Assembly: GCA_013140455.1 (NCBI GenBank)
Contig: JABFSU010000136.1
Coordinates: 1-57,486 of the forward strand
Direction of reading: 5' to 3'
Source of the DNA: Nitrospira sp.
GTDB lineage: Bacteria; Nitrospirota; Nitrospiria; Nitrospirales; Nitrospiraceae
DNA length: 57,486 bases
In this document: positions 1 to 57,486 of the stretch, one piece after another
Layout of the letters: each line of letters opens with the position of its first letter
How positions within the stretch are numbered: the first letter of the stretch is position 1
Translations under genes and position numbers: made by a program
The notes under the pieces: model-generated
The model's database searches: none
What the model was told of the DNA's origin: nothing
The model's input: only the letters and a program-made list of their open reading frames with translations

Positions 1-335
1 CTGAAGCCAAGAACCAGGCCGATAACCTGATCTATCAGACCGAAAAGAATCTGACGGAGTACGGCGACAAGGTCGATGCGGAAGAAAAGACCAAGATTCA
101 GGATGCCGTGGCGGCGTTGAAGACGGCGCTCGAAGGGACCGAACCGGACGCCATCGAATCAGCCACCCAGACCCTCATGACCGCCTCGCATAAGCTGGCG
201 GAAGAGATGTATAAGAAAGCTGCCGCGACGGCCGCACCGGGATCGGGAGCGGACGCATCGGCCTCGGCCGAGACCAAGACCGATGAAAAAGTCGTGGACG
301 CGGAATTCGAAGAAGTAGACAAAGAGAAGAAGTAG
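1..335 (+). CDS. dnaK: Chaperone DnaK, C-terminal end (partial)
   Basis: Open frame entering from the left edge (first full codon at base 3), about 110 residues. It matches the helical lid of Hsp70 (an EAKNQADNLIYQTEKNL-type segment) followed by an Ala/Ser-rich linker and the acidic tail DAEFEEVD, the usual DnaK C-terminus. The nucleotide- and substrate-binding domains lie outside the window. DnaK is the ATP-driven cytosolic folding chaperone whose ATPase is stimulated by DnaJ. The next gene is dnaJ, in the usual order, and a terminator-like hairpin separates them. Confidence 0.93.
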   Translation, partial: EAKNQADNLIYQTEKNLTEYGDKVDAEEKTKIQDAVAALKTALEGTEPDAIESATQTLMTASHKLAEEMYKKAAATAAPGSGADASASAETKTDEKVVDAEFEEVDKEKK

Positions 336-355
336 TTTAGAATAACGGCAGAAGT

Positions 356-398
356 GACCGAGTTTCCTCGCAAGGGGAACTCGGTCTTTCTCTGCTTT
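356..398 (+). terminator. Intrinsic terminator between dnaK and dnaJ
   Basis: GACCGAGTT (356-364) and AACTCGGTC (378-386) form a perfect 9-bp stem, extendable inward by four pairs including two G-U. It is followed by a T-rich tract (TTTCTCTGCTTTT). It lies 20 bases after the dnaK stop and ends just before dnaJ, so it probably lowers dnaJ expression relative to dnaK. Confidence 0.75.
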
Positions 399-408
399 TC
401 ACCCGGTG

Positions 409-1530
409 ATGGCTTCTGTGTCAAAGCGCGATTATTACGACATTCTTGGCGTTGAGAAAACCTCTTCCGACGAAGAGTTGAAGAAGGCCTATCGCAAGAT
501 GGCCCGCCAGCACCACCCTGACCTGCACCCCGGCGACACCCAGAAGAAAGACGCCGAAGCCAAATTCAAAGAAATCAACGAAGCCTACGAAACGCTGAGC
601 GACCAGGAGAAGCGCAAACGCTACGACATGTTCGGACATGCCGGCGCGCAGCAGGGACAGGGCTTCGACGGGTTCAATGCAGGCGGCGGATTCGGCGACG
701 TCTTCAACGATATTTTCGAGGACTTTTTCGGCGGGCAGCGCGGCGGCGGTCGCGCCGAACGCGGGAACGACCTGCAATACAACCTCGAACTCAGCTTCGA
801 AGAAGCCGTCTACGGGAAAGAAGCCAAGCTTAAGATTCCGCGTTGGGAAACCTGCGGCGATTGCAAAGGGACCGGCGCGAAGTCGGCGGCCTCCATCAAG
901 ACCTGTCCCAGCTGCAAAGGAGCCGGCCAGCTCCGGTTCCAACAGGGATTCTTCAGCGTCAGCCGCCCCTGCGGCCAGTGCGAAGGAGCCGGACAAATTA
1001 TCACAGAACCCTGCGGCACCTGCCAAGGCCGTCAACGGGTCTATCGAGAACGCACCATCGCCGTTCACATTCCCGCCGGTATTGAAACCGGCATGCGCTT
1101 ACGCCTGACCAATGAGGGCGAGCACGGCGCGAACAGCGGCCCTCCCGGAGACCTCTATGTAGCCGTCACCGTCAAGCCCCATCCGGTCTTCCAGCGCAAA
1201 GGCGTTGATATTCTCTGTGATGTGCCGATCAACTTCATCACGGCCACGCTCGGTGGAAAGATCGAAGTCCCGACATTGAAGGGCAACACAATCATCAAGA
1301 TTCCCGCCGGCACGCAATACGACAAAGTGATGCGCCTCAAGGGACTCGGGATCCCCAGCCTCAAAGGTGGGCAAACCGGGGACCAGCTCTACGCCATCAA
1401 AGTCCAAATTCCCACGAAGCTCACGGCTCGACAAAAAGAACTGCTGACCGAATTTGCCAAAGAGAGCGGCATGGTCATGGAAGCCGACGGCGACGGCTTC
1501 TTCGATAAGATGAAGACCTTCTTCGAATAG
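409..1530 (+). CDS. dnaJ: Chaperone DnaJ (Hsp40)
   Basis: A 373-residue full-length type I DnaJ. The J domain (about residues 6-70) carries the HPD tripeptide at 36-38 that triggers DnaK ATP hydrolysis. A Gly/Phe-rich linker follows. The zinc-binding domain has four Cys repeats: CGDCKGTG, CPSCKGAG, CGQCEGAG and a last, altered CGTCQGRQ lacking the final CxGxG glycine. The C-terminal substrate-binding domains are intact. I chose ATG at 409; an in-frame GTG lies one codon upstream. No convincing Shine-Dalgarno is visible. The cytosolic cochaperone partners the dnaK product just upstream. Confidence 0.96.
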   Translation: MASVSKRDYYDILGVEKTSSDEELKKAYRKMARQHHPDLHPGDTQKKDAEAKFKEINEAYETLSDQEKRKRYDMFGHAGAQQGQGFDGFNAGGGFGDVFNDIFEDFFGGQRGGGRAERGNDLQYNLELSFEEAVYGKEAKLKIPRWETCGDCKGTGAKSAASIKTCPSCKGAGQLRFQQGFFSVSRPCGQCEGAGQIITEPCGTCQGRQRVYRERTIAVHIPAGIETGMRLRLTNEGEHGANSGPPGDLYVAVTVKPHPVFQRKGVDILCDVPINFITATLGGKIEVPTLKGNTIIKIPAGTQYDKVMRLKGLGIPSLKGGQTGDQLYAIKVQIPTKLTARQKELLTEFAKESGMVMEADGDGFFDKMKTFFE

Positions 1531-1569
1531 CGCCGACGCACTCGGTTCGTTCGACCGACTGAGCCCTTC

Positions 1570-2310
1570 ATGCCTGTGTTTTTTCTGCCTCCCGACGCCA
1601 TTACGCCTCCCTCTATTACCGTGCCTCCGTCGCTCCAAACGCATTTGCGCGACAGTCTTCGGCTGGAGCTCGGCGAACAGATTTGGGTCTGCGACGGACA
1701 GGGCACTCGCTACCTGATGGAACTCACGCGCGTCACCAAACAGGAGCTGGCTGGCCGCATTTTGAGCACCAGCCAGGAACCGCTACGTACCGCTCCCCGC
1801 CTGCGCCTCGCACAAGCATTGCTCAAGGGTGAGAAGATGGACTGGGTGATTCAGAAAGCCACGGAACTGGGCGTGAGCGAAATCATCCCGCTCCAAAGCC
1901 GGCATACCATCGTGCAACTCAGGCCGGAGCGTCTCGACGCACAACTGGCCCGCTGGCAACGCATCGCGCTGGAAGCCGCCCAACAATCTGAACAATGGCG
2001 CATGCCCGTCGTCACCCAACCTCAGACTCTGACGGCATGCCTGGCCAGCCACCCTGCACCGGCACTCTCGCTCATCTTGACCGAACGGCGGGAGGGACAG
2101 AGCTTACACAACGTCCATCTTCCGGATGGCGGTAACGAATCTGTTATGGTGCTGATCGGACCTGAAGGGGGATGGTCGAAGGAAGAAGTAGCGCAGGCTG
2201 AACAAGCCGGCTGCACACTGATGACACTCGGCCCGCACATTCTGCGCGCCGAGACCGCTGCCATTGTTGCCGTAGGGATTCTGCAGAGCCGCGTGGGAGC
2301 CCTGGGCTAG
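1570..2310 (+). CDS. rsmE: 16S rRNA m3U1498 methyltransferase RsmE
   Basis: A 246-residue SPOUT-class methyltransferase that N3-methylates U1498 of 16S rRNA in the 30S subunit. It has an N-terminal PUA-like region (WVCDGQGTRYLMEL), the signature KGEKMDWVIQKATELGV, and the C-terminal trefoil-knot SAM site GPEGGWSKEE ... LGPHILRAETA. Length is typical. It starts 39 bases after dnaJ on the same strand and may be cotranscribed. Its stop lies only 9 bases from that of the convergent YCF48-like gene. Confidence 0.95.
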   Translation: MPVFFLPPDAITPPSITVPPSLQTHLRDSLRLELGEQIWVCDGQGTRYLMELTRVTKQELAGRILSTSQEPLRTAPRLRLAQALLKGEKMDWVIQKATELGVSEIIPLQSRHTIVQLRPERLDAQLARWQRIALEAAQQSEQWRMPVVTQPQTLTACLASHPAPALSLILTERREGQSLHNVHLPDGGNESVMVLIGPEGGWSKEEVAQAEQAGCTLMTLGPHILRAETAAIVAVGILQSRVGALG

Positions 2311-2319
2311 AAGCGGGCC

Positions 2320-3318
2320 TTACTTACCGGCCTGCAGATGCACCACCGTGCCATTTTCTCCGCTCGCCCAGCCATGCGTAGCGTCGGAGAAGGTCAACCC
2401 GAACAACGAGACCGGCGCAATGGGCGTGCCGTCGCTCCACGAATAGCCCGCGTCCGTTGTGCGATACATCATGCCCCGCTCGCCGATAATCCATCCTTCT
2501 TGAGGACTGGTGAAGCGGACCTTCAGCAGATCAATCACCTTGGTGCAGGTCTTTCCGCAAGGCAGCGTGCGATCCACCCACTTGGCGCCGCCGTCGTTCG
2601 TTTGAAAGAGCGCGCCCGCATTGCCGACCGCCCACCCGGTCGATTCGTCGGTAAAGAACACATCGAACAGCGTCACCGCCCCCTGCGAGACTTGGGGCAC
2701 CCATGTGCGGCCGCCGTCGCGAGTCGCCAAGACGGTACCGAGGGCGCCCACGGCCGTCCCGCGTTGGGCATCGAGAAATTGCACGGCGTACAGCGCCGCA
2801 CTCGTCCCGCTCGCCTGTTCAACCCAATGCGCGCCGCCGTCGGCCGTATGCAGAATCGTCCCACCCCCGCCGACCACCCATCCATCGGTCGCCGAAGGAA
2901 AATGGACTCCGTACAGCGGTTGTTGCGTCTCAAGCGGATGTCCGGTCCAGCTCTCTCCCCCGTTGACCGACTGCCTAAGCGTTCCAGCCGCACCGGTGAC
3001 CCAGCCGGTTTTCTGATCGATAAAGTAGATGCCGGTCAGCAACGCGGACGTCCCGCTCGTCTGCTTCTTCCACTTCTTCCCGCCATCAGCGGTGCTGAAG
3101 AGCGCCCCGCCGGAACCGACCGCCCAGCCGGCCTTTGCATCCTTGAACTGAATCGCCATCAGCGTCATCGGCGTGCTGGTCTTCTGGAGCGTGGCAAGCA
3201 CGGAGGGTTCTGCACTCAGGCCTAAGCCGGGCATGAACAGAACAACGGACAGGCAGATACAGAGGACGCTCCTCATCAAACCTTGATAACTTCCCACAAC
3301 CATTCCCCGGTTCTCCAT
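2320..3318 (-). CDS. YCF48/BNR-repeat exported protein
   Basis: Up to 332 residues, with a signal peptide (hydrophobic run near residues 15-35 ending in a GLSA-type cleavage region) and then repeated blades of the form GWAVGxxGxLxxTxDGGxxW. These are the repeats of YCF48-like/BNR beta-propellers. The family includes the photosystem II assembly factor Ycf48, but in a non-phototroph the role is unknown; a periplasmic or surface scaffold is plausible. The ATG at 3318 directly follows the stop of the TIG gene. A better-spaced start is the ATG at 3276 (AAGG five bases upstream), right before the signal peptide. The pair looks cotranscribed. Confidence 0.8.
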   Translation of the reverse strand: MENRGMVVGSYQGLMRSVLCICLSVVLFMPGLGLSAEPSVLATLQKTSTPMTLMAIQFKDAKAGWAVGSGGALFSTADGGKKWKKQTSGTSALLTGIYFIDQKTGWVTGAAGTLRQSVNGGESWTGHPLETQQPLYGVHFPSATDGWVVGGGGTILHTADGGAHWVEQASGTSAALYAVQFLDAQRGTAVGALGTVLATRDGGRTWVPQVSQGAVTLFDVFFTDESTGWAVGNAGALFQTNDGGAKWVDRTLPCGKTCTKVIDLLKVRFTSPQEGWIIGERGMMYRTTDAGYSWSDGTPIAPVSLFGLTFSDATHGWASGENGTVVHLQAGK

Positions 3319-5022
3319 TTACTGGTTCGAGCTGGCATCCGGCCGATTGTTATCCCAATAGCCTTTGTCGGGGAGGCCTTTGGCCTCGATCGTGAACTGG
3401 CCGGCTTCGATCGTCAGCCATTGCTTCTGTGTGCAGCAGGTCCCGTCCGGCAACACATCCCACGAACCGCGCCGGACCACCAGCGGCCCGGTCGAGAGGT
3501 CATCGAAGAACGCGCCGCGCTTCCCGATCCCGTACAAATTACGATGGGGCACTTTCACGACAATTTCGGTATCGGTCCAGGATTGGACGAGGGCGGCCGC
3601 ACCATTGAAGAGCACTTCCGTCCGCGAGACGTTGGAGATAACCGTGCTGCCTGAATCCGGCTCATTGATCTCCACATCCAGCCGCCGTTTATAGGCCTTC
3701 TGACTCAATTCCAGTCCGGTATGTTCCGCCGTTTTTAAAAATGTGCCAAACCCTTTGCCCTTGATCGTCACGAGATCGTCTAAGCCGGCTGACTTCGGCT
3801 CATAGGATTCGACCACCGGCGATACCAACGTGAACGTGCCGGCTTCAGTGACGAGTTCGCCACGCTCCTGGCAACAGGACCCATCCGCCTTCGGCTTGGT
3901 CGCACTGCGATAGATCCGCACCGGACCGCTCTTCACGCTGAACGGCACCCACACGTCGATACGATCATCGTTCCACCGGTAGATCACCGCCGGAACGCCA
4001 CCGATCTCGACACGATTCTCGCCTTTATTGAAATCCATGAAGCTGTAGGGAGTGGAACCGCTTTCGGAATAGAACCCGAAATGCTCGCCATTGATCCGGA
4101 GAAGCGTCCCGATGGGGGCGCTCGCCGGCGAGACAGGCATGGCCTTGGGCACATGCACGGTGAACGTGCCCAGAGCCCGTTCTTTCCCTTGCCGCTTCAA
4201 CACCAATGGTCCAGTTTCCGCTCCGAGCGGGACATGCGCAACAATGACATCATCTTTCCACTGGGCAATCGTCGCGAGACTGGTTCCGATCACGACAGCA
4301 TCATCCGCCCCCTTGGTTCCAAAATCCTGACCGAACAACACCACCTTCGTCCCGACCGGCCCGGTCATCGGATCGACCCGCACACTCGGCACCAGCGCGA
4401 GCGACACCGCATTGCTCGTCACATATTCCACCGGCGCACAGCAGGAACCGTCGGCCAGCGGATCGGATGAGGCCAAGCGTACGACGACATCCCCAGGCGC
4501 GGCATTCGTAGGGATCTCCACCTCGATCTTGTCGTCTTTCCACCGGCGCGGACGCACCACCACACCACCGATCACCACATCGTTGACGCCGAACATCGTA
4601 TTGGGATCGCGCGCGCCGGCCGTGGCGCCGAAATGCTCGCCGGTAATCGTGACCATCGTGCCGCGCTCAGCCTCTGTCGGCGTGATGGACTCGATGCGCG
4701 GCTTCACCACCGTGAACGTACCGGCTGACAGCTTCTTCTTCCCGATCATCATCTCGACCGGACCAGTCGTGGCCTTGAACGGCACCTTTACCTCGACCAG
4801 ATCAGATTCCCAACGCTGAATCAGCGCCGGCATCCCGGCGAACGTGACTTTATTGAACTGGACGGATTTGAATTGACCCAACCCCTTGCCACTTAAAACC
4901 ACCGTCGCCCCCGGCGTCGAGGTCCGCGGAGCAATCTCAATCGCGGCCTGTCCCGCATAGGAAGACCGAGGCGCTATTGTCCCCAAAATGATGAGTGCGA
5001 AAAGGACCTGGCGAAATATCAT
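3319..5022 (-). CDS. IPT/TIG-domain exported protein
   Basis: 567 residues. I chose the ATG at 5022 because a GAGGAGAG Shine-Dalgarno precedes it and a signal peptide follows at once (MIFRQVLFALIILG ... AGQA); the open frame runs further upstream without a ribosome site. The body is five or so repeated immunoglobulin-like TIG units of the form P..G..V.I.G..FG..., alternating with DDRIDVWVP-type strands. Several units carry a conserved DGSCC or DGTCC dicysteine, probably disulphide-forming and so consistent with export. TIG proteins are usually cell-surface or adhesive; the ligand is unknown. It is cotranscribed with the YCF48-like gene. Confidence 0.82.
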   Translation of the reverse strand: MIFRQVLFALIILGTIAPRSSYAGQAAIEIAPRTSTPGATVVLSGKGLGQFKSVQFNKVTFAGMPALIQRWESDLVEVKVPFKATTGPVEMMIGKKKLSAGTFTVVKPRIESITPTEAERGTMVTITGEHFGATAGARDPNTMFGVNDVVIGGVVVRPRRWKDDKIEVEIPTNAAPGDVVVRLASSDPLADGSCCAPVEYVTSNAVSLALVPSVRVDPMTGPVGTKVVLFGQDFGTKGADDAVVIGTSLATIAQWKDDVIVAHVPLGAETGPLVLKRQGKERALGTFTVHVPKAMPVSPASAPIGTLLRINGEHFGFYSESGSTPYSFMDFNKGENRVEIGGVPAVIYRWNDDRIDVWVPFSVKSGPVRIYRSATKPKADGSCCQERGELVTEAGTFTLVSPVVESYEPKSAGLDDLVTIKGKGFGTFLKTAEHTGLELSQKAYKRRLDVEINEPDSGSTVISNVSRTEVLFNGAAALVQSWTDTEIVVKVPHRNLYGIGKRGAFFDDLSTGPLVVRRGSWDVLPDGTCCTQKQWLTIEAGQFTIEAKGLPDKGYWDNNRPDASSNQ

Positions 5023-5182
5023 GGCATCTCTCCTCAAGACTAAGACCCAGACTCCACGAGTCCGTAGGTTAGAGTCAGCCCAGAATGATTCGAAGAAACT
5101 TCCCCGCACGTGGCACGAGAACCCCACGCACCGGAGTCAGGAGAGAGCAACCGGGGTACAACGTGAAGCGAGGGACGAGAGG

Positions 5183-5212
5183 ACTATAGCAAGCGATTTT
5201 TTCGAGTGTCAA
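5183..5212 (-). promoter_or_regulatory. Sigma-70 promoter of the TIG/YCF48-like operon
   Basis: On the minus strand TTGACA (5212-5207, perfect) is followed after 18 bases by TATAGT (5188-5183, 5 of 6). This is the best housekeeping promoter in the window. It implies a leader of about 150 bases before the TIG start at 5022. Confidence 0.72.
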
Positions 5213-5223
5213 GGCGGGGCTGG

Positions 5224-5685
5224 CTAAGGCGTCACCTGCACGATCAATTCAATTTCGAGTGGGGCTTGGCGGGGGAGTTCGGCGGCGCCGACGGCGACGC
5301 GGGCGTGTTTGCCGGCTTCACCGAATATTTGCACGAGGAGATCGGAGGCTCCGTTGAGGACCTGGGGCTGATCGGTAAAACCGGGAGCTGAGGCGATATG
5401 GCCGACCATTTTCACGATGCGTTTGACTTTATCGAGGGAGCCGACTTCGCTGCGCACGATGGCGAGTGCGTTCAATGCAGCGACTTTGGCCGCTTCCATC
5501 CCCTGCTCAATCGTGATGCCCTGCCCGAGCTTGCCGGTGCAGATGAGCTGACCATCACGAGACGGCAGCACACCTGAAAGAAACAAGAGATCCCCGGCGC
5601 GCACGACCGGCACATAGTTCGCCACAGGCTTTGGAGCCATGGGTAATTCAATATGAAGCGCTTTCAACTTGGCATCAAATGACAT
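5224..5685 (-). CDS. RidA/YjgF-family protein
   Basis: 153 residues of the YjgF/YER057c/UK114 fold (strand [15 protein letters not shown], helix [16 protein letters not shown], strand [18 protein letters not shown]-terminal strand LEIELIVQV). Family members form cytosolic trimers; RidA itself hydrolyses reactive enamine/imine intermediates released by PLP enzymes. This longer form belongs to the subgroup with a helical insert, and it has Val-Gly-Ala-Ala rather than the RidA arginine motif (R105 in E. coli) near the C-terminus, so deaminase activity is not assured. TAAGGAT precedes the ATG. It sits 11 bases downstream of deoB. Confidence 0.85.
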
Positions 5686-5696
5686 GATCTAGATCC

Positions 5697-6854
5697 TTAT
5701 CCTGCGCGAAGGGCTTCAAAGAAACTCTCCCCGTCCGACAACCGTTCCGCCTGCAACGCCTCGACGATGGTTTGACCCAAATCGGCGGCTGACGCTCTCA
5801 CTCCCAGATTCACGCCTTGAGACAATTTCGGACCGGTCACCAACAGAGGCACATATTCCCGCGTGGGGACTTTGGCCGGCCTGGTGAGATCCCGGCCATG
5901 ATCGCCGGTGATCACCACGACATCGCCCACGCGCAACTTCTCAAACAGGTCCGGCAACCGGCGGTCGAAATCTTCAAGCGCCGTTGCCGCTGATGCAGGC
6001 TCATCCGTCAACAGATCGAGGCTCGCGTAGAGCAGCCCGCGCGGCATTTTGGCAATCAATTTTGTGGTTTCTTCGAGCGCGGCTATCGCTGTTACTGCGG
6101 GGAACGCCCGCGTCAATCCACGGCCGGCAAAAAGGTCATGCACCTTGCCGATGCCCATGACGATCTGGCCCGAGCGGTTCAACACATCCAGCATGCTCAC
6201 GGCCGGGGGCTCAGCGACATAGTCTTTGCGTCCGCTGCTGAGTTGAAATGCCCCCGCTTCACCCGAGAAGGAGTGGGCGACGATCCGCTGCGGTCCCAAC
6301 ACCCCCTTGAAGGCTTTTCGGATATCTCGGCAACACTGGTAGAACTCCGCGGCCGGCATGGCCGAGGTATGCATGGCGACATGACAAGTCCAGCCCCCGT
6401 CGGTCCAGATGATCGGCGCACCGCTGGAAAGATGCTCAGCGCCATATTCGTCAATGAGCGATTGGGTATAGCCGAGACGATTGCCGATGACTTTCCGTCC
6501 GAAGCTTTGCTCGAGTTGTGAAATCACCTCGAACGGAAACACCGAGCGGAAGGGAGAGGCCTGGCGCGATTGGATCACCCCGCTGGTTTCCCAATAACCG
6601 ACGACCGAATCGGCCCCCTGCGAGACGAAGCCCATCTTTCCAAACGAGCCGTTCGGCTGCGCCATGGCTCGCACGCCGGGGATCTTCGCGAGATGGCCGA
6701 ATCCCAGTGTTTCCAGATTCGGGAGACTCAGCCCGCCGACCGCCTCCGCCACATGGACGACCGTATTGGCGTCGGCATCGCCATAGTCCGCCGCATCGGG
6801 CAATGCCCCGATCCCAAAACCGTCAATGACCAACAGTATGACTCGATTTATCAT
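5697..6854 (-). CDS. deoB: Phosphopentomutase DeoB
   Basis: 385 residues. It interconverts ribose/deoxyribose 1- and 5-phosphate, feeding DeoC during nucleoside salvage. It is an alkaline-phosphatase-superfamily metalloenzyme: N-terminal metal motif LLVIDGFGIGALPDA, nucleophile-region Thr in DADANTVVHV, and C-terminal metal motif VVITGDHGRDLTRP. The frame is open further upstream, but the family start is MINRVILLVIDGFG at 6854. No Shine-Dalgarno precedes that ATG, and a promoter-like -10 lies 7 bases before it, suggesting leaderless translation. deoC lies nearby on the same strand. Confidence 0.94.
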   Translation of the reverse strand: MINRVILLVIDGFGIGALPDAADYGDADANTVVHVAEAVGGLSLPNLETLGFGHLAKIPGVRAMAQPNGSFGKMGFVSQGADSVVGYWETSGVIQSRQASPFRSVFPFEVISQLEQSFGRKVIGNRLGYTQSLIDEYGAEHLSSGAPIIWTDGGWTCHVAMHTSAMPAAEFYQCCRDIRKAFKGVLGPQRIVAHSFSGEAGAFQLSSGRKDYVAEPPAVSMLDVLNRSGQIVMGIGKVHDLFAGRGLTRAFPAVTAIAALEETTKLIAKMPRGLLYASLDLLTDEPASAATALEDFDRRLPDLFEKLRVGDVVVITGDHGRDLTRPAKVPTREYVPLLVTGPKLSQGVNLGVRASAADLGQTIVEALQAERLSDGESFFEALRAG

Positions 6855-6860
6855 GTGCGC

Positions 6861-6888
6861 ACTATAGCAAAAAGGACCGGGAGGACAA
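6861..6888 (-). promoter_or_regulatory. Putative promoter of deoB giving a leaderless mRNA
   Basis: Minus-strand TATAGT (6866-6861) with TTGTCC (6888-6883) 16 bases upstream. Transcription from it would begin at or within a few bases of the deoB ATG at 6854. The -35 is weak (3 of 6). Confidence 0.4.
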
Positions 6889-6934
6889 AGCTCATTCCAC
6901 GTGTTGCAATGGAGACGAGCGAGGCAGGATCCCG

Positions 6935-7249
6935 CTACGCAGCCCGATCGAGAAGTAGATAGCGGCGAATACGTTTCCGAACGGCCTGGCTGATGATCCG
7001 AAACTCCAACCCGAATTCGTGGCGCGTCACCCACCGGACTCGCGCCAATTCGATCAACACCGGACCGGGCGTTCCCGGAATCGTCAGAGAAACCGAAGCA
7101 TATCCTTCCTGTGGCACGCACACATCACTTTCGATGGCACAGCCTTCTTCAGAGAGATTGTACGCGACGCCGATCCCAGCCTCATCCTCGACGACAAAAG
7201 AGACCGGACAATTCACTTGGAATCTTGGCTGACAGCGCAATTCCGGCAT
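6935..7249 (-). CDS. PilZ-domain protein
   Basis: 104 residues, essentially one PilZ domain. Both cyclic-di-GMP binding motifs are present: RxxxR (RCQPR, residues 5-9) and N/DxSxxG (NLSEEG). Single-domain PilZ proteins are cytosolic c-di-GMP receptors acting on motility, secretion or exopolysaccharide machinery; the partner here is unknown. A strong GGAGGAG Shine-Dalgarno precedes the ATG. It sits between deoC (10 bases upstream) and deoB, an unexpected insertion in a salvage gene pair. Confidence 0.88.
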   Translation of the reverse strand: MPELRCQPRFQVNCPVSFVVEDEAGIGVAYNLSEEGCAIESDVCVPQEGYASVSLTIPGTPGPVLIELARVRWVTRHEFGLEFRIISQAVRKRIRRYLLLDRAA

Positions 7250-7259
7250 GGTACTCCTC

Positions 7260-7931
7260 CTATCGATTCCCCTGCGCCTTCCACTCTTCCAGAATCTTCA
7301 GACTCGCACTGGTACCGATCCGATCGGCGCCGGCCTCCAGCATTGCCAGCGTCGCCTTCCAGTCTCTGATCCCGCCGGATGCTTTCACTTTGACCTTGCC
7401 GGCCACCGTCTGTTTCATCAACCGGACGTCTTCGACCGTAGCCCCGGCAGTCGAAAATCCAGTCGAGGTCTTCACATAATCCGCCCCGGCTTCGACCACC
7501 AGATGACAGGCGGTAATCTTTTCCTGCTGCGTCAGCAGGCAGGTCTCCAGAATCACTTTGTGTTCGGCCGACGGCGTGGCCTTCACCACTTCCGCAATGT
7601 CCTGCCGCACATAGGCCTGATCGCCGGACTTCAGACGGCTGATGTTGATCACCATATCCAGAATCTGCGCTCCACGCGCCACGGCTTCCGTGGCCTCAGC
7701 CACCTTCGCCTTCGTGGTATGGCCGCCGAGTGGAAAACCGATCGGAATGCCGACCCGCACAGTTGATCCAACGGTGGCCGCCACCGCTTCATCGACATAA
7801 CAAGGCGGCACGAAGATGACAACGAAGCCTAGGTCTTTGGCCTCCTGACAAAGCCGCAAGACATCGGCTTTGGTCGCTTCAGGCCGCAAGACCGTATGAT
7901 CGAGTAACGCAGGCAGATTCCATGGCGTCAT
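7260..7931 (-). CDS. deoC: Deoxyribose-phosphate aldolase DeoC
   Basis: 223 residues from the ATG at 7931 (an in-frame GTG at 7943 abuts the AGAAGGA ribosome site and is the alternative). It cleaves 2-deoxyribose 5-phosphate to glyceraldehyde 3-phosphate and acetaldehyde through a Schiff base. The Schiff-base lysine is in ADYVKTSTGF, the proton-relay lysine in GKVKVKASGGIRD. A complete TIM barrel of normal bacterial size. Together with deoB it makes the last two steps of deoxynucleoside breakdown. Confidence 0.94.
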   Translation of the reverse strand: MTPWNLPALLDHTVLRPEATKADVLRLCQEAKDLGFVVIFVPPCYVDEAVAATVGSTVRVGIPIGFPLGGHTTKAKVAEATEAVARGAQILDMVINISRLKSGDQAYVRQDIAEVVKATPSAEHKVILETCLLTQQEKITACHLVVEAGADYVKTSTGFSTAGATVEDVRLMKQTVAGKVKVKASGGIRDWKATLAMLEAGADRIGTSASLKILEEWKAQGNR

Positions 7932-7948
7932 AACAGAGGACACTCCTT

Positions 7949-8983
7949 CTAGGTTCGGCCACGATGGGCGCGGGAGAAATACTTCTTTTGGTACTTTTCG
8001 ACGGCTTTATTGTGTTCGACCAGCGTGGCGGAAAACTGATGCGTCCCGTCATTCTTCGATACAAAGTACAGGTACGGTGAAACAGCTGGAAACAGCGTCG
8101 CCCTGATGGCCTGTGCCCCGGGATTGGCGATCGGCCCCGGCGGCAAACCGGCCCACCGATAGGTGTTATAGGGGCTGGGATGTGAGAGATCCTTTTTATG
8201 GAGATTGCCGTCGAAATCCGGTAACCCGTAGATGACAGTCGGGTCACTCTGGAGGGGAATCTTTTTCTGCAGCCGGTTGTGGAACACCGATGAGATTTGC
8301 GGCCGCTCCTCACCAGAACCCGTTTCCTTTTCAATGACCGAGGCCAGCGTCAAGACCTGATGGAGCGTGAGATGAATATCCTTCGCCCGTGCCTGCCATT
8401 CCGGTGTAACCACCTGATTGAGTTGCTCCACCATCGTCCTGATGACCTCTCTGGCCGATACCGGCTTGGGAAACCGATAGGTATCGGGATAGAGATAGCC
8501 TTCCAGCGTCTCGGCTGAAATCCCGAGCGTCTTGATGAGGCTCTTGTCCTTGACGAGACGCAGGAACTCGGCGCGATCCGTGACCTGATGCTGCGCCAGG
8601 ACATCGGCGATCTGCGCCATGGTATAGCCCTCGGGGATCGTGACCGCGTGCAGAACCACCCGTCCGGCCAGAAGCTTGGAGAGAATGTCGGCCGGAGGCA
8701 TCGCCGGATTCAGTTCATATTCACCGGGACGAATCTTCCGGTCAGCTTCGAGGGCTTTCCCGAGCAGGACAAACGCCGAGCGGCTCTTGATGAGCCGTTC
8801 GCGCTCAAGCAGACCCGCGACATGCTGAAATGTGGAGCCTTCGGCGATGACGACGACTTTGGAGGGAGGATGCTCGGCTTCGGTGACGACCGGGGCTTCA
8901 GCCCATTTCATCATCTGATAGGCGGCCACCCCGGCGAGTGCGACGGCGAGGACGAGCACGATGAGAATCACGCGCAGCTTCAT
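7949..8983 (-). CDS. mltG: Endolytic murein transglycosylase MltG (YceG)
   Basis: 344 residues. An N-terminal membrane anchor (residues 4-24, LRVILIVLVLAVALAGVAAY) is followed by a LysM-like part and the YceG catalytic domain with the catalytic glutamate in LASVIEKETG and the conserved end FVSKNDGTHQFSATLVEHN. MltG cuts nascent glycan strands in the periplasm and sets peptidoglycan chain length. The start is fixed by the anchor. Its first 86 bases are overlapped in another frame by the 3' end of ruvX. Confidence 0.93.
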   Translation of the reverse strand: MKLRVILIVLVLAVALAGVAAYQMMKWAEAPVVTEAEHPPSKVVVIAEGSTFQHVAGLLERERLIKSRSAFVLLGKALEADRKIRPGEYELNPAMPPADILSKLLAGRVVLHAVTIPEGYTMAQIADVLAQHQVTDRAEFLRLVKDKSLIKTLGISAETLEGYLYPDTYRFPKPVSAREVIRTMVEQLNQVVTPEWQARAKDIHLTLHQVLTLASVIEKETGSGEERPQISSVFHNRLQKKIPLQSDPTVIYGLPDFDGNLHKKDLSHPSPYNTYRWAGLPPGPIANPGAQAIRATLFPAVSPYLYFVSKNDGTHQFSATLVEHNKAVEKYQKKYFSRAHRGRT

Positions 8984-9482
8984 AGGGACGTCCGGCTACT
9001 GGGTGAGGCCCGTTGTCCGGCTCCACCCCTTCTTCGGTCTCCGTTGGATGAGCTTGAACCGGAGAGGGTGACTGAGCCTCCAGATAACTCTGCAAGAGAA
9101 TGGCGGCGGCGATCCGATCGACCATCCCTTTGCGTTTCTTCCATCCGACATCGGCGGCGATGAGTAGCTGTTCCGCATCCTTCGTGGTCAGCCGCTCGTC
9201 CCACGTGACCACCGGAACCGGCAACGCATCGGCGAGCCGTTCGAGAAACTGATGCACCGCCTGCACCGCCAGGCCTTCTTCGCCGTTCAACCGCAGCGGG
9301 AGGCCCAACAACACCTTCCCAACTTCGTGAGTCTTGACCAGATCCAGGATATGAGCGATGTCCAGATCCAGCGTCCGCCGCTCGTAGGTTTCCAACGGCT
9401 GAGCCGTCCAGCCCAGCTCATCGCTCAAGGCGACGCCGATCCGTTTGGTGCCGTGATCCAGAGCAAGAATACGGCTAGGCAT
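8898..9482 (-). CDS. ruvX: Holliday-junction resolvase-like / pre-16S nuclease RuvX (YqgF)
   Basis: 194 residues from the ATG at 9482 (MPSRILALDHGTKRIGVAL). The RNase-H-like fold has catalytic Asp in LALDHGTKRIG, Glu in TWDERLTT and the C-terminal Asp in KKRKGMVDRIAA. It takes part in 16S rRNA 5' maturation and possibly recombination. The usual family length is about 140-155, and the core ends near residue 137. The remaining ~57 residues are Pro/Arg-rich and run 86 bases into mltG in another frame, so they may be a genuine extension or a frameshift artefact. It starts 4 bases after the alaS stop. Confidence 0.88.
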   Translation of the reverse strand: MPSRILALDHGTKRIGVALSDELGWTAQPLETYERRTLDLDIAHILDLVKTHEVGKVLLGLPLRLNGEEGLAVQAVHQFLERLADALPVPVVTWDERLTTKDAEQLLIAADVGWKKRKGMVDRIAAAILLQSYLEAQSPSPVQAHPTETEEGVEPDNGPHPVAGRPYEAARDSHRARPRRRTRRGGRLSDDEMG

Positions 9483-9486
9483 GAGT

Positions 9487-12153
9487 TTACCGCTGAAGGG
9501 CAGATTCGACCAGACCAAAGACCTTTTCCAGCGCAGCATCGAGACGGGATACATCCTTGCCGCCGGCCTGCGCCATCTCGGGGCGCCCACCACCCGTACC
9601 CCCGACTTCCGCGGCCAGGACCTTAATTAAATCTCCGGCTTTGAGCTTGCTGATCAGATCTTTTGTGACCACGACGAGGAGGGCGACTTTGCCGTCTTCG
9701 GTCGCGGCGCCAAGGGCAACCACGCCGCTCTTCATCTTATCCCGCAATTGATCGGCCAGCGCCCGCATGCCGTTCACATCCAACCCGTCGGTCCGCTGTA
9801 CATGCACCGGCACACCGGCTACGGTCTTCGCACTCGATGCCACCGCCGACCCGCTAGCCATCTTCAATTTTAACTCTTCCAGTTCACGCTCTTTGTCCTT
9901 CAGTTGCGTCAGCACCTTGCGGGTCTTGTTCACCAGCTCAGACGGACCGACCTTGAGCAGATCGGATAATTCTCGCATCTCCCCTTCCGCCTTTTTCAAC
10001 AGCGCAAAGGCTCCGCTGCCGGTCTGGGCTTCGATACGCCGCACACCTGCCGCAACACCCGTCTCCGATACGATGCGGAACAGCCCGATCTCGCCGGTGT
10101 GCCGGCAATGCGTGCCGCCACAGAGCTCCTTGCTGAAGGATTCGACCGTGACCACCCGTACCTGCTCGCCGTATTTATCGCCGAAGAACGCCAGGGCGCC
10201 CTTCGCAACCGCATCCTGGATGCTCATTACTTCGGTCGAGACCGTTTCATTTTTGCGAATCTCGCTGTTCACCACGGTCTCAATTTCGTCGATATCGCGG
10301 GTCGAGAGCGGGCGGAAATGCGCGAAGTCGAACCGCAAGCGGTTCGGCCCGACCAACGATCCGTACTGCTTTACATGAGGGCCTAACATGTCTCGCAACG
10401 CCGCATGCACCAAATGCGTCGCCGTGTGGTTCCGCGCCGCGTCCTGGCGGGTCGTCGCATTGACCGACATCCGCAGTTGCTCGCCCTCCCTGATCCGTCC
10501 CTTGGTCACGATCCCCTTATGCAGAATCAGCGTCGGGGCAGGTCTGGTCGTCTCCTTGATCTCCAACCGGCCTTCCGGGCCGACCAACAACCCCTGATCA
10601 CCCATCTGGCCACCGCCCTCGGCGTAGAACGGCGTGACATCAAGCGCCACTTCAACTTCATCACCCTCGGCCGCTTCCTTCACCATCCGGTCAGACTTGA
10701 GGATCGCCTGCAGCACTGCATCGGTGTCCAGACGGTCGTAGCCGACGAACTTCGTCGCGCCCAGACGCCCGGCCAACTCCGATACCGCCGGCCTCGCCGT
10801 TTCTTGCTCAAACCCGCCGGTCTTGCGCGCGCGGTTCCGCTGTTCCTCGATTGCCTGATCAAAGCCCGTCTCATCGACCGTCATGCCTAACTCGCGGCAG
10901 GCTTCACCGATGAGGTCCATCGGAAACCCATATGTATCGTAGAGCTTGAAGACATCGGTCCCGGACAACTGCGTCCTGCCGGCTGAACGGGCCTTCTCAA
11001 TCATCTCGGTGAGAATCGGGAGGCCCTGATCGAGGGTGGCGATGAATCGTTCTTCTTCGCCTCGCGTGGCTTCCGCGATAGTCCCCGCCGCAGCCTTCAC
11101 TTCAGAGTAAGCCTCAGCCATTTGATCGACAACTGTGGCGGTCAACTCATGCAGAAACGGCTCTCGAATGTCGAGTAACCGACCATGTCTCGCAGCCCGA
11201 CGCAGGATCCGCCTGAGAACATACCCTCGACCTTCGTTTGACGGCAGTACCCCATCTGCAATTAGGAAAGTAATTGCGCGGAGATGGTCCGCGATGACGC
11301 GAAGCGACATCGTGGATGTTTTTTCTTCTCCTTCTAATTCTAGATACGCAGTCGCTACATCTTTTCCTAAAGGACCAGCCCGTTTGGCAACGGCCTCAAG
11401 CAATGGTGTAAATAAGTCGCTGTCGTAGTTACTAAACTTCCTCTGCGCGACCGCCGCCAGACGCTCCAGCCCCATACCGGTATCGATGCTGGGCTTCGGC
11501 AGCGGATTCAACTTCCCGGAGGCATCCCGATTGTACTGCATGAAGACGAGGTTCCAGATCTCGATGACCCGGTCGCCCTCGCCGTTCGGCGTATCGTCGC
11601 CCGGCACTGCCGGCCCTTGGTCGAAATGGAGTTCCGAGCAGGGTCCGCAGGGACCCGTATCGCCCATCTGCCAGAAATTGTCCTTTTCACCGCACCGGAC
11701 GATGCGGGAGGGGGACACACCAATCTTCTTCCAGAGCTGATCGGCTTCATCGTCCTCGCGGAAGACCGTCACCCACATCCGGCTCTTGTCGAGCCCGACC
11801 GTCTTGGTCAGAAACTCCCAGCCGAAGAGAATGGCGTCTTCTTTGAAATAGTCGCCGAACGAGAAATTCCCCAGCATCTCGAAGAAGGTGTGATGGCGCC
11901 TGGTGTAGCCGACGTTTTCGAGATCGTTATGCTTCCCGCCGGCCCGCAGGCACTTTTGCACCGTCACGGCGCGCTTGTACGCGCGCGATTCCTCGCCAAG
12001 AAACACCCGCTTGAATTGATTCATCCCGGCATTCGTAAAAAGCAGGGTCGGATCGGCCTGGGGAATCAAGGCCGAACTCGGCACCGCCTGGTGCCCCTGT
12101 TGCTCGAAATACCGGATAAATGACTGGCGAAGTTCGCGCGCACTATTCTTCAT
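9487..12153 (-). CDS. alaS: Alanyl-tRNA synthetase
   Basis: 888 residues, full length. A class II catalytic core is at the N-terminus (GHQAVPSSALIPQADPTLLF, FTNAGMNQFK, TGMGLERLA). The editing domain has zinc/catalytic motifs HTATHLVHAAL and ELCGGTHCRHTG, and the C-Ala domain ends in a Gly-rich GGTGGGRPEMAQAGG. It charges tRNA-Ala and hydrolyses Ser/Gly mischarged tRNA. The ATG overlaps the recX stop by 4 bases (ATGA-type coupling). Confidence 0.97.
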   Translation of the reverse strand: MKNSARELRQSFIRYFEQQGHQAVPSSALIPQADPTLLFTNAGMNQFKRVFLGEESRAYKRAVTVQKCLRAGGKHNDLENVGYTRRHHTFFEMLGNFSFGDYFKEDAILFGWEFLTKTVGLDKSRMWVTVFREDDEADQLWKKIGVSPSRIVRCGEKDNFWQMGDTGPCGPCSELHFDQGPAVPGDDTPNGEGDRVIEIWNLVFMQYNRDASGKLNPLPKPSIDTGMGLERLAAVAQRKFSNYDSDLFTPLLEAVAKRAGPLGKDVATAYLELEGEEKTSTMSLRVIADHLRAITFLIADGVLPSNEGRGYVLRRILRRAARHGRLLDIREPFLHELTATVVDQMAEAYSEVKAAAGTIAEATRGEEERFIATLDQGLPILTEMIEKARSAGRTQLSGTDVFKLYDTYGFPMDLIGEACRELGMTVDETGFDQAIEEQRNRARKTGGFEQETARPAVSELAGRLGATKFVGYDRLDTDAVLQAILKSDRMVKEAAEGDEVEVALDVTPFYAEGGGQMGDQGLLVGPEGRLEIKETTRPAPTLILHKGIVTKGRIREGEQLRMSVNATTRQDAARNHTATHLVHAALRDMLGPHVKQYGSLVGPNRLRFDFAHFRPLSTRDIDEIETVVNSEIRKNETVSTEVMSIQDAVAKGALAFFGDKYGEQVRVVTVESFSKELCGGTHCRHTGEIGLFRIVSETGVAAGVRRIEAQTGSGAFALLKKAEGEMRELSDLLKVGPSELVNKTRKVLTQLKDKERELEELKLKMASGSAVASSAKTVAGVPVHVQRTDGLDVNGMRALADQLRDKMKSGVVALGAATEDGKVALLVVVTKDLISKLKAGDLIKVLAAEVGGTGGGRPEMAQAGGKDVSRLDAALEKVFGLVESALQR

Positions 12154-12641
12154 GAGTCAAGTCCTTCATGTCCAAAGCGAGCCCGTATAGTACGCTCGAT
12201 CGTCTCTTCTTCGAAACCCCACTGACGTAGGAGGCGGACTGCCTGAAGAACGCTCACTCGACGCCCCTTGCGCTGCCAGGCCTTGAGCGCCCGTCGGGCA
12301 AGGGTTTCTTCATCAATCTCACGAAGGGCCTCTTGGACGGCCTCTTCAGCGACGGCTTCCTGAATCCCCTTGGCTTGCAACTCGGCTGACAACCGTTCAC
12401 GCCCCATCGGCTGTCGAGCCATCCGGCTCTCGACCCACCGCCCGGCATAGGCGCGATCATCGAGATACCGGAGATCGGACAACCGGCTGAGGGCCTGCTT
12501 CGCCTGTGCAGCCGACGCCCCTTTGCTCAGCAAAAACTGCTCAACCTGGGCCACGGTCCGATCCCAGCGAGCCAGATACCGCACGGCAAGGTGCATCCAC
12601 TCTTCGTGGGATGATGGCGCCGTCCGTTTTTTCGCACCCAC
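12150..12641 (-). CDS. recX: Regulatory protein RecX
   Basis: 163 residues built from three-helix RecX repeats (LAVRYLARWDRTVAQVEQFL, then LRYLDDRAYAGRWVESRM with the conserved DDxxYA, then a RALKAWQRKGR-type repeat). RecX caps RecA filaments and restrains their growth. It lies 11 bases after recA on the same strand, as usual, and is translationally coupled to alaS downstream. Confidence 0.93.
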   Translation of the reverse strand: MGAKKRTAPSSHEEWMHLAVRYLARWDRTVAQVEQFLLSKGASAAQAKQALSRLSDLRYLDDRAYAGRWVESRMARQPMGRERLSAELQAKGIQEAVAEEAVQEALREIDEETLARRALKAWQRKGRRVSVLQAVRLLRQWGFEEETIERTIRARFGHEGLDS

Positions 12642-12652
12642 AGGTCTGTCGC

Positions 12653-13735
12653 CTATTTATGGGCCCGCTTCTCCTCACCCTTCTCCGCCTTGGCCGCAGG
12701 CTTCTCTTCTTTGGGCTCGGGCCGCTTCGCATTGCGGGCAGGCACCCCGGCCAATTCACGGAGCTTGGCTTCAACTTCCAGGGCTACGGCTGGATTATTC
12801 TTGAGAAAGTCCCGTGCTGCATCACGGCCCTGGCCGACCCGTTCCCCTTTATAGGAGTACCAGGCCCCGGACTTATCGATAATCTTCTTCTCGACCCCGA
12901 TATCGACCAGTTCGCCGGTCTTGGAAATGCCTTCGGCAAACATGATGTCGAACTCCGCCTGGCGGAACGGCGGCGCCATCTTGTTCTTCACCACCTTCAC
13001 CCGAACCCGGTTCCCCATCACATCCTGGCCTTCTTTCACGGATTCGATGCGGCGGATATCCAGGCGGACCGAGGAATAGAACTTCAACGCATTGCCGCCG
13101 GTGGTCGTTTCAGGATTGCCGAACATCACCCCGATCTTCATGCGGATCTGGTTGATGAAAATCAACGTCGTCTGAGACTTGGAGATGGCCGCGGTCAGCT
13201 TGCGCAACGCCTGCGACATGAGCCGGGCCTGCAAGCCCATATGCGAATCGCCCATTTCACCTTCGATTTCAGCCCGCGGCGTGAGCGCGGCAACCGAGTC
13301 CACCACGATCAGATCGATTGCTCCGCTCCGGACCAGCGTCTCGGCGATTTCCAAGGCCTGTTCACCGGTATCCGGCTGTGAGACAAGCAACTCATCCGCC
13401 TGCACACCAAGTTTTTGGGCATAGGTCAAATCCAGAGCATGTTCCGCGTCGATAAACGCCGCCACGCCACCGGTTTTCTGCACTTCGGCAATACAGTGGA
13501 GCGTCATCGTCGTCTTCCCGGACGACTCTGGACCGAAAATCTCAATGACCCGTCCGCGCGGTAAGCCCCCGACGCCAAGAGCGATATCCAACCCCAACGA
13601 CCCGGTCGAGATGGCCGGAACATCGGCAGGACGTTCATCCGTCCCCAGCTTCATAATGGCGCCCTTCCCGTACTGCTTCTCGATCTGCGAGAGGGCCAAC
13701 TCTAACGCGCGTTTTTTGTCGTCTTTCTCTGACAT
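12653..13735 (-). CDS. recA: Recombinase RecA
   Basis: 360 residues. It forms ATP-dependent filaments on single-stranded DNA for strand exchange and SOS coprotease activity. Walker A is GPESSGKTT; the allosteric strand [24 protein letters not shown] is present, and so is [17 protein letters not shown]. The C-terminal tail is Lys/Glu-rich, as usual. It heads the recA-recX-alaS run. A perfect TATAAT lies about 40 bases upstream. I could not recognise a LexA box in the leader. Confidence 0.98.
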
Positions 13736-13774
13736 GAGTTTCTCCTACAGGATTAGAAGGAATCAGGAAGGGGG

Positions 13775-13780
13775 ATTATA
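13775..13780 (-). promoter_or_regulatory. -10 element of the recA promoter
   Basis: A perfect TATAAT on the minus strand, 40 bases upstream of the recA ATG, in an otherwise GC-rich stretch. The -35 region (TAGGTT at 17 bases) is poor, so an activator or an unusual spacing is possible. An intervening Shine-Dalgarno (TAGGAG) precedes the ATG. Confidence 0.5.
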
Positions 13781-13921
13781 CCCAAGCGGGAAAAGGAAAC
13801 CTAGAGCGGAATGGTGGTCCATCGAGCGGTGACCATACGAAAAATCCCTCCATTCAACGGCCAATGATCCTGACGAGAGGGACCCACAAATGAATCCGCA
13901 CGTGATGGAGAATAACTTGCT

Positions 13922-14602
13922 ATGCTGCACATACCAAAAGCCGAGCATGCCACGCGTGGATCAATGATGAAGGTCTACGAACACAACGACCCCGACTCTC
14001 TGCGCCCCCGGACCCACCCTTGGACCGACGGTGAATCCAATCCTGCTCACAAGTATTATGATTTTCGTGCGCGGCCTGAACTCATCCGGTCGTCGATTGA
14101 GGATCTGCAGGAGTGGGGGACCTACCCTGCAACTGAAACTTTTTATCGGCTCCTTGAATGGCTCAATGGATCACAGTCGGCCCTTGAGTCCAATGACTGT
14201 GCCTTTAGCGGCGCGACCGCCAATATAAGTACAGAGTTCTCCAAGCACCTGCAGTGTTCCGGCCGCCTGATGATGCTCTACCGGGACCTATCATTGAATA
14301 CATCCCCGGAACAGATACGCTGGTTGATCAACGCCACCGCTCACGCCGTGAGAGAAATCGATCCGGCATTTGAATGGGGTGCCGTCGGGGCTACTATTAC
14401 CTCGGTCAGATTTTCAACCCTGCCTGGTCCCCCGGAACGGCAACGGGGACAGCAACTCATGTTGTCGTTCTGGGCGTGGGGGGAGGATGAGCCTGAGGTG
14501 ATGACCAATCTCGATCGCACCTTTCGCAACATGACAGCAGTACTTCAAGAAGTATCACACAAGGTCCGTCAGACATCGTCAGATACCACCCCGGACGATT
14601 AG
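13922..14602 (+). CDS. Hypothetical protein, 226 residues
   Basis: Not recognised. A soluble-looking protein, rich in aromatic and charged residues (WTDGESNPAHKYYDFRARP near the start, SFWAWGEDEPEVM near the end), with no signal peptide or membrane segment. It is transcribed divergently from recA and ends with a 4-base convergent overlap with thpR. The start is uncertain: ATG 13922 (used) or the tandem ATGs at 13961/13964, none with a strong ribosome site. Codon use resembles the neighbours. Confidence 0.6.
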   Translation: MLHIPKAEHATRGSMMKVYEHNDPDSLRPRTHPWTDGESNPAHKYYDFRARPELIRSSIEDLQEWGTYPATETFYRLLEWLNGSQSALESNDCAFSGATANISTEFSKHLQCSGRLMMLYRDLSLNTSPEQIRWLINATAHAVREIDPAFEWGAVGATITSVRFSTLPGPPERQRGQQLMLSFWAWGEDEPEVMTNLDRTFRNMTAVLQEVSHKVRQTSSDTTPDD

Positions 14603-15207
14603 CCGGTCAGCCTCACTTGCCATAGCTTCGTATAGACCGACCCGGTCGGCCGCAACTCGCTCTGCATCAGGGAGACCGACTCCACCGCCAGCGCATTTAA
14701 TGACAGCGGCCGCGCCAGCACCTTGCTCGAAGCCAGAGCTTCGCCGAACTCACGCGCGCCGGCTTTGATCCGGGCCAACGTCAAATGCGGGCTCAAGGGT
14801 CTGCTGTCCGGCGCGAAGCCGAAAGAATCGCAGCAGGCTTCGGCCGACGCATGCAACTCAGCCAGCCGCTTGGCCTCCGCGCCTTGCTCCCACAGTTCCG
14901 CGGCCCCGACCCACAGGACGCGGGGAGCTTGCAAAACAGGAAAGGCTCCCAGCCGTTCGAGAGGAATAGACAGCGCTCGATGATCTTGTAAGGCCGCGGC
15001 AAGCGCTTCGCGCAATGGCTCAATAGCCTGTTCGTCGGTATCGCCCAGAAACTTGATCGTGAGATGAATCGAGGCGGCTTGCACCCATGAGATGCGCACG
15101 GCCCTCGGCAACACATTGGCGAGAGATGATTTGAGATCCTGCTGAATCCGCGCAATCTGGGCTCGAACGTCCTCGGACAATTCGACAGCCAGAAAGGCAC
15201 GAATCAT
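14599..15207 (-). CDS. thpR: RNA 2',3'-cyclic phosphodiesterase (2'-5' RNA ligase family)
   Basis: 202 residues of the 2H phosphoesterase superfamily, with both catalytic HxTx motifs (SIHLTIKFLGDTDE and SPHLTLARIK). It starts MIRAFLAVELSEDVR, as in LigT/ThpR. The enzyme hydrolyses 2',3'-cyclic phosphate RNA ends and can ligate tRNA halves in vitro. The ATG overlaps the stop of cinA by 4 bases, so the two are likely cotranslated. Confidence 0.92.
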   Translation of the reverse strand: MIRAFLAVELSEDVRAQIARIQQDLKSSLANVLPRAVRISWVQAASIHLTIKFLGDTDEQAIEPLREALAAALQDHRALSIPLERLGAFPVLQAPRVLWVGAAELWEQGAEAKRLAELHASAEACCDSFGFAPDSRPLSPHLTLARIKAGAREFGEALASSKVLARPLSLNALAVESVSLMQSELRPTGSVYTKLWQVRLTG

Positions 15208-16505
15208 GTCCGGCCCCGGTCGATCAGCCAGAGGCGCAGAAGATTGAGGGCGGCCTGCGACGACCGCTGCTTGATGACCGATCGGTCGCCGTGAAAGCGA
15301 AACTCTTTTGCAATGGCTTCCCCCGTCCCGCCGTCGATTCCGACATAGACCAATCCAACCGGCTTGGTTGCGGTCGCACCACCCGGCCCGGCAATGCCGG
15401 TGACACTCAGCCCGACGGATACTCCGGCCCGTTCACGGATGCCCTTGGCCATGGCCGCCGCCACTTCCCGGCTGACCGCGCCATGTTTCGCAATCAGTTC
15501 AGCCGGCACCCCCAGCATCTCAATCTTCGACTGATTACTGTAGCAAATCACTCCCCGATCGACGTAGGCAGATGATCCCGGCACCTGCGTCAGGCGATGG
15601 CCGATCAAACCGCCGGTGCAGGACTCTGCCAGTGCCACCGTCCGGCCCTGCGCAGCCAGCAATCGCCCCACCACTTCCTCCATCGTCTCCCGCCCCTCGG
15701 CAAAGAGACAGTCCTTCAATCTGGTACGGACATCCTGTGCTAGGGAGGACAACAGCTCATCCGACACCAGCCGCGCACCGCCGGACTTCGTCGTCAACGA
15801 CACCAGCACACCCATCGGCGATGCCAGCAAACCCAGATCGATCGGAAGGCCTTTGGGAATCAGTCCCAACAGTTTGGCATCGACATCCGCCTCCGGAACA
15901 CCCCAGGTGTGAAAGATGTGTCGAATGATCGGTTGCGGGAGGGTGTTATGAGAACGGGCGAGTTGCTCTGCCAGGAGCGGAATGACGGACTCCGTCATCA
16001 TCGCTTCCATCTCGCGCGGCACGCCGGGGAGCGAGACGAGCGTCGCCCCTTTCCATTCAAGCAGAAACCCCGGCGCAGAGCCGACCGGATTCGCCAGCAC
16101 GGTCGCACCGGCAGGAATCGTCGCCTGCCGCAACTGCCCTTTGTTCGGCTGCCGTCCCCATTGAGCCAGCCGTGCCGTCATCCCGTCGAGCGCCGCTTTT
16201 CGGCGGGCCAACCGCCGCCCGGTTGCCTTTGCCACCGCTTCTCTCGTGCAATCGTCTACCGTCGGCCCCAGCCCGCCGGTCAGGATGACCACCCCGGCGC
16301 GACTCACGGCAGTCTTGAGCACCTGCACCATGTCGGCCTGATCGTCGCCGACAATCGACTTAAACCGGACCTCGATCCCGAGTTTCCCCAGCGCCTCGGT
16401 AATAAAGATCGAATTGCTGTCGGACCGTCCGCCGACCAATAGTTCGGACCCGACAGCAATCGTTTCAGCAGTGACCGAGCGATGAGCGGAGCGGACAGGA
16501 TTCAT
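15204..16505 (-). CDS. cinA: CinA-family protein (NMN amidohydrolase / ADP-ribose pyrophosphatase)
   Basis: 433 residues from the ATG at 16505; the frame is open upstream, but homology begins at TAETIAVGSELLVGG. The N-terminal MoaB-like (COG1058) domain has TGGLGPTVDDCTREA. The C-terminal PncC domain has AESCTGGLIGHRLTQVPGSSAY and VTGIAGPGG. The enzyme deamidates nicotinamide mononucleotide in the pyridine-nucleotide cycle. It is coupled to thpR by a 4-base overlap and lies just downstream of the unknown exported protein at 16522-17106. Confidence 0.93.
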   Translation of the reverse strand: MNPVRSAHRSVTAETIAVGSELLVGGRSDSNSIFITEALGKLGIEVRFKSIVGDDQADMVQVLKTAVSRAGVVILTGGLGPTVDDCTREAVAKATGRRLARRKAALDGMTARLAQWGRQPNKGQLRQATIPAGATVLANPVGSAPGFLLEWKGATLVSLPGVPREMEAMMTESVIPLLAEQLARSHNTLPQPIIRHIFHTWGVPEADVDAKLLGLIPKGLPIDLGLLASPMGVLVSLTTKSGGARLVSDELLSSLAQDVRTRLKDCLFAEGRETMEEVVGRLLAAQGRTVALAESCTGGLIGHRLTQVPGSSAYVDRGVICYSNQSKIEMLGVPAELIAKHGAVSREVAAAMAKGIRERAGVSVGLSVTGIAGPGGATATKPVGLVYVGIDGGTGEAIAKEFRFHGDRSVIKQRSSQAALNLLRLWLIDRGRT

Positions 16506-16521
16506 ACGGCATGACTTTCTA

Positions 16522-17106
16522 TTATTGGATTCCGGCAAAATCGAGGACGAAACTCTCCGCGCCGCCGGATGCGGGAAACACCGTGATGGTCGTCTTCGCC
16601 CGGGGATCGAAATCGTTGTAGTCGAACGACGCCACCACTTTCGCCTTGAAACGAGGGCGCTCCGGCCAGGCGGCACTGCGATTCGCCTGCCCGTCGAACC
16701 GCACCGTCACCGGCTTGATTGTACGACCGGCTTGATCGAACACGATGTAGCTCTCCTGGGCAAAGGCCGGCACATCCCCGAAGATCACGGTGCTGACCAA
16801 CATCGTCTTCGTCTCCAGCACCTGGGCCACATCGGCCTCGCCGGGTTGCAGACCCCGAAGCGCCATATGTGTCGCCATCACGGAGAGCGCCCCCAGTTTC
16901 GTGATGAGAAATCCACTCGGATGCAGTTCATCCCGGGCACCGAACCGCACATAAAACGAATCCGGGGCCTTTCCTTGCGCTGCCGCTGCGTTCCCTGCAT
17001 CGAGCGCGGCCTGCACCTGTTCGGAACTCGGTTGACTCTCGATCGCCATCGCCGGGATCGCGCAGGAGAGAGCCAATACTGTCAAACGAATGACCATCAG
17101 CATCAT
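16522..17106 (-). CDS. Hypothetical exported protein with a G-tract start
   Basis: 194 residues from ATG 17106; an in-frame ATG at 17121 is the alternative. Signal peptide MMLMVIRLTVLALSCAIPAMA, then a soluble domain (FYVRFGARDELHPSGFLITKLG, YIVFDQAGRTIKPVTVRFDG) of no family I recognise. Nine consecutive G residues (minus strand, bases 17119-17111) lie between the two ATGs. They could act as a strong ribosome site for the second ATG, or slip and switch the first in or out of frame. Divergent from the Cld-family gene; 16 bases upstream of cinA. Confidence 0.65.
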   Translation of the reverse strand: MMLMVIRLTVLALSCAIPAMAIESQPSSEQVQAALDAGNAAAAQGKAPDSFYVRFGARDELHPSGFLITKLGALSVMATHMALRGLQPGEADVAQVLETKTMLVSTVIFGDVPAFAQESYIVFDQAGRTIKPVTVRFDGQANRSAAWPERPRFKAKVVASFDYNDFDPRAKTTITVFPASGGAESFVLDFAGIQ

Positions 17107-17184
17107 GGCGCCCCCCCCCATGGAATGAAGCCGTACCAGATCGTTTTTCCACTGTCAACGAACCGCGCGGCGCGTTTTCGCCCG

Positions 17185-17214
17185 TTGACAAAACAAAAGA
17201 CGAAGTGCTAAAGA
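17185..17214 (+). promoter_or_regulatory. Promoter of the Cld-family gene
   Basis: TTGACA (17185-17190, perfect) with TAAAGA (17209-17214) after 18 bases. The predicted start leaves a leader of about 45 bases ending in a strong CGGAGGAG ribosome site before ATG 17266. Confidence 0.55.
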
Positions 17215-17265
17215 ATCCGCTCTTTACATACCTGCCTTTTCAAGAAGTTATACGGAGGAGTTCCG

Positions 17266-17988
17266 ATGTCGAGTCCCGAACAAACCGCACCAGCACAGCC
17301 ACCGAAGCGACAATTCGTCAATTTCGCATTCTATAAAGTCGATCCGGCCTGGCGCCGCCTTCCGGAAGCCGAGCGCACCAAGGGAAAGCAAGAATTTCTC
17401 AAAGCCGTGGAAGAATATGCCGGCCGTGTCCTCGTCGTCGCCTACTCCGCGGTGGGCATCCGCGGCGATTGCGACATCATGCTCTGGCGCATCAGCTACG
17501 AGCTGGAACTGTTCCAGGAAATGACCACGAAGATTCTCGCGTCAGGACTGGGCCAGTACATCACGACCCCCTACTCCTACCTGGCCATGACCAAGCGTTC
17601 GATCTACGTGGACCATCATACCCATGAAGGACAGGAGAGCAAGCGCCTGACGGTCGTCCCCGGAAAGGGCAAATACATTTTCGTGTATCCGTTCCTCAAG
17701 ACCCGCGAGTGGTTCCTGCTCACCAAGGCGGCCCGCCAGGGTATGATGGACGAACACATCGAAGTCGGCCACCGCTTCCCGTCGGTCAAATTGAACACCA
17801 CCTACTCCTTCGGTCTCGACGACCAGGAATGGGTCGTGGCATTCGAAACCGATAAACCGGAAGACTTCCTCGATCTCGTGATGGCCTTGCGCGAAACCGA
17901 AGGGTCCCGCTACACGCTGCGCGATACGCCGATCTTTACCTGTATCCGTAAAACCGTGAAAGAGACGCTCGAAACACTCGGCGGCTAA
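17266..17988 (+). CDS. Chlorite dismutase-family haem protein (HemQ-like)
   Basis: 240 residues with no signal peptide, so cytosolic. The Cld/HemQ fold is clear (FVNFAFYKVDPAWRRL, DIMLWRISYELELFQEM, VYPFLKTREWFLL, YSFGLDDQEWVVAFETD). A proximal haem-ligand histidine is likely His164 in MMDEHIEVGHRF. Where true chlorite dismutases have the catalytic distal arginine (VKR before ...STGLDD in Dechloromonas Cld), this protein reads VKL. Chlorite-degrading activity is therefore doubtful, and a coprohaem decarboxylase (HemQ) or other haem role is more likely. Strong ribosome site, own promoter, own terminator. Confidence 0.88.
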   Translation: MSSPEQTAPAQPPKRQFVNFAFYKVDPAWRRLPEAERTKGKQEFLKAVEEYAGRVLVVAYSAVGIRGDCDIMLWRISYELELFQEMTTKILASGLGQYITTPYSYLAMTKRSIYVDHHTHEGQESKRLTVVPGKGKYIFVYPFLKTREWFLLTKAARQGMMDEHIEVGHRFPSVKLNTTYSFGLDDQEWVVAFETDKPEDFLDLVMALRETEGSRYTLRDTPIFTCIRKTVKETLETLGG

Positions 17989-18010
17989 TCGCCCACACAG
18001 GTGACGTTCA

Positions 18011-18048
18011 AAAGGCCGTCGATCAAATGATCGACGGCCTTTCTTTTT
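18011..18048 (+). terminator. Intrinsic terminator after the Cld-family gene
   Basis: Arms AAAGGCCGTCGATCA (18011-18025) and TGATCGACGGCCTTT (18028-18042) pair perfectly, followed by TTTCTTTTT. A classic rho-independent terminator 23 bases after the stop. Confidence 0.92.
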
Positions 18049-18183
18049 CACCCCCTGATTCCCCGGCAAAGCAGCGCCAGAACAAGAAACCATGCCACTG
18101 GAGAAGAGATTCCACTTTGACAGCCAATTCGCGCATATGTTACCTGTACTAGGTCCTCTTTCTTCATCCAATCAGGTAGGATC

Positions 18184-18402
18184 ATGGCTGATACCACTGC
18201 CCTCTATGCACTCAGATTCCCCGATGGATCCGTGAGCTTGTATATCGACGAGCACTACGCCCAAGATCGCGGAATCGATCCATCGAAACTGGTCCGCATC
18301 GAGATTCCGCGGGAGATGTTCATTAACGGCAGCGTTCAAGAGGTTCGCGAATACGTTGCGCTTTATCTGGAAACACACCAACAGCAAGCCGGGAACGCCT
18401 AA
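18184..18402 (+). CDS. Hypothetical small protein, 72 residues
   Basis: Not recognised. It has the sequence character of a folded beta/alpha cytosolic protein (ALYALRFPDGSVSLYIDEHY, VRIEIPREMFINGS). The ATG is preceded by CAGGTAGGATC. It is followed 27 bases later by the 392-residue unknown at 18430, so the two probably form an operon. Confidence 0.7.
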   Translation: MADTTALYALRFPDGSVSLYIDEHYAQDRGIDPSKLVRIEIPREMFINGSVQEVREYVALYLETHQQQAGNA

Positions 18403-18429
18403 CCTACGCACACAGGACACACCATCGCT

Positions 18430-19608
18430 ATGCCTTCAACTATGGCCTCTCCCCTCACCGCTGAGCTGATCCAAGACGTCATCGCAAATCTGCCGATCCA
18501 GGGCCGTATCATGCTCCGGCTGCTCCTGATCCAGCATCTGGACGTGACGCACGAAGAAATCCTGTTTATGGTCTCGGACCGCCCCGATCCCCGTTGCGTC
18601 TCCGGCAAGAAGCCCATTACGACGATGACCGAAGAATCGATCTCGGCCATGATCAGCCGGCGGGACGAATATCGCCGTCGCGCCAGGCTCCGTCGCGAAC
18701 GCACCGGACTGCAATGCACCGCCCTGACGGCGCTGGCCGCGACCGCCGAGAAACTGGTTAACCGAACCTCGACACTCCTGGCCGCCCGTGGCGTGTCCAC
18801 TGAGGCCATTGCGAATCTCAAAATGCAAGCCCGTGTGGCCGTTCCGCGCCCTGCGCTGCGCGTGCTGGAAGAGCGGTGGGACAAGAACGATATCTCGGCA
18901 GAGGAATATCAGACCTATCAGCTGGCCATTGAACTGCAACTGCACATTCGAATGGCCGAACGTTTTAAAACCAGACTCGCCCTGGCGGAGCGCGAGCGGC
19001 AGACCTCCGACCAGACCACCTTGCAGGATCATGAGATCGGCCATATCTGGGGAATTCCCGCCGGCACATTGGCCGCCCGGAAAGTAAAATTCCTGTCCCA
19101 ATATCTCATGGCGCTCCAAGCGGCGTTGACCGGCACACCGGCCAACCCGAACAGTATTCCTCCGCTGGATCTCTGGAAGGATACGTTGGCGACCCTCTCC
19201 CGCACTCCGATCCAACGTTCCATCGCCACCTACGATGGCCTGGAACAGACAGAGTCCGCCCTGATCGAAAAGCTCTCGGCCTATGTCGTCGGCGCGGTGC
19301 CTGAACCGATCGAAGTCAAGTTCTGGAATTCGCTGGTCTACGGAGCGAGCTCCAATGCGATGCACAGCGAAAATACCCGGACATTATTCGGATTGCAGCG
19401 GCTCATCTCGATTCAACAGGACACCGACACCAGCCCTGAAGCACTCGACGAAGAACTGCTGAAACGGACCGCCCCGCGCCCGAAACCTGAAACCGCCGCA
19501 CTGGACGATTCATCGGAACCGAAGATCGAGATCACCGATCTCCAGAAACAGATTTTGCATAACTTTATCGGAGAAGACGTCAGCGGCAAAGCCTCGGACA
19601 AGTGGTAG
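18430..19608 (+). CDS. Hypothetical protein, 392 residues, mostly helical
   Basis: Not recognised. No signal peptide or membrane span. It is Ala/Leu/Arg/Glu-rich and apparently mostly alpha-helical (DEYRRRARLRRERTGLQ, YQLAIELQLHIRMAERFKTR). A block at about residues 200-260 (GHIWGIPAGTLAARKVKFLSQ) and a Pro-rich charged linker precede a short C-terminal helix (TDLQKQILHNFIGED). Cotranscription with the 72-residue gene upstream is likely. Probably lineage-specific. Confidence 0.75.
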   Translation: MPSTMASPLTAELIQDVIANLPIQGRIMLRLLLIQHLDVTHEEILFMVSDRPDPRCVSGKKPITTMTEESISAMISRRDEYRRRARLRRERTGLQCTALTALAATAEKLVNRTSTLLAARGVSTEAIANLKMQARVAVPRPALRVLEERWDKNDISAEEYQTYQLAIELQLHIRMAERFKTRLALAERERQTSDQTTLQDHEIGHIWGIPAGTLAARKVKFLSQYLMALQAALTGTPANPNSIPPLDLWKDTLATLSRTPIQRSIATYDGLEQTESALIEKLSAYVVGAVPEPIEVKFWNSLVYGASSNAMHSENTRTLFGLQRLISIQQDTDTSPEALDEELLKRTAPRPKPETAALDDSSEPKIEITDLQKQILHNFIGEDVSGKASDKW

Positions 19609-19620
19609 CGACAGGCGATC

Positions 19621-19648
19621 TTGCGAATTGCGTTCGCTCAGGTATAAT
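19621..19648 (+). promoter_or_regulatory. Promoter with a very short leader
   Basis: TTGCGA (19621-19626, 4 of 6) and TATAAT (19643-19648, perfect), 16 bases apart. Transcription would start near 19655, five bases before the ATG at 19660, where no Shine-Dalgarno is visible. Confidence 0.5.
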
Positions 19649-19659
19649 CAGATTCAACC

Positions 19660-20091
19660 ATGCCGAAACAATCTGTCAGACGCCTCAGTTTCTTCATGCT
19701 GATCGCCGTGCTGCTGCCGGCAACCATTTCTGTCGGCACCATCACCTCGCCTCCGGTGACGGCGGCGGCAGGCCTGCTTGAAATCGCCGAGTTACTGGCA
19801 CACCCGGAGCAATACGATCATCAAGACGTCGTCGTGAGCGGGGCCGTAACCAACGTGCAGCTGGCCACCAACCGCCAGGGGCAACCGGCCTACGGGTTTC
19901 TCCTGAAAGACCAGGCCGGGACGCTCAAAGTGATCAGCCTGGGCCAGGCCGACATTCATGAAGGCGACCAAGTCATTGTCGAAGGCGTGTTCAGTCGTCT
20001 GCGCCAAGTCGGCCGCTCAATCGTGTACAATGAAATCAAGGCCCTGTCGGTGAAGCCGCTCAACCGCTTGAATCCCGACCTCGTCGGATAG
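19660..20091 (+). CDS. Exported OB-fold protein
   Basis: 143 residues: a signal peptide (residues 1 to about 38, FFMLIAVLLPATISVG) and then an OB-fold-like domain with the strand pattern DHQDVVVSGAVTNVQL ... YGFLLKDQAGTLKVISLG ... EGDQVIVEGVFSRL. This resembles tRNA_anti-like/bacterial OB-fold periplasmic proteins; the ligand is unknown. It starts a run of three exported proteins (19660-21574) on the same strand. Confidence 0.7.
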   Translation: MPKQSVRRLSFFMLIAVLLPATISVGTITSPPVTAAAGLLEIAELLAHPEQYDHQDVVVSGAVTNVQLATNRQGQPAYGFLLKDQAGTLKVISLGQADIHEGDQVIVEGVFSRLRQVGRSIVYNEIKALSVKPLNRLNPDLVG

Positions 20092-20135
20092 TTGATCCGC
20101 ACCCCAGCGCAGAGATTCATACCGGTCCACAATCG

Positions 20136-20585
20136 ATGTTACAAAAACCACCTGCCCAGACCTCAGCCTCATGGCGGAACTCACACCGGACCGAGTCCAG
20201 CAGGTTCCATCTACTGGCGATTGCCGCAGGTCTGCTGGGACTGATGAGCCTCGCCGGTTGTGCAACGGCGGCAACCGTCGGCGAATACCCGAATCAGCAA
20301 AAAGTCATCGGCAAGTCGAAATCCGAGGTGCTAGCCTGCGCGGGCAAACCGGTGAATGAGCAGACCCGCAACGACGTCGTCCTCCTCCAATACTACCGGG
20401 AGGCGCCGGTGCTCGAAGAATCCCAGCCGGTCGGAAAGAGCAGTATATCGACGATCCGGCACGGCTGCTGGGCCACGGTAGTTCTGACAGACGATCGCGT
20501 CACCGACGTACGTTATCGGTTCGCCCCCCCGAGCATGGACGCCTCCAACGACTGTGAAGCCATCTTTGACTCCTGCGCACAGTAG
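20136..20585 (+). CDS. Hypothetical lipoprotein
   Basis: 149 residues. After a long basic N-region comes a hydrophobic stretch and the lipobox SLAGC (Cys at about residue 42), so lipidation and anchoring to a membrane are expected. The mature part begins like a small outer-membrane assembly lipoprotein (IGKSKSEVLACAGKP resembles the SmpA/OmlA G.xxxxVxxxxGxP pattern) and carries several more Cys. Distant OmlA-like fold is a guess. No clear ribosome site. Confidence 0.65.
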   Translation: MLQKPPAQTSASWRNSHRTESSRFHLLAIAAGLLGLMSLAGCATAATVGEYPNQQKVIGKSKSEVLACAGKPVNEQTRNDVVLLQYYREAPVLEESQPVGKSSISTIRHGCWATVVLTDDRVTDVRYRFAPPSMDASNDCEAIFDSCAQ

Positions 20586-20641
20586 ATCCGTCGCCCGATC
20601 CGCGTACTTTTCGGTTTCCATCTAGTCGCATGCCGTGAATC

Positions 20642-21574
20642 ATGGTACTCCTACCGACCATGGCACTCCGGCAACACATCCCGATATGGTTGATCCTCTG
20701 GCTCCTCGCCTGGGCGATCCCCACCGATGCCCTGGCGCTGGAAAAATACGGCCGTCCATTGCCGTCGATGGATGATCCCGACGACGCGGACCGCGGGTCC
20801 GAAGAAAGTCTCTTCGCCGGCTATCTCCTGACCGGGGCCTTTGTGAAAAACCCCTCCTTTGCTGCCAGACCGGACAACAGCGGCCTCGTCGGGCTGCGGC
20901 ACATGATCCACCTGGAAACCGACCTCTACAAACAATATCTGACCTTCTATACCGACCAAAATTTCTTTTCCGACCGGACCAACGGCTGGATCAGACTCAG
21001 CGAGTGGGACGGCACCTACGCCTTTACCGGCGTCGTGGATCATTTCGGCTGGCGCCTCCAATATGAACGGGATGCGCCGATCGACCGCAGCGGCACCAAG
21101 CAAGTCTATGCCGATGGCCTGATCACCGCCAAGCTGCAGTCGGCTCAGGATATGGCCTGGTGGCGGAAACTCTTTCCCAACCAAAGCCTGACGATGTACG
21201 GCGGAGCCGGCTGGCTCTTTCATAACAGTAACTATTTTGCGCGGCCCGACAACACCGGGCGCGCGCTGTTCCGCTACGTCGCCCACGCCGACCTCGATCT
21301 CTACAAGAACAAAGTCGTGCTCTATGGAGACGTGAACTTCTTTACCGACCGGGAGGGCAGCAATCAAGCCAGACCGACGGAGATGGATTGGATCGTAGGA
21401 CTTGCGCTGCGCTGGCACGATACGGAACTCGCGGTCTACCATGAGCAGGACCAGCCGCTGGACAAGCCCGGTCTGGTCCAGAAATACCTGGCCGTACAAC
21501 TGCGTTTTTCGTTCGATGTCTCGAAAGGAGACTTAGGATTGGGCCGGACGAAATCCGTTGCCGGCCTTCACTGA
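20642..21574 (+). CDS. Putative outer-membrane protein with an internal duplication
   Basis: 310 residues with a signal peptide (IWLILWLLAWAIPTDALA). The mature protein is Tyr/Trp/Asp-rich with alternating beta patterns, as in a barrel. A repeat is visible: ARPDNSG...HLETDLYK...LTFYTDQNFFSDR in the first half and ARPDNTG...HADLDLYK...VVLYGDVNFFTDR in the second, about 120 residues apart. The product ends in a non-barrel tail (SVAGLH). Its 3' end overlaps the convergent SDR gene by 7 bases. Function unknown. Confidence 0.68.
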   Translation: MVLLPTMALRQHIPIWLILWLLAWAIPTDALALEKYGRPLPSMDDPDDADRGSEESLFAGYLLTGAFVKNPSFAARPDNSGLVGLRHMIHLETDLYKQYLTFYTDQNFFSDRTNGWIRLSEWDGTYAFTGVVDHFGWRLQYERDAPIDRSGTKQVYADGLITAKLQSAQDMAWWRKLFPNQSLTMYGGAGWLFHNSNYFARPDNTGRALFRYVAHADLDLYKNKVVLYGDVNFFTDREGSNQARPTEMDWIVGLALRWHDTELAVYHEQDQPLDKPGLVQKYLAVQLRFSFDVSKGDLGLGRTKSVAGLH

Positions 21575-22431
21575 GGCAGTTTCAATATCCACGTCATCAG
21601 CCGGTCCGACCACCGGTCCGGAAGCAGTTTGATCATCAGCGCACGGACCTTCGCATCTCTTCCCACAAGATACCGGGTCTTCGGACGGGAGGCCGTCAAG
21701 GCATGGACGACGGCATCCGAGACGGCATCGGGGGGAATCGCCCGCGCCGCCACCTCAGCCACGCGCGCCCTGACGCCGGCAATTACCCCCGCATAGAGGG
21801 CCTTCAATTCTTCCGACGTGACCGTCTCTAGTTCTTCGGCCTTCGCACCGGACTTCGTCCAGATCGGCGTCGCAATCGCGCCCGGCTCCACAATGGAGAC
21901 CTGAATCCCCCACTGCTGCACTTCAAGGCGCAAGGCATCCGTCAACGCTTCCAATGCAAACTTCGATGCCGAGTACGGCCCCATCACCGGCATCGCGGCG
22001 CGGCCGGCAATCGATCCCATGTTGACGATACGCCCGCGCCCCTGACGAAGCAACGGAAGAAACGCCTGGGTCACGGCGACCTGCCCGATCACATTCACCT
22101 CAAACTGCCGGCGCAGATCGGCAATCGGCACGGCCTCCAGCGGACCGACCACCGCAATGCCCGCGTTGTTCACTAATCCGGCCAACCCTCGTGGCCCGAC
22201 CTGCTCGGCAATCTGCCGCCGCGCCTGTTCGATCGAGCCCGCATCGGTGACATCCAGCAAAATAGGCTGGAGTCGAACCGATCCCTGCGCCTTCAGAGCT
22301 TCACCATCCTCGATCCGGCGGACCCCGGCGAATACCGTAAAGCCGAGCCGGTCGAGATGCCATGCGCAAGCTGCGCCGATGCCCGTCGACGCGCCGGTGA
22401 TCACCACTGCCTTGCCATTGCCATTCAACAT
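21568..22431 (-). CDS. Short-chain dehydrogenase/reductase (classical SDR)
   Basis: 287 residues. Cofactor motif TGASTGIG near residue 13, NNAG at about 90, catalytic Ser in NMGSIAGRA, and YSASK as the catalytic Tyr-Lys pair. After the core comes a 30-residue C-terminal extension with a hydrophobic WSDRLMTWILKL, as in retinol-dehydrogenase-like SDRs. An NAD(P)-dependent oxidoreductase of unknown substrate. Confidence 0.88.
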   Translation of the reverse strand: MLNGNGKAVVITGASTGIGAACAWHLDRLGFTVFAGVRRIEDGEALKAQGSVRLQPILLDVTDAGSIEQARRQIAEQVGPRGLAGLVNNAGIAVVGPLEAVPIADLRRQFEVNVIGQVAVTQAFLPLLRQGRGRIVNMGSIAGRAAMPVMGPYSASKFALEALTDALRLEVQQWGIQVSIVEPGAIATPIWTKSGAKAEELETVTSEELKALYAGVIAGVRARVAEVAARAIPPDAVSDAVVHALTASRPKTRYLVGRDAKVRALMIKLLPDRWSDRLMTWILKLPQ

Positions 22432-22508
22432 TCCGCGGCCCCTTTAGTGAGCGACGCCGACCATAGCAGTTTTGCAAGACAGGGTCATCTCTTGCGTCCC
22501 ACGGATTC

Positions 22509-22546
22509 CAGCTCTCAGTGATCCGTCACCGGCTATCAGCTCTCAG
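22509..22546. repeat. Short direct repeat CAGCTCTCAG
   Basis: Two exact copies of the 10-mer CAGCTCTCAG at 22509-22518 and 22537-22546, with a third partial TCTCAGCAC at about 22559. This looks like a decayed interspersed repeat in a 350-base stretch (22443-22792) with no other gene before the microprotein. Confidence 0.4.
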
Positions 22547-22590
22547 CCACCTATTCGGTCTCAGCACTCGTCCATGGTGGATCACTCTAG

Positions 22591-22615
22591 ATTCAAGGGG
22601 AATTATATTAGGTTC
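22591..22615 (+). promoter_or_regulatory. Putative enhancer (UAS) for the first sigma-54 promoter
   Basis: A dyad ATTC-N5-GAAT (22591-22603) runs into TAT-N-TTAGGTTC, ending 124 bases before the -24 GG at 22739. The second sigma-54 promoter has the same arrangement (23797-23821): of 25 aligned bases 20 match, and 15 of 16 over 22600-22615. Shared sequence at this distance is what an enhancer-binding activator site would look like. Confidence 0.55.
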
Positions 22616-22737
22616 CATCCACCCTGCCTTACGCGCCGACCGTCATATCAGGTTGCCCGCGCAACAAAATCGCAAACGCCTTACCAGTATTGGTGTTTGT
22701 TCACTGCCGTGGCGATCGTGCAAGCCCGGCATCTACA

Positions 22738-22753
22738 TGGCCCGCACATTGCA
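22738..22753 (+). promoter_or_regulatory. Sigma-54 (-24/-12) promoter
   Basis: TGGCCCGCACATTGCA, with GG and GC exactly 10 bases apart. It matches the TGGCACG-N4-TTGCA consensus at all but one specified position. The start point would be near 22764, about 29 bases before the ATG of the 28-residue microprotein. Confidence 0.78.
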
Positions 22754-22792
22754 CAGAGTGCATAGCATCACTCCAGAAAAAAGGAGAACGCC

Positions 22793-22879
22793 ATGGACTT
22801 CGGACTCATCTTACTCGCCACCAACACTCTCATGGCCATCTTCATCTTCTTTGTTCTGAACTTGATCTGGAAGCAATAG
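22793..22879 (+). CDS. 28-residue single-pass membrane microprotein (copy 1)
   Basis: A short reading frame with a strong AAGGAG ribosome site at the right distance. The product starts MDFGLILLATN, has one hydrophobic span (about residues 4-25) and ends LIWKQ. A second gene at 24032 encodes a product of exactly the same length with 14 of 28 identical residues, including MDF at the start, N11, MA at 14-15 and LIW at 24-26, so this is a real protein family. It lies behind a sigma-54 promoter and 137 bases before a receiver-domain gene with which it is probably cotranscribed. Membrane topology and function are unknown; microproteins of this size often modulate a larger membrane complex. Confidence 0.8.
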   Translation: MDFGLILLATNTLMAIFIFFVLNLIWKQ

Positions 22880-23015
22880 AGGAATCAGAACATGCCGAGA
22901 GAACCGTTGGGGGAAATCAACCACCCATGAACAAGATACCGGACCATGATGGCGCGAGGTGGAGCCGACCAGCGGGCACCCGGCTAACACAGCCAAAGGA
23001 AGGAGGAAGGGCAAC

Positions 23016-23495
23016 ATGACATACGAAACAATCCTGGTCGTCGACGACAGTCCCGACATTCGAGAAATAACTCGTATGACGCTCAGTCGTCAAGGCTATG
23101 AAGTTTGGCTGGCTCCGGACGGCAACAGTGCCATCCAGTTGATGAGCCAACCGGTACTGGCCAGCGCCGTCAGCACCGTGATCTGCGACCTGGCCATGCC
23201 CAATGGCAACGGAATGGACCTCATCGCCTACCTCCAGAGACATCATCCGGCCATCCCCATCATTGTGTGTAGCGGCGCCGACGACAAAGAATTCCTTGAA
23301 GGAATTATCCAGCAAGGAGTGGGCGACTGGATGCGGAAACCCGTATCGCGGGACGTTCTTGTGCAAAAAGTCAGAACCGCCGTCCATCTCTTCACGCTCA
23401 GGACACGGCAGGACTCTGAGGACGGACCTTCACAGGCTTCAGTCGCAAATCCAAGAACGGCCTCTCCCTCAGAGATTGAGCCATTACAGGAATAG
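23016..23495 (+). CDS. Single-domain response regulator (receiver only)
   Basis: 159 residues from ATG 23016, behind an AAGGAGGAAGGGC ribosome site. A complete CheY-like receiver: acidic pair VVDDS (Asp10-Asp11), phospho-acceptor Asp58 in ICDLAMP, conserved Ser in VCSGAD and Lys in MRKPVS. Residues after ~130 are a polar, disordered-looking tail with no output domain. Being downstream of the sigma-54-controlled microprotein gene suggests joint expression. The cognate kinase is unknown; it could be the one at 42991. Confidence 0.9.
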   Translation: MTYETILVVDDSPDIREITRMTLSRQGYEVWLAPDGNSAIQLMSQPVLASAVSTVICDLAMPNGNGMDLIAYLQRHHPAIPIIVCSGADDKEFLEGIIQQGVGDWMRKPVSRDVLVQKVRTAVHLFTLRTRQDSEDGPSQASVANPRTASPSEIEPLQE

Positions 23496-23796
23496 CGGGA
23501 GAAGACCACCGACCGGTGAGACGGAAGGTCGCCCAGGCCTCTCTCGCGCAACAGACGTAAGAGGCACACAGTCTATCGCGTCCAATTCAACAGCCTGCTG
23601 AGGCCGATGCAGAGTCGCACGCCTGTGCAGAATATTGAAACCCTCTCCATATCCAGCCGGCCACCATCCTTCGTTTGCGATCAACTCCCAGGCCCTACGA
23701 ACCGCGCCGCCGATCATAAACGGATCAAAGCCTTTCGGCTCTGCAACACCAAGCTGCAGCAAACCTTCTAGTGCCGTTGGCACTGAATCGAAAGTG
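23496..23796. other. Gene-poor stretch with a short hairpin
   Basis: About 300 bases with no convincing gene. A perfect 6-bp hairpin AGTGCC-GTT-GGCACT is at 23770-23784, without a T tract. A minus-strand GTG-started frame of 99 codons (23783-23484) starts inside this hairpin and runs into the 3' end of the receiver gene; it has no ribosome site and no family I know. Confidence 0.4.
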
Positions 23797-23821
23797 ATTC
23801 AGCCTGAATTATTTTAGGTTC
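23797..23821 (+). promoter_or_regulatory. Putative enhancer (UAS) for the second sigma-54 promoter
   Basis: ATTC-N5-GAAT (23797-23809) followed by TAT-N-TTAGGTTC, ending 118 bases before the -24 GG at 23939. It is near-identical to the element at 22591-22615. A further inverted repeat TGAATC-N6-GATTCA (23784-23801) overlaps its left edge. Confidence 0.55.
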
Positions 23822-23937
23822 ATTGATGCAAGGCTCATCAGTGCAGTAGCAAACCTCTGAGTGAATCCTTGCGCTCGACTCGCTCGCCAATCGAGCAATC
23901 TACTCCTGTTCAGACAGACGCGACACTCCAGCATGAA

Positions 23938-23953
23938 TGGTCCACCCCTTGCA
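23938..23953 (+). promoter_or_regulatory. Sigma-54 (-24/-12) promoter
   Basis: TGGTCCACCCCTTGCA: TGG at -24 and TTGCA at -12, with the obligatory 10 bases between GG and GC. It precedes the second 28-residue microprotein gene, with a leader of about 68 bases. Confidence 0.72.
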
Positions 23954-24031
23954 CAATGGCTCAGTCATCGACTGATGCGACTGAAAGAGAAAGAAGCCGA
24001 GCAGCCATGAGGGGATAGAAAGGAGCACATC

Positions 24032-24118
24032 ATGGATTTCACACTCCTCCTCCTACTTTCCAACATATTCATGGCCTGCTTCATCTACCTGATCGTGCGG
24101 CTGATTTGGCAGGAGTAG
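24032..24118 (+). CDS. 28-residue single-pass membrane microprotein (copy 2)
   Basis: Strong AAAGGAG ribosome site, then 28 codons. The product starts MDFTLLLLLSN, has a single membrane span and ends LIWQE. It is paralogous to the 22793 gene (same length, 14 of 28 identical, conserved MDF, N11, MA, FI, LIW), and both sit behind sigma-54 promoters with the same upstream element. No partner gene follows directly on this strand; the next clear plus-strand gene starts at 25030. It probably arose by local duplication of promoter plus gene. Confidence 0.8.
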   Translation: MDFTLLLLLSNIFMACFIYLIVRLIWQE

Positions 24119-24384
24119 TGCGCTCAGATCGGGACAGCCTAAACGCTGCATGCAAGAACGCACCGCAAGAACCGAGGGAAGGCATCAGAAAAAGATGACA
24201 CCGTTTGAATCAACCCCTCGCCTCAGCATGGAGCCGACCAGCGTCATCCGACTCATACGCGGAGTCGAATCACTCCCGCAGTCCGGATCCAACCCACTCC
24301 TGGCTGCAGCCGTCGCCCCCACGCCGAGGACACAGGAGCCGCCTCTTCGCTTCATACCCGGAGGGACGGCTCCTTCAAATCAGA

Positions 24385-24786
24385 CTAAGGCAAGACAGAG
24401 ACGTCGCAGGAAGGAAAGAGGAATGGACGGACATCAGGATGCACCTGCGAAGGGTCGAGACCCTGGAGCAGAGATCCGGAACGGTGATCTGAGTGGAGCA
24501 GAATGGAACCACCGTCATCTTGGAGCAGGCGAAGCGACGAGACGTGCCAGGCGGTCCCGGTTACGGAACGAAGGAGGCTGGTCGACTCCCCTTCATCTTC
24601 CGTGATGGGCCTTGATGAAACAGAGATCACGACGGGCAAAGAGACAAAGTCCAGAACCTTGGCAGGCAGCACATCACGCCGATCCAGCTGGAGGCAGCCG
24701 GTCAGCAAAGAGAAACCGAGCAGGATCAAGATCGATCGATGAAGAGACTGAAGGCAAACGCGCTTAAGAATAGACATTACTTCCAT
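24385..24786 (-). CDS. Putative lipoprotein
   Basis: Up to 133 residues (a second ATG lies at 24777). The N-terminus is a convincing lipoprotein signal: a basic KRVCLQSLHR region, hydrophobic SILILLGFSLL, and lipobox LLTGC. The mature part (VLPAKVLDFVSLPVVISV...) matches nothing I know. The ribosome site is weak and the gene lies alone on the minus strand between plus-strand genes, so it could be spurious. The stretches on each side (24119-24384 and 24787-25029) hold nothing else I can support. Confidence 0.42.
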   Translation of the reverse strand: MEVMSILKRVCLQSLHRSILILLGFSLLTGCLQLDRRDVLPAKVLDFVSLPVVISVSSRPITEDEGESTSLLRSVTGTAWHVSSLRLLQDDGGSILLHSDHRSGSLLQGLDPSQVHPDVRPFLFPSCDVSVLP

Positions 24787-25029
24787 ATCGGAAGTCCGAT
24801 AGAGATCTGAAGCCGGATGAAAAGGGTCAGGATTGTCCTGATACCGCAGTGCGGGGGAACACGTTGAGACTCAGTCCTGTGAGAATATTCCTGGTCAGGG
24901 CTCATCGGCCCTATCCCAAGGGGTTATTGCGCAAAATGTGTGGGAAGCCTAGCTAGAAGGCACCAGCAACCGAACGGTACGAAAGTCCTCGGTCGGTTTG
25001 GTCGAATGCGACAGAAGGAGATGCCACGG

Positions 25030-26214
25030 ATGGCGCTTCAAATTCGCAGGGCACATCGATTCCTTCCTCCTTCCCAAGATCACATCGCACTCCGTGCATC
25101 CGACCGCACAAACAGGGAAAAGGTTCTTGGAACCTTTTCCATATCACTGGTCGCTGGGGGGCTCGTTCTATGTTTATGCCAGCTTATCTCGGCCTCCAAC
25201 GCCGAAAGTGCGGAAAAGTGGCTTATCTATACACAAGGTATTACCTTGCCAGGTGGACAACATCTTCTGGGATATTCCTACTACGGATACTTTGAAGTTC
25301 CAGGTGATCAAGTAGGTTCGCTCGACATTCTAGGCAGGACGAATGACATCTGGGATAAGATCAATAAGCCGACCTCAGCAATCGAAAGAAACAAGAAGCC
25401 CACCATCACCCGAAACGATAATGCGTACATGGTGGCCTTCTTTGATCCAAGCCTGGACAAGCCTCTAATCTGCACAAAAACTGAGGCCGCCTTCAAACAA
25501 TCCGATGCACCCGTCGTTCCCCCAGAAACCACGGTCGCTGTCAAAACAATCGTAGCTGGTGCAACTGCGGCGGCTAAAGCCTTCCCCTGCGACCTTGAAA
25601 CAAGGGACAAAGGCAATACCAAGATTACATTCACGGTCGAGAAGCAGCTCACCGATACGACTAAAGGAGAGCTGCTGAAAGGAACCGTCCTCGTTCACGA
25701 ACTCTATCGGTTCCGCATCATCTCTGGGCCCGTGTTTTCTTCACTCATCACAAAGAACCGCACATTCAGCACCATTACAAATGCAGCAGGACAGCAAGTA
25801 ATCTCCTCGTCCAGAGCGAATGACTCCCCCGCAAACTTTCCTGTCTTCTTGAAAACCTACTGGGCTCGTGATGGACGAGATATCCTGGTTGACCCTACGC
25901 ATTGGTACAGCCCTGAGCGGTTCAACCCCATCATTGGGATCAATCTCGTCAATAACCCATTGAAGAACTTTTACGTCGGCCTGAGCTACGAACCGATTCT
26001 TGGAGTGGATATCGTGGCTGGTGCACATTTCGCAAAGATAGATCAACTCGCTGGAGGCTTCTCCGATGGCCAAGTGGTGCCAGCCGGGACGCAACCACCC
26101 ACCACGAGCAAGTTTCTCACAGGTGGGTTTGTCGGCGTCACAGCTGATGTGGGAGTCATCGGCTCGTGGCTGGGATCTCAGATCACAAAAACGATTAAGG
26201 AAGGGTTTCGCTAG
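25030..26214 (+). CDS. Hypothetical exported protein, 394 residues
   Basis: I chose ATG 25030 because AAGGAG lies nine bases upstream; ATG 25021 and a longer open frame are alternatives. A signal or membrane anchor lies at about residues 35-60 (GTFSISLVAGGLVLCLCQLISASNA after a long basic N-region). The mature part has no family I recognise; the C-terminal third (FYVGLSYEPILGVDIVAGAH, GGFVGVTADVGVIGSWLG) has the look of membrane-inserted beta strands. The first of four exported proteins in AT-richer DNA (25030-28379), so this block may be transferred. Confidence 0.72.
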   Translation: MALQIRRAHRFLPPSQDHIALRASDRTNREKVLGTFSISLVAGGLVLCLCQLISASNAESAEKWLIYTQGITLPGGQHLLGYSYYGYFEVPGDQVGSLDILGRTNDIWDKINKPTSAIERNKKPTITRNDNAYMVAFFDPSLDKPLICTKTEAAFKQSDAPVVPPETTVAVKTIVAGATAAAKAFPCDLETRDKGNTKITFTVEKQLTDTTKGELLKGTVLVHELYRFRIISGPVFSSLITKNRTFSTITNAAGQQVISSSRANDSPANFPVFLKTYWARDGRDILVDPTHWYSPERFNPIIGINLVNNPLKNFYVGLSYEPILGVDIVAGAHFAKIDQLAGGFSDGQVVPAGTQPPTTSKFLTGGFVGVTADVGVIGSWLGSQITKTIKEGFR

Positions 26215-26270
26215 GACCAGCGACAAATGTGTCTGACACCTCTCACAGTTCAGATGGGCTTGAGGACGGC

Positions 26271-27158
26271 ATGAAGAGACTACCAAAGTTGTTGACCACA
26301 CTTTCTCTCGCAATTCAGCTTGTCTATGCGTCAGTCGTCTTCTCTCAACCGGCTATTTTGATCGCCCCTGAGCTGAAGCCCGTCCCTCGCACCGGGCCAC
26401 TGCCCCCAATTCCGTTGCCCCCAAAGCCTAAGGTTCTTCCAAACCCTTTTCCTTTTTCCACCGATCATAAGGAAATCCGAAGAGCTCCTTTTTACATTCC
26501 ACCAAACGAAGGGTTTGCCGTCAGTTTTTGTGACGACTACTATTGCGTCCTCAGCGCCAGGTCCTTCAAGCAACTAGAGGCCGGATGGTGCTGGAACGCC
26601 GCGGCACAGAGTGTCATGCGCTACCATGGCTACTATTTTTCTCAGTGCACCATTGCCAACACCACCTACCCCCCGCCCTCCTCTTTCACCTCCCCACAGC
26701 CTTGTTGCTTGCAAGACGGTAGACCAGATCCTGCTACCAACTGTAGGTTGATAGGAAGCCCTGGCGGCCTTCCACAAGATGTTTTCAATGCATTCGGATT
26801 CGATTATTGGCCTGCTATTGGTCAGCTTGCTACCCCAAGCTGGAGCTATGCAGTGGGCGAGATTTTGAATTATCGGCCTTTTATCGCCTGGCTTGATCCA
26901 CGCATCAGCGGTCTTTGGGCCCATACTTATGTCGTGCATGGCTTTAACAAACTGAATAATGCGATGGAGCTTAGGCTCAGCGATCCTCAGCAGGGCCCTT
27001 CAGTCATTAATCCGCAGAACCCTCCGTGGGCGGAAGATTGGTTTCAACCTTGGGACAACATACTTAGATCGCATAGTAGTGGGCAACTATTGCCAGTTGG
27101 CTTGGGCGACACGAATAATGAGCACAAGGGGGATATCGCCGGGATCGAACCACAGTGA
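26271..27158 (+). CDS. Exported papain/C39-like cysteine protease
   Basis: 295 residues from ATG 26271 (GAGG upstream), with a signal peptide (LLTTLSLAIQLVYASVVFS) and a Pro-rich linker. The protease signature is GWCWNAAAQSVMRYHG with nucleophile Cys107, then His218 in WAHTYVVHGFN and a following LSDPQQG that may supply the Asp/Asn. This resembles peptidase_C39-like/AvrRpt2-type papain folds. Extra Cys pairs (PCCLQ, TNCRL) suggest disulphides, so activity outside the cytoplasm. It lies between two unknown exported proteins and may process one of them or a nearby secreted protein; that is inference. Confidence 0.75.
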   Translation: MKRLPKLLTTLSLAIQLVYASVVFSQPAILIAPELKPVPRTGPLPPIPLPPKPKVLPNPFPFSTDHKEIRRAPFYIPPNEGFAVSFCDDYYCVLSARSFKQLEAGWCWNAAAQSVMRYHGYYFSQCTIANTTYPPPSSFTSPQPCCLQDGRPDPATNCRLIGSPGGLPQDVFNAFGFDYWPAIGQLATPSWSYAVGEILNYRPFIAWLDPRISGLWAHTYVVHGFNKLNNAMELRLSDPQQGPSVINPQNPPWAEDWFQPWDNILRSHSSGQLLPVGLGDTNNEHKGDIAGIEPQ

Positions 27159-27189
27159 GTTGACAGCAACTACGCATATGCGGAGTTCT

Positions 27190-27936
27190 ATGCTCGACAA
27201 TCCAGCTATTCAAGGAGTGAAGTTCGTGGGTTTCGGCCTAGTCCTGCTGCTTGTCCTATCGCCTGTCCCTGGGCAGGCCGCAAGCAGTGAGCCCAAGGGA
27301 ACGGAAACAATGCCTGTGGGCACTCGCACGTTCCACGATCCCCAAACGGCTGCGAACCTTGGCCTGAAGGATTTACAGAAAATTGGGTTGTCGCCAGACC
27401 AGGCTCACGAAGCCTATGCCACGGCTTTGGGGTTTTCTTCAGCTGCCGAAACGCTGAAGGCTCAGTTGGGAATCGGGCTTCGAACGTATGACGTCGTTCC
27501 AAGTTCCCTCCAGAGATTCCATAAAGAAGACGATCCGGTCACCCTGCTACTTGATCTGCACGAGATTGTATTTCCTGTCTTGGTCCAGGGAGAGCCACGA
27601 TCATCGCTCACGATTGCCGAATTAGAGCGGGGGAAAGGATGGAGGGTTCTGAAGAAGGGACGAACCGCACTCATCCGACTGATCGAGGAATACAGAACAT
27701 CCGCTGACGATAATTTGGTTGTCATTTCATCGCTTGGTCTCCAGTTTCTGGGTAAACGCAGCCCTACAGACCAAGAGGAACTCGTACTAGTTCCGCTCTT
27801 TGATAGCACGGCATTGGAGGTTCAAGCCGGCCAGCCGGTATTTGCCCGAGAGCTCTTTGTTCAAATTAATAAACAAATACAGATTCCGGATCAGGATGAC
27901 GGTGCACAAAAGATTCGGCCATCAATCGCGCGGTAA
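27190..27936 (+). CDS. Hypothetical exported protein, 248 residues
   Basis: ATG 27190 follows GCGGAG at good spacing; the frame is open far upstream but overlaps the protease gene. Signal peptide VKFVGFGLVLLLVLSPVPGQAA. The mature part contains helix-rich KDLQKIGLSPDQAHEAYATALGF and a beta-rich half (DPVTLLLDLHEIVFPVLVQG, ELVLVPLFDSTALEV). Not recognised. It follows the cysteine protease by 31 bases and is likely in the same operon. Confidence 0.68.
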   Translation: MLDNPAIQGVKFVGFGLVLLLVLSPVPGQAASSEPKGTETMPVGTRTFHDPQTAANLGLKDLQKIGLSPDQAHEAYATALGFSSAAETLKAQLGIGLRTYDVVPSSLQRFHKEDDPVTLLLDLHEIVFPVLVQGEPRSSLTIAELERGKGWRVLKKGRTALIRLIEEYRTSADDNLVVISSLGLQFLGKRSPTDQEELVLVPLFDSTALEVQAGQPVFARELFVQINKQIQIPDQDDGAQKIRPSIAR

Positions 27937-27959
27937 ACTCACTAACCAGGAGGGATAGA

Positions 27960-28379
27960 ATGCTGAGGTTTAGTCGGGCATTGACAGGCAGAGACATGAT
28001 CTTGTTCATGGGAATTTTCCTGTTGATAGGGCTACAGGGTTGCGATTTTCATATTTACCATCACGGACGCCTTGACAAAATGGTTGGGGACGGTCGCACT
28101 ACGGTACCGGCTGGGCCTGATGACTGTGGCGCTAAGGGATGCGACCCAGCAGGTTACACCGGTTCCCCGCAAGACTTTGTGGGAATCGGCGGACCCAGTC
28201 CAGTTGGAACCGGCTATACCTGTAACGCCGGAAGTGTCAAGTGCGGCAACAACAACCCGGGATGTTCACTGCGCTACCCAAACAAGGTATGCACGTCCAC
28301 ATTTACATATCCCAGCAGTGGCACTAGTGGGCCTTGTGCGTGTCAATGTCTCAATCCGCCGCCGCCACCGGCGCCTTGA
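27960..28379 (+). CDS. Cys-rich lipoprotein
   Basis: 139 residues behind a CAGGAGGG ribosome site. Lipobox GLQGC (Cys at about 28) after a hydrophobic LFMGIFLLI segment. The mature part is short, Gly/Pro-rich and holds about ten Cys (DDCGAKGCDPAG, CNAGSVKCGNNNPGC, CACQCLNPPPPP), suggesting a disulphide-stabilised surface lipoprotein. Function unknown. The last gene of the 25030-28379 exported run. Confidence 0.7.
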   Translation: MLRFSRALTGRDMILFMGIFLLIGLQGCDFHIYHHGRLDKMVGDGRTTVPAGPDDCGAKGCDPAGYTGSPQDFVGIGGPSPVGTGYTCNAGSVKCGNNNPGCSLRYPNKVCTSTFTYPSSGTSGPCACQCLNPPPPPAP

Positions 28380-28414
28380 AACATTCCTGTCTTGCAGAAC
28401 GGTCGCTAGCAGAA

Positions 28415-28442
28415 GGCGTGGTGTGATCGACCACACCACGCC
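28415..28442 (+). terminator. Hairpin after the Cys-rich lipoprotein gene
   Basis: GGCGTGGTGTG (28415-28425) and CACACCACGCC (28432-28442) pair perfectly over 11 bp with a 6-base loop. No T tract follows, so it may act as a factor-dependent terminator or mRNA stabiliser. It separates the lipoprotein run from the TPS module. Confidence 0.5.
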
Positions 28443-28576
28443 GGTCCATCTGGGCAGTGGAGATATTTTCAACCGCCCCCTACTTGATGGAGAAGCCTGG
28501 CAGGTCCCTTTGGTGAACTCGGAGCGTGTACTGGGTTACGCATGTTGAGTCAACCTACATAACTCGAAGGTGAACC

Positions 28577-31573
28577 ATGAAGAGAATAGGCTTGAAAGAT
28601 GGGAGCCGACACCTGCACATGCATGACGTGGCCCCCTTTCTCGCGAGCCTCGTCATATTCCCTTTTTACTTTCTCACTCTCGGCCACGCTCAAATCTCCC
28701 CGCCCATCACATCCTCTGGTCTGAACACGGTCGTGACAACGAACGGCAATGTTCACAGTATCACTGGCGGCACACGGCCTGGCAACGGAACAAACCTCTT
28801 TCACAGTTTCGGTGAATTTGGCGTCCCGACAAATAGCATCGCCAGCTTTCTGAATGAGACGGCGCTCCCAACAAACAACATTCTCGGTCGCGTGACCGGC
28901 GGTAATCCCTCGAACATCTTCGGCACCGTGCAAACCACCGGCTTCGATAATGCAAATCTGTTTCTCATGAATCCAGCCGGCATCATATTTGGGCCCAATG
29001 CCACATTGAATATCGGCGGGTCCGTCACCTTCACCACCACCACCGCGGATTACATCAGGCTCGCAACTGACAATGTGCGTTTCAACGCGATTCCCAACGC
29101 AGCAGCCGACGCCCTCCTAAACACGGCTCCGGTCGCCGCCTTCGGGTTTCTCGGATCGAATCCAGGGACCATTACCGTCCAGGGTAGCCAGCTTTCAGTC
29201 TCAGAAGGTCAAGGCATCTCGCTCGTTGGGGGAAACATTACGGTTCAGGCAGGCACGTTGGATGATGGAACGGTCCAGCCGACTCGGCTCTCAGCTCCCG
29301 GCGGTCAGATCAATCTCGCCAGTGTCGCATCGCCTGGCGAGATTGCCGCCGATAGTTTCCTGCCATCACCAGGCACGACGATGGGACATATCAACCTTTC
29401 CCAAGGATCATTACTGGATGTCTCAGCAGATGCCGCTGGGGCGGTCCGGATACGAGGCGGTCAGTTTGTGATGGATCAAGCCACGATTTCCACCGACACG
29501 GCCAATGTAAATGGCACGCCGGTTGCGATCGACATTAATGTCACCGGTGATATGTCCATCTCGAACGATGGAGCGCCTGCGCTCACTGCAAAATCTTCTG
29601 GTTCAGGTGACGCCGGAGAGATTCGCATTGTGTCCGCCAACTTGACGGTGACATCAACGGCTCTAGACTCAACGCTCGCCCTGATCGATACCCATACCTC
29701 AGGGATGGGCCGAGCGGGGAAGGTCAGTATCACAACCGGCAATCTCGAAGCAGGCAGCGGCGTTTGGTTCATCGATAGCGGAACATCGGCAGCGGGGCAT
29801 GGCAACGATGTCATAATCGATGCAACCAGCGCGCACTTTAACGACGTGAATATCAGCACCGGGGATTTCCGCGCGCACAACCAGGATATCTTTGATGCGA
29901 CAGGCTTTGCCGGAAATATTCGGCTAACGGCGGACTCTCTTAACTTGGTAACGACAGTTCTATCTACAGATTCCTTCCTGGGGCGAGGAGGAGAAAGTAC
30001 ACTGACAGCCAGAACCATTGAGATGACGAATGGTTTGATCGGATCTCTTTCCCTCGGCGGCAGCGGAGCTGTCACCATTGCAGCCGATAGCATACGGATG
30101 ACCCGAGCACAAATTGAGACAGAGACCGCATTCGAACCCGGGCGCGCCATTACTCTTACCGGGAAGGTAATCGAACTCAGAGACGGAACCTCTATACGGA
30201 ACCAGACCTCTGGCAATGCGGATGCCGGCAATATCCTTGTGGCAGCCACAGACCGTCTTACCCTCTCCGACCAGCCCACCACGAGCAGACCCACGGGGCT
30301 CTACACCAACTCGTTAGGCGTCGAAGGCGAACCTCTGGATACGCTCGGGGGAAAATCAGGCTCAATCACGATTACCACCCCTCTGCTTGAAATGAGTGGG
30401 GGGGCACGGATCAACACCACCACGGAAACGAGCGGACGGGGTGGCGATGTCACGATCGTCGCGACCGACCTTCTCTCCATTTCAGGAGAACGGCGCCTCC
30501 CGATCGCCGAAGACGAACTATCCCTTGGTGCCACGAATCCTGGTGGAATATTCACCCGCACTGTCGGCAACCAGTACTGTTCAGGGCCTTGCGGCAACGC
30601 TGGACATATCTCAATCACCACCGGTTCCATGAACTTGAACAGCGGTGCAGCAATCGATAGTGGAACTAGCAGCACCGGACAAGGTGGCGCGATTGGAATT
30701 AACGCAACGAACGCCATCACTCTATCTGGCACGCTAGCTGACGGCACACCAGGTGGCATCTTCAGTCGCGCAGTTGGAACCTCCCAGGATTCGGGCTCAG
30801 GTGGCAACATCGCTCTCACTGCCGGTCAATCAGTGAGCATCTCAGACGGCGCGTCGGTTTCCGCGAGCAGCACCGGCCCCGGCAACGCAGGGAACATTGC
30901 GATCAATGCCGGCCAACAATTTGAAATGCGCAACAGCTCTGTGAAGACGGAAGCGGCGCAGGCGAGCGGCGGGAATATCGACATTCAGGCCATCGACCGT
31001 ATCCGACTGGTGAATAGCTCCATCAGCACGTCCGTCCTCGGCGGCGCGGGCAGCGGTGGAAATATTACCATCGATCCCAATGTCGTCATCTTGCAGAACA
31101 GCCAGGTGATCGCGCAGGCCTTCCAGGGTTCCGGAGGGAACATTTCCATCACGACTCCCCTCTTCCTGGCCGATGCAAGCAGCCTGGTCGATGCCTCGTC
31201 GCAGTTCGGCTTGAACGGCACGGTGAATATCCAGAGTCCGACCTCGAACCTGGCAGGCACGGTCTCCTCACTCCCCTCTTCGCTTCGCCAGGTGCAGTCC
31301 CTCCAGACCGGCCGTTGCGCCGCATTGGCCGATAGCCGATCCAGCAGCCTGATCGTCGCCGGGCGCGATAATCTTCCGGCGGAACCGGGCGGCTGGTCGC
31401 CCAGTCCCTTCGCGCTCATGGGCGAAGAGACCGATTCGCTTGCCATCGCGTCACCGCCGGTCGCCACCATGACCGCATCAGCCGATGCCCCGGTTTCGTT
31501 GCGCCGGTTGACCCCCGCAGGCTTTCTGACACAGCGCTTTGCGGAGAATGGATTGACTGGATGCCGAGCGTAA
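28577..31573 (+). CDS. TpsA-type filamentous haemagglutinin-family exoprotein
   Basis: 998 residues. An extended signal peptide (to about residue 38, FLTLGHAQ) is followed by the TPS/haemagglutination-activity domain (GLNTVVTTNGNVHSITGG ... NLFLMNPAGIIFGPNATL), the recognition region for the TpsB pore. The rest is a long right-handed beta-helix with G-N-I-x-I and G-D-V-x-I rungs (GSITITTPLLEMSGGARI, GGNIDIQAIDRIRLVNSS). It ends in a Cys-containing segment (TGRCAALAD...; final GCRA), as in cyanobacterial-type TpsA. A surface or released adhesin or structural exoprotein, exported by the next gene product. Confidence 0.92.
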   Translation: MKRIGLKDGSRHLHMHDVAPFLASLVIFPFYFLTLGHAQISPPITSSGLNTVVTTNGNVHSITGGTRPGNGTNLFHSFGEFGVPTNSIASFLNETALPTNNILGRVTGGNPSNIFGTVQTTGFDNANLFLMNPAGIIFGPNATLNIGGSVTFTTTTADYIRLATDNVRFNAIPNAAADALLNTAPVAAFGFLGSNPGTITVQGSQLSVSEGQGISLVGGNITVQAGTLDDGTVQPTRLSAPGGQINLASVASPGEIAADSFLPSPGTTMGHINLSQGSLLDVSADAAGAVRIRGGQFVMDQATISTDTANVNGTPVAIDINVTGDMSISNDGAPALTAKSSGSGDAGEIRIVSANLTVTSTALDSTLALIDTHTSGMGRAGKVSITTGNLEAGSGVWFIDSGTSAAGHGNDVIIDATSAHFNDVNISTGDFRAHNQDIFDATGFAGNIRLTADSLNLVTTVLSTDSFLGRGGESTLTARTIEMTNGLIGSLSLGGSGAVTIAADSIRMTRAQIETETAFEPGRAITLTGKVIELRDGTSIRNQTSGNADAGNILVAATDRLTLSDQPTTSRPTGLYTNSLGVEGEPLDTLGGKSGSITITTPLLEMSGGARINTTTETSGRGGDVTIVATDLLSISGERRLPIAEDELSLGATNPGGIFTRTVGNQYCSGPCGNAGHISITTGSMNLNSGAAIDSGTSSTGQGGAIGINATNAITLSGTLADGTPGGIFSRAVGTSQDSGSGGNIALTAGQSVSISDGASVSASSTGPGNAGNIAINAGQQFEMRNSSVKTEAAQASGGNIDIQAIDRIRLVNSSISTSVLGGAGSGGNITIDPNVVILQNSQVIAQAFQGSGGNISITTPLFLADASSLVDASSQFGLNGTVNIQSPTSNLAGTVSSLPSSLRQVQSLQTGRCAALADSRSSSLIVAGRDNLPAEPGGWSPSPFALMGEETDSLAIASPPVATMTASADAPVSLRRLTPAGFLTQRFAENGLTGCRA

Positions 31574-31586
31574 GGTCGAGGCTTGG

Positions 31587-33350
31587 ATGAGGAATCACAG
31601 ATCGTTTGCGCGGCCGAGCGCAGGCATCGCTCTTCGTGCGGGGTTCGTCATGCTGCTCACGCTGACCCCTTCAGCTCTCCTGGCTCAGGCCCTTCCGCCG
31701 GTCTTCGATCCGACCGGCCGATCCGGTGAACCACCCGGTCCGCTCAAGAAGGAGTTCAGGCCGCCGGCTCCCCCGCCAAGCATGGTCCTGCCGCCGGTGC
31801 CACAGGCGCCGGATAGCGACCTGCAGCGGCAATTGGGACAGATCCGCGTTTTCGTGCACGACATCCATGTGACGGGCAACACCGTCTTTACGGAGGCGGA
31901 GATCGACCAGGTCACGAAGCCGTTCAAGGGCCGCACCCTCACGACGGATGACCTGGAGCGGCTGCGGCTGGCGCTGACCCTGCTCTACGTCAATCGAGGC
32001 TACATCACGTCGGGCGCGATTATTCCCGATCAGGACGTGACGCTCGGCGTCATCACCTATCACATCGTCGAAGGCACGGTCGCGCGGATCGATGTGGAAG
32101 GGACCGACTGGTTCCGTGACGGCTATCTGCGCGACCGGGTGGCGCTGGGCGTCAAAACGCCCTTTGCCATCACGCCGCTACAGGAACGGCTGCAACTGCT
32201 CCAGCAGGACCAGCGCCTTGAGCGCATCAACGCGGAACTCCGCCCCGGCGATCGCCGCGGGGAGAGCGTGCTGAATCTGCGGGTGAAGGAAGCCTCTCCG
32301 TGGAAAGCCTGGCTGGATTTCAATAACCATCAGACACCGGTCGTGGGCGCCGAACGGGGGCTGGCGACGATCGCACACCAAAATGTCACCGGCCACGGCG
32401 ATGCCTTCAGCTTCACCTATGGCCGGTCGCGCGGCGTGAATCCGATCATCGACACTTCCTACACGATTCCGGTGAATCGGTACGATACCACTCTGTCGGC
32501 CTACTACCGGCGTAACGATTTCCTCGTGGTCGATGAGAGCTTCCGCTTTCTCGACTTGAAGGCCGACGCTGAGATCTTCGGCATCACACTCCGCCAGCCG
32601 CTCTACAAAACGCTCACCGATGAGTTTGCCGTCGCGATCACCGGGGAACGGCTCTATAACAAGGTGACTTCCGCGTTCGACCAGGCCGGGCTCCCTTCAC
32701 TGTTCATCCCCGGCTCATCGGACACCGGCGTCAACACGGTCAGCGCGCTCCGCTTCATTCAAGAATATGTTCATCGCACGTCGAACTCGGTCATCGCTGT
32801 CCGTTCCCGCTTCTCCGTCGGGCTCGACGTGCTCGGCGCGACCAATAACTCCGGCCCGCTGCCGGACACCCAGTTCTTCTCCTGGTTGGGTCAAGTGCAG
32901 GGGTTGCAGCGACTCGACGACTGGGGGGGCGTGCAGCTGCTGGGACAGATGAGCCTCCAGCTCGCGAACGACCGCCTCTTCCCGCTGGAACAGGTGCCGG
33001 TCGGCGGACGCTTCAGTGTCCGTGGCTATCGCGAGAACACGCTCATTCGCGACAACGCGTTTCTCGCCTCCATTGAGTCCCGCATCCCGCTGCTCACGTT
33101 TCCCTCCGGCGAGCCCCGCCTCCAATTCGCGCAATTCGCCGATGTGGGCCGCGCCTGGAATGCCAAAGGCGGCACACCCGATCCGCAGACGCTGGCGAGC
33201 GTCGGATTGGGCATACGGTGGAGTCTTCTCCCTCAGGAGCGCGCACGGTTTGAACTCTACTGGGGACAACCGCTCAATCACGTTCCGCATCCGCCCGGCA
33301 ACCTGCAGGATCACGGCATCCATCTGCAGTTTGTCATGCAAGTCTTATAA
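31587..33350 (+). CDS. TpsB outer-membrane transporter (ShlB/FhaC/HecB family)
   Basis: 587 residues: signal peptide, a Pro-rich stretch, a first POTRA domain (VFVHDIHVTGNTVFTEAEIDQV), a second POTRA (GTVARIDVEGTDWFRDGYL) and a C-terminal 16-strand barrel. The family signature VRGYRENTLIRDNAFLASIE is intact, and the end is FVMQVL. It secretes the TpsA protein encoded 13 bases upstream across the outer membrane. Confidence 0.94.
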   Translation: MRNHRSFARPSAGIALRAGFVMLLTLTPSALLAQALPPVFDPTGRSGEPPGPLKKEFRPPAPPPSMVLPPVPQAPDSDLQRQLGQIRVFVHDIHVTGNTVFTEAEIDQVTKPFKGRTLTTDDLERLRLALTLLYVNRGYITSGAIIPDQDVTLGVITYHIVEGTVARIDVEGTDWFRDGYLRDRVALGVKTPFAITPLQERLQLLQQDQRLERINAELRPGDRRGESVLNLRVKEASPWKAWLDFNNHQTPVVGAERGLATIAHQNVTGHGDAFSFTYGRSRGVNPIIDTSYTIPVNRYDTTLSAYYRRNDFLVVDESFRFLDLKADAEIFGITLRQPLYKTLTDEFAVAITGERLYNKVTSAFDQAGLPSLFIPGSSDTGVNTVSALRFIQEYVHRTSNSVIAVRSRFSVGLDVLGATNNSGPLPDTQFFSWLGQVQGLQRLDDWGGVQLLGQMSLQLANDRLFPLEQVPVGGRFSVRGYRENTLIRDNAFLASIESRIPLLTFPSGEPRLQFAQFADVGRAWNAKGGTPDPQTLASVGLGIRWSLLPQERARFELYWGQPLNHVPHPPGNLQDHGIHLQFVMQVL

Positions 33351-33361
33351 GGACGAGGCCG

Positions 33362-35719
33362 ATGAGCCCTAGACGCATCCTCCTCCGCCGCACTGCATCA
33401 GGGGCCGGCTCTCGGCGCGCCGCCGGATGGATCCGCCGCTGGATCGGCCTGACACTCTTCGCACTCTCGCTCACGACCGGGGTGCAGGGGGCAACCACCC
33501 CGGATAGTCTCGACACCCTGCTGGCGCAGGGCACCGACGCCTTTCGCCGCGGCGCGTTTGAACAAGCCCTCGCCACCTGGAAAGAAGCCGCCAGGCTTGC
33601 CGGCGAACGCGGCGCGACCCGCGAACACATCCAGGCCCTCCTCGGCACCGCACAAGCGGCGCAGGCCCTCGGTCAGTCCAAGCAGGCCCTGCTCCAGCTT
33701 GATCTTGCGCTGGTGCTCTCACACAACAGCGGCGATCCGCAGACCACAGCGGGCGTGCTGGCCCAACTCGGTCGCACGTATCTCGCGGTCGGTCACCTCG
33801 ATGAAGCCGAGGAACGCCTGACCGACGCGTTGACGCTCGCCCGTCGAGACGCCTCACCTGCACTCACGGCCGCCATCTTGAACGATCTGGGCATTCTCCA
33901 CGCCCTCAGACACGAGGACGCCGAGGCGCTGGCTTCATTTCATGACAGTACGACGATTGCGCAGGACGCCGGGCTTCCCATGGTCGCGATTACCGCAAGA
34001 ATCAATGCCGCGCGCGCGGCGTTGCGGCTCGGCCAGCCACAGGACAGCCGGCTCTGGCTCGATCAATCACTCGACCAGGCCCGTGAACTGTCCCCGTCTT
34101 ACAACAAGGCCGTTGGCTTGATTAATATCGGGCTGGGCTACGGGCACCTGCGGCCGCTCCTGCCTGCCATCGGCGATGCGCTGCTCATACGAGCCGCCGG
34201 CGTGTTGCAAGAAGCGGTAGCCCTCTCGGAACGATTGGGAGATGCGCGCACCTCGTCCTATGCGCTGGGCTATCTCGGGCATCTCTACGAAACAGAACGG
34301 CGCACCGAGGAAGCGCTGCAGTTGTCCCGGCGCGCGGTATTCTCCGCACAATCCGCGGGCGTACCGGAAGCCCTTTACCGCTGGCAGTGGCAGGTGGGCC
34401 GGCTGCTGGCGTCGAGCGGCCACCTCGACGACGCCATCACCTCCTACCGGCAGGCCGCCGCCACCTTGCTGCCCATCAGACCGGAAGTGGCCCGCGCCTC
34501 CTATGAGGCGTCGACTCCGGACCAGGAGTCTGTGCGCCCCTTGTTTTTCGAACTGGCCGACCTCCTGCTCCAACGCGCCGGGTTGACGGATGACGCCCCC
34601 ACCGCACAGGCCTATCTCCTGACGGCGCGCGACGCGATCGAAGCCTTCAAAGCGGCTGAATTGCGGGAATACTTCAAGGACGAATGCGTCGATGCCCTGC
34701 AGGCCCGCATCACCAAGCCCGACCAGCTCTCCCCGACCACGGCGGTGATCTATCCCATCATGTTCGCAGACCGATTGGACATGCTCGTCAGCCTCCCGAC
34801 CGGGATGACAAGAATCACTGTGCCGATTCCTGCCGTAACATTGGCGCAGGAAGTCCGTGCGTTCCGCCGCACGGTCGAGAAACGGACGACCAGGGAATAC
34901 CTCACCCATGCCCAACAGCTCTACGACTGGCTGGTTCGACCGATCGAGGCAGACCTGACCCGCTTGCACATCAATACGCTCGTGTTTGTCCCAGACGGAG
35001 CGCTTCGCACCATTCCCCTGGCAGCCTTACATGATGGAACCGGCTTCCTCATTCAGAAATTTGCCGTGGCGCTGACCCCCGGGCTCAATCTCACGGATCC
35101 CCACCCGATTAACCGCGAGACCGTCCGGTTTCTGTCCACCGGACTGACACAGGCCGTCCAGGGATTTCCGGCGCTTCCGTACGTGGCCGAAGAAATGGGG
35201 GCAATCCACGATCTCTATCGCGGCGATCAACTGCTCAACAGCGAGTTTCAGACAGCCCGACTGGAGCAGGAATTGCTGGACGGTCAGTTCGGCGTGTTGC
35301 ACATTGCCACGCACGGAAAGTTTTCGACGGATGCGAACGAGAGTTTTCTGGTGACGTTCGACGGAAAACTCACCGTGAATCAGCTGGACCGGCTGATCGG
35401 CCTGTACCGGCTCCGGCAGGAACCGCTCGAACTGCTCACCCTCAGCGCCTGCCAGACCGGCGTCGGCGATGATCGCGCCGCCCTCGGCCTCGCGGGAATC
35501 GCCATCAAAGCCGGCGCGAGAAGCGCGATCGCCACGCTGTGGTTCATCAATGATGAAGCTTCTGCCGCGCTGATTTCAGAATTCTATCGGCAGCTCCGGA
35601 ATCCCTCGATTTCCAAAGCGGTCGCATTGCAACAGGCTCAGGCGAAGCTGTTGGCTGATCGGGTCTATGAGCATCCTGCTTACTGGTCACCCTTCTTGTT
35701 GCTCAATAACTGGCTATAA
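33362..35719 (+). CDS. TPR-CHAT protease
   Basis: 785 residues. A signal or membrane segment is likely at about residues 20-42 (IGLTLFALSLTTGVQGATT). Tetratricopeptide-like repeats follow over about residues 45-420 (GAFEQALATWKEAARLAGERG, GHLDEAEERLTDALTLARR). The C-terminal CHAT (caspase/separase-like) domain has the catalytic pair His651 (LHIATHGKF) and Cys697 (TLSACQTGVGDDRAALGLAG). CHAT proteins cleave specific protein substrates. It sits 11 bases after tpsB, and a role in processing the exoprotein or another envelope substrate is inferred from position only. Confidence 0.9.
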   Translation: MSPRRILLRRTASGAGSRRAAGWIRRWIGLTLFALSLTTGVQGATTPDSLDTLLAQGTDAFRRGAFEQALATWKEAARLAGERGATREHIQALLGTAQAAQALGQSKQALLQLDLALVLSHNSGDPQTTAGVLAQLGRTYLAVGHLDEAEERLTDALTLARRDASPALTAAILNDLGILHALRHEDAEALASFHDSTTIAQDAGLPMVAITARINAARAALRLGQPQDSRLWLDQSLDQARELSPSYNKAVGLINIGLGYGHLRPLLPAIGDALLIRAAGVLQEAVALSERLGDARTSSYALGYLGHLYETERRTEEALQLSRRAVFSAQSAGVPEALYRWQWQVGRLLASSGHLDDAITSYRQAAATLLPIRPEVARASYEASTPDQESVRPLFFELADLLLQRAGLTDDAPTAQAYLLTARDAIEAFKAAELREYFKDECVDALQARITKPDQLSPTTAVIYPIMFADRLDMLVSLPTGMTRITVPIPAVTLAQEVRAFRRTVEKRTTREYLTHAQQLYDWLVRPIEADLTRLHINTLVFVPDGALRTIPLAALHDGTGFLIQKFAVALTPGLNLTDPHPINRETVRFLSTGLTQAVQGFPALPYVAEEMGAIHDLYRGDQLLNSEFQTARLEQELLDGQFGVLHIATHGKFSTDANESFLVTFDGKLTVNQLDRLIGLYRLRQEPLELLTLSACQTGVGDDRAALGLAGIAIKAGARSAIATLWFINDEASAALISEFYRQLRNPSISKAVALQQAQAKLLADRVYEHPAYWSPFLLLNNWL

Positions 35720-35795
35720 AGGATCTCGACCCTATGCTAGAGTACGATTCATGCATGGATATTCACCAAAAAGCCTCAGCAAGAGGGGGTGCACG

Positions 35796-36554
35796 GTGAA
35801 ACCCACGTTGTTGTTTTACATCATCTGTACAATGCCCCTGGGCTTGACACTGGTGGAACCGACGCAGGCCACGGCAGGATCCGGGCCGTCCGACGCCCCT
35901 CACGTCGCCTCCCCTGATGATCTGTCGCTGCCGATCTATACCCCGCCCAGGAGATTTTCGCCTCGAGCGCGGGTCGGCGGGGAAATGCGTGGGACCGGCG
36001 GTAGCGACCCTGAAATTCAAGCCCTCGTCCCCGATCATGTCGGCCTGACGATCAATCAAACGCCGGTGCTGAATTGGTTTCTTTCCAAACCCACGGCCTA
36101 TACCGTTCGTTTCACGCTGATCGATAATCGCTCGATCAAGCCGGTGCATGAAGCCCCCATCCCTTCTCCGACGAAGGCAGGAATTCAGACGATTAATCTG
36201 AAGGAGATGGGACTGACGCTCGAACCGGACGTGCAGTATCGCTGGTACGTCTCTGTGATTCGTAACCCTGACTCGCCGTCGCAGGATATCGTGGCGGGGG
36301 GAGTCATTGAGCGCTGTGAATTCAATGCCTGTCTCGTCGAAGCAGGCCCCCACCTCACCTGCAGCACGCAGAGCGTGCAGGACAACGCCCGCCGGGGATT
36401 CTGGTACGACGCCATGGCCTGTCTCTGCGCGCTCATCGATGCCCAGCCCACCGACGCCCCGCTCAGACGCATGCGCGCCGCGCTGCTGAAACAAGTCGGT
36501 CTTCACGGGGTGGCCGAGTGGGATCTTCGTTCCCTTACGACGCCGACCCGATAG
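35796..36554 (+). CDS. DUF928-domain exported protein
   Basis: 252 residues from GTG 35796, preceded by AGAGGGGG at six bases; an in-frame ATG at 35751 is the alternative. Signal peptide (LLFYIICTMPLGLTLVEPTQA). DUF928 features: PPRRFSPRARVGGEMRGTGG, then PEIQALVPDHVGLTINQTPVLNWFL and a beta domain with PDVQYRWYVSVI, plus four Cys in the C-terminal part. DUF928 proteins of unknown function occur next to TPS and CHAT genes in cyanobacteria, which is the arrangement here. Probably the last gene of the TPS operon. Confidence 0.85.
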   Translation: MKPTLLFYIICTMPLGLTLVEPTQATAGSGPSDAPHVASPDDLSLPIYTPPRRFSPRARVGGEMRGTGGSDPEIQALVPDHVGLTINQTPVLNWFLSKPTAYTVRFTLIDNRSIKPVHEAPIPSPTKAGIQTINLKEMGLTLEPDVQYRWYVSVIRNPDSPSQDIVAGGVIERCEFNACLVEAGPHLTCSTQSVQDNARRGFWYDAMACLCALIDAQPTDAPLRRMRAALLKQVGLHGVAEWDLRSLTTPTR

Positions 36555-36589
36555 CACGTCCTCATCACAGGTTGAGCGGCAACGCGTAT

Positions 36590-36623
36590 GAGGTTGGAGG
36601 CTGGAGATAGTTCCTCAAACCTC
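36590..36623 (+). terminator. Hairpin after the TPS operon
   Basis: GAGGTT-G-GAGG (36590-36600) pairs with CCTC-A-AACCTC (36613-36623), with one mismatch, 36 bases after the DUF928 stop. Only a short T run (36629-36632) follows several bases later. Confidence 0.4.
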
Positions 36624-36658
36624 TCACATTTTCCGCATACCGGCAGGCGAATCCTTTC

Positions 36659-36676
36659 CGATCCACTTTCGGATCG
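36659..36676 (+). promoter_or_regulatory. Dyad upstream of the third sigma-54 promoter
   Basis: CGATCC-N6-GGATCG, perfect 6-bp arms, ending 118 bases before the -24 GG at 36794. It differs in sequence from the 22591/23797 elements but sits at the same distance, as expected for an activator site. Confidence 0.4.
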
Positions 36677-36707
36677 CATCTGATCCACTCTCATCGGCTC
36701 TCGCAGT

Positions 36708-36727
36708 GCCCCATCGCGATATGGGGC
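36708..36727 (+). promoter_or_regulatory. Second dyad upstream of the third sigma-54 promoter
   Basis: GCCCCAT-CGCGAT-ATGGGGC, perfect 7-bp arms, centred about 76 bases before the -24 element. It could be a second activator site, an operator, or a hairpin terminator; TTTTT follows ten bases later. Confidence 0.35.
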
Positions 36728-36792
36728 GTCTCCGATGCGGTTTTTCCAACATTCTTATCCCAAAACATCCCCGCTCAATCGGAAAGGGCCAA

Positions 36793-36808
36793 TGGCATAC
36801 GGCTTGCG
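36793..36808 (+). promoter_or_regulatory. Sigma-54 (-24/-12) promoter
   Basis: TGGCATACGGCTTGCG: TGGCA at -24, TTGC at -12, exactly 10 bases between GG and GC. Predicted start near 36819, about 37 bases before the ATG of the 57-residue membrane protein. Confidence 0.72.
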
Positions 36809-36855
36809 AACTCATCCGGCAGGACAGTAATGAGACAGCCTCAGGAGTCCACACC

Positions 36856-37029
36856 ATGACACAAGAATTGCTTATCCTGGCGTTGTTAACAGGACTGGTA
36901 GGAATTTCGTGGCTCATGGTTCTCTCGATCACCCGCGACGATCGCCGTACTGACAAAGGGGTTCATGCTCATGACACAACAGATCTCGAAAAAGACCGGG
37001 CACCATCGCATCGAGGGATGGCAGCCTGA
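36856..37029 (+). CDS. 57-residue single-pass membrane microprotein
   Basis: ATG 36856 with CAGGAG nine bases upstream. Residues 4-25 form one hydrophobic span (ELLILALLTGLVGISWLMVL), followed by a charged tail (ITRDDRRTDKG...). No family recognised. The 3' end overlaps the next gene by about 60 bases in another frame. It is the first gene behind the sigma-54 promoter at 36793. In architecture it resembles the 55-residue protein at 46965-47132, with weak similarity in the membrane span. Confidence 0.68.
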   Translation: MTQELLILALLTGLVGISWLMVLSITRDDRRTDKGVHAHDTTDLEKDRAPSHRGMAA

Positions 37030-37372
37030 CCGGACTCCAGGCGGTCGCCCCCGGCCCCTATTGAGTCAGACTCCCGGTGGTTCTCTTCACGCATTGCCCC
37101 TCACGGGAGCGATCGCAACGGCAGACTTGCGCAATCAGCGTGTCACCATCCTTCTCCCGACGACCCTGATCGAACGCCTGCGTAATGCCATTTACTGGAC
37201 CGAACAGCACACGATGACTCGCGTCATTACGGATGCCATTCACGATGCGGTGGCCGAAATGGAGCAGGTCAACGGCGGCATCTTTCCTCTTCGCCTCACC
37301 CCGCTGAAACGAGGACGCCCCCGCCGTGCACCCCTTCCACAACGCCTTCCCCCTACCGAGCCGCTCCTGTAG
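36971..37372 (+). CDS. Ribbon-helix-helix (CopG/Arc-like) protein
   Basis: 133 residues from ATG 36971 (AAAGGGG nine bases upstream; ATG 36965 is the alternative). After a Pro/Gly-rich N-region comes a ribbon-helix-helix pattern: strand QRVTILLPTTLIERLRNAIYW, then helix TRVITDAIHDAVAEMEQVNGG, and a basic LTPLKRGRPRRAP tail. Such proteins are dimeric DNA-binding repressors. Overlap with the microprotein gene suggests translational coupling. It may autoregulate this unit; the target is unknown. Confidence 0.72.
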   Translation: MTQQISKKTGHHRIEGWQPDRTPGGRPRPLLSQTPGGSLHALPLTGAIATADLRNQRVTILLPTTLIERLRNAIYWTEQHTMTRVITDAIHDAVAEMEQVNGGIFPLRLTPLKRGRPRRAPLPQRLPPTEPLL

Positions 37373-37425
37373 GCGCCGCGTGTGGACTCGACCATCAGCG
37401 CTCGATGCCGAAGTAGGGACGTGCA

Positions 37426-39438
37426 ATGAACGCAGAGCTGAGACGATCAGGCCATCCGATGCTGGCCACGCTGCTGACCGTGAGTCTGAGCGGCCTGGCG
37501 CAGACGGAATCCCCCGCCGCGGACCCAACCAACGTGACCGACTCGGCTCCTCACATCGACGCCATCGAATTGATCAAAGAAGAAGAAAGCGTGGGTATTG
37601 CCTCACGCTATGAACAACCGATCTCGCAAGCGCCGGCCAACGTATATGTGATCACGGACGAGGACATCCGGCATTCGGGAGCCACCGACATCCCTACCCT
37701 CCTCCGTCGTATCCCCGGGATGGAAGTGATGCAGATGAACGGTGCGGACTTTAACGTCAGTGTTCGGGGGGACAATCAGGACAATGCCAACAAGCTGTTA
37801 GTCATGGTTGACGGACGCTCAATCTATCTTGACGTTCAAGGAACTATGAACTGGAAACTCCTGCCGGTCACACTACCGGAAATTAAACGAATCGAGGTGT
37901 TGAAAGGACCCGCTTCTGCGGTATGGGGGTTCAACGCTTTCGACGGCGTGATCAATATCATCACGAAATCCCCGGAGGAAATGAAAGGCACCACCCTGCA
38001 ATTCGGTGGCGGGGGATACGGCACCCTCATGGCCTCCGCGATCCAGGCCGGCACCGTGGACAAGTTCGGCTATCGTCTCTCCATTGGGCACAATCAGAAC
38101 GCGTCCTGGAGCAACAGCAGTTCCTTGGCCTTCCGGAACAATTTGCTCAACGTCTTAACCGAATATGCCCTTGCACCGGAATCCAAAATCAAGATCTCCG
38201 GCGGAATTGTGGACGCCAATGCGTTTAACTCCCTCGTGGGCCAGGATGTCATGATCTCCCAACGCCCCGCACAGAGCTACGCCAGCATAAGCTACGAACG
38301 CTCGAATTTCTTTGTGCGGGCGTTCTGGAATCGGCTTGATATCACCGCGAATCCCCTGTTCCAGCCTCCACTGGCCCCGTTTCTAAGCCTGACCAGTAGA
38401 GATGGCTCTCCCACACAAACCTTTGTGGGCAATACCTATAACATCGACGTTCAGCATTCCCTCGCCTTGTGGCCTGGAAACCGTGTGACCTATGGACTGA
38501 ACTATCGGCTCAATACTCTTTCGAGCAACACCCTCTCGCAGGACAGCTCCGAGAACAGACTGGGATTTTTCGTCCAGGATGAATGGAAGATAGCTCACCC
38601 GGTCACAATCGTGGCCGGCGTTCGTTACGACCTCAACACCTTTATGGGTCCGACAATCAGCCCCCGGATCGCCCTCCTCTACGCACCATCCCCAGATCAT
38701 ACGTTTCGATTCTCTGGCTCTGTGGCGTATCGGCCGCCGGCACTGCTCGATAAGAAAGAGGATGTGAGAGTGACGACGAACCCACCCTTGCCATCAGTAA
38801 CGACGTCCGTGGTGGGAGGCCAAAGTCTCTCGCCTGAACAAATCATCTCCTACGAAGCAGGCTATCAGGGGTGGTATTGGCAGCACCGGTTCCGGATACG
38901 TGCGGACGCCTTTTATAATCACATCTCCGATCTCATCAGTGTTCGCAATCAATCCGCCACCCTCGCAACCTTTAGCAACGACACCGGCTCTGCCGATATC
39001 TATGGCGGCGAAGCCGGAGTGGAATTCCTCGCCACCAAGTGGCTGACCGGGTTTGCCAATTACTCCTACCAGGAGATTCACCAGACGTTTACAGGGCGCG
39101 TCCAACGTGCCGGTCCCCGCAATAAGTTCAATGTCGGCTTGCGCGGTGAGTGGGACAACGGACTCAGCGCCGAAGCGATCTTTCATTACTACGGATCGGC
39201 CAGCTATCCCCCGGGTCAGTCGTTCACGACCTTCTCTCAAGCCGGCCTCGTCTCCTTGCCGAACCCGAACGTCGGTTCCTACAATCTCTTGAACTTGCGC
39301 GCCGGCTACCGGTTTTGGCACGACCAGGCCGAAGTGGCCGTGTCCGCATTCAACGCCCTCAACGACAAGCACCAGGAGTATCCTCTTGGTGAGGCCATCG
39401 GCAGCCGGGTGATGGGCTGGTTGACGGTGAGGTTCTAA
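37426..39438 (+). CDS. TonB-dependent outer-membrane receptor
   Basis: 670 residues. The plug domain is at about 60-180 (ISQAPANVYVITDEDIRHSGATDIPTLLRRIPGMEV; VSVRGDNQDNANKLLVMVDGR; IEVLKGPASAVWGFNAFDGVINIIT). A 22-strand barrel follows, ending in a terminal Phe (MGWLTVRF). It imports a siderophore, vitamin or other ligand with TonB energy; the ligand is not deducible. An N-terminal extension before the plug could hold a weak TonB box (IDAIELI). It lies upstream of the sensory cluster 39579-46864 and may supply or be regulated by it. Confidence 0.92.
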   Translation: MNAELRRSGHPMLATLLTVSLSGLAQTESPAADPTNVTDSAPHIDAIELIKEEESVGIASRYEQPISQAPANVYVITDEDIRHSGATDIPTLLRRIPGMEVMQMNGADFNVSVRGDNQDNANKLLVMVDGRSIYLDVQGTMNWKLLPVTLPEIKRIEVLKGPASAVWGFNAFDGVINIITKSPEEMKGTTLQFGGGGYGTLMASAIQAGTVDKFGYRLSIGHNQNASWSNSSSLAFRNNLLNVLTEYALAPESKIKISGGIVDANAFNSLVGQDVMISQRPAQSYASISYERSNFFVRAFWNRLDITANPLFQPPLAPFLSLTSRDGSPTQTFVGNTYNIDVQHSLALWPGNRVTYGLNYRLNTLSSNTLSQDSSENRLGFFVQDEWKIAHPVTIVAGVRYDLNTFMGPTISPRIALLYAPSPDHTFRFSGSVAYRPPALLDKKEDVRVTTNPPLPSVTTSVVGGQSLSPEQIISYEAGYQGWYWQHRFRIRADAFYNHISDLISVRNQSATLATFSNDTGSADIYGGEAGVEFLATKWLTGFANYSYQEIHQTFTGRVQRAGPRNKFNVGLRGEWDNGLSAEAIFHYYGSASYPPGQSFTTFSQAGLVSLPNPNVGSYNLLNLRAGYRFWHDQAEVAVSAFNALNDKHQEYPLGEAIGSRVMGWLTVRF

Positions 39439-39578
39439 ATGGTTTCCTTAAGTGGTATATCTCTACTATGCTTGCGCGATTCCCGTGACGGTACCGCGCA
39501 AACACACCGACACTCCGCCTTGGGCAACGGTGAGTCAAGCCGTTGCCTATTACGAAGGCTTCACTGACTGAGGGCGCT

Positions 39579-41999
39579 ATGGCCGGCGAAGCCCCTTCAT
39601 ATACCGTACTCGTCGTGGAAGACAATCCGGATATTGTCGTCAGCCTGCAGGACCTGCTCACCCACGACGGCTATACCGTCCATACCACCGACTCTTGTGC
39701 CGGCGCACTCGCCCAGCTCCGTGCCCATCATTTCAATGCGGTCTTGCTTGATCTCACCTTGCCGGACGGCGATGGCCTTGAGGTGCTCGCCACAATCCAA
39801 CAGCTGGACCCGCATTTATCCGTGATCATCGTCACAGCCAGCACGGCGACGGAGAAAACGGTGGGGTCGCTGACCAGGGGGGCCTTCGCCTACTTGACCA
39901 AACCCTACCATCGCGAGGAGCTTCGGCAGACGCTTCGCCGCGCGATCGGGGTGAAGGAACTGGCGGTGAAAGCCCAACGCGCCGAACATCTCCTGACGGA
40001 AAGCGAAGACCGCTTCCGCTCACTGGTCGAGTCGGCCAGCGACGCCATCGTGGTCGCCGATGGGCGAGGAATCATCGTCTCGCATAATCGATCAGCTGCG
40101 ATCATGTTCGGCTACCAGCCACACGATCTGGTCGGTCAACCGCTCACGGTCCTGATGCCCTCGCGGTATCACCATCGCCATATTGCCGGCCTGGCCCGTC
40201 TGGAAGGGGGCGGATCGGGGCGGCTCATCGGATCGGTCATCGAACTGCAGGGGCTCAAGCAAGACGGCACCGAATTTCCGATCGAACTCTCGTTGGCCAC
40301 CTGGAAAACAGAGACCGGCAACTTCTATAGCGGCATCATTCGCGACAGTTCCAAACGGAAAGAAACGGAGCGGGCGCTGGATGAACTGCGTCGCCGGCAC
40401 AGCCTCATCCTGACACAGGCCGGCGAGGGCATCTATGGCATCGATCGCCAGGGACTCGCCACGTTCGTGAATCCGCGCGCGGCCGCAATGCTCGGGTATG
40501 CGGTGAAAAACTTGATCGGACGCCCCATGCATGCGCTCCTACACCACACCAGAATCGACGGAACCCCGTACCCTGAAGACTCCTGTCCGATCTACGCCGC
40601 CCTGCACGACGGTGAGATCCATCGCGTCTCGCATGAAGTATTCTGGAAGCGCGACGGCACCAGCTTCCCGGTCGAATACGTCAGCTCTCCGCTGTGGGAG
40701 GACGACACCGTCGCCGGGGCGGTCGTGGTCTTTCATGATACGACCAAACAGTGGCGGATTGAATCGGGATTGCGGGAACGGGAAGACCGTCTGGAATACG
40801 TGATCCGCGGATCGAGCGACGGATTCTGGGATGGACAGGTCCTGCCCGGCCAGCCGTGGCATCATCCTCATACCCCGGTCTGGTGGTCACCGCGGGTGCG
40901 CGAGTTGTTAGGATACAGCCGGGAGGAGTTTCCGGACATTCTGGAAAGCTGGACGTCCCGGTTGCATCTTGAAGATGGTGAGCGAGTCCTGGCCGCATTG
41001 CGCGCGCACCTGGAACAGCACGAACCGTACGACGTGGAATACCGGCTCCTCACGAAACACGGCGAATACCACTGGTTCCGCGCACGCGGTCTGGCCGTGT
41101 GGGATGACGAGGGACATCCCATCCGCATGGCAGGCTCCTTACAGTGCATCACCGACCGCAGACGGATCGAAGAAGCCCTCCGACGCAGCGAACGGCTCCT
41201 GAAAGATGTGATCGATAACACCACCGCCGTCATTTACGTGAAGGGGACGGACGGACGGTTCATGCTGACGAATCGCCGGTTCGAACAGTTGTTCAACCTG
41301 ACCGCCGATCAGATCGTCGGGCGCACCAATCATGATCTCTTTCCCCGCGAGATTGCCGACGCGTTCAGCGCCAACGATCGCCAGGTGTTGGAACGCAAGA
41401 CTCCGGTGGAGTACGACGAAATCGCCCCTCATCGGGACGGCCTCCACGATTATATCTCGATCAAATTTCCGCTCTGCGACGAAACCGGCACACCCTACGC
41501 CATGTGCGGAATCTCCACCGACATCACCGAACGGAAACGTCTGGGAGATTCCCTCCGCATCAACGAGGAGCGGGTTCAGCTCGCGCTCATGAGTGCGCGC
41601 ATTGGCATCTGGGACTGGAACCTGCAGACGGACCACTACTACTGGTCGCCGATCGTCAACGATCTACTCGGCCTGCCGGTCGGCGCCGGTTCCCTCTCCA
41701 GGCAGGATTTTCTGGCCAGCGTCTATGCAGACGATCAGGCCTCTGTTCTGGCGGCGTTGCTGGCGGCACAACATTCTTCACAGACTGAGCTCGCCTTTGC
41801 TCACCGCGTGTGCCGGGCCGACGGCACGCTCCAGTGGCTCTCATGGTCGGGCCATATCGTTCGGAGTGCGACCGGCGCAGCGACCCGCATCCTGGGGACC
41901 GTTCAATCGACAACACCCGGACAGATGACGCCGTCAGAGCCCGCGCAGACAGGTCGCAACGCCCTAGAGAAACCGCGACACGATCATACGCCATCATGA
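39579..41999 (+). CDS. Receiver protein with five PAS domains and no output domain
   Basis: 806 residues from ATG 39579 (CTGAGGGCG upstream; the frame opens earlier at a TTG). N-terminal CheY-like receiver (VEDN; phospho-acceptor Asp58 in LLDLTLPDG; Lys in TKPYH). Five PAS/PAC units follow (starting near RFRSLVESASDAIV, RHSLILTQAGEGIY, LEYVIRGSSDGFWDG, LKDVIDNTTAVIYVK, VQLALMSARIGIWDW), several ending in DITERKR-type PAC motifs. The protein stops 40 residues after the last PAS, with no kinase, cyclase or DNA-binding part. Cytosolic. It starts the four-gene sensory cluster and presumably signals by interaction. Confidence 0.86.
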   Translation: MAGEAPSYTVLVVEDNPDIVVSLQDLLTHDGYTVHTTDSCAGALAQLRAHHFNAVLLDLTLPDGDGLEVLATIQQLDPHLSVIIVTASTATEKTVGSLTRGAFAYLTKPYHREELRQTLRRAIGVKELAVKAQRAEHLLTESEDRFRSLVESASDAIVVADGRGIIVSHNRSAAIMFGYQPHDLVGQPLTVLMPSRYHHRHIAGLARLEGGGSGRLIGSVIELQGLKQDGTEFPIELSLATWKTETGNFYSGIIRDSSKRKETERALDELRRRHSLILTQAGEGIYGIDRQGLATFVNPRAAAMLGYAVKNLIGRPMHALLHHTRIDGTPYPEDSCPIYAALHDGEIHRVSHEVFWKRDGTSFPVEYVSSPLWEDDTVAGAVVVFHDTTKQWRIESGLREREDRLEYVIRGSSDGFWDGQVLPGQPWHHPHTPVWWSPRVRELLGYSREEFPDILESWTSRLHLEDGERVLAALRAHLEQHEPYDVEYRLLTKHGEYHWFRARGLAVWDDEGHPIRMAGSLQCITDRRRIEEALRRSERLLKDVIDNTTAVIYVKGTDGRFMLTNRRFEQLFNLTADQIVGRTNHDLFPREIADAFSANDRQVLERKTPVEYDEIAPHRDGLHDYISIKFPLCDETGTPYAMCGISTDITERKRLGDSLRINEERVQLALMSARIGIWDWNLQTDHYYWSPIVNDLLGLPVGAGSLSRQDFLASVYADDQASVLAALLAAQHSSQTELAFAHRVCRADGTLQWLSWSGHIVRSATGAATRILGTVQSTTPGQMTPSEPAQTGRNALEKPRHDHTPS

Positions 42000-42003
42000 T
42001 ATT

Positions 42004-42978
42004 ATGACGAAGCCCCTTCGATATCATACGGAGCGCCTCCCCCTCGCCAAAAGCTTCGCGTTTGGCAGGACGTTGGTGGGATTCGCTCTGCCCCTTATAT
42101 CCTGTCTCCTCGGATCAGCCAACGCCCTCGCCGGAGAGATTGCGATTCTGAAATCCTCCGACTTGCAGGCCTATGCGCAGGCGATCGAGGGATTCAAAGT
42201 CACGGCGCCGGCCTCCATGACCTATGCCGAATACGACTTGCGCGGTGATTCTGAACTCGGGAAAAAACTGGCCCGCAAGATCAGAGCCTCCGATGCGTCG
42301 CTCGTCCTGGCCGTCGGCTTGAAAGCCGCCCTGGCCGCCCAGGTGGAAATCATGGATATTCCCATCGTCTACATGATGATCCTGGATCCCTCGAAACATC
42401 ATCTCGCCACGCCGAATATCACCGGCACATTGCTGGATATTCCCGTCGACCGGCAGTTCAAGATTCTCCGCTCATTTCTGCCGTCGCTCCGCCGGCTCGG
42501 AGTCCTGTTCGATCCCACGAAGACCGGGTTTCACAGTAACGGCACGGCCCGCCATGCTGCCGCCAGCGGGTTCGAATTGGATGAATTCCCCGTCGCCAGT
42601 GAGAAAGAAGTCCCGCTGCAGCTGCGCACGCTTCTCACTACCGCCGACGGGTTGTGGCTGGTGCCCGATTCAACGGTTTTGACCGCGGAGTCCGTTGGTT
42701 TCATCCTCGAATCAGCCATGGCACGCCATGTCCCGGTCATCGGCTTCTCGCCGGAAATGACCAGGCTCGGAGCGCTCCTCAGCATTTCCGTCTCCTACAG
42801 TGATGTCGGCCGGGAAACCGGCCTGCTTGCCAGACGACTCCTTGATGGAGACCGGAAACTCCCGATGAAACCGATACCCATCGAACGCCTGAACATCACC
42901 GTGAACCAAAAGACCGCCAACTTTCTGGGCATCAACTTTCCCAACGACATTGAGCGCCTGATTGATGAGAAATATTAG
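42004..42978 (+). CDS. Periplasmic ABC-type substrate-binding protein (ABC_sub_bind family)
   Basis: 324 residues, signal peptide (LVGFALPLISCLLGSANALA), then two Rossmann-like lobes of the PF04392 type (SLVLAVGLKAALAAQ, ITGTLLDIPVDRQFKILRSFLP, RLGVLFDPTKTG, ADGLWLVPDSTVL, PVIGFSPEMTRLGALLSIS). No permease or ATPase gene is in the window. It lies 4 bases after the PAS protein and 12 bases before the histidine kinase, so it probably acts as the periplasmic sensor partner of that kinase rather than in transport. The ligand is unknown. Confidence 0.88.
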   Translation: MTKPLRYHTERLPLAKSFAFGRTLVGFALPLISCLLGSANALAGEIAILKSSDLQAYAQAIEGFKVTAPASMTYAEYDLRGDSELGKKLARKIRASDASLVLAVGLKAALAAQVEIMDIPIVYMMILDPSKHHLATPNITGTLLDIPVDRQFKILRSFLPSLRRLGVLFDPTKTGFHSNGTARHAAASGFELDEFPVASEKEVPLQLRTLLTTADGLWLVPDSTVLTAESVGFILESAMARHVPVIGFSPEMTRLGALLSISVSYSDVGRETGLLARRLLDGDRKLPMKPIPIERLNITVNQKTANFLGINFPNDIERLIDEKY

Positions 42979-42990
42979 GACCTGATTCCT

Positions 42991-45309
42991 ATGACCGCCG
43001 AACTGACCGCTCTCCAGAATCCGACACCGCCTTCCGGCGCACCGCCGAGGCCGTTCATCAGCTTGCGGACGAAATTTGTCGTGTTCTTCAGCCTGATTTT
43101 GGTCCTGACCTGTTCAACGTTGAGCTGGTATTTTGTTGAAATACGACGCGATGCCATGCTGCAGAACCTCCATCGCCTCGGCACCATCCTCCTGACCAAT
43201 ATCGCGCACAACAACCATTTCCGGTTTGCCGGCCTGGTGGCGGAAGATCAGACGACGCTGCAACAGTACATCGAAGGGCTCCTCTCCATCGATGAAGTCG
43301 TCTATGTGGTCGTCACAGGCTCAAACGGCCAGACGCTCGCCCGATACAGCAAGGGAGCGCGCCAGTCGTTGACAGACCCACAACGGTCCCTCTCCCATCC
43401 GATCTACCCCCCCGCAGACATCGTCCAGAGACTGGCGCAAACGCCGGCTACGGTCCCGCAGATTACTCCCCTTGTAGTCTCGGATCAGCTCACACTCGCC
43501 CCTCAGAATCAAGGCTCCCTCATGACGCAGGTATTCCCCACTCTGTCCGAGACGCTCTATGACTTTGCCTTGCCGGTCCTTCGGGCATCACCCGCACCCA
43601 TGACCCCGTTTACGCTCGACCCCGAATCCTCTGCCATCGACGGGACGATGATGAAACGGCCACCGGTCTACGGCGTCATTCAAATCGGCCTCACCGATGA
43701 GCGCGTGCGCCAGGCCGTGCTGACCATGATCCAGAATGTCTTTGCCCTGACCGCCCTCATTATCGGAGCCGGCATACTCGGCGCGCACCTGCTGACCTCG
43801 CGCATTACGACTCCCTTGCGACGCCTGGCCGGTGTGGCCCGCCAGGTGACTGAGGGAACAGCACCGGTTCAACTGTTCCCTGCCACAAACGACGAGGTCG
43901 GCCAATTGACCGGGCTCTTCAATGTCATGGCCCGGTCAGTTCAAGAGCGGAATCAGGCCATTACCACCAACCTTGAGACGATCAAACAACAATTCAGGCA
44001 GCTGACCACCCTCCATCAAGCCAGCGCCGCCATTGCGAGCACCCTGGACATGAACCATCTCCTCGACACGGTGCTCCAACTCCTGGTCGGCAATCTGGGC
44101 TTCCTGCGCATGGTGCTGGTCCTGCGACTTGAAGAGCGCGATGTGTCGTACATCGCCCGCGTCACGGGGATCTCGCCCGAGATTGCTGAGATCGCCTATA
44201 ATCTGGAAATTCCCATACGCGACGACGGCAGCATCACCGCGGATCTGTTTCTTCGCCGCGAACCGGTGCTCATCCAGGCGCTCGACGCCGCAGCCAACCG
44301 GATCTATCCGCCGGTGATGGAATTACTGCAACGCGCCGGCATCTCGTCGTTTATTGCCGTTCCTCTTCAGAGTCATCACGGGACCTTGGGATACATCGCC
44401 GGCGATCGAGGCGCCCAGATATGCACGGAAGAAGACCTGCATATTCTTCTGACGATCGCCAGCCATGTGGCCGCCGCGATCGATAACGCCCGCGCCTATG
44501 CCCACCTCTCCGAGCTGACCCAGCATCTGGAAGAGCGCATCCGCGAGCGCACGGAGGAACTCTCGCGCGCCAATGACCAACTCCAAGCTCACGATCGACG
44601 GCGCTCGACCTTCCTGTCGGTTGTGTCTCATGAGTTGCGCACGCCCATGACCGCCATTCGAAGTTTTGCCGAAAACATGCTGGATGGTGTCACCGGACCA
44701 TTGACAAACCAGCAGACGACCTACCTCACGCGGATCGAGCACAACGTGGCGCGGCTGGCCCGCATCATCAACCAGCTGTTGGATTGGTCGCGGCTGGATA
44801 CCCACAAAGATGCGCTTCGGCTTGAACCGGTCTGTATTGCGGAGATCGCCGCCACTGCCGCAGAAGGCCTGCAGACGGTCGCAGCAGAAAAACAAATCGC
44901 CCTCCGGATCGAGCCGGAACGGCCCCTCCCCAGGATTTACGGCGACCGCGACAAGCTGGAACAAATCCTCTGGAATCTGATCGGCAACGCCATCAAGTTT
45001 ACCCCTCCCGGCGGGGCTGTCACCGTCACGTTCTCCGGTGATGCGGCTGGGATGGTCAAGACCTGCGTGGCCGATACCGGATGCGGGATTGATCCGCTCC
45101 ACTTGCCGAGCGTCTTCAACGAATTTTCAAAAGTGCCGTCGTCGATGCCGTCCTCGCAAGGCGCTCAATTGGGCCTGTTCATTACCAAGACGTTGATCAC
45201 CATGCACCGGGGAGAAATCTGGGCGGAGAGCACGCCAGGCCGCGGAACCTGCATCTGTTTTACGCTGCCGATCGCGCCAACCCCGGAGACAGAACGGCCG
45301 CCGCAATGA
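42991..45309 (+). CDS. Membrane sensor histidine kinase (HAMP-GAF-HisKA-HATPase)
   Basis: 772 residues. TM1 at about 28-50, a periplasmic domain to about 240, TM2 at about 247-270 (ALTALIIGAGILGAHLLT), HAMP (TPLRRLAGVARQV), a GAF domain at about 345-505, a short coiled coil, then HisKA with His547 in VVSHELRTPMTAIRSF. The HATPase has the N box (LEQILWNLIGNAIKF), G1 (VADTGCGID) and F box (FNEFSKV). Its G2 box reads GAQLGLFI instead of GxGLGL, a mild deviation. It receives input from the periplasm (perhaps via the adjacent binding protein) and probably phosphorylates the NtrC-type regulator downstream. Confidence 0.93.
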   Translation: MTAELTALQNPTPPSGAPPRPFISLRTKFVVFFSLILVLTCSTLSWYFVEIRRDAMLQNLHRLGTILLTNIAHNNHFRFAGLVAEDQTTLQQYIEGLLSIDEVVYVVVTGSNGQTLARYSKGARQSLTDPQRSLSHPIYPPADIVQRLAQTPATVPQITPLVVSDQLTLAPQNQGSLMTQVFPTLSETLYDFALPVLRASPAPMTPFTLDPESSAIDGTMMKRPPVYGVIQIGLTDERVRQAVLTMIQNVFALTALIIGAGILGAHLLTSRITTPLRRLAGVARQVTEGTAPVQLFPATNDEVGQLTGLFNVMARSVQERNQAITTNLETIKQQFRQLTTLHQASAAIASTLDMNHLLDTVLQLLVGNLGFLRMVLVLRLEERDVSYIARVTGISPEIAEIAYNLEIPIRDDGSITADLFLRREPVLIQALDAAANRIYPPVMELLQRAGISSFIAVPLQSHHGTLGYIAGDRGAQICTEEDLHILLTIASHVAAAIDNARAYAHLSELTQHLEERIRERTEELSRANDQLQAHDRRRSTFLSVVSHELRTPMTAIRSFAENMLDGVTGPLTNQQTTYLTRIEHNVARLARIINQLLDWSRLDTHKDALRLEPVCIAEIAATAAEGLQTVAAEKQIALRIEPERPLPRIYGDRDKLEQILWNLIGNAIKFTPPGGAVTVTFSGDAAGMVKTCVADTGCGIDPLHLPSVFNEFSKVPSSMPSSQGAQLGLFITKTLITMHRGEIWAESTPGRGTCICFTLPIAPTPETERPPQ

Positions 45310-45424
45310 GGTGTACAGGCCGCCCAACAGGAGTCTCCATGCCCGGATAGACCGGCAATAGACCATGTATTTTTTTCGATGAAGTCACTACACTTCCGAA
45401 GCATGAATACGGGACGTACACGCT

Positions 45425-46864
45425 ATGCGCGCCAAAATCCTCCTCGTCGATGACGACCGGGATATCCTGCTCGGTCTGGAAAACCGCATCACATGGATGG
45501 GGCATGAACCCCTGACCGCAAGCGACGGGGCAGAGGCGCTGCGACTCATTGAACAGGAGGCGCCGGATCTTGTCCTCCTCGATCTGGAACTCCCCCATCG
45601 CTCCGGGCTGGAAGTCTTACAACAGGTTCGGGAAGCCGCCGCCGTTGCAGCGGGGCCCGACTCGGAGACTCCCTTGGCCACCTATACCACGCCGTTGATT
45701 ATTATCCTGACCGCCTTCGGCACGATCGAGCGCGCCGTGCAAGCCATGCACTTAGGGGCCTTCGACTTCCTGACCAAGCCCTTCACCGCCGACCACCTCA
45801 CCGTCGTGATCAAGAAAGCCCTTGAGACCCTCGCGCTGGATCGCCATGTTGATGTCCTCCGCAAGGAAGTCGAGGGACAGTACGATCCTATCGTCGGAAC
45901 CAACCAGAAAATGGCGGCGCAACTCGCCATTGCCAAGCAAGCGGCGGCAGCGCCGGTCACCGTCCTGTTGCTCGGCGAGACCGGCACCGGGAAAGAAGTG
46001 ATTGCGCGCGCGATTCACCGTTGGAGCCCGCGACGGGATAAGCCGTTCGTCGCAGTGAACTGCGCGGCCTTACCGGATACCCTCCTGGAGAATGAGCTGT
46101 TTGGACATGAACGAGGGGCCTACACCGGCGCGCTGAAGCGGGAACCCGGAAAAATCGAAATCGCCGAAGGGGGCACCGTCTTCCTGGACGAGATCGGCGA
46201 TATGCCGCTGCTCATGCAGAGCCATCTGTTGCGCGTGCTTCAGGATCAGACCTTCTATCGAGTGGGCGGCACGCAGCTCATCCGGACCAATGTGCGCTTT
46301 ATTGCCGCGACCAACAAAGATTTGCGGCAGGCGATCCGCCAAGGCACCTTTCGGGAAGACCTGTACTACCGGCTCGCCGTAATCACCAGCACTCTTCCAC
46401 CCCTGCGGGAACGCCTGGACGACCTCCCGGCGCTGTCCGAGTATTTCCTCCGGCGCGCCGCCGGACTCGGCACCCATCGCCAATACACACTGAGCGACCG
46501 CGCGCTCACGCTCATGCACCAATATCATTGGCCGGGAAATGTCCGCGAGCTGGAGAATGTACTGACCCGCGCCGTCATCCTCTCCACAGGCGCGACGATT
46601 GAGCCATCGCACCTGTCGCTCATGGCGGTCTCATCGACACCCGATCAGGAATCAGGACTGGACTCGTCGCTGCATGCCTATCATGAAATGATGGAGGCCT
46701 ACAGCAAGAACATCCTGGCGAGAGCCCTCCAGCAGAACGGATGGAACCAAACGAGAGCCGCTGAAGCGCTGAAACTCCAGCGCACCTATTTCACCAAACT
46801 GCTCCGGCAGAAACAGATCTCCGGGCATCCTCCCCACACCCGTCCCGACAATGAGGCAGAATAA
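45425..46864 (+). CDS. NtrC-family sigma-54 activator response regulator
   Basis: 479 residues. The receiver (Asp9-Asp10-Asp11, phospho-acceptor Asp53 in LLDLELP, TKPF) carries an unusual ~20-residue Ala/Pro/Thr-rich insert before the fourth strand (EAAAVAAGPDSETPLATYTT). The AAA+ domain has Walker A GETGTGKE, Walker B TVFLDEIGDM and the sigma-54 contact loop as GAYTGA rather than GAFTGA. The C-terminal Fis-type HTH is GWNQTRAAEALKLQRTYFTKLL. It remodels RNA polymerase-sigma-54 when phosphorylated, most likely by the kinase encoded just upstream. It is the obvious candidate to drive the -24/-12 promoters in this window. Confidence 0.95.
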   Translation: MRAKILLVDDDRDILLGLENRITWMGHEPLTASDGAEALRLIEQEAPDLVLLDLELPHRSGLEVLQQVREAAAVAAGPDSETPLATYTTPLIIILTAFGTIERAVQAMHLGAFDFLTKPFTADHLTVVIKKALETLALDRHVDVLRKEVEGQYDPIVGTNQKMAAQLAIAKQAAAAPVTVLLLGETGTGKEVIARAIHRWSPRRDKPFVAVNCAALPDTLLENELFGHERGAYTGALKREPGKIEIAEGGTVFLDEIGDMPLLMQSHLLRVLQDQTFYRVGGTQLIRTNVRFIAATNKDLRQAIRQGTFREDLYYRLAVITSTLPPLRERLDDLPALSEYFLRRAAGLGTHRQYTLSDRALTLMHQYHWPGNVRELENVLTRAVILSTGATIEPSHLSLMAVSSTPDQESGLDSSLHAYHEMMEAYSKNILARALQQNGWNQTRAAEALKLQRTYFTKLLRQKQISGHPPHTRPDNEAE

Positions 46865-46964
46865 CCTCAGTCATACCTTCCACCCGCGAGCCGGTCGAGC
46901 TTCGGTGGAAAAAGACACGATGCTACATCAAGCTCTGGAGGCCCGTGATAGTAGCTTCGGCAGA

Positions 46965-47132
46965 CTAGGCTGCCCGCCTGAACGGCACTTCTGCCGCAGG
47001 TGGAGCCACAGTCGCGGACGGGCCTTTCATCTCAGCCATATGCCGATGCTCCGCATCGCTTTCTCCTGTCAGCGACCAAGCCAACAGCCAGACAAGGGCA
47101 CTTATCGTCACCAGACCAATAAGGATAACCAT
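46965..47132 (-). CDS. 55-residue single-pass membrane protein
   Basis: ATG 47132 preceded by GAGGGA at good spacing. Residues 1-22 are hydrophobic (MVILIGLVTISALVWLLAWS), followed by a charged, then Ala/Pro-rich tail ending FRRAA. No family recognised. It lies 114 bases downstream of the 320-residue membrane protein on the same strand, probably the second gene of that operon. The span resembles the plus-strand microprotein at 36856. The 100 bases up to the NtrC-type gene show nothing else. Confidence 0.6.
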   Translation of the reverse strand: MVILIGLVTISALVWLLAWSLTGESDAEHRHMAEMKGPSATVAPPAAEVPFRRAA

Positions 47133-47245
47133 GACATCCCTCACAATCTGCCGGTAGGCTCAGTCCGTTTCCACAAACCAACCGGCGTTCAACGGATGGC
47201 TGACACAGGCTGGCCCCCCGTCAGCCATCCTGTTAGGTCCACTCC

Positions 47246-48208
47246 TTATGCCGCCAGGCGATAGACCCAGCGATCACGCTCGCGACGCATATCGGCCAAG
47301 GCCTTTGCTTCCCGACTCATGGCGGACAGCCGCAACCCGCTGAAAAACACCGCGCCCATTCCGATCATCGCGGCAAAGAGATACCCGAGCGGAATACCGG
47401 GCCAGGCCATCGTCTGCTCCGGCGCTGACGCCATCGCCATGGCCCCTGCCGTCGGCGTCATGCTTGCCACCATGACCGCATCCGCCGGTTCCGTCATCGT
47501 CGCTGTGCGATCGACCGCCGCCAGCAATGTCCCCAGCTGATATTGGTTCGCTCCCCAAGCCTCTTCCAGCCCGGTCCTGGCCTGCGCCACATGAATAATC
47601 GCTGTGCCCAACTGTTCCTGAATTCCGGCCGCCCGAACGGCATAGTCACGACCGGCATCCACAATCCATCGACCGAGCAACGGCTGCCATGTCGCCATGA
47701 ATGCCTCCTGCATACGCCCGCCCAATTGCTCCGCGGCGCCGATCATGTCGCGATTGTAATCAGAGAGATAGTGATCCGCGGACAGGATCCCGCTGCGTAC
47801 TCCACGCCTGGTGCCGTTCACGATGGAACGCCCCATGACCGCCTGGACGCGAGCCGCGTGATCATCGGGCATCGTCGCCGCACGGTCCATGATAAATCCG
47901 AAGGGACCACCGGGCATGGATTGCAGGCTATAGTGCGCGAGCAATGCCTGATCCCATTCCAACGTCGCCTGAGCCGTAATGCGATCGCTCTGCCGTTGCA
48001 GCAACGTGCGCTCGACAATGGCTTGCCCCAGGGCAGGCTGCAGCCACACCATCCCGTTCGCCGAACTGAAGAATTGATCACCCATCGCCGGCGGCGTGGC
48101 GACAAGGAAGGTGCCGGTGGTGGCTACGAAGAGAAACAGCGCGCCGAAGACAATGGCGCACATTCCAAACCCGACAATGATGTCGATACCGCTATAGCGA
48201 TAGGTCAT
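47246..48208 (-). CDS. Hypothetical membrane protein with two terminal spans
   Basis: 320 residues behind a very strong AAAGGAGG ribosome site. One membrane span near the N-terminus (about 8-38, IVGFGMCAIVFGALFLFVATTGTFLVA) and one near the C-terminus (about 272-295, GIPLGYLFAAMIGMGAVFFSG), with a large helical region between that would lie in the periplasm if the N-terminus is inside. The central part is rich in Ala, Gln and Met. Not recognised. The upstream region carries a perfect 16-bp palindrome near the likely start point. Confidence 0.72.
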   Translation of the reverse strand: MTYRYSGIDIIVGFGMCAIVFGALFLFVATTGTFLVATPPAMGDQFFSSANGMVWLQPALGQAIVERTLLQRQSDRITAQATLEWDQALLAHYSLQSMPGGPFGFIMDRAATMPDDHAARVQAVMGRSIVNGTRRGVRSGILSADHYLSDYNRDMIGAAEQLGGRMQEAFMATWQPLLGRWIVDAGRDYAVRAAGIQEQLGTAIIHVAQARTGLEEAWGANQYQLGTLLAAVDRTATMTEPADAVMVASMTPTAGAMAMASAPEQTMAWPGIPLGYLFAAMIGMGAVFFSGLRLSAMSREAKALADMRRERDRWVYRLAA

Positions 48209-48333
48209 GAGAACCTCCTTTCCGCCTCAGGCAATCCGGCAGACGGCAACCGTGCCGCAGGACCTTGCGCCCGATTCGGATAACGCGATGTGAAGGAGCG
48301 ACACCGGGAATAGTGCCCGATACGAGAGTCGTT

Positions 48334-48349
48334 GAATGACCGGTCATTC
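48334..48349 (-). promoter_or_regulatory. Perfect 16-bp palindrome, likely operator
   Basis: GAATGACCGGTCATTC, a perfect palindrome 126 bases upstream of the 48208 start. On the minus strand TATACC (48365-48360) lies ten bases before it, so the palindrome would cover the transcription start, the position of a repressor operator. Apart from this, 48209-48485 holds no gene. Confidence 0.55.
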
Positions 48350-48485
48350 GCCCCGTTGGGGTATAGTCGACCGCCCGTCTGGTGAAAGGAAAACACCCGG
48401 CAGGTCCGGACCGATGGATTGAGGCTCCATGGAGGACCATAACACCACCTACAGAATGAGGCGGCTGCGAGAAGATAGTATTAGC

Positions 48486-48719
48486 CTACGCCTCGGCGCT
48501 GCCTGACGCAATAGCGGGCAGAGTCCGGCCGGTAGCCGATCTGCGCGAGGGCCACCGCCCGTTGATCCATGCGCATACCAGCGTCCATGCAACCGCCGTC
48601 ATATCGATGCGAATCCGAACGTGACCGAACCATGCGTCGGCCATGAAATCGACCACGAAGATAGTCTCTGCATCGTCAACCGAAGGGTCGTGATCCTGAA
48701 CAACGACTCCATCGAACAC
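48486..48719 (-). CDS. Hypothetical small protein, 77 residues
   Basis: Weakly supported. ATG 48719 has AGAGGTG at acceptable spacing. The codon third positions are GC-rich like those of its neighbours. The product (FDGVVVQDHDPSVDDAETIF ... WTLVCAWINGRWPSRR) matches nothing I recognise and has no clear signal or membrane span. It lies behind an AT-rich palindrome that could be its operator or promoter region. Confidence 0.35.
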   Translation of the reverse strand: MFDGVVVQDHDPSVDDAETIFVVDFMADAWFGHVRIRIDMTAVAWTLVCAWINGRWPSRRSATGRTLPAIASGSAEA

Positions 48720-48738
48720 CTCTGTTCGTGGTGAAGAA

Positions 48739-48770
48739 GGCTCTTTCTGAAAAAATATTTTTCATGAGCC
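48739..48770. repeat. AT-rich palindrome with outer arms
   Basis: A perfect palindrome TGAAAAA-ATA-TTTTTCA (48748-48764) flanked by GGCTC (48739-48743) and GAGCC (48766-48770). It stands out as an AT-rich island, 20 bases upstream of the minus-strand ATG at 48719. It could be an operator, a promoter element or a bidirectional terminator. The rest of 48771-49123 shows nothing I can call. Confidence 0.45.
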
Positions 48771-49123
48771 CACATCATCGGACCACGCGCGCAACCCGAC
48801 CGCACGACCACCTCACCCTCCCCGGGAGCCCTTCGATAGAGAATCGGATGCACCGAATAGCCGGATCGACAACCGTCACCGACAGGCCACACCTCGCAGC
48901 ACGAATAACAGAAGAGCCGGAAACTAGCGCCAGCAAACGATCAGCGCCGATGCCATTGCACGACGCGTGCACGAGACGATCATTCACAGCCTGATTCCCA
49001 ACGGCTCAACTCGCATACATCTCCTTGCCCCAACCGACCTTCACCCCTCACAAGGGAGTGGATTCCTGGATACGGGAGCTCCATCCATTTTCCAACCGGC
49101 TAACAAAATCCGCACGGAAGTAA

Positions 49124-49152
49124 TTTACTCGCCGCGCAATCTCTGCTATACC
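49124..49152 (+). promoter_or_regulatory. Promoter of the histone-like peptide gene
   Basis: TTTACT (49124-49129) and TATACC (49147-49152) with an ideal 17-base spacer. Start near 49160, giving a leader of about 40 bases containing the AAGGGGGG ribosome site. Confidence 0.5.
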
Positions 49153-49200
49153 TGTCACATCGACTCACAACTTTTTACACCGAAGGGGGGTGAAGTACTC

Positions 49201-49266
49201 ATGGCCACGAAGAAAGCAGCAGCGAAGAAGCCTGTAAAAAAGGCTGCCGCGAAGAAGAAGAAGTAG
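49201..49266 (+). CDS. 21-residue histone H1-like basic peptide
   Basis: ATG 49201 after AAGGGGGGTGAAG. The product is MATKKAAAKKPVKKAAAKKK plus one Lys: almost only Ala, Lys and Pro, the composition of eukaryotic H1 tails and bacterial H1-like (Hc1/AlgP-type) proteins. A nucleoid-binding or nucleic-acid-condensing role is likely from charge alone. It has its own promoter and a downstream hairpin. A degenerate copy lies at 49744. The frame is open upstream of 49201, but that stretch is not coding-like. Confidence 0.7.
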   Translation: MATKKAAAKKPVKKAAAKKKK

Positions 49267-49275
49267 TCGCACCAT

Positions 49276-49303
49276 GAGGAGGCGACGGTCACGTCGCCTC
49301 CTC
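49276..49303 (+). terminator. Hairpin after the histone-like peptide gene
   Basis: GAGGAGGCGAC (49276-49286) and GTCGCCTCCTC (49293-49303): 11 perfect pairs, 6-base loop, nine bases after the stop. There is no T tract, only a pyrimidine-rich CGCCTCTCTCCCC. Confidence 0.55.
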
Positions 49304-49681
49304 GCCTCTCTCCCCCGCTCACGCTCACATCCAACTCCAGCAATTTCGACTCGCAGTACGAAGAAGATTTCTCCATTCATATTTCCATCGTCGTGTTTCC
49401 ACCGACTCGATCATCGGCTGCTCCATCCGATAACACCTCCTCATCAGTGACTCACCCTCCACGTCCCGTCCGCCTCACCCCGAAAGTTCCCAACCGATTC
49501 AGAATCGAACACTCTCGACCGTGTCTCATTGCACTCGCCGGGGAATCCCGATGCAGCGGAATACAGAAAGGGACGGACTGGTCCAAAAACCAGATGGACA
49601 ATCTCACAGTTTGGAGAAGAGCCGCCTCTTGCGAGAGAACTAATGGGGACGAAGGAGAGTGGGGCGAGAATGCCACAAGGC

Positions 49682-49799
49682 AAAAAAAAGGGGAGGTGAT
49701 GGCCACATCACCTCCCCGACTTCCGACCGCCGGGTGAAGACCCATGGCGACCAAGAAAGCAGCAAGGGGATCTTAGCACGAACAGGCCATAGAAAACAC
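49682..49799 (-). ncRNA. Candidate small RNA on the minus strand
   Basis: The minus strand carries a textbook intrinsic terminator: a perfect 12-bp hairpin (49717-49706 with 49701-49690, loop of 4) followed by eight T (49689-49682). No minus-strand gene lies between it and 53407 except the opposite-facing 51060-52489 unit. Upstream on the same strand TTGAAA (49835-49830) and TATTTT (49811-49806) are 18 bases apart, predicting an RNA of about 118 nt. It would be antisense to the degenerate histone-like copy. The plus strand of the 49306-49681 and 49777-50023 stretches shows no gene. Confidence 0.4.
49744..49776 (+). pseudogene. Degenerate copy of the histone-like peptide gene
   Basis: ATGGCGACCAAGAAAGCAGC and a few codons more, ending in a stop after 10 residues (MATKKAARGS). 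Its first 20 bases match the 49201 gene at 18 positions, and the upstream GGGTGAAG is also shared at nearly the same spacing. The Lys/Pro-rich remainder is lost. Most likely a truncated duplicate; translation of a 10-residue peptide cannot be excluded. Confidence 0.5.
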
Positions 49800-50023
49800 G
49801 ATAGAAAAATACTTAATTTTTTAACGTACTTTCAACAAGTTGCATGCGTATTACCGCAAACATTCCGTCCTGAACAGAGGGAAAACCCGGGACTGACTCC
49901 CGTGTTCGATCCGGGGCGCTGAAGCCGGAATCAGCATCAGGAAAACGCAGACCGAGGTCACCACGAGGCGGTTCGGGGTAGAATCGCGACGAGGTAAGTG
50001 CCTATTCCCGGGAGATCAACTCG

Positions 50024-51052
50024 ATGCTCGTGACGCCGGAGGCTCAACGTCGGAATCAGTGGCACGCATTCACGGCAACCCTCCTGGTAGCCGGAACGGC
50101 GGGATGGCTGACCTGGCTCTTCCCTCTGCTGTGGCCCCTCCTCGGACTCTGCCCCTTAGCCTACCGGTGGGTGCGGCGCCCCTGCCTTCGCCGGATGGAA
50201 ATCATGCGGCAACCGTTTCCCGAAGAGCGGGAAGGGATACTTCGCGCGCACGTAGCTTTCTTCCTGGCGCTCAATGAGGCGGGCAAGATCAGATTCCGGC
50301 ATCTGGTGCAGATCTTTCTCGACGAGGTCCGGATCACCGGCATTCGCACCGGGGTGGACGAGACCGTTCGAGTGCTGGTGGCGGCCAGCGCGGCCATCCC
50401 GATCTTCGGGTTCCACGACTGGGAGTATCGTCGGCTGAATGAAGTACTGATCTACCCAGACGCCTTCGACGACGCCTATCAGACTCGCGGCGGGTCGGAC
50501 GAACACATTCTCGGCATGGTCGGCCTGCATCATTTGAGCGGGGTGATGATTCTCTCGAAGCCGGCGTTGCTGGCAGGATTTTCCCCACAACCCGGCACAC
50601 AGAATGTGGGAGTGCACGAATTTGCGCACCTGGTCGAAAAGGAAGCCGGCGAGTATGGGCTGCCGCCGGAAGTTCCCTGGATGGCAGTTCGACAGTGGGT
50701 CCAGTACGTGGCGCGGGAACTGGCTCACCCCTCTCCCCGTCGCACGCATGTCAGCGATTACGCCTACACGAACGAACACGAATTTTTCGCGGTGCTGGCC
50801 GAGTACTTCTTCACCTCGCCCGATCTGTTGAAACGCCGCGATCCCGCCCTCTATACTCTGCTGCGAGACCTCTTCCATCAGGACACGGAAGCACTCCTGC
50901 CATCCCTGCCCTGGCGCCGCCGTGGGCTCAGCCGCAACGCACCCTGCCCCTGCGGCAGCGGGAGAACATATAAACACTGTTGCCTGAAGAAGACGGGAAC
51001 GAACGGCAGGAACGCAAAAACCACGGACAGCTCCCCAGGCACAAAGGAATAG
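50024..51052 (+). CDS. MtfA-like zinc peptidase with SEC-C tail
   Basis: 342 residues. Membrane-proximal N-terminus (one or two hydrophobic stretches at about 18-48, ATLLVAGTAGWLTWLFPLLWP). The M90/MtfA-type peptidase domain has the zinc site HEFAH (His198, Glu199, His202) and a downstream NEHEFFAVLAEYFF supplying the third ligand. It ends in a SEC-C zinc motif, NAPCPCGSGRTYKHCC, unusual for this family. MtfA in enterobacteria binds the glucose repressor Mlc and acts as an aminopeptidase; the partner here is unknown. ATG 50024 has GGGAGA seven bases upstream. Confidence 0.88.
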   Translation: MLVTPEAQRRNQWHAFTATLLVAGTAGWLTWLFPLLWPLLGLCPLAYRWVRRPCLRRMEIMRQPFPEEREGILRAHVAFFLALNEAGKIRFRHLVQIFLDEVRITGIRTGVDETVRVLVAASAAIPIFGFHDWEYRRLNEVLIYPDAFDDAYQTRGGSDEHILGMVGLHHLSGVMILSKPALLAGFSPQPGTQNVGVHEFAHLVEKEAGEYGLPPEVPWMAVRQWVQYVARELAHPSPRRTHVSDYAYTNEHEFFAVLAEYFFTSPDLLKRRDPALYTLLRDLFHQDTEALLPSLPWRRRGLSRNAPCPCGSGRTYKHCCLKKTGTNGRNAKTTDSSPGTKE

Positions 51053-51059
51053 GCGCCCA

Positions 51060-52205
51060 TCAAGACACCGGCACGCCCTTCACCACATAGTGCGGCACGA
51101 AGCGGCTCTGGTTCCCATGGATCAACCCGCAATCCTCCCGAATGCCGATCCCCGCCGGCTCATCACCGATCACCCAGGACCCGATCACCGGATGCCATCC
51201 TTCGAACGCCGGCAACGGCATGTACTGTTGAAAGACCGAGGTTCCTGCATCATACGGCCCGGACGTTGTCAGCACCTGATCCCCGTTCACGATCGAAATA
51301 TTGGCGCCCTCGCGCGACCAAAAAGGTTTCCGGACATAAGCGGCGCAATCTCCCGGTCCTGCAAAGAAGGCAGGCAATAGATTCGGATGATCGGGATACC
51401 ACTCCCATAACAATGCCAACAAACCTTTGTGACTGAGCACCTGTTTCCACGCCGGTTCCAGCACCAGCATCGAAGACCGGGATAGGTCCGCGGCAAAGGC
51501 GTCCTGGCACATCCATTCCCAGGGATAGAGCTTGAAGAGCACCGAGATGGGCTCGTTCCGGCGATCCACAAACCGCTGCCTGCCCGGCACCCACCCGATC
51601 TGCTCAATGGGCAGCGTCTGCACCCGCCAGCCGGCCTGATTCGCCGTATCGGCCAGATAGGTCACCGTCTGCCGGTCTTCGTCGCTCTGGTCCAGACAGA
51701 CCAGATGGAGCAGAGCGGACGAGACCTGCCCCAAGATCGTGCCCCACTGCCCGATCAACCGCTCATGCAGGCTATTAAATTGATCTGCCTCCGGACAGAT
51801 CTCTCGCAGCCATCCCCATTGGCCGACCGCCGCTTCAATCAAAGAGGTCGGCGTATCGGCGTTATACTCCAGCAGTTTCGGCGCCCCCACCCCGTCATAC
51901 CAGAAATCAAACCGTCCATAGAGCGACGGCTCTTGCCGCTCCCACGAGTCGATGATGCGCGGCCGCCATCCTTCTGGAATCCGGAGATCGGCAAAGCGAT
52001 CCTCACGGATAATTCGCTCGACCGCATCGACACAGAGCCGATGCAGTGAAGCCGTGGCAGACTCCAGGCAATCGATCTGCGGTTCAGAAAACTCATAGGC
52101 CACATCCTCTCGCCAATAGCCCCCGTCCAAGCTGTGATAGGTGAGACCGATCCGGTCGAGTTGCGCAGGCCAATCGGCTCGCGGCTGCATCGCACGACGA
52201 TACAT
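51060..52205 (-). CDS. Glutathionylspermidine synthase-like ATP-grasp protein (YgiC family)
   Basis: 381 residues. Signatures of the GSP_synth C-terminal ATP-grasp fold: YGRFDFWYDGVGAPKLLEYNADTPTSLIEA, the Asp/Asn ligands in LEYNADTP, PWEWM, KPFWSREGANISI and FEGWHPVIGSWVIGDEPAGIGIRED. In E. coli YgiC has this fold, with the biological substrate unsettled; the bifunctional Gss makes glutathionylspermidine. An amidase domain is absent here, so only ligase chemistry is expected. It starts 2 bases after the stop of the 93-residue gene. Confidence 0.9.
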   Translation of the reverse strand: MYRRAMQPRADWPAQLDRIGLTYHSLDGGYWREDVAYEFSEPQIDCLESATASLHRLCVDAVERIIREDRFADLRIPEGWRPRIIDSWERQEPSLYGRFDFWYDGVGAPKLLEYNADTPTSLIEAAVGQWGWLREICPEADQFNSLHERLIGQWGTILGQVSSALLHLVCLDQSDEDRQTVTYLADTANQAGWRVQTLPIEQIGWVPGRQRFVDRRNEPISVLFKLYPWEWMCQDAFAADLSRSSMLVLEPAWKQVLSHKGLLALLWEWYPDHPNLLPAFFAGPGDCAAYVRKPFWSREGANISIVNGDQVLTTSGPYDAGTSVFQQYMPLPAFEGWHPVIGSWVIGDEPAGIGIREDCGLIHGNQSRFVPHYVVKGVPVS

Positions 52206-52207
52206 GA

Positions 52208-52489
52208 CTACAGCCCCTCTTCGGTTTTGTAGAATTGTCCGCCGGTCCAGCCAAAGCCGCCACGCTCACACTCGCCCGTCACCCCATCGTCAGGACAACC
52301 TCCGGTCTGACCGGGATCCGACATCGCACCAGACTCCCTCATCGTATCCGTGCGATGCCCGGCGGCAATCCACACCATCTCCCCCATACCATCAGCCATC
52401 GCCGCCAGACTTACCCGCACCTCGGTCGATTGCCGCAGACGAGGAATCACCGAACCGGAGACAGGCCCATCCGACTGTTTCATGACCAT
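52208..52489 (-). CDS. Small YgiB-like hypothetical protein
   Basis: 93 residues, no signal peptide, directly upstream of the YgiC-like gene with a 2-base gap. The C-terminal part reads CERGGFGWTGGQF; the RGGFG string recurs near the C-terminus of E. coli YgiB (DUF1190), whose gene also precedes ygiC. The shared order and motif suggest a reduced functional counterpart, but the rest is too different for a family call. ATG 52489 or 52483. The stretch to 52678 shows no gene. Confidence 0.55.
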   Translation of the reverse strand: MVMKQSDGPVSGSVIPRLRQSTEVRVSLAAMADGMGEMVWIAAGHRTDTMRESGAMSDPGQTGGCPDDGVTGECERGGFGWTGGQFYKTEEGL

Positions 52490-52678
52490 GGGGACCTTTC
52501 ACACAAACAAACAGGAGAACAAGGAAGGGACAGGGAGGCGGGCTGAAGCTCACGGCCTGCCGAACACGAACGTTCGGACATCTTACACGGATTCCGAGCA
52601 GGCAAGGTGAGCCAAATACACGAACGTGCTGAGGAGATCGACAGCCTCGATAGTCCGGCTCTGCCGATGCGGGAACCG

Positions 52679-53407
52679 TTACGAAGCGCCCAGCACCTCC
52701 CGGAAGACTCCGGCAAGATCGTGGAGCGCTTTCCCTCCGTCGCCGACATAGACCGAGCCGTGCATCGTCGCCAGAGTCTTGGGCTGGAGCGCCGCCAGAC
52801 GTTTCAAGGTCGCATCCATGAACGGGCCATAGGGAAGATAGTTCGCCAACGGGCCCTTTTGATATTCCACCAGCACGTCCCGGCAGCGGCCCACGACATC
52901 CGACTTCGTCACCGGTTCTCCGTTTCCGGCTTGATGCAGGAGATCTGAACAGAGGAGCGTCTGGTGGGTCTCTTCAAACAACAGCCCCGCATCCCAGCAA
53001 TGCGGCACATGCGGCGTCGCCAGAAATCGGAAGCGGTACTTTCCCGTCTGCAGCACCTCGCCGTCCGTCATCCCTTTAGCGGGCCGAACCGCGAGACAAT
53101 CATCCACACTCACGAGCTTGCCCACCAGACTACAGACCGCCGTGGAATGCCCAGCCAGTTCCTGCCACTCCGGCAGCGACCCGCACTCGTCGGCTTCGAA
53201 ATGGCTGAACCCGATCCAGCGCAACGACCGGGGATCGATAAGCGCCCCCACCGCTTCCTTCACCGCCGGAAACAGCGCGCGCGGGCCGGTGTGAAAGAGG
53301 AGCGGCTCGGCATCGCGGACGAGGAATTGGCTGAACTGCAGATTGAACGGCTCGAGAAACGTCGTAATACGGAACAGGTCCGGAGCGACTTCAGTAATCT
53401 GCGCCAT
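52679..53407 (-). CDS. MBL-fold/ODP-type (flavodiiron-like) metalloprotein
   Basis: 242 residues, a metallo-beta-lactamase fold of the oxygen-binding di-iron (ODP) type: [14 protein letters not shown] carries the HxExD ligands, with [19 protein letters not shown] and TMHGSVY supplying the rest. It has no flavodoxin domain, so it is the lone diiron module; an electron partner would be needed for O2 or NO reduction. Cytosolic. Divergent from the Tim44-like gene, with a hairpin in between. Confidence 0.85.
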
Positions 53408-53479
53408 AGGTCCTCCTCCTAGAGTGAGACGGACATCGTACGAGCCCTATGAGGGCGGGTCAATCCACGCAAACCATTA

Positions 53480-53518
53480 AGAAGCGGCGGGACGAGCGGA
53501 CGCAAGCCCGCCGCTTCT
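53480..53518. repeat. Hairpin in the divergent promoter region
   Basis: AGAAGCGGCGGG (53480-53491) and CCCGCCGCTTCT (53507-53518), 12 perfect pairs around a 15-base loop, between the starts of the MBL gene and the Tim44-like gene. No T tract on either strand. It may be an operator, an mRNA leader structure or an interspersed palindrome. Confidence 0.45.
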
Positions 53519-53605
53519 CGAATAATCCGCTTTCCTGAGACCATTACTGGTAGGATGACAAGGCTCATCTAGTCAGCCTCTCCCATCGATTGAAAGGAAC
53601 TGCAC

Positions 53606-54628
53606 TTGAATACAACAAAAGTCATCGCATCATGCATCGTACTTGCTCTCATCGGAACTCCGGCCATCTCCCTGGCAAAAGCCAGAGGCGGATCCGGCGG
53701 AGGCTATTCCAGTGGGTCACGGAACAGCAACGCCTCAGGCAACATCGGCAGCCGGGGTTCACGCACCTATGACCAGAACGGCGCCCAGCCGATTCAACAG
53801 TCGACCACTCCGAAGCCGGCCACGACCGTCCCGCAGTCGGCGGCAACCAGCCCAGTCCAAACAGCCCAGCCGACACCGGCCTCGCAACCGTCGTTTTTGC
53901 AACGGAATCCCCTTCTGGCCGGGATCGCCGGCGGTCTCGCCGGATCCTGGATCGGCCACATGCTCTTCGGCGCAACAGAGAGCAGCGCGAAGACCAACGA
54001 AGCCGGGGACGCCGCCACTCAGACAGCCGGCGCATCCGGCAACAGCGGCCTCCTCCTGTTCCTCATGGTCCTGGGAGCCGGCGCCGCCTATTATTTCCTG
54101 AAAGTCCGGCGGACCCCCGCCCCGGTGTTGTCCGGCATCTCGCGAAGCAGTGCCGTCGCCGGGAGTCTTCTGGCTGAATCTTCGGCCACCGCCCTCCGGC
54201 CCGCGACGACCGATCTCGACATCACCACAGCGGACAAAGCGGCCTTTCAGCAACTCCTGACCGACATTCAGACCGCCTGGAGTACGCAGGACCTGGCAAC
54301 ATTGCGGCGATTCGTCACACCCGAAATGCTTACCTACTTCAGCACCGCTCTGGCCGAAAATGCCAGCCAGGAGATCGAAAACCATGTGGAAGATGTCGTG
54401 CTCGGACGGGCGGACGTCCGCGAAGCCTGGACCGAACATGCGACGCAGTACGCCACGGTGGGGCTCCACTGGAGCGCCCGCGACTATACCGTCTCGACGA
54501 AGAAGCAACATGGAGAGCCCGGCTATCTCATCGAAGGCAACGACAAGACACCGGCCGAGTCGAGTGAAGTCTGGACCTTCATGCGCTTCCAGGATGGCAA
54601 GTGGCTGCTGTCGGCGATCCAACAGTAA
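53606..54628 (+). CDS. Tim44-like domain membrane protein
   Basis: 340 residues from TTG 53606, chosen because GAAAGGAAC lies before it and a signal peptide follows (VIASCIVLALIGTPAISLA). A Gly/Ser-rich then Pro/Thr/Gln-rich low-complexity linker runs over about 30-95, with a Gly-rich hydrophobic stretch (LLAGIAGGLAGSWIGHMLF) and one clear membrane span (LLLFLMVLGAGAAYYFL). The C-terminal Tim44/Mba1-like fold (FQQLLTDIQTAWSTQDLATLRRFVTPEM ... WTFMRFQDGKWLLSAIQQ) is complete. Envelope-associated; function unknown in bacteria. Confidence 0.86.
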   Translation: MNTTKVIASCIVLALIGTPAISLAKARGGSGGGYSSGSRNSNASGNIGSRGSRTYDQNGAQPIQQSTTPKPATTVPQSAATSPVQTAQPTPASQPSFLQRNPLLAGIAGGLAGSWIGHMLFGATESSAKTNEAGDAATQTAGASGNSGLLLFLMVLGAGAAYYFLKVRRTPAPVLSGISRSSAVAGSLLAESSATALRPATTDLDITTADKAAFQQLLTDIQTAWSTQDLATLRRFVTPEMLTYFSTALAENASQEIENHVEDVVLGRADVREAWTEHATQYATVGLHWSARDYTVSTKKQHGEPGYLIEGNDKTPAESSEVWTFMRFQDGKWLLSAIQQ

Positions 54629-54645
54629 GAAATAGCGAGAACCGG

Positions 54646-54674
54646 CACGGTCGGCGGGACTACCGCCGACCGTG
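54646..54674 (+). terminator. Hairpin after the Tim44-like gene
   Basis: CACGGTCGGCGG (54646-54657) and CCGCCGACCGTG (54663-54674), 12 perfect pairs and a 5-base loop, 17 bases after the stop. No T tract. It lies between convergent genes and could serve both. Confidence 0.55.
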
Positions 54675-54735
54675 AGCCAGCGGAACCGGGGCCTGAATGA
54701 GATGCGATCGGAATAACCGGCAGAAATAGTCTCTG

Positions 54736-54942
54736 TTATGACGCGCCGGCAGCACTCACCAGTTGCCGTTCCGCCTGCAACCAATCTTCCAACGCCTTCC
54801 CCTCCTGGCGGCCTCGCTGCACATATAGTTCGTACGCGCGGCGCGCAATCCGGTCTTGCGTCTTCAAGCTGTTCGGACTCGCCGTGTGCGTACCGGCCGT
54901 CTGGGCCGGTATTGCAGATTGCGGGACCGTGCTCTTCATCAT
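54736..54942 (-). CDS. DUF2934-domain small protein
   Basis: 68 residues. The second half is the DUF2934 helix pair: QDRIARRAYELYVQRGRQEG followed by KALEDWLQAERQL. These small soluble proteins are common in Nitrospira and in root-associated bacteria and have no known function. The first half is Ser/Thr/Ala-rich and disordered-looking. Confidence 0.75.
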   Translation of the reverse strand: MMKSTVPQSAIPAQTAGTHTASPNSLKTQDRIARRAYELYVQRGRQEGKALEDWLQAERQLVSAAGAS

Positions 54943-55004
54943 GCTCTCTCTTCTCCTCTGACCCTATGTAGGTCGATTAACTGAGCGGGAGAGGCGCCCT
55001 GTCC

Positions 55005-55057
55005 GCCGACATCCGCCATAGGCGGATGCCGGCAGGCAGAGCACGTCCGCGACGTGC
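55005..55057 (-). repeat. Palindromic element after the BON gene
   Basis: Two nested hairpins: GCCG-A-CATCCGCC-ATA-GGCGGATG-C-CGGC (55005-55033), 12 pairs and one mismatch, and GCACGTC-CGC-GACGTGC (55041-55057). They lie just 3' of the minus-strand BON gene and may serve as its terminator. The first resembles a dispersed REP-type palindrome; copy number elsewhere is unknown. Confidence 0.45.
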
Positions 55058-55067
55058 GAAAACCCTC

Positions 55068-55628
55068 TTAGGCCTTCTTTTTCACTGTCAGATCGTTCTG
55101 CACGGCTTTCACACCGGGAACCTGCCAGGCCGTCCAGGAAGCCTGGGCACTGGTCATCAGATCCGATACTTCACCGCTCAGCGAGACCACGCCCGCATTC
55201 GTCTGAGTGCGAATCCCGGACTGCTTCAGATGCGCGTCTTTGTCGATCTGGGCCTTCACTCGGGTCGTAATCGCCTCATCCTTGTCATCGATCGCCTCGC
55301 GCTTGGCCGGGGCAATAACTTGAAGATCATTCTTGACGCTCTTCACCCCGTCGATCCCTTTGGCAATCGTCTCCGCCGCCTGCTTCGCCGCATCGGAATC
55401 CACCTTGCCACGGATCACCATCGCGCCCTGCGCGCTCTCGACCGCGACCTCGCTGCCCTTCACCCGCGCATCAGCAAACATCGCAATCTTGGCCTTCGCC
55501 GTCAGCCAGGCATCATTGATCGGCGTCTTCTCGTCGGCCTTCCCGACCGCATGCGCCGCACCGGATAGCATGGTCCCGCCAAACACCAAGGCCGAACAAA
55601 GCGTCAACATCGTACGTGTGTTCATCAA
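55068..55628 (-). CDS. Periplasmic protein with two BON domains
   Basis: 186 residues with a signal peptide (MLTLCSALVFGGTMLSGAAHA). Two BON repeats, about 38-105 (DAWLTAKAKIAMFADARVKGSEVAVESAQGAMVIRGKVDS) and about 115-182 (DEAITTRVKAQIDKDAHLKQSGIRTQTNAGVVSLSGEV), each ending in a V.NDL strand (SVKNDLQVI, AVQNDLTV). OsmY-type proteins bind or stabilise envelope components under osmotic and other stress. Upstream of DUF2934, downstream of CsbD. Confidence 0.9.
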   Translation of the reverse strand: MMNTRTMLTLCSALVFGGTMLSGAAHAVGKADEKTPINDAWLTAKAKIAMFADARVKGSEVAVESAQGAMVIRGKVDSDAAKQAAETIAKGIDGVKSVKNDLQVIAPAKREAIDDKDEAITTRVKAQIDKDAHLKQSGIRTQTNAGVVSLSGEVSDLMTSAQASWTAWQVPGVKAVQNDLTVKKKA

Positions 55629-55688
55629 TATCTCCTAACGTGATAGATAAAACTGTCCGTTCAATCGCCGTTCAAGAAAGGCACCCAT

Positions 55689-55916
55689 TCAATGGGGCTT
55701 CTTCTCCGCCGCTATCGGCGCCTTTTTCTGATGCCACGAGTCCGCCCACTTCATGATCTCGCTCTTCTTATCCCCATACCGCTCCTGCACCTTGCCGACA
55801 AACGTGTCGTAGACACCTCCGATCTGTTGCAAGTCGTCATCGGTAAACTTACCCCACTGCTGTTTCAGCTCACCTTTGAACTGCAGCCACTGCCCTTTGA
55901 GTTGATCAGCGTTCAT
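55689..55916 (-). CDS. CsbD-family stress protein
   Basis: 75 residues from ATG 55916, which has a strong GAGGAGGT ribosome site; the frame is open further upstream but the family start is MNADQLKGQWLQFKGELKQQWGK. Followed by TDDDLQQIGGVYDTFVGKVQERYG, typical CsbD. Small soluble general-stress protein of unknown mechanism. Neighbour to BON and DUF1328 genes, a common stress trio. Confidence 0.92.
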   Translation of the reverse strand: MNADQLKGQWLQFKGELKQQWGKFTDDDLQQIGGVYDTFVGKVQERYGDKKSEIMKWADSWHQKKAPIAAEKKPH

Positions 55917-55998
55917 CGCCACCTCCTCTCTATACAAAAATTGACCAGCGAACCGCGCCGTCTCGCCGGAAACCGGTGGACAGCCGGACCGCGCCCGG

Positions 55999-56166
55999 TC
56001 ACACCACCTTCGTACTGCGCCCCGTGACCACATGGATCGCAACCAACACGACACCGATGATAAAGAGGACCCAGGAGATCTGGACCGCAACCGCGGAGAC
56101 CCCGGCGAGATTGAGGGCGCCGGCAATCAAGCCGACGATCAGAAACACGAGTGCATAGTAGAGCAT
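55999..56166 (-). CDS. DUF1328 small membrane protein
   Basis: 55 residues from ATG 56166, with GAGAGGAG upstream. Two membrane spans: YYALVFLIVGLIAGALNLAG and then AVQISWVLFIIGVVLVAIHV, the DUF1328 (YtjA) pattern, ending TGRSTKVV. Function unknown; often adjacent to csbD-type genes, as here. The upstream stretch 56167-56485 holds only a doubtful Arg/Pro-rich frame. Confidence 0.88.
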   Translation of the reverse strand: MLYYALVFLIVGLIAGALNLAGVSAVAVQISWVLFIIGVVLVAIHVVTGRSTKVV

Positions 56167-56485
56167 GGTTCACTCCTCTCTCTGGAATGGCACGTTAGCC
56201 GACCGATCCTCTGAGGCAGGCCCGGCATCCTGGCCGCCTCCTGGGCGGACCACGACACGAGACACCTGTCCGTTCAGAGAACCTCTGTTATCAGGGCGGC
56301 GGAGACTGGGGAATCGGTCACGCTGGGAAACAGCAGGAAGCGCAAGAGATAGGACAGTCAGCGGAGCGTCACACGGGACACCTTCACCCTGGACGCAATG
56401 GGCATGAGAGTCAAGGAGTATAATCCGGACGCGAATAGCCGAATGATTCGGGCCATTCCCCACGAAATAGAACGCACAAGCAGCG

Positions 56486-56713
56486 TCAGCCGACGAATTT
56501 GAACCAGAGATAGGGGGTCAGATAATAGGCCGCGAAGGAGAGCAGCACCCCGATCACCGCACCGAACAGACTTGCCACGTAGAGCCCGGCGAAGGGAGAG
56601 AGAAAAACAATCAGGATCATCAAAAGCGCGAGCGACCGATGGCCTTCATAGAACCTGCGACGGTGCTCAGAGTTGAAGGATTCGGTGAAGGACGGATCGG
56701 AACGACCAGGCAT
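56486..56713 (-). CDS. Hypothetical two-span membrane protein
   Basis: 75 residues from ATG 56713; a longer frame to 56785 exists, but its N-terminus looks non-coding. A polar region (SDPSFTESFNSEHRRRFYEG) is followed by two hydrophobic spans (LALLMILIVFLSPFAGLYVA and FGAVIGVLLSFAAYYLTPYL). No family recognised; no clear ribosome site. Confidence 0.6.
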   Translation of the reverse strand: MPGRSDPSFTESFNSEHRRRFYEGHRSLALLMILIVFLSPFAGLYVASLFGAVIGVLLSFAAYYLTPYLWFKFVG

Positions 56714-56828
56714 AGTGCGAGTATAGAACAACACCCGCACACAATGCATGCGGGGCAGAACGCGCGCCCTCGTGGGAACCTGCACCCGTCAGAAGCGAAG
56801 GAACCTGCTCGTCGATCGGACGGCGCGG

Positions 56829-57485
56829 TCAGCGCACCCAGGGTGGCGTGGCCGGAGGTGGAGGCACCGGCTGATCGAACAGGTCAGAGGGCCTCGGGGG
56901 CGGCTCCGGAGGCAGCAGCAGCCCCGGCGTCGATGCAGGACGCCTGAATCGGACCACGAGCCCGCCCATCACATCCCATTCCCGAAAATTTTTCCGCACT
57001 GACTGCGGATGCTGGTTGTGGCACTCGACGCAGGACCGGACCAGCGCCAGATCCGCCGAGACCGCGGTGAAATGATCCCCGTCCGCAAAACTGAGAAAGC
57101 TCTGTTGCCGATCCTTCTCTAGCTGAATCAAGGCCTTGGTTTCCGCCGGAGTTCTCGGCCGGTTCGCTGGGTTGATCGGCGTCAGGCTGATCAGGCCGAT
57201 CTCGACCGATGTCACCTGTCCGGCGGCCGCCTTGACGAACTGCGCGGGAAGCGGAATGAAATGCGCGTCCCGCTCCCAGTCCTCGCGCGGCTCGGGGCCC
57301 GCCCCGCGCGTATGCTCCACCACATGCAGCACGTAGGCCGTGCGAAACGCCTTCACCACATCGAGCACAATACGGGCCGTCTGCTCATATGTCTGCTCAT
57401 ACGACGGATCAGCCGCGGTGACAGAAGCCGCAAGAACCATGAAGCAACCGGCTAAGCCCGCTGCCAGACCGAGGTGACGCGTGGA
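56829..57485 (-). CDS. Tll0287-like (DUF3365) haem protein, 5' end outside the window
   Basis: An open frame runs off the right edge. The segment STRHLGLAAGLAGCFMVLAASVTA before residue ADP is the hydrophobic end of a signal peptide, so the true start lies beyond the window; ATG 57440 is internal to it. The soluble domain has RTAYVLHVVEHTRG and SFADGDHFTAVSADLALVRSCVECHNQHPQS, with a CxxCH c-haem site at CVECH. Tll0287-like periplasmic cytochromes are PAS-folded single-haem sensors or electron carriers. A Pro-rich tail ends the protein. Confidence 0.85.
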   Translation of the reverse strand, partial: STRHLGLAAGLAGCFMVLAASVTAADPSYEQTYEQTARIVLDVVKAFRTAYVLHVVEHTRGAGPEPREDWERDAHFIPLPAQFVKAAAGQVTSVEIGLISLTPINPANRPRTPAETKALIQLEKDRQQSFLSFADGDHFTAVSADLALVRSCVECHNQHPQSVRKNFREWDVMGGLVVRFRRPASTPGLLLPPEPPPRPSDLFDQPVPPPPATPPWVR

Positions 57486-57486
57486 C

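Follow-up and report, generated by a model that had tools for sequence, protein, structure and literature searches.

Two short genes behind sigma-54-type promoters

The DNA analysed here is a stretch of 57,486 nucleotides from Nitrospira sp. (assembly GCA_013140455.1, contig JABFSU010000136.1), referred to throughout as the window. It carries two very short genes, which we call microproteins 1 and 2, in the following setting:

22738–22753, + strand: -24/-12 promoter of microprotein 1 (TGGCCCGCACATTGCA), conserved in orthologues
22793–22879, + strand: microprotein 1, 28 amino acids (MDFGLILLATNTLMAIFIFFVLNLIWKQ)
23019–23495, + strand: receiver-only protein, 158 amino acids (PF00072, E = 1.6e-23), at the same place in loci of genera g1 and g17
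23938–23953, + strand: -24/-12 promoter of microprotein 2 (TGGTCCACCCCTTGCA), conserved in orthologues
24032–24118, + strand: microprotein 2, 28 amino acids (MDFTLLLLLSNIFMACFIYLIVRLIWQE)
24385–24786, - strand: small lipoprotein-like gene, convergent with microprotein 2 and recurrent beside microproteins (8 loci)

A preliminary description of this DNA had reported both open reading frames (ORFs), each with a strong ribosome site and an upstream -24/-12 element of exact GG-N10-GC spacing. The coordinates it gave are correct, 14 of the 28 residues (50%) are identical between the two products, the ribosome sites are present (AAAAAAGGAG and GAAAGGAG) and the spacing at 22738 and 23938 is exact. 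The gene after the first copy, described as encoding a receiver domain, does so and nothing more; it keeps its position in two genera and is probably co-transcribed with microprotein 1. The lipoprotein-like gene has no match in Pfam or NCBIfam.

A family of 28-residue proteins in Nitrospiraceae

Searching 175 genomes with a model built from the two window peptides revealed full-length, 28-residue homologues in Nitrospiraceae, with matches in 32 genomes at E ≤ 1 and in around 22 at E < 1e-3. A model rebuilt from 30 members found no homologue outside Nitrospiraceae among 396 genomes of the phylum. The family comprises no fewer than 34 members, spread over four genera of Nitrospiraceae and carried as loose arrays of one to five copies per genome; there are indeed two copies here, but the 'pair' originally proposed is merely the local copy number. 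A narrower alignment search for related loci returned N. moscoviensis NSP M-1 (L074), Nitrospira sp. CR1.3 (L072) and one Nitrospiraceae isolate, the first two being among the named carriers. In N. moscoviensis the microprotein occupies 2725432–2725515 of NZ_CP011801.1, and its start codon (ATG) is preceded by a -24 element at a distance of 75 nt. The genomes of relatives are partly fragmentary and not independent observations, and ORF calls around related loci are mechanical.

The family consensus is MDFxxxLxxxNxLMAxxIYxVVxxIWQ[DE]. Of the residues that had been predicted to be conserved, MDF, N11, MA and IW are so in the homologue alignment: M1 and A15 are invariant, D2, L7, N11, I18, I25 and W26 nearly so, the C-terminal end is mostly Q-D/E and length is nearly constant. 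No member has a net charge outside the range 0 to -3, the acidic ends are conserved, and the conserved positions cluster on a single face of the helix (moment p = 0.0012). Conservation at the amino-acid level spans the four genera despite many synonymous changes, and pooled pN/pS ratios of 0.14–0.36 (within orthologue groups and among the copies of genus g15) indicate purifying selection; a lack of homologues with dN/dS below 1, which would have refuted the original proposal, was not encountered.

No Pfam or NCBIfam model credibly covers the family and no Rfam family matches its DNA; weak Pfam and NCBIfam matches to Adeno_E3, DUF2842 and CedA2 (best E 0.005) were dismissed as fortuitous similarity between hydrophobic helices. 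The titles and abstracts that we searched contain no description of the family or of the regulon set out below, which is not proof of novelty.

Promoter conservation

Matches to a loose -24/-12 consensus are no more frequent in the window than expected by chance (20 versus 21.6), so a test of conservation was required. Of 34 microprotein genes, 32 have the core TGG-N8-TTGC, taken from the literature, no more than 175 nt upstream; among the 267 other ORFs of these loci the number is 4 (p = 2e-36, a nominal value because related genomes are not independent). The preliminary description had predicted such elements ahead of homologues, and it is on this conservation that the case for both predicted promoters rests, without start-site or expression data. 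In a matrix scan of 323 kb, nearly all strong sites preceded microproteins and six lay elsewhere; because the matrix was built from the microprotein promoter sites themselves, the scan is partly circular. One of the six sites led to a divergent, 23-residue microprotein copy in L051, which had escaped the protein search.

Homologues, selection and promoter conservation thus support the view that these are real, conserved, sigma-54-associated microproteins, with membrane insertion inferred. Sigma-54 control of a tiny membrane protein had been called unusual; the control is supported, but 'unusual' has to be softened, because the phage-shock (Psp) regulon is a sigma-54 precedent with somewhat larger small membrane proteins.

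A tandem upstream element shared by three promoters

Phylogenetic footprints revealed a conserved block upstream of both microprotein genes. Across 32 promoters, GAATC/GATTC half-sites number 51 in two 20-nt bins 120–160 nt upstream of the -24 element, where about 4 are expected, and are mostly arranged as two dyads 21–22 bp apart. An activator site at a sigma-54 promoter should lie 80–200 bp upstream, a position that the half-sites at -120 to -160 satisfy, in the absence of binding data. The window contains three such putative tandem activator elements, the third of them ahead of a further -24/-12 site:

22579–22615, + strand: tandem element of microprotein 1 (GGATC-N6-GATTC-N5-GAATT-N6-GGTTC), conserved in four close relatives
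23785–23821, + strand: tandem element of microprotein 2 (GAATC-N6-GATTC-N5-GAATT-N6-GGTTC)
36649–36686, + strand: third tandem element, with 0–4 mismatches in most relatives examined
36793–36808, + strand: -24/-12 site of the third promoter (TGGCATACGGCTTGCG)

At up to three mismatches, these are the only occurrences in the whole 3.8-Mb genome, and each stands before a -24/-12 site, the third at a distance of 107 nt. The genome-wide frequency comes from this search, and so from one genome. In 1.15 Mb of related loci we identified 68 distinct tandem elements, 62 of them with a -24/-12 core no more than 150 nt away (6 expected), and the reversed DNA of the same loci yielded none. Because this DNA was chosen around the loci, the count of 68 speaks to linkage, not to genome-wide frequency. 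In relatives without the MDF microproteins, the tandem element and a sigma-54 site precede two-partner secretion (TPS; filamentous-haemagglutinin) genes or an operon of a binding protein and a kinase.

Several variants were also seen. In genus g14 (L075, L076, L079 and L080), GTATC/GATAC replace the GAATC/GATTC half-sites, which suggests from sequence that activator specificity may have shifted there. Four TPS loci without microproteins (L085:10148, L087:8713, L091:5046 and L094:3036) have a conserved sigma-70-like promoter (TTGACT...TATACT) besides the sigma-54 site. The stretch separating the two is also conserved; it could code for a short peptide (PRLLKCTM) or for an RNA, and similar words occur in L047–L049. 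Two microprotein copies (L044:14473 and L051:6876) are decaying; the former has lost both the -24 GG and W26, which is what joint decay of promoter and protein would produce. Listed with these are L047:8523, L048:1845 and L049:1488, where conserved sigma-54 and enhancer sites occur without a recognisable microprotein. In L053 (5458–5739), the kinase–activator pair is directly followed by a 92-residue ORF that begins like a microprotein (MDFILLLIVANSLVAACVYFIISRIW), continues into a long tail and has a sigma-54 site to itself. A short AT-rich element that forms half of the tandem site had a third match inside a coding region (L003), which was judged to be chance.

The surrounding TPS locus and signalling operon

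The genes downstream of the microproteins fall on either side of the third promoter:

26229–27158, + strand: C39-like peptidase homologue (PF13529, E = 6e-4; weak, below the Pfam cut-off)
28577–31573, + strand: TpsA, filamentous-haemagglutinin-type exoprotein (PF05860, E = 3.4e-42; TIGR01901)
31587–33350, + strand: TpsB, TPS outer-membrane transporter (PF03865, PF08479)
33362–35719, + strand: TPR-CHAT protein (PF12770, E = 3.7e-56)
35667–36554, + strand: DUF928 protein, ORF295 (PF06051, E = 9.7e-34)
36856–37029, + strand: second small membrane protein, 57 amino acids (family MTQEL...LLxGLxGLxW)
37426–39438, + strand: TonB-dependent receptor (PF00593, PF07715)
39543–41999, + strand: receiver-PAS protein (PF00072 plus PAS models)
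42004–42978, + strand: periplasmic binding protein (PF04392, E = 1.2e-24)
42991–45309, + strand: sensor histidine kinase (HAMP-GAF-HisKA-HATPase), with orthologues beside TPS loci across the family
45425–46864, + strand: NtrC-family activator (PF00158, E = 1.9e-69)

TpsA, with its TPS domain, adjoins TpsB, with POTRA and ShlB domains, as the definition of two-partner secretion requires; the window's TpsA gene lacks a strong sigma-54 site of its own. The product of 45425–46864 has the features of the NtrC family, namely a receiver, an AAA+ domain with a GAFTGA-type loop (here GAYTGA) and a Fis-type helix–turn–helix. The 57-residue protein has no Pfam match. It belongs to a family of 50–62 residues, named here after its MTQEL motif, that heads the TonB/kinase/activator operon, mostly behind the same tandem element, in 13 microprotein genomes (for example, L146:6088, L149:4748, L150:7862, L153:2295 and L155:7652); in genus g14 a shorter version (MELIMGGLLVG) takes its position.

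The order from TPS genes through the third promoter to the MTQEL, TonB, kinase and activator genes is broadly kept across genera. A kinase orthologue lies 13–37 kb downstream of the microproteins, on the same strand, in 12 of 12 genomes with long enough contigs. The exception is G066: its microproteins and its kinase sit on separate contigs, and the 7.5 kb downstream of the microproteins contain no TPS gene. The preliminary description had captured the microproteins and their promoters; what it missed was the shared tandem element, the linkage to TPS, kinase and activator genes, and the third promoter at 36793. TPS presence was rejected as a predictor of microproteins, since TPS genes occur in 115 of the 175 genomes, far more than have microprotein matches. 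Because microproteins are missing from most TPS/kinase loci of the family, they are not essential to such loci.

The same tandem element stands before both microprotein genes and the MTQEL operon in the window, and before TPS or kinase genes in relatives, which argues for a local sigma-54 regulon around the TPS locus. We are highly confident, without expression or binding data, in the joint conclusion that both 28-residue ORFs are genuine members of a new family of single-pass proteins of the inner membrane (a location that is inferred) and that they belong to this regulon. Given that the element marks one local regulon, the activator at the end of the locus is the economical candidate for its switch, with autoregulation. 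It is the probable driver of all three promoters, an inference from linkage in a genome that encodes sigma-54 and about 25 activator-domain proteins, some two dozen of them other than this one.

Possible roles of the microproteins

Specific helix pairing is suggested by the one conserved face, which carries an Asn in mid-membrane and an Ala that never varies, and we tentatively assign the microproteins an accessory or feedback role, although this falls short of an even chance. Versions that place them at the sensor or at export cannot be separated, and there is no evidence for one specific partner.

At the sensor, a microprotein would bind the transmembrane part of the kinase and damp (or boost) signalling, as MgrB does with PhoQ (PMC8404706). 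We regard this as possible rather than likely. The microproteins appear to be targets of the activator that the locus kinase probably controls, they consist of a single helix with one conserved face, the kinase operon is headed by a second small membrane protein, and the microprotein-like ORF of L053 comes immediately after kinase and activator. MgrB is regulated by its own two-component system; activator sites and linkage fit such an arrangement here, and the cognate pair is merely inferred. However, the kinase occurs in far more genomes than the microproteins, evidence of binding is absent, and up to five paralogues per genome would be unusual for a feedback subunit.

Somewhat more doubtful is a role as an accessory membrane subunit that helps to export or process the TPS exoprotein along with exported enzymes encoded nearby (subtilase, C39-like peptidase, haem peroxidase). 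In 10 loci, TpsA is found about 3–7.5 kb downstream of the microproteins and on their strand, and subtilase, peptidase or peroxidase genes occur in between or close by. Yet two-partner secretion requires only TpsA, TpsB and Sec, and the microproteins are absent from most TPS loci of the family.

The size, hydrophobicity and multicopy arrays of the microproteins would also suit a type I toxin or other membrane-depolarising peptide, with arrays like those of Ibs and Ldr, or a stress peptide like YohP (27 amino acids), production of which lowers the proton-motive force (PMC12719787). We disfavour this reading and think it improbable, without excluding it. Such peptides often have basic flanks, whereas the microproteins are neutral to acidic with conserved acidic ends; their ribosome sites are strong, their regulation is that of an adhesin locus and Rfam offers no match. 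No sigma-70-like promoter, antisense or otherwise, was found on either strand of 22400–25100, a search that did not cover other promoter types. That the ORFs are non-functional, or a leader or RNA element, with the promoters serving the receiver and TPS genes, has in its favour the decayed copies and the several genomes with the same promoter and upstream element before TPS or kinase operons and no microprotein, but is very hard to reconcile with near-constant length and with selection on amino acids across four genera.

A proposed switch for a surface programme

The explanation that we favour combines the family, the TPS-locus regulon, the signalling sequence and helix pairing; as a whole, we consider it reasonably likely, though well short of secure. 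On this view, the microproteins stand at the head of a Nitrospiraceae locus, itself conserved, for the production and control of a TPS exoprotein (filamentous haemagglutinin). An extracellular or periplasmic signal may be read by the binding protein and histidine kinase (42004–45309), which would phosphorylate the NtrC-type activator. The activator would then bind the tandem GAATC-N6-GATTC dyads 120–160 nt upstream and open the sigma-54 promoters of each microprotein and, by autoregulation, of the operon that runs from the MTQEL gene through the TonB receptor and kinase to the activator. Through the face L7/N11/M14-A15/I18/I25-W26, the microproteins are predicted to pair with one of the locus's larger membrane proteins; they would most probably serve the sensor, or export, as an accessory or feedback subunit, both partner and effect being inferred.

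More broadly, we lean only slightly towards the view that this is an undescribed Nitrospiraceae sigma-54 signalling system, with its own kinase–activator pair, a dedicated tandem GAATC-N6-GATTC enhancer and small single-pass membrane proteins of at least two families (the 28-residue MDF arrays and the 50–62-residue MTQEL proteins) as regulatory parts of a TonB receptor/TPS surface programme. Nitrospira rank among the dominant nitrite oxidisers of soils, waters and treatment plants, and to our knowledge little is known about the control of their surface adhesins. The locus offers a defined, testable switch (kinase, activator, enhancer and sigma-54 promoters) for a surface exoprotein programme, together with a clean 28-residue membrane protein family whose conserved Asn–Ala helix face invites a search for partners. 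Conserved promoter and enhancer pairs can, moreover, expose genes far below the usual length limits of annotation.

Comparison with known systems

As in other TPS loci, TpsA (PF05860) adjoins TpsB (ShlB/POTRA), and to these the window adds CHAT, DUF928, TonB receptor and kinase/activator genes and the sigma-54-linked small membrane proteins. In the enterobacterial Psp regulon (PspF, PspB/C/D/G), too, small inner-membrane proteins are expressed with the help of sigma-54 and an enhancer-binding protein. The Psp proteins are, however, larger than 28 amino acids and PspF has no receiver domain, whereas the microproteins are linked to a TPS adhesin locus; no Psp genes were seen among their annotated neighbours. 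KdpF, CydX and other tiny membrane subunits share the size (about 28–40 amino acids) and the single helix; curated KdpF and CydX models matched none of 30 microprotein members, and no Kdp or cytochrome bd genes are among the annotated neighbours.

Among small membrane proteins, MgrB (PMC8404706) and YohP (PMC12719787) are functional analogues. MgrB–PhoQ/PhoP and similar kinase regulators provide the likeness of a tiny single-pass membrane protein under two-component control; unlike them, the microproteins are 28 residues long, under sigma-54, present as several paralogues and without a demonstrated partner, and no kinship with a curated family was seen. A transcriptome study of N. moscoviensis (PMC6606698) mentions sigma-54 regulators only near nxr genes. 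The nearest regulatory analogue is PrsK/PrsR–RpoN control of PEP-CTERM surface proteins (PMC9850573), which likewise joins sigma-54, an NtrC-type activator and surface proteins in environmental bacteria; the Nitrospira targets differ, being a TPS haemagglutinin locus and microproteins. The PrsR model TIGR02915 (cut-off 502.6) was not reached by the activators of L053 (399.7) and L046 (430.4), the window's own activator not having been scored directly. Comparative genomics has ascribed to sigma-54 the control of the bacterial exterior (PMC3162934), a role that the Nitrospira regulon fits.

What the first reader, a model, noticed from the sequence alone, without database searches (positions are those of the whole stretch)
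28577..36554. Two-partner secretion system fused by position to a TPR-CHAT protease and DUF928 protein
TpsA, TpsB, TPR-CHAT and DUF928 follow in one direction with gaps of 13, 11 and 76 bases. CHAT proteins are caspase/separase-like with catalytic His651 and Cys697 intact, and the gene product has a possible signal segment. A protease tied to an exoprotein exporter suggests substrate maturation, release or a contact-dependent effector. Similar sets are known from cyanobacteria, but the joint function is not described.
Basis: partly seen in the sequence, partly recalled or inferred. Interest (0 to 1): 0.72.

Follow-up and report, generated by a model that had tools for sequence, protein, structure and literature searches.

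The report
Exported CHAT protease paired with adhesin secretion
In Nitrospira, and in several further bacterial phyla, genes for a large secreted surface protein and its exporter travel with an exported caspase-like (CHAT) protease and a DUF928 protein; the surface protein carries a previously unnamed cysteine-containing C-terminal tag that goes with this protease, which suggests a dedicated device for processing or releasing adhesins.

Summary
TpsA, TpsB, TPR-CHAT and DUF928 lie in one direction with gaps of 13, 11 and 76 bases, and the CHAT His651 and Cys697 are intact. The association is conserved. In 295 genomes of the phylum, 74 of 84 DUF928 genes lie within 12 kb of a CHAT gene and 62 of 84 near all three partners. 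The same set, often with a CHASE2-cyclase, occurs in Cyanobacteriota, Pseudomonadota, Desulfobacterota and, less completely, Scalindua and Spartobacteria. New here: TpsA proteins of these loci end in an unannotated motif (C...SSF..GRD.LP..PG). All 64 genomes with the motif have a CHAT gene (112 of 295 overall), and 78 of 80 CHAT genes near a TPS gene have a motif nearby. Three TpsA-CHAT fusions exist; in two, TPR-CHAT follows the motif. This CHAT subfamily has an invariant extra cysteine (Cys442), absent from 15 other CHATs. Best model: the periplasmic TPR-CHAT protease recognises and cuts TpsA's C-terminal tail, controlling surface retention, a counterpart of LapG-CdrA. Cleavage is inferred, not shown. 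Motif TpsA form essentially one clade, so the motif-CHAT statistics are not independent events. No held paper links CHAT with two-partner secretion.

The parts
28577..31573 (+). tpsA: 998-aa exoprotein; signal peptide, TPS domain (aa 46-291), filamentous repeats, C-terminal motif, terminal Cys
   Evidence: PF05860 E 3.4e-42; translation
31283..31420 (+). C-terminal motif of TpsA (RCAALADSRSSSLIVAGRDNLPAEPGGWSPSP), not covered by any Pfam or NCBIfam model; motif Cys914 at 31316-31318
   Evidence: alignment A1, genome search E 2.9e-20; no Pfam/NCBIfam hit there
31562..31564 (+). TpsA Cys996, third residue from the C-terminus; second Cys of the tail
   Evidence: 92 of 94 long-tailed motif TpsA have exactly one Cys after the motif Cys; 92 of 94 have a Cys in the last 12 residues
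31587..33350 (+). tpsB: outer-membrane transporter, POTRA plus ShlB/Omp85 barrel
   Evidence: PF08479, PF03865, PF01103
33362..35719 (+). TPR-CHAT: exported caspase/separase-like predicted cysteine protease, His651 (35312-35314), Cys697 (35450-35452), subfamily-specific Cys442 (34685-34687)
   Evidence: PF12770 E 3.7e-56; invariant columns; AF2 mean pLDDT 87.6, nearest solved folds Csx29/Craspase TPR-CHAT and separase
35796..36554 (+). DUF928 protein, signal peptide, Ig-like sandwich plus helical TPR-like region (GTG start)
   Evidence: PF06051 E 9.7e-34; AF2 mean pLDDT 84.4; MtxA C-terminal domain 4z29 Z 10.0

Best explanation
The four genes are one module for a surface exoprotein. TpsA is threaded through TpsB N-terminus first, so its C-terminal tail is the last part to leave and can stay in the periplasm. 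The exported TPR-CHAT protein binds that tail through its TPR superhelix, recognising the Cys...SSF..GRD.LP..PG motif, and its His651/Cys697 dyad cuts in or near it, so that the exoprotein is matured or released from the cell. DUF928 (periplasmic Ig plus TPR-like) and, where present, the inner-membrane CHASE2-cyclase would couple this step to an envelope signal. Shown here: gene set, its conservation, the motif, its co-occurrence with CHAT, fusions, intact dyad, fold. Inferred: periplasmic location, binding, cleavage, its site and its regulation.
For: Linkage kept through about 20 arrangements. Motif in 64 genomes, all with a CHAT gene; 78 of 80 CHATs near a TPS gene have the motif nearby. 18 motif TpsA lie away from CHAT, all in genomes with CHAT elsewhere. 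The TPS-type CHAT is missing from nearly all genomes whose TPS proteins lack the motif, apart from three (G266, G272, G284) with broken or missing tpsA. Three TpsA-CHAT fusions: Acaryochloris L183, L235 from the Desulfobacterota draw (CHAT part begins 5 aa after the motif), Desulfobacteraceae L171. Extra Cys442 in 110 of 111 TPS-linked CHATs against 0 of 15 unlinked. Precedent: LapG, a periplasmic protease, cuts the C-terminal tail of the TpsA CdrA (PMC5422565, PMC11898600).
Against: No proteolysis or binding is shown. Motif TpsA form essentially one clade on the TPS-domain tree, so co-occurrence is mostly one ancient event; a paired test has only 2-3 independent contrasts and is not significant. 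G250, a one-contig genome, has a motif TpsA but no TPS-type CHAT. The GR of the motif is not invariant, so no cleavage site can be named. A reactive catalytic Cys must work in an oxidising periplasm.
Confidence: 0.5

Rival explanations
1. TPR-CHAT is mainly a periplasmic anchor: it holds the TpsA tail (non-covalently, or by a disulfide between the motif Cys and Cys442) and keeps the exoprotein on the cell; protease activity is secondary or acts on itself.
For: In fusions L235 and L183 the bulky TPR-CHAT is simply continued from the motif. Mature L183 has only three Cys: motif, Cys442 equivalent, catalytic; L171, without motif Cys, also lacks the Cys442 equivalent. Short-tailed TpsA have no second Cys to pair with.
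Against: The catalytic dyad is invariant, odd for a pure anchor. Long-tailed TpsA have their own second Cys that could close the bond within TpsA. The Cys pairing rests on three fusions.
Confidence: 0.2
2. The motif and terminal Cys form an HMW1/HxuA-like disulfide hook that locks TpsA in TpsB; CHAT acts only as a periplasmic chaperone or quality-control protease for stalled exoprotein.
For: 92 of 94 long-tailed TpsA have one Cys after the motif, at the C-terminal end; disulfide anchors are established for HMW1 and expected for HxuA (PMC5422565); DegP does such work in other systems.
Against: Known hooks are described as small loops, here the Cys are about 85 residues apart; 12 short-tailed TpsA lack the second Cys yet are mostly CHAT-linked; a general quality-control protease would not be fused to one substrate.
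Confidence: 0.15
3. CHAT is a stress or cell-death executioner that senses an extracellular or envelope signal through TpsA and DUF928, as CHAT and caspase-like proteins do in conflict systems.
For: Same fold as Csx29 and separase; CHAT genes cluster with caspase-family and signalling genes in some cyanobacteria; CHASE2-cyclase present in many loci.
Against: The protein begins with a signal-peptide-like segment and is predicted to leave the cytoplasm; no toxin, CRISPR or nucleic-acid-sensor gene was recognised next to the locus; fused forms carry CHAT on an exported protein.
Confidence: 0.1
4. The genes are only co-inherited neighbours without a physical link.
For: Motif TpsA form essentially one clade.
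Against: Three gene fusions, scattered loci within genomes, and linkage kept across phyla.
Confidence: 0.05

Closest known systems
LapG-CdrA (periplasmic protease releasing a TpsA adhesin, P. aeruginosa)
   Same: Periplasmic protease handles the C-terminal tail of a TPS exoprotein whose tail has hook cysteines; nucleotide-signalling protein linked (CHASE2-cyclase here, c-di-GMP control there)
   Different: CHAT instead of LapG; CHAT gene sits with tpsAB; DUF928 instead of LapD; cleavage not shown
HMW1/HxuA C-terminal disulfide anchor
   Same: TpsA with a Cys pair at the C-terminus and otherwise few Cys
   Different: Cys about 85 residues apart, embedded in a conserved motif, and tied to a protease gene; some members have one Cys only
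FhaB processing by DegP, CtpA and SphB1 (Bordetella)
   Same: Staged proteolysis of a TpsA C-terminus
   Different: The protease genes are not reported to be part of the TPS operon; other protease families
Craspase TPR-CHAT (Csx29)
   Same: TPR array plus CHAT domain; nearest solved fold (8eey, 7xsq, 7y84)
   Different: Exported, no Cas7-11/gRAMP neighbour, about 12-13% identity, partner is a TPS exoprotein
MtxA with CHASE2-cyclase (magnetotactic bacteria)
   Same: Ig-like plus TPR-like protein next to a CHASE2-adenylate cyclase gene; DUF928 model matches 4z29 at Z 10.0, neighbour from PMC4439547
   Different: No sequence match; no TPS or CHAT found mentioned in the passages read

Membership tests
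Two-partner secretion (type Vb) | TpsA with N-terminal TPS domain | tested here: met
   PF05860, 145.5 bits against cut-off 33.5
Two-partner secretion (type Vb) | Cognate TpsB with POTRA and ShlB/Omp85 barrel, adjacent gene | tested here: met
   PF08479, PF03865, PF01103 over cut-off; 13-base gap
Two-partner secretion (type Vb) | Secretion of TpsA by TpsB | not testable with these tools
   needs an experiment
CHAT peptidases (caspase/separase-like) | Catalytic His and Cys in HxATHG and LSAC | tested here: met
   His651 and Cys697 invariant in 26
CHAT peptidases (caspase/separase-like) | CHAT fold | tested here: met
   AF2 model, Foldseek E about 1e-13 to Csx29 and 1e-11 to separase
CHAT peptidases (caspase/separase-like) | Proteolytic activity | not testable with these tools
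   needs an assay
Craspase/Csx29 CRISPR protease | Gene neighbour Cas7-11/gRAMP | tested here: not met
   neighbours are TPS, DUF928, TonB receptor and two-component genes
LapG release system | LapG-family (Pfam) protease domain | tested here: not met
   only CHAT and TPR-type families hit
LapG release system | Cys hook in the TpsA tail | tested here: met
   Cys914 and Cys996; 92 of 94 long-tailed relatives alike; disulfide itself untested
HMW1-type disulfide anchor | Cys pair near the C-terminus forming a disulfide | tested here: inconclusive
   pair present but about 85 residues apart; 12 short-tailed forms have one Cys
CDI (CdiA/CdiB/CdiI) | Variable C-terminal toxin followed by a small immunity gene | tested here: not met
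   conserved C-terminal motif; tpsB follows after 13 bases
MtxA-like proteins | MtxA C-terminal fold | tested here: inconclusive
   4z29 Z 10.0, rmsd 5.1 over 161 residues, next best 6.5; no sequence match

The most novel reading that the evidence does not exclude
TPR-CHAT captures its substrate covalently: the motif Cys of TpsA pairs with the subfamily-specific Cys442 of CHAT, so the protease is first a disulfide anchor for the adhesin and then, on a signal relayed by DUF928 and the CHASE2-cyclase, the blade that releases it. The C-terminal motif would be a sorting signal for a caspase-like protease.
Probability: 0.13. Interest if true: 0.85.

Novelty: new variant of a known kind. Interest (0 to 1): 0.66.

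Why it matters
[quoted passage not shown] Here a dedicated protease gene travels with tpsAB in several phyla, together with a substrate-side motif that no Pfam or NCBIfam model covers and with natural fusions. It gives exported CHAT proteins, DUF928 and this class of exoproteins a shared, testable job: control of surface adhesins in nitrifiers and cyanobacteria.

Tried and rejected
Independent-pairs test of motif against CHAT linkage: too few contrasts, no significance; the Fisher p of 1e-17 ignores relatedness and is not used as proof. N-terminal hydrophobic segments do not separate TPS-linked from other CHATs, since both have them. CHASE2 as a co-occurrence marker: too common, 197 of 295 genomes. 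Promoter and terminator scan uninformative. Sequence search of DUF928 against solved structures: nothing. Paper searches linking CHAT with two-partner secretion, CHASE2 or hemagglutinin: none; DUF928: one paper, cyanobacterial neighbours only. CDI and CRISPR readings considered and dropped. Three apparent exceptions to Cys442 were gaps in my regular expression and do hold a Cys at or near that distance from the C-terminus.

Full report
Observation. The window is a whole contig (57,486 bases) of a Nitrospira-like genome of 3.79 Mb in 143 contigs. Pfam confirms TPS, ShlB/POTRA, CHAT with TPR, and DUF928, all far over their cut-offs. CHAT His651 and Cys697 are intact and invariant in 26 diverse relatives.

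Conservation of the set. I searched the same 295 genomes of the phylum for DUF928 (63 genomes), CHAT (112), TPS (101) and ShlB (142 over the cut-off). Of 84 DUF928 matches, 74 lie within 12 kb of a listed CHAT, 67 of a listed ShlB, 66 within 15 kb of a TPS domain and 62 near all three (lower bounds, since three of the lists were cut at 150 rows). The commonest order is TpsA-TpsB-CHAT-DUF928 as in the window, but about 20 arrangements occur, including inverted DUF928 and TpsB-TpsA-CHAT. Linkage that survives such shuffling speaks for a functional tie. In many loci a 640-670 aa CHASE2-adenylate/guanylate cyclase sits between CHAT and DUF928 (identity by Pfam for three of them, by length and place for the rest).

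Other phyla. A scan of named genomes with a DUF928 alignment gave the same neighbourhood in Sulfuricella, Beta- and Gammaproteobacteria and Desulfobacteraceae, and partial sets (no TpsA found beside CHAT and DUF928) in Scalindua and Spartobacteria. On cyanobacterial plasmids the annotated sets are TpsB-CHASE2-TpsA-CHAT-DUF928 (Pseudanabaena), TpsA-TpsB-CHAT-DUF928-CHASE2 (Planktothrix) and CHASE2-DUF928-TpsA-TpsB-CHAT (Nostoc UHCC 0302).

A C-terminal motif on the exoprotein. TpsA of CHAT loci share a region near the C-terminus, consensus L..RCAA...G..SSF..AGRD.LP.EPGGWL.SP, with one invariant Cys. No Pfam or NCBIfam model covers it. In the 295 genomes it gives 115 hits at E below 1e-6 in 64 genomes, nearly all downstream of a TPS domain; all 64 genomes have a CHAT gene. 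Of 150 listed TPS genes, 89 have motif and CHAT within 15 kb, 18 have the motif only (all in genomes with CHAT elsewhere), 39 have neither, and 4 have CHAT without the motif. Of the four exceptions, those in G272 and G099 are broken or end at a contig edge and the one in G055 has a TGA inside. Most cyanobacterial TpsA next to CHAT carry the same motif in the form C...SF..TGRGGLP..P. Searching 12 genomes behind loci of several phyla gave the motif in 10; the fusion genome behind L171 and the genome behind L161 had none. Because the motif model was built on such proteins and motif TpsA form essentially one clade of the TPS-domain tree, these counts are not independent; a paired test on the tree has only 2-3 contrasts and shows nothing.

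Cysteines. In 92 of 94 long-tailed motif TpsA exactly one more Cys follows, and in 92 of 94 a Cys lies within the last 12 residues; the median tail is 85 residues; the rest of the repeat region usually has no Cys. Twelve short-tailed TpsA have the motif Cys only. The CHAT proteins of these loci have two invariant Cys: catalytic 697 and 442. A signature around Cys442, or a Cys at about the same distance from the C-terminus, is in 110 of 111 TPS-linked CHATs, and the signature is in none of 15 CHATs from elsewhere in the phylum.

Fusions. L183 (Acaryochloris plasmid) is TPS-repeats-motif-TPR-CHAT in one protein; L235 is TpsB followed by TPS-repeats-motif-TPR-CHAT (CHAT part beginning five residues after the motif), then CHASE2-cyclase, then DUF928; L171 (Desulfobacteraceae) is TPS-repeats-CHAT without motif, on the other TPS clade. 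L171 also lacks the Cys442 equivalent, while L183 and L235 keep it. Fusion of two proteins that are usually separate is good evidence that they act on the same thing, here the C-terminal end of the exoprotein.

Folds. The TPR-CHAT model (mean pLDDT 87.6) matches Csx29/Craspase TPR-CHAT and human separase. The DUF928 model (84.4) is an Ig-like sandwich followed by helices; the MtxA C-terminal domain is the nearest solved fold (Z 10.0, next 6.5), and mtxA is followed by a CHASE2-adenylate cyclase gene (PMC4439547), the same kind of neighbour that DUF928 has here. This is a fold and neighbourhood match, not a sequence match.

How it probably works. In two-partner secretion the C-terminus leaves last and can stay periplasmic, locked by a disulfide in HMW1 and probably HxuA; in P. 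aeruginosa the periplasmic protease LapG cuts the CdrA tail and frees it (PMC5422565, PMC11898600). By analogy, exported TPR-CHAT would bind the TpsA motif and cut the tail, with DUF928 and the CHASE2-cyclase as the signalling side. Binding, cleavage, site and direction (maturation or release) are inferred. The main rival is that CHAT is an anchor, perhaps through a Cys914-Cys442 bond. A conflict or cell-death role and a contact-dependent toxin are less likely.

Limits. Most genomes are metagenome assemblies; localisation rests on hydropathy and sequence reading; the listed matches of three families were truncated at 150 rows; G250 is a real exception (motif TpsA without a TPS-type CHAT); the window's own locus has no CHASE2 gene beside it, though the genome has three CHASE2 matches.

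Noticed in passing
window 26229-28379: Three small genes directly upstream of tpsA (one weakly C39-peptidase-like, one lipoprotein-like and Cys-rich); similar small exported proteins sit upstream of tpsA in L058, L064 and L094.
   Followed up: no
window 37426-46864: TonB receptor, PAS-response regulator, ABC-type binding protein, histidine kinase and NtrC-like regulator follow DUF928; parts of this row are also found downstream of the set in L055, L058, L064 and L094.
   Followed up: partly
window 40017-40112: ARAGORN calls a tRNA-Asp inside the PAS-protein ORF, probably a false positive.
   Followed up: no
G154:C9, G191:C7, G133:C67, G252:C1, G218:C9, G212:C10: CHAT domains in open frames of about 2600-2840 aa, not near listed TPS genes.
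   Followed up: no
G055:C1 1942592-1948663 and 3048171-3053139 (and 15 similar clusters): A second layout, TpsB-TpsA-CHAT without DUF928 nearby, often with a short TpsA of about 440 aa that still has the motif.
   Followed up: partly
L041:4020-6071, L213: TpsA of the motif clade (placed on the tree for L041 only) that end just before the motif and have their own TpsB but no CHAT beside them; possible joint loss of motif and CHAT.
   Followed up: partly

Follow-up and report, generated by a model that had tools for sequence, protein, structure and literature searches.

Two-component systems of the NtrB/NtrC, ZraS/ZraR and AtoS/AtoC kind combine a histidine kinase with a REC-AAA+-Fis regulator, a -24/-12 promoter, an autoregulated operon and tandem dyads located about 100-140 bp upstream. 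Here we describe a Nitrospira gene cluster that shares this plan, with autoregulation as a prediction, and that differs from the NtrC, ZraR and AtoC systems in its site (TGAATC-N6-GATTCA), in its link to a TpsA/TpsB/CHAT/DUF928 module and in its microproteins. PrsK/PrsR (PEP-CTERM exopolysaccharide, TIGR02915) resembles the cluster in being an NtrC-type regulator of a surface system. A described likeness for one of the microproteins is MgrB, a small single-pass protein that takes part in feedback on PhoQ/PhoP and is made under the control of that system (PMC2789325).

Results

The window, the whole stretch of 57,486 nucleotides that was analysed, is contig C34 of a 143-contig, 3.79-Mb assembly of Nitrospira sp. 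A preliminary description had placed three sigma-54 promoters within 15 kb of it (here U1, U2 and U3), all in front of tiny membrane proteins, and had read them as one regulon. The U3 -24/-12 element, TGGCATACGGCTTGC (36793-36807, plus strand, as are all elements and genes given below for the three units, the surface module and the sensor operon), has GG at -24 and GC at -12 at the correct spacing; four of the five orthologues are identical and the fifth differs by one letter. To align the upstream regions, we used the window together with G050, G014, G068 and G067, which carry close orthologues (70-76% identity) of the gene for a ribbon-helix-helix (RHH)-like protein in this unit. Across these five genomes, 23 of the 25 letters at 36788-36812 are invariant (92%), compared with 51% between the tandem sites described below and the promoter and 32% in the leader, so that the proposed promoter is nearly unchanged between divergent flanks. 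Two more distant genomes have an element of the same type in the orthologous position; microproteins of the U3 type are preceded by TGGCACATACCTTGC in G003 (59 aa) and by CGGCATGTGGTTTGC in G069 (60 aa). An rpoN gene, whose absence the preliminary description had named as grounds for rejecting the promoters, lies on contig C47 in the same assembly (PF04552, E = 3.4e-57).

We rejected the -24/-12 consensus as sole evidence. At no more than one mismatch, the window contains 10 matches versus 7.2 expected from shuffles, which is not above chance, and the genome-wide excess is weak, with 21 strict matches versus 14 for the reversed control. The significance of the U3 promoter therefore derives from its conservation and from the tandem sites, not from the consensus by itself. 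The same genome-wide list bears on the idea, implied by the preliminary description, that tiny membrane proteins are the usual targets of sigma-54 in this organism. The idea draws its appeal from three cases within 15 kb, but only one of the 21 strict matches, U3, precedes a single-pass microprotein, which refutes it at this level and leaves it next to no credence. Among the remainder, some stand in front of a REC protein, of putative flagellar proteins or of proteins with signal-peptide-like N-termini, and many fall inside long open frames. The strict matches at L009 and L010 precede two ORFs, which we take to be one with an N-terminus of flagellar rod/hook type and one resembling FliL; flagellar genes are expected sigma-54 targets.

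Taking 36648-36807 as the control region of the U3 operon, we identified two tandem 18-bp dyads of the form NGRATY-N6-GRTYCN: site a, CGAATC-CTTTCC-GATCCA (36648-36665), and, 22 bp after it, site b, CGGATC-GCATCT-GATCCA (36670-36687). Each site is 83% invariant in the five genomes (15 of 18 letters for site a), and within the half-sites 21 of 24 letters do not vary. The perfect dyad that had first drawn attention to this region, CGATCC-N6-GGATCG, does exist at 36659-36676, 118 nt before the GG, and is the sole exact match in the window. It is, however, a mere fragment of the tandem, the right half of site a joined to the left half of site b, and in relatives just 4-5 of its 6 arm positions are paired; we therefore rejected it as an operator, the conserved unit being the two tandem 18-bp sites. 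A second dyad that had been pointed out, GCCCCAT-N6-ATGGGGC (36708-36727), is likewise present in the window, but every relative retains only 3 of its 7 pairs and 30% of its letters are invariant, and we attribute it to chance. When two mismatches were allowed, the dyad pattern occurred at a chance-level count.

The other two units are built alike. In U1, enhancer-like sites a (TGGATC-ACTCTA-GATTCA, 22578-22595) and b (GGAATT-ATATTA-GGTTCC, 22599-22616) are followed by the sigma-54 element TGGCCCGCACATTGC (22738-22752), a 28-aa microprotein, MDFGLILLATNTLMAIFIFFVLNLIWKQ (22793-22879), and, 3' of it, a single-domain REC protein (23016-23495). In U2, sites a (TGAATC-GAAAGT-GATTCA, 23784-23801) and b (TGAATT-ATTTTA-GGTTCA, 23805-23822) are followed by the element TGGTCCACCCCTTGC (23938-23952) and a second 28-aa microprotein, MDFTLLLLLSNIFMACFIYLIVRLIWQE (24032-24118). 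The -24 elements are weaker in U1 (TGGCCC) and U2 (TGGTCC). The tandem ends 123 nt before the GG in U1, 117 nt in U2 and 107 nt in U3, making the equal distances first reported approximate.

Within its own 3.79-Mb genome, the tandem (20 specified positions, at most one mismatch) occurs only at U1, U2 and U3, an exclusivity that, together with the cognate-looking NtrC-type activator and its kinase in the cluster, upholds the reading of the three promoters as one regulon. Because U1-U3 themselves supplied the pattern, they score zero mismatches by design, and the independent test lies in the genus-wide results. The tandem was found with a 5-nt spacer in 52 of 79 genus genomes and with a 6-nt spacer in 46 of 79, and its reversed control gave zero matches in any of the 79. 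A perfect TGG-N8-TTGC lies 92-135 bp, mostly 104-125 bp, from the tandem at 62 of 144 distinct sites, compared with 0-4 sites in every other 20-bp bin up to 700 bp; it is absent near more than half of the 144, so that some may act otherwise. Searching 84,980 species for the strictest form returned 51 matches, nearly all from Nitrospira (titles Nitrospira or Nitrospirae).

Two syntenic positions recur among these sites, one 5' of the module that begins with a TpsA-like haemagglutinin and the other between the DUF928 gene and the TonB, substrate-binding protein (SBP), kinase and NtrC genes. The module in the window consists of a TpsA-type filamentous haemagglutinin-like exoprotein (28577-31573), an Omp85/TpsB-like (POTRA) outer-membrane protein whose TpsB assignment comes from context (31587-33350), a TPR-CHAT protein (33362-35719) and a DUF928 protein (35769-36554). 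U3 occupies the second position, 5' of the sensor/regulator operon, and thus most likely drives that operon, regulator included. These positions support a regulon that would reach both the TpsA/TpsB/CHAT/DUF928 module and the U3 promoter of the sensor/regulator operon itself. Many genomes have an extra tandem site just 3' of the NtrC gene (L178, L097, L126 and others ending in the NtrC orthologue), often with no perfect -24/-12 nearby. On the haemagglutinin side, proteins of 68-100 aa with a common motif, [IL][KR]PRLLK-like or TKPRLLK, are encoded at the promoter in several Nitrospira (L169, L173, L236). Between U2 and the haemagglutinin gene, the window encodes a secreted-looking protein with a GWCWNAA motif (26229-27158), possibly a papain-like or C39-like peptidase.

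The operon downstream of U3 encodes, after the microprotein and the RHH-like protein, a TonB-dependent receptor (37426-39438), an 818-aa REC plus multiple-PAS protein (39543-41999), an ABC-type substrate-binding protein (PF04392; 42004-42978), a HAMP-GAF-HisKA-HATPase sensor histidine kinase (42991-45309) and an NtrC-type sigma-54 activator with REC, AAA+ and Fis-type HTH domains (45425-46864), the proposed binder of the tandem sites. Its extents were read from gene order, and scans for sigma-70 promoters and terminators inside it gave counts equal to those of shuffles, which neither support nor break the operon. The receptor gene, placed after the RHH gene and before the REC-PAS gene, is complete in the window and G050. 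In G067 and G068 just its two ends are left, and G014 lacks it at this locus; this comparison drew on loci L058, L060 and L056 besides the window.

The activator matches PF00072, PF00158 and PF02954, has a GAYTGA loop in its sequence and, with the kinase, is located 8 kb downstream of U3 in the same cluster. Its scores against the NCBIfam NtrC, AtoC, ZraR and NtrX models fell under their cut-offs, and it reached 396.4 bits against the PrsR model TIGR02915 (cut-off 502.6), indicating that it is not a PrsR equivalog. An orthologue at no less than 64% identity was found in 45 genomes, of which 38 carry one or more tandem sites no farther than 25 kb from it; among listed tandem sites, 70 of 150 lie within 25 kb of an NtrC orthologue, versus about 1.9 expected. 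A paralogous NtrC-type activator encoded elsewhere in the genome might bind the sites in place of the cluster's own regulator. NtrC-type paralogues that share 55-61% identity include a copy in the organism's own genome (G000:C31) and, across the genus, a group at 57-61%. A listed site is found without any orthologue of 64% or more in 11 genomes, and six of these have the 57-61% paralogue only, so that a paralogue may share the site. The proximity of site and orthologue in 38 of 45 genomes and the confinement of the genome's three tandem sites to this cluster nevertheless make it improbable that a paralogue is the activator here.

A further candidate for the sites is the operon's own RHH-like protein, a 133-aa product (36971-37372) for which the dyads could be autorepression operators. 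RHH proteins often bind tandem repeats by their own promoter, RHH operators typically have two helix-turn-spaced sites, and the U3 sites are close to the RHH gene. The sites, on the other hand, stand at sigma-54 promoters in more than 50 genus genomes, compared with seven in which this RHH gene lies by the regulator operon, and a position 100-120 bp upstream fits an enhancer, not a repressor; we consider this explanation very improbable. We moved the start of the protein from 36965 to 36971, the latter ATG being kept in four close relatives in which the former is missing. Its earlier description as CopG/Arc-like would fit a possible strand-helix-helix pattern, and the product is likely RHH-like, but it reached no Pfam family and found nothing in NCBIfam. 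Pfam RHH_5 gave a weak match in 2 of 8 aligned members (best E = 0.0071), and RHH_1 was weak in some relatives. In the AlphaFold model, a monomer with no assigned strand, helices 64-75 and 82-101 follow an RVTILLP stretch at pLDDT of about 80-88; with this low-confidence model, VIA-align returned YiiF, SegB and VapB at Z 3.4-5.1, and Foldseek no match at E of 0.001 or below. When profiles were compared with solved structures, the one match, to a histidine-kinase chain (E = 0.0047), was unconvincing. The RHH-like protein departs from CopG/Arc in its long, basic and disordered flanks and in its conserved NGGxFPxR...LKxGRPRR tail.

Other Nitrospira RHH homologues were observed behind a different conserved sigma-54-like element, TGGTACGYCCATTGC, at L064 3360-3690 (own genome, contig C17), L032, L033, L035, L036, L067, L068 and L069. 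These loci have a nearly invariant leader of about 260 nt that ends in GCCGTGCCTCCGAAAGGAGGCACGGC, has a small ORF inside and folds with seven pairs showing two-sided changes. No Rfam family reached its gathering score in this leader, which is a candidate structured leader or small RNA.

The 57-aa microprotein of U3, beginning MTQELLILALLTGLVGISWLMV (36856-37029), stands behind an AGGAG site, and the claim of a 57-residue single-pass protein is borne out by a strong hydrophobic segment and by conservation: the ORF is kept in seven genomes (57-60 aa, start ATG or GTG), with MTxE, G and W invariant. It overlaps the RHH-like ORF by 59 nt (about 60 had been given), second-position changes are few before the overlap, and searches of Pfam and NCBIfam gave no match. 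The shorter family, of 27-28 aa, was found in 15 places in nine genomes, namely the same seven plus G025 and G071, with MDF...IW largely kept. At all loci of this family the tandem site lies 176-244 nt before the microprotein and the promoter 117-122 bp from the site; several loci of the scan overlap and the U1 copy is shown for some U2 loci, so the U2 copies were examined separately. One hydrophobic segment is kept in both families. In G069 (L061 5736-5659, minus strand), a U1-type microprotein reaches 92 aa through an extension; it is located immediately 3' of the NtrC gene and has the same direction.

The 57- and 28-codon ORFs could instead be leader ORFs that govern how the gene after them is translated, or else non-coding spacer. 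They stand first in the transcript, most Nitrospira examined have no such ORF at the same promoter, and the RHH frame constrains the 3' third of the 57-aa ORF. We judge this unlikely in view of the hydrophobic single-pass sequence with its invariant residues across seven genomes, the scarcity of second-position changes before the overlap and the retention of the 28-aa family in nine genomes. A cassette of three genes, for the 57-60-aa microprotein, the RHH-like protein and the REC-PAS protein, is shared by exactly the same seven genomes, and in most Nitrospira examined the U3-position promoter directly precedes the TonB or SBP gene. The tiny membrane proteins are a property of a subclade that co-inherited the microprotein-RHH-REC/PAS cassette.

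In the 57-aa protein, the charges RDDRR follow the hydrophobic segment. Under the positive-inside rule, positive charges mark the cytoplasmic side, which suggests a cytoplasmic C-terminal tail. The protein is, like MgrB, small and single-pass, with probable control by a two-component system deduced from the shared sites; it differs in having no cysteines and in the suggested cytoplasmic C-terminus, and the likeness carries no established sequence link. MgrB is not known to have a cytoplasmic C-terminal tail of this kind.

Discussion

From the computed elements, their conservation, genome exclusivity, fixed spacing and NtrC linkage, we infer binding, transcription starts, transcript extents and a role for the microproteins. 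Once phosphorylated, the 45425-46864 regulator, paired with the neighbouring kinase, would bind the two tandem 18-bp sites and touch sigma-54 polymerase at the U3 -24/-12 element, some 100 bp further downstream. The resulting transcript would encode the microprotein, the RHH-like protein, the TonB receptor, the REC-PAS protein, the substrate-binding protein, the kinase and the regulator, and the presence of the regulator in its own transcript would amount to positive autoregulation. The same regulator would also switch on U1 and U2, yielding the 28-aa membrane microproteins and leading toward the TpsA/TpsB/CHAT/DUF928 module. We assign a probability of about 0.82 to this reading, in which the cluster's NtrC-type regulator acts through the tandem sites as the activator of its own sigma-54 operon and of U1 and U2.

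The role of the microproteins is a more tentative matter. With a REC gene next in U1 and a REC-PAS protein following in U3, the two units in which a REC-domain partner is paired with a microprotein, our best guess is that the microproteins modulate or tether the co-encoded REC/kinase proteins at the membrane, a role that we regard as possible and no more than that. Equally tentatively, the two unrelated families might be dedicated membrane modulators or tethers of an autoregulated NtrC-type circuit, made from its own sigma-54 enhancer. It is conceivable, at a similarly low confidence, that the circuit controls both itself and the surface secretion module via microproteins acquired by one Nitrospira subclade.

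Nitrospira is an ecologically important genus of nitrite oxidisers, and, to our knowledge, few sigma-54 enhancers can be named outside the well-studied phyla. A search of the literature library used here found no paper on a Nitrospira sigma-54 regulon of this kind. The control circuit proposed here for a cell-surface secretion system is thus previously undescribed in that literature, and its switch is very probably thrown by the cluster's own sensor system. A precise and testable site, the tandem TGAATC-N6-GATTCA, can now be named for Nitrospira together with its likely activator and targets. The regulon agrees with a main role proposed for sigma-54 in controlling the cell exterior (PMC3162934), and it connects a two-partner-secretion/CHAT/DUF928 surface module with a sensor system of which a substrate-binding protein is part. 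Two undescribed microprotein families thereby gain a defined candidate regulator, which opens their function to experiment.
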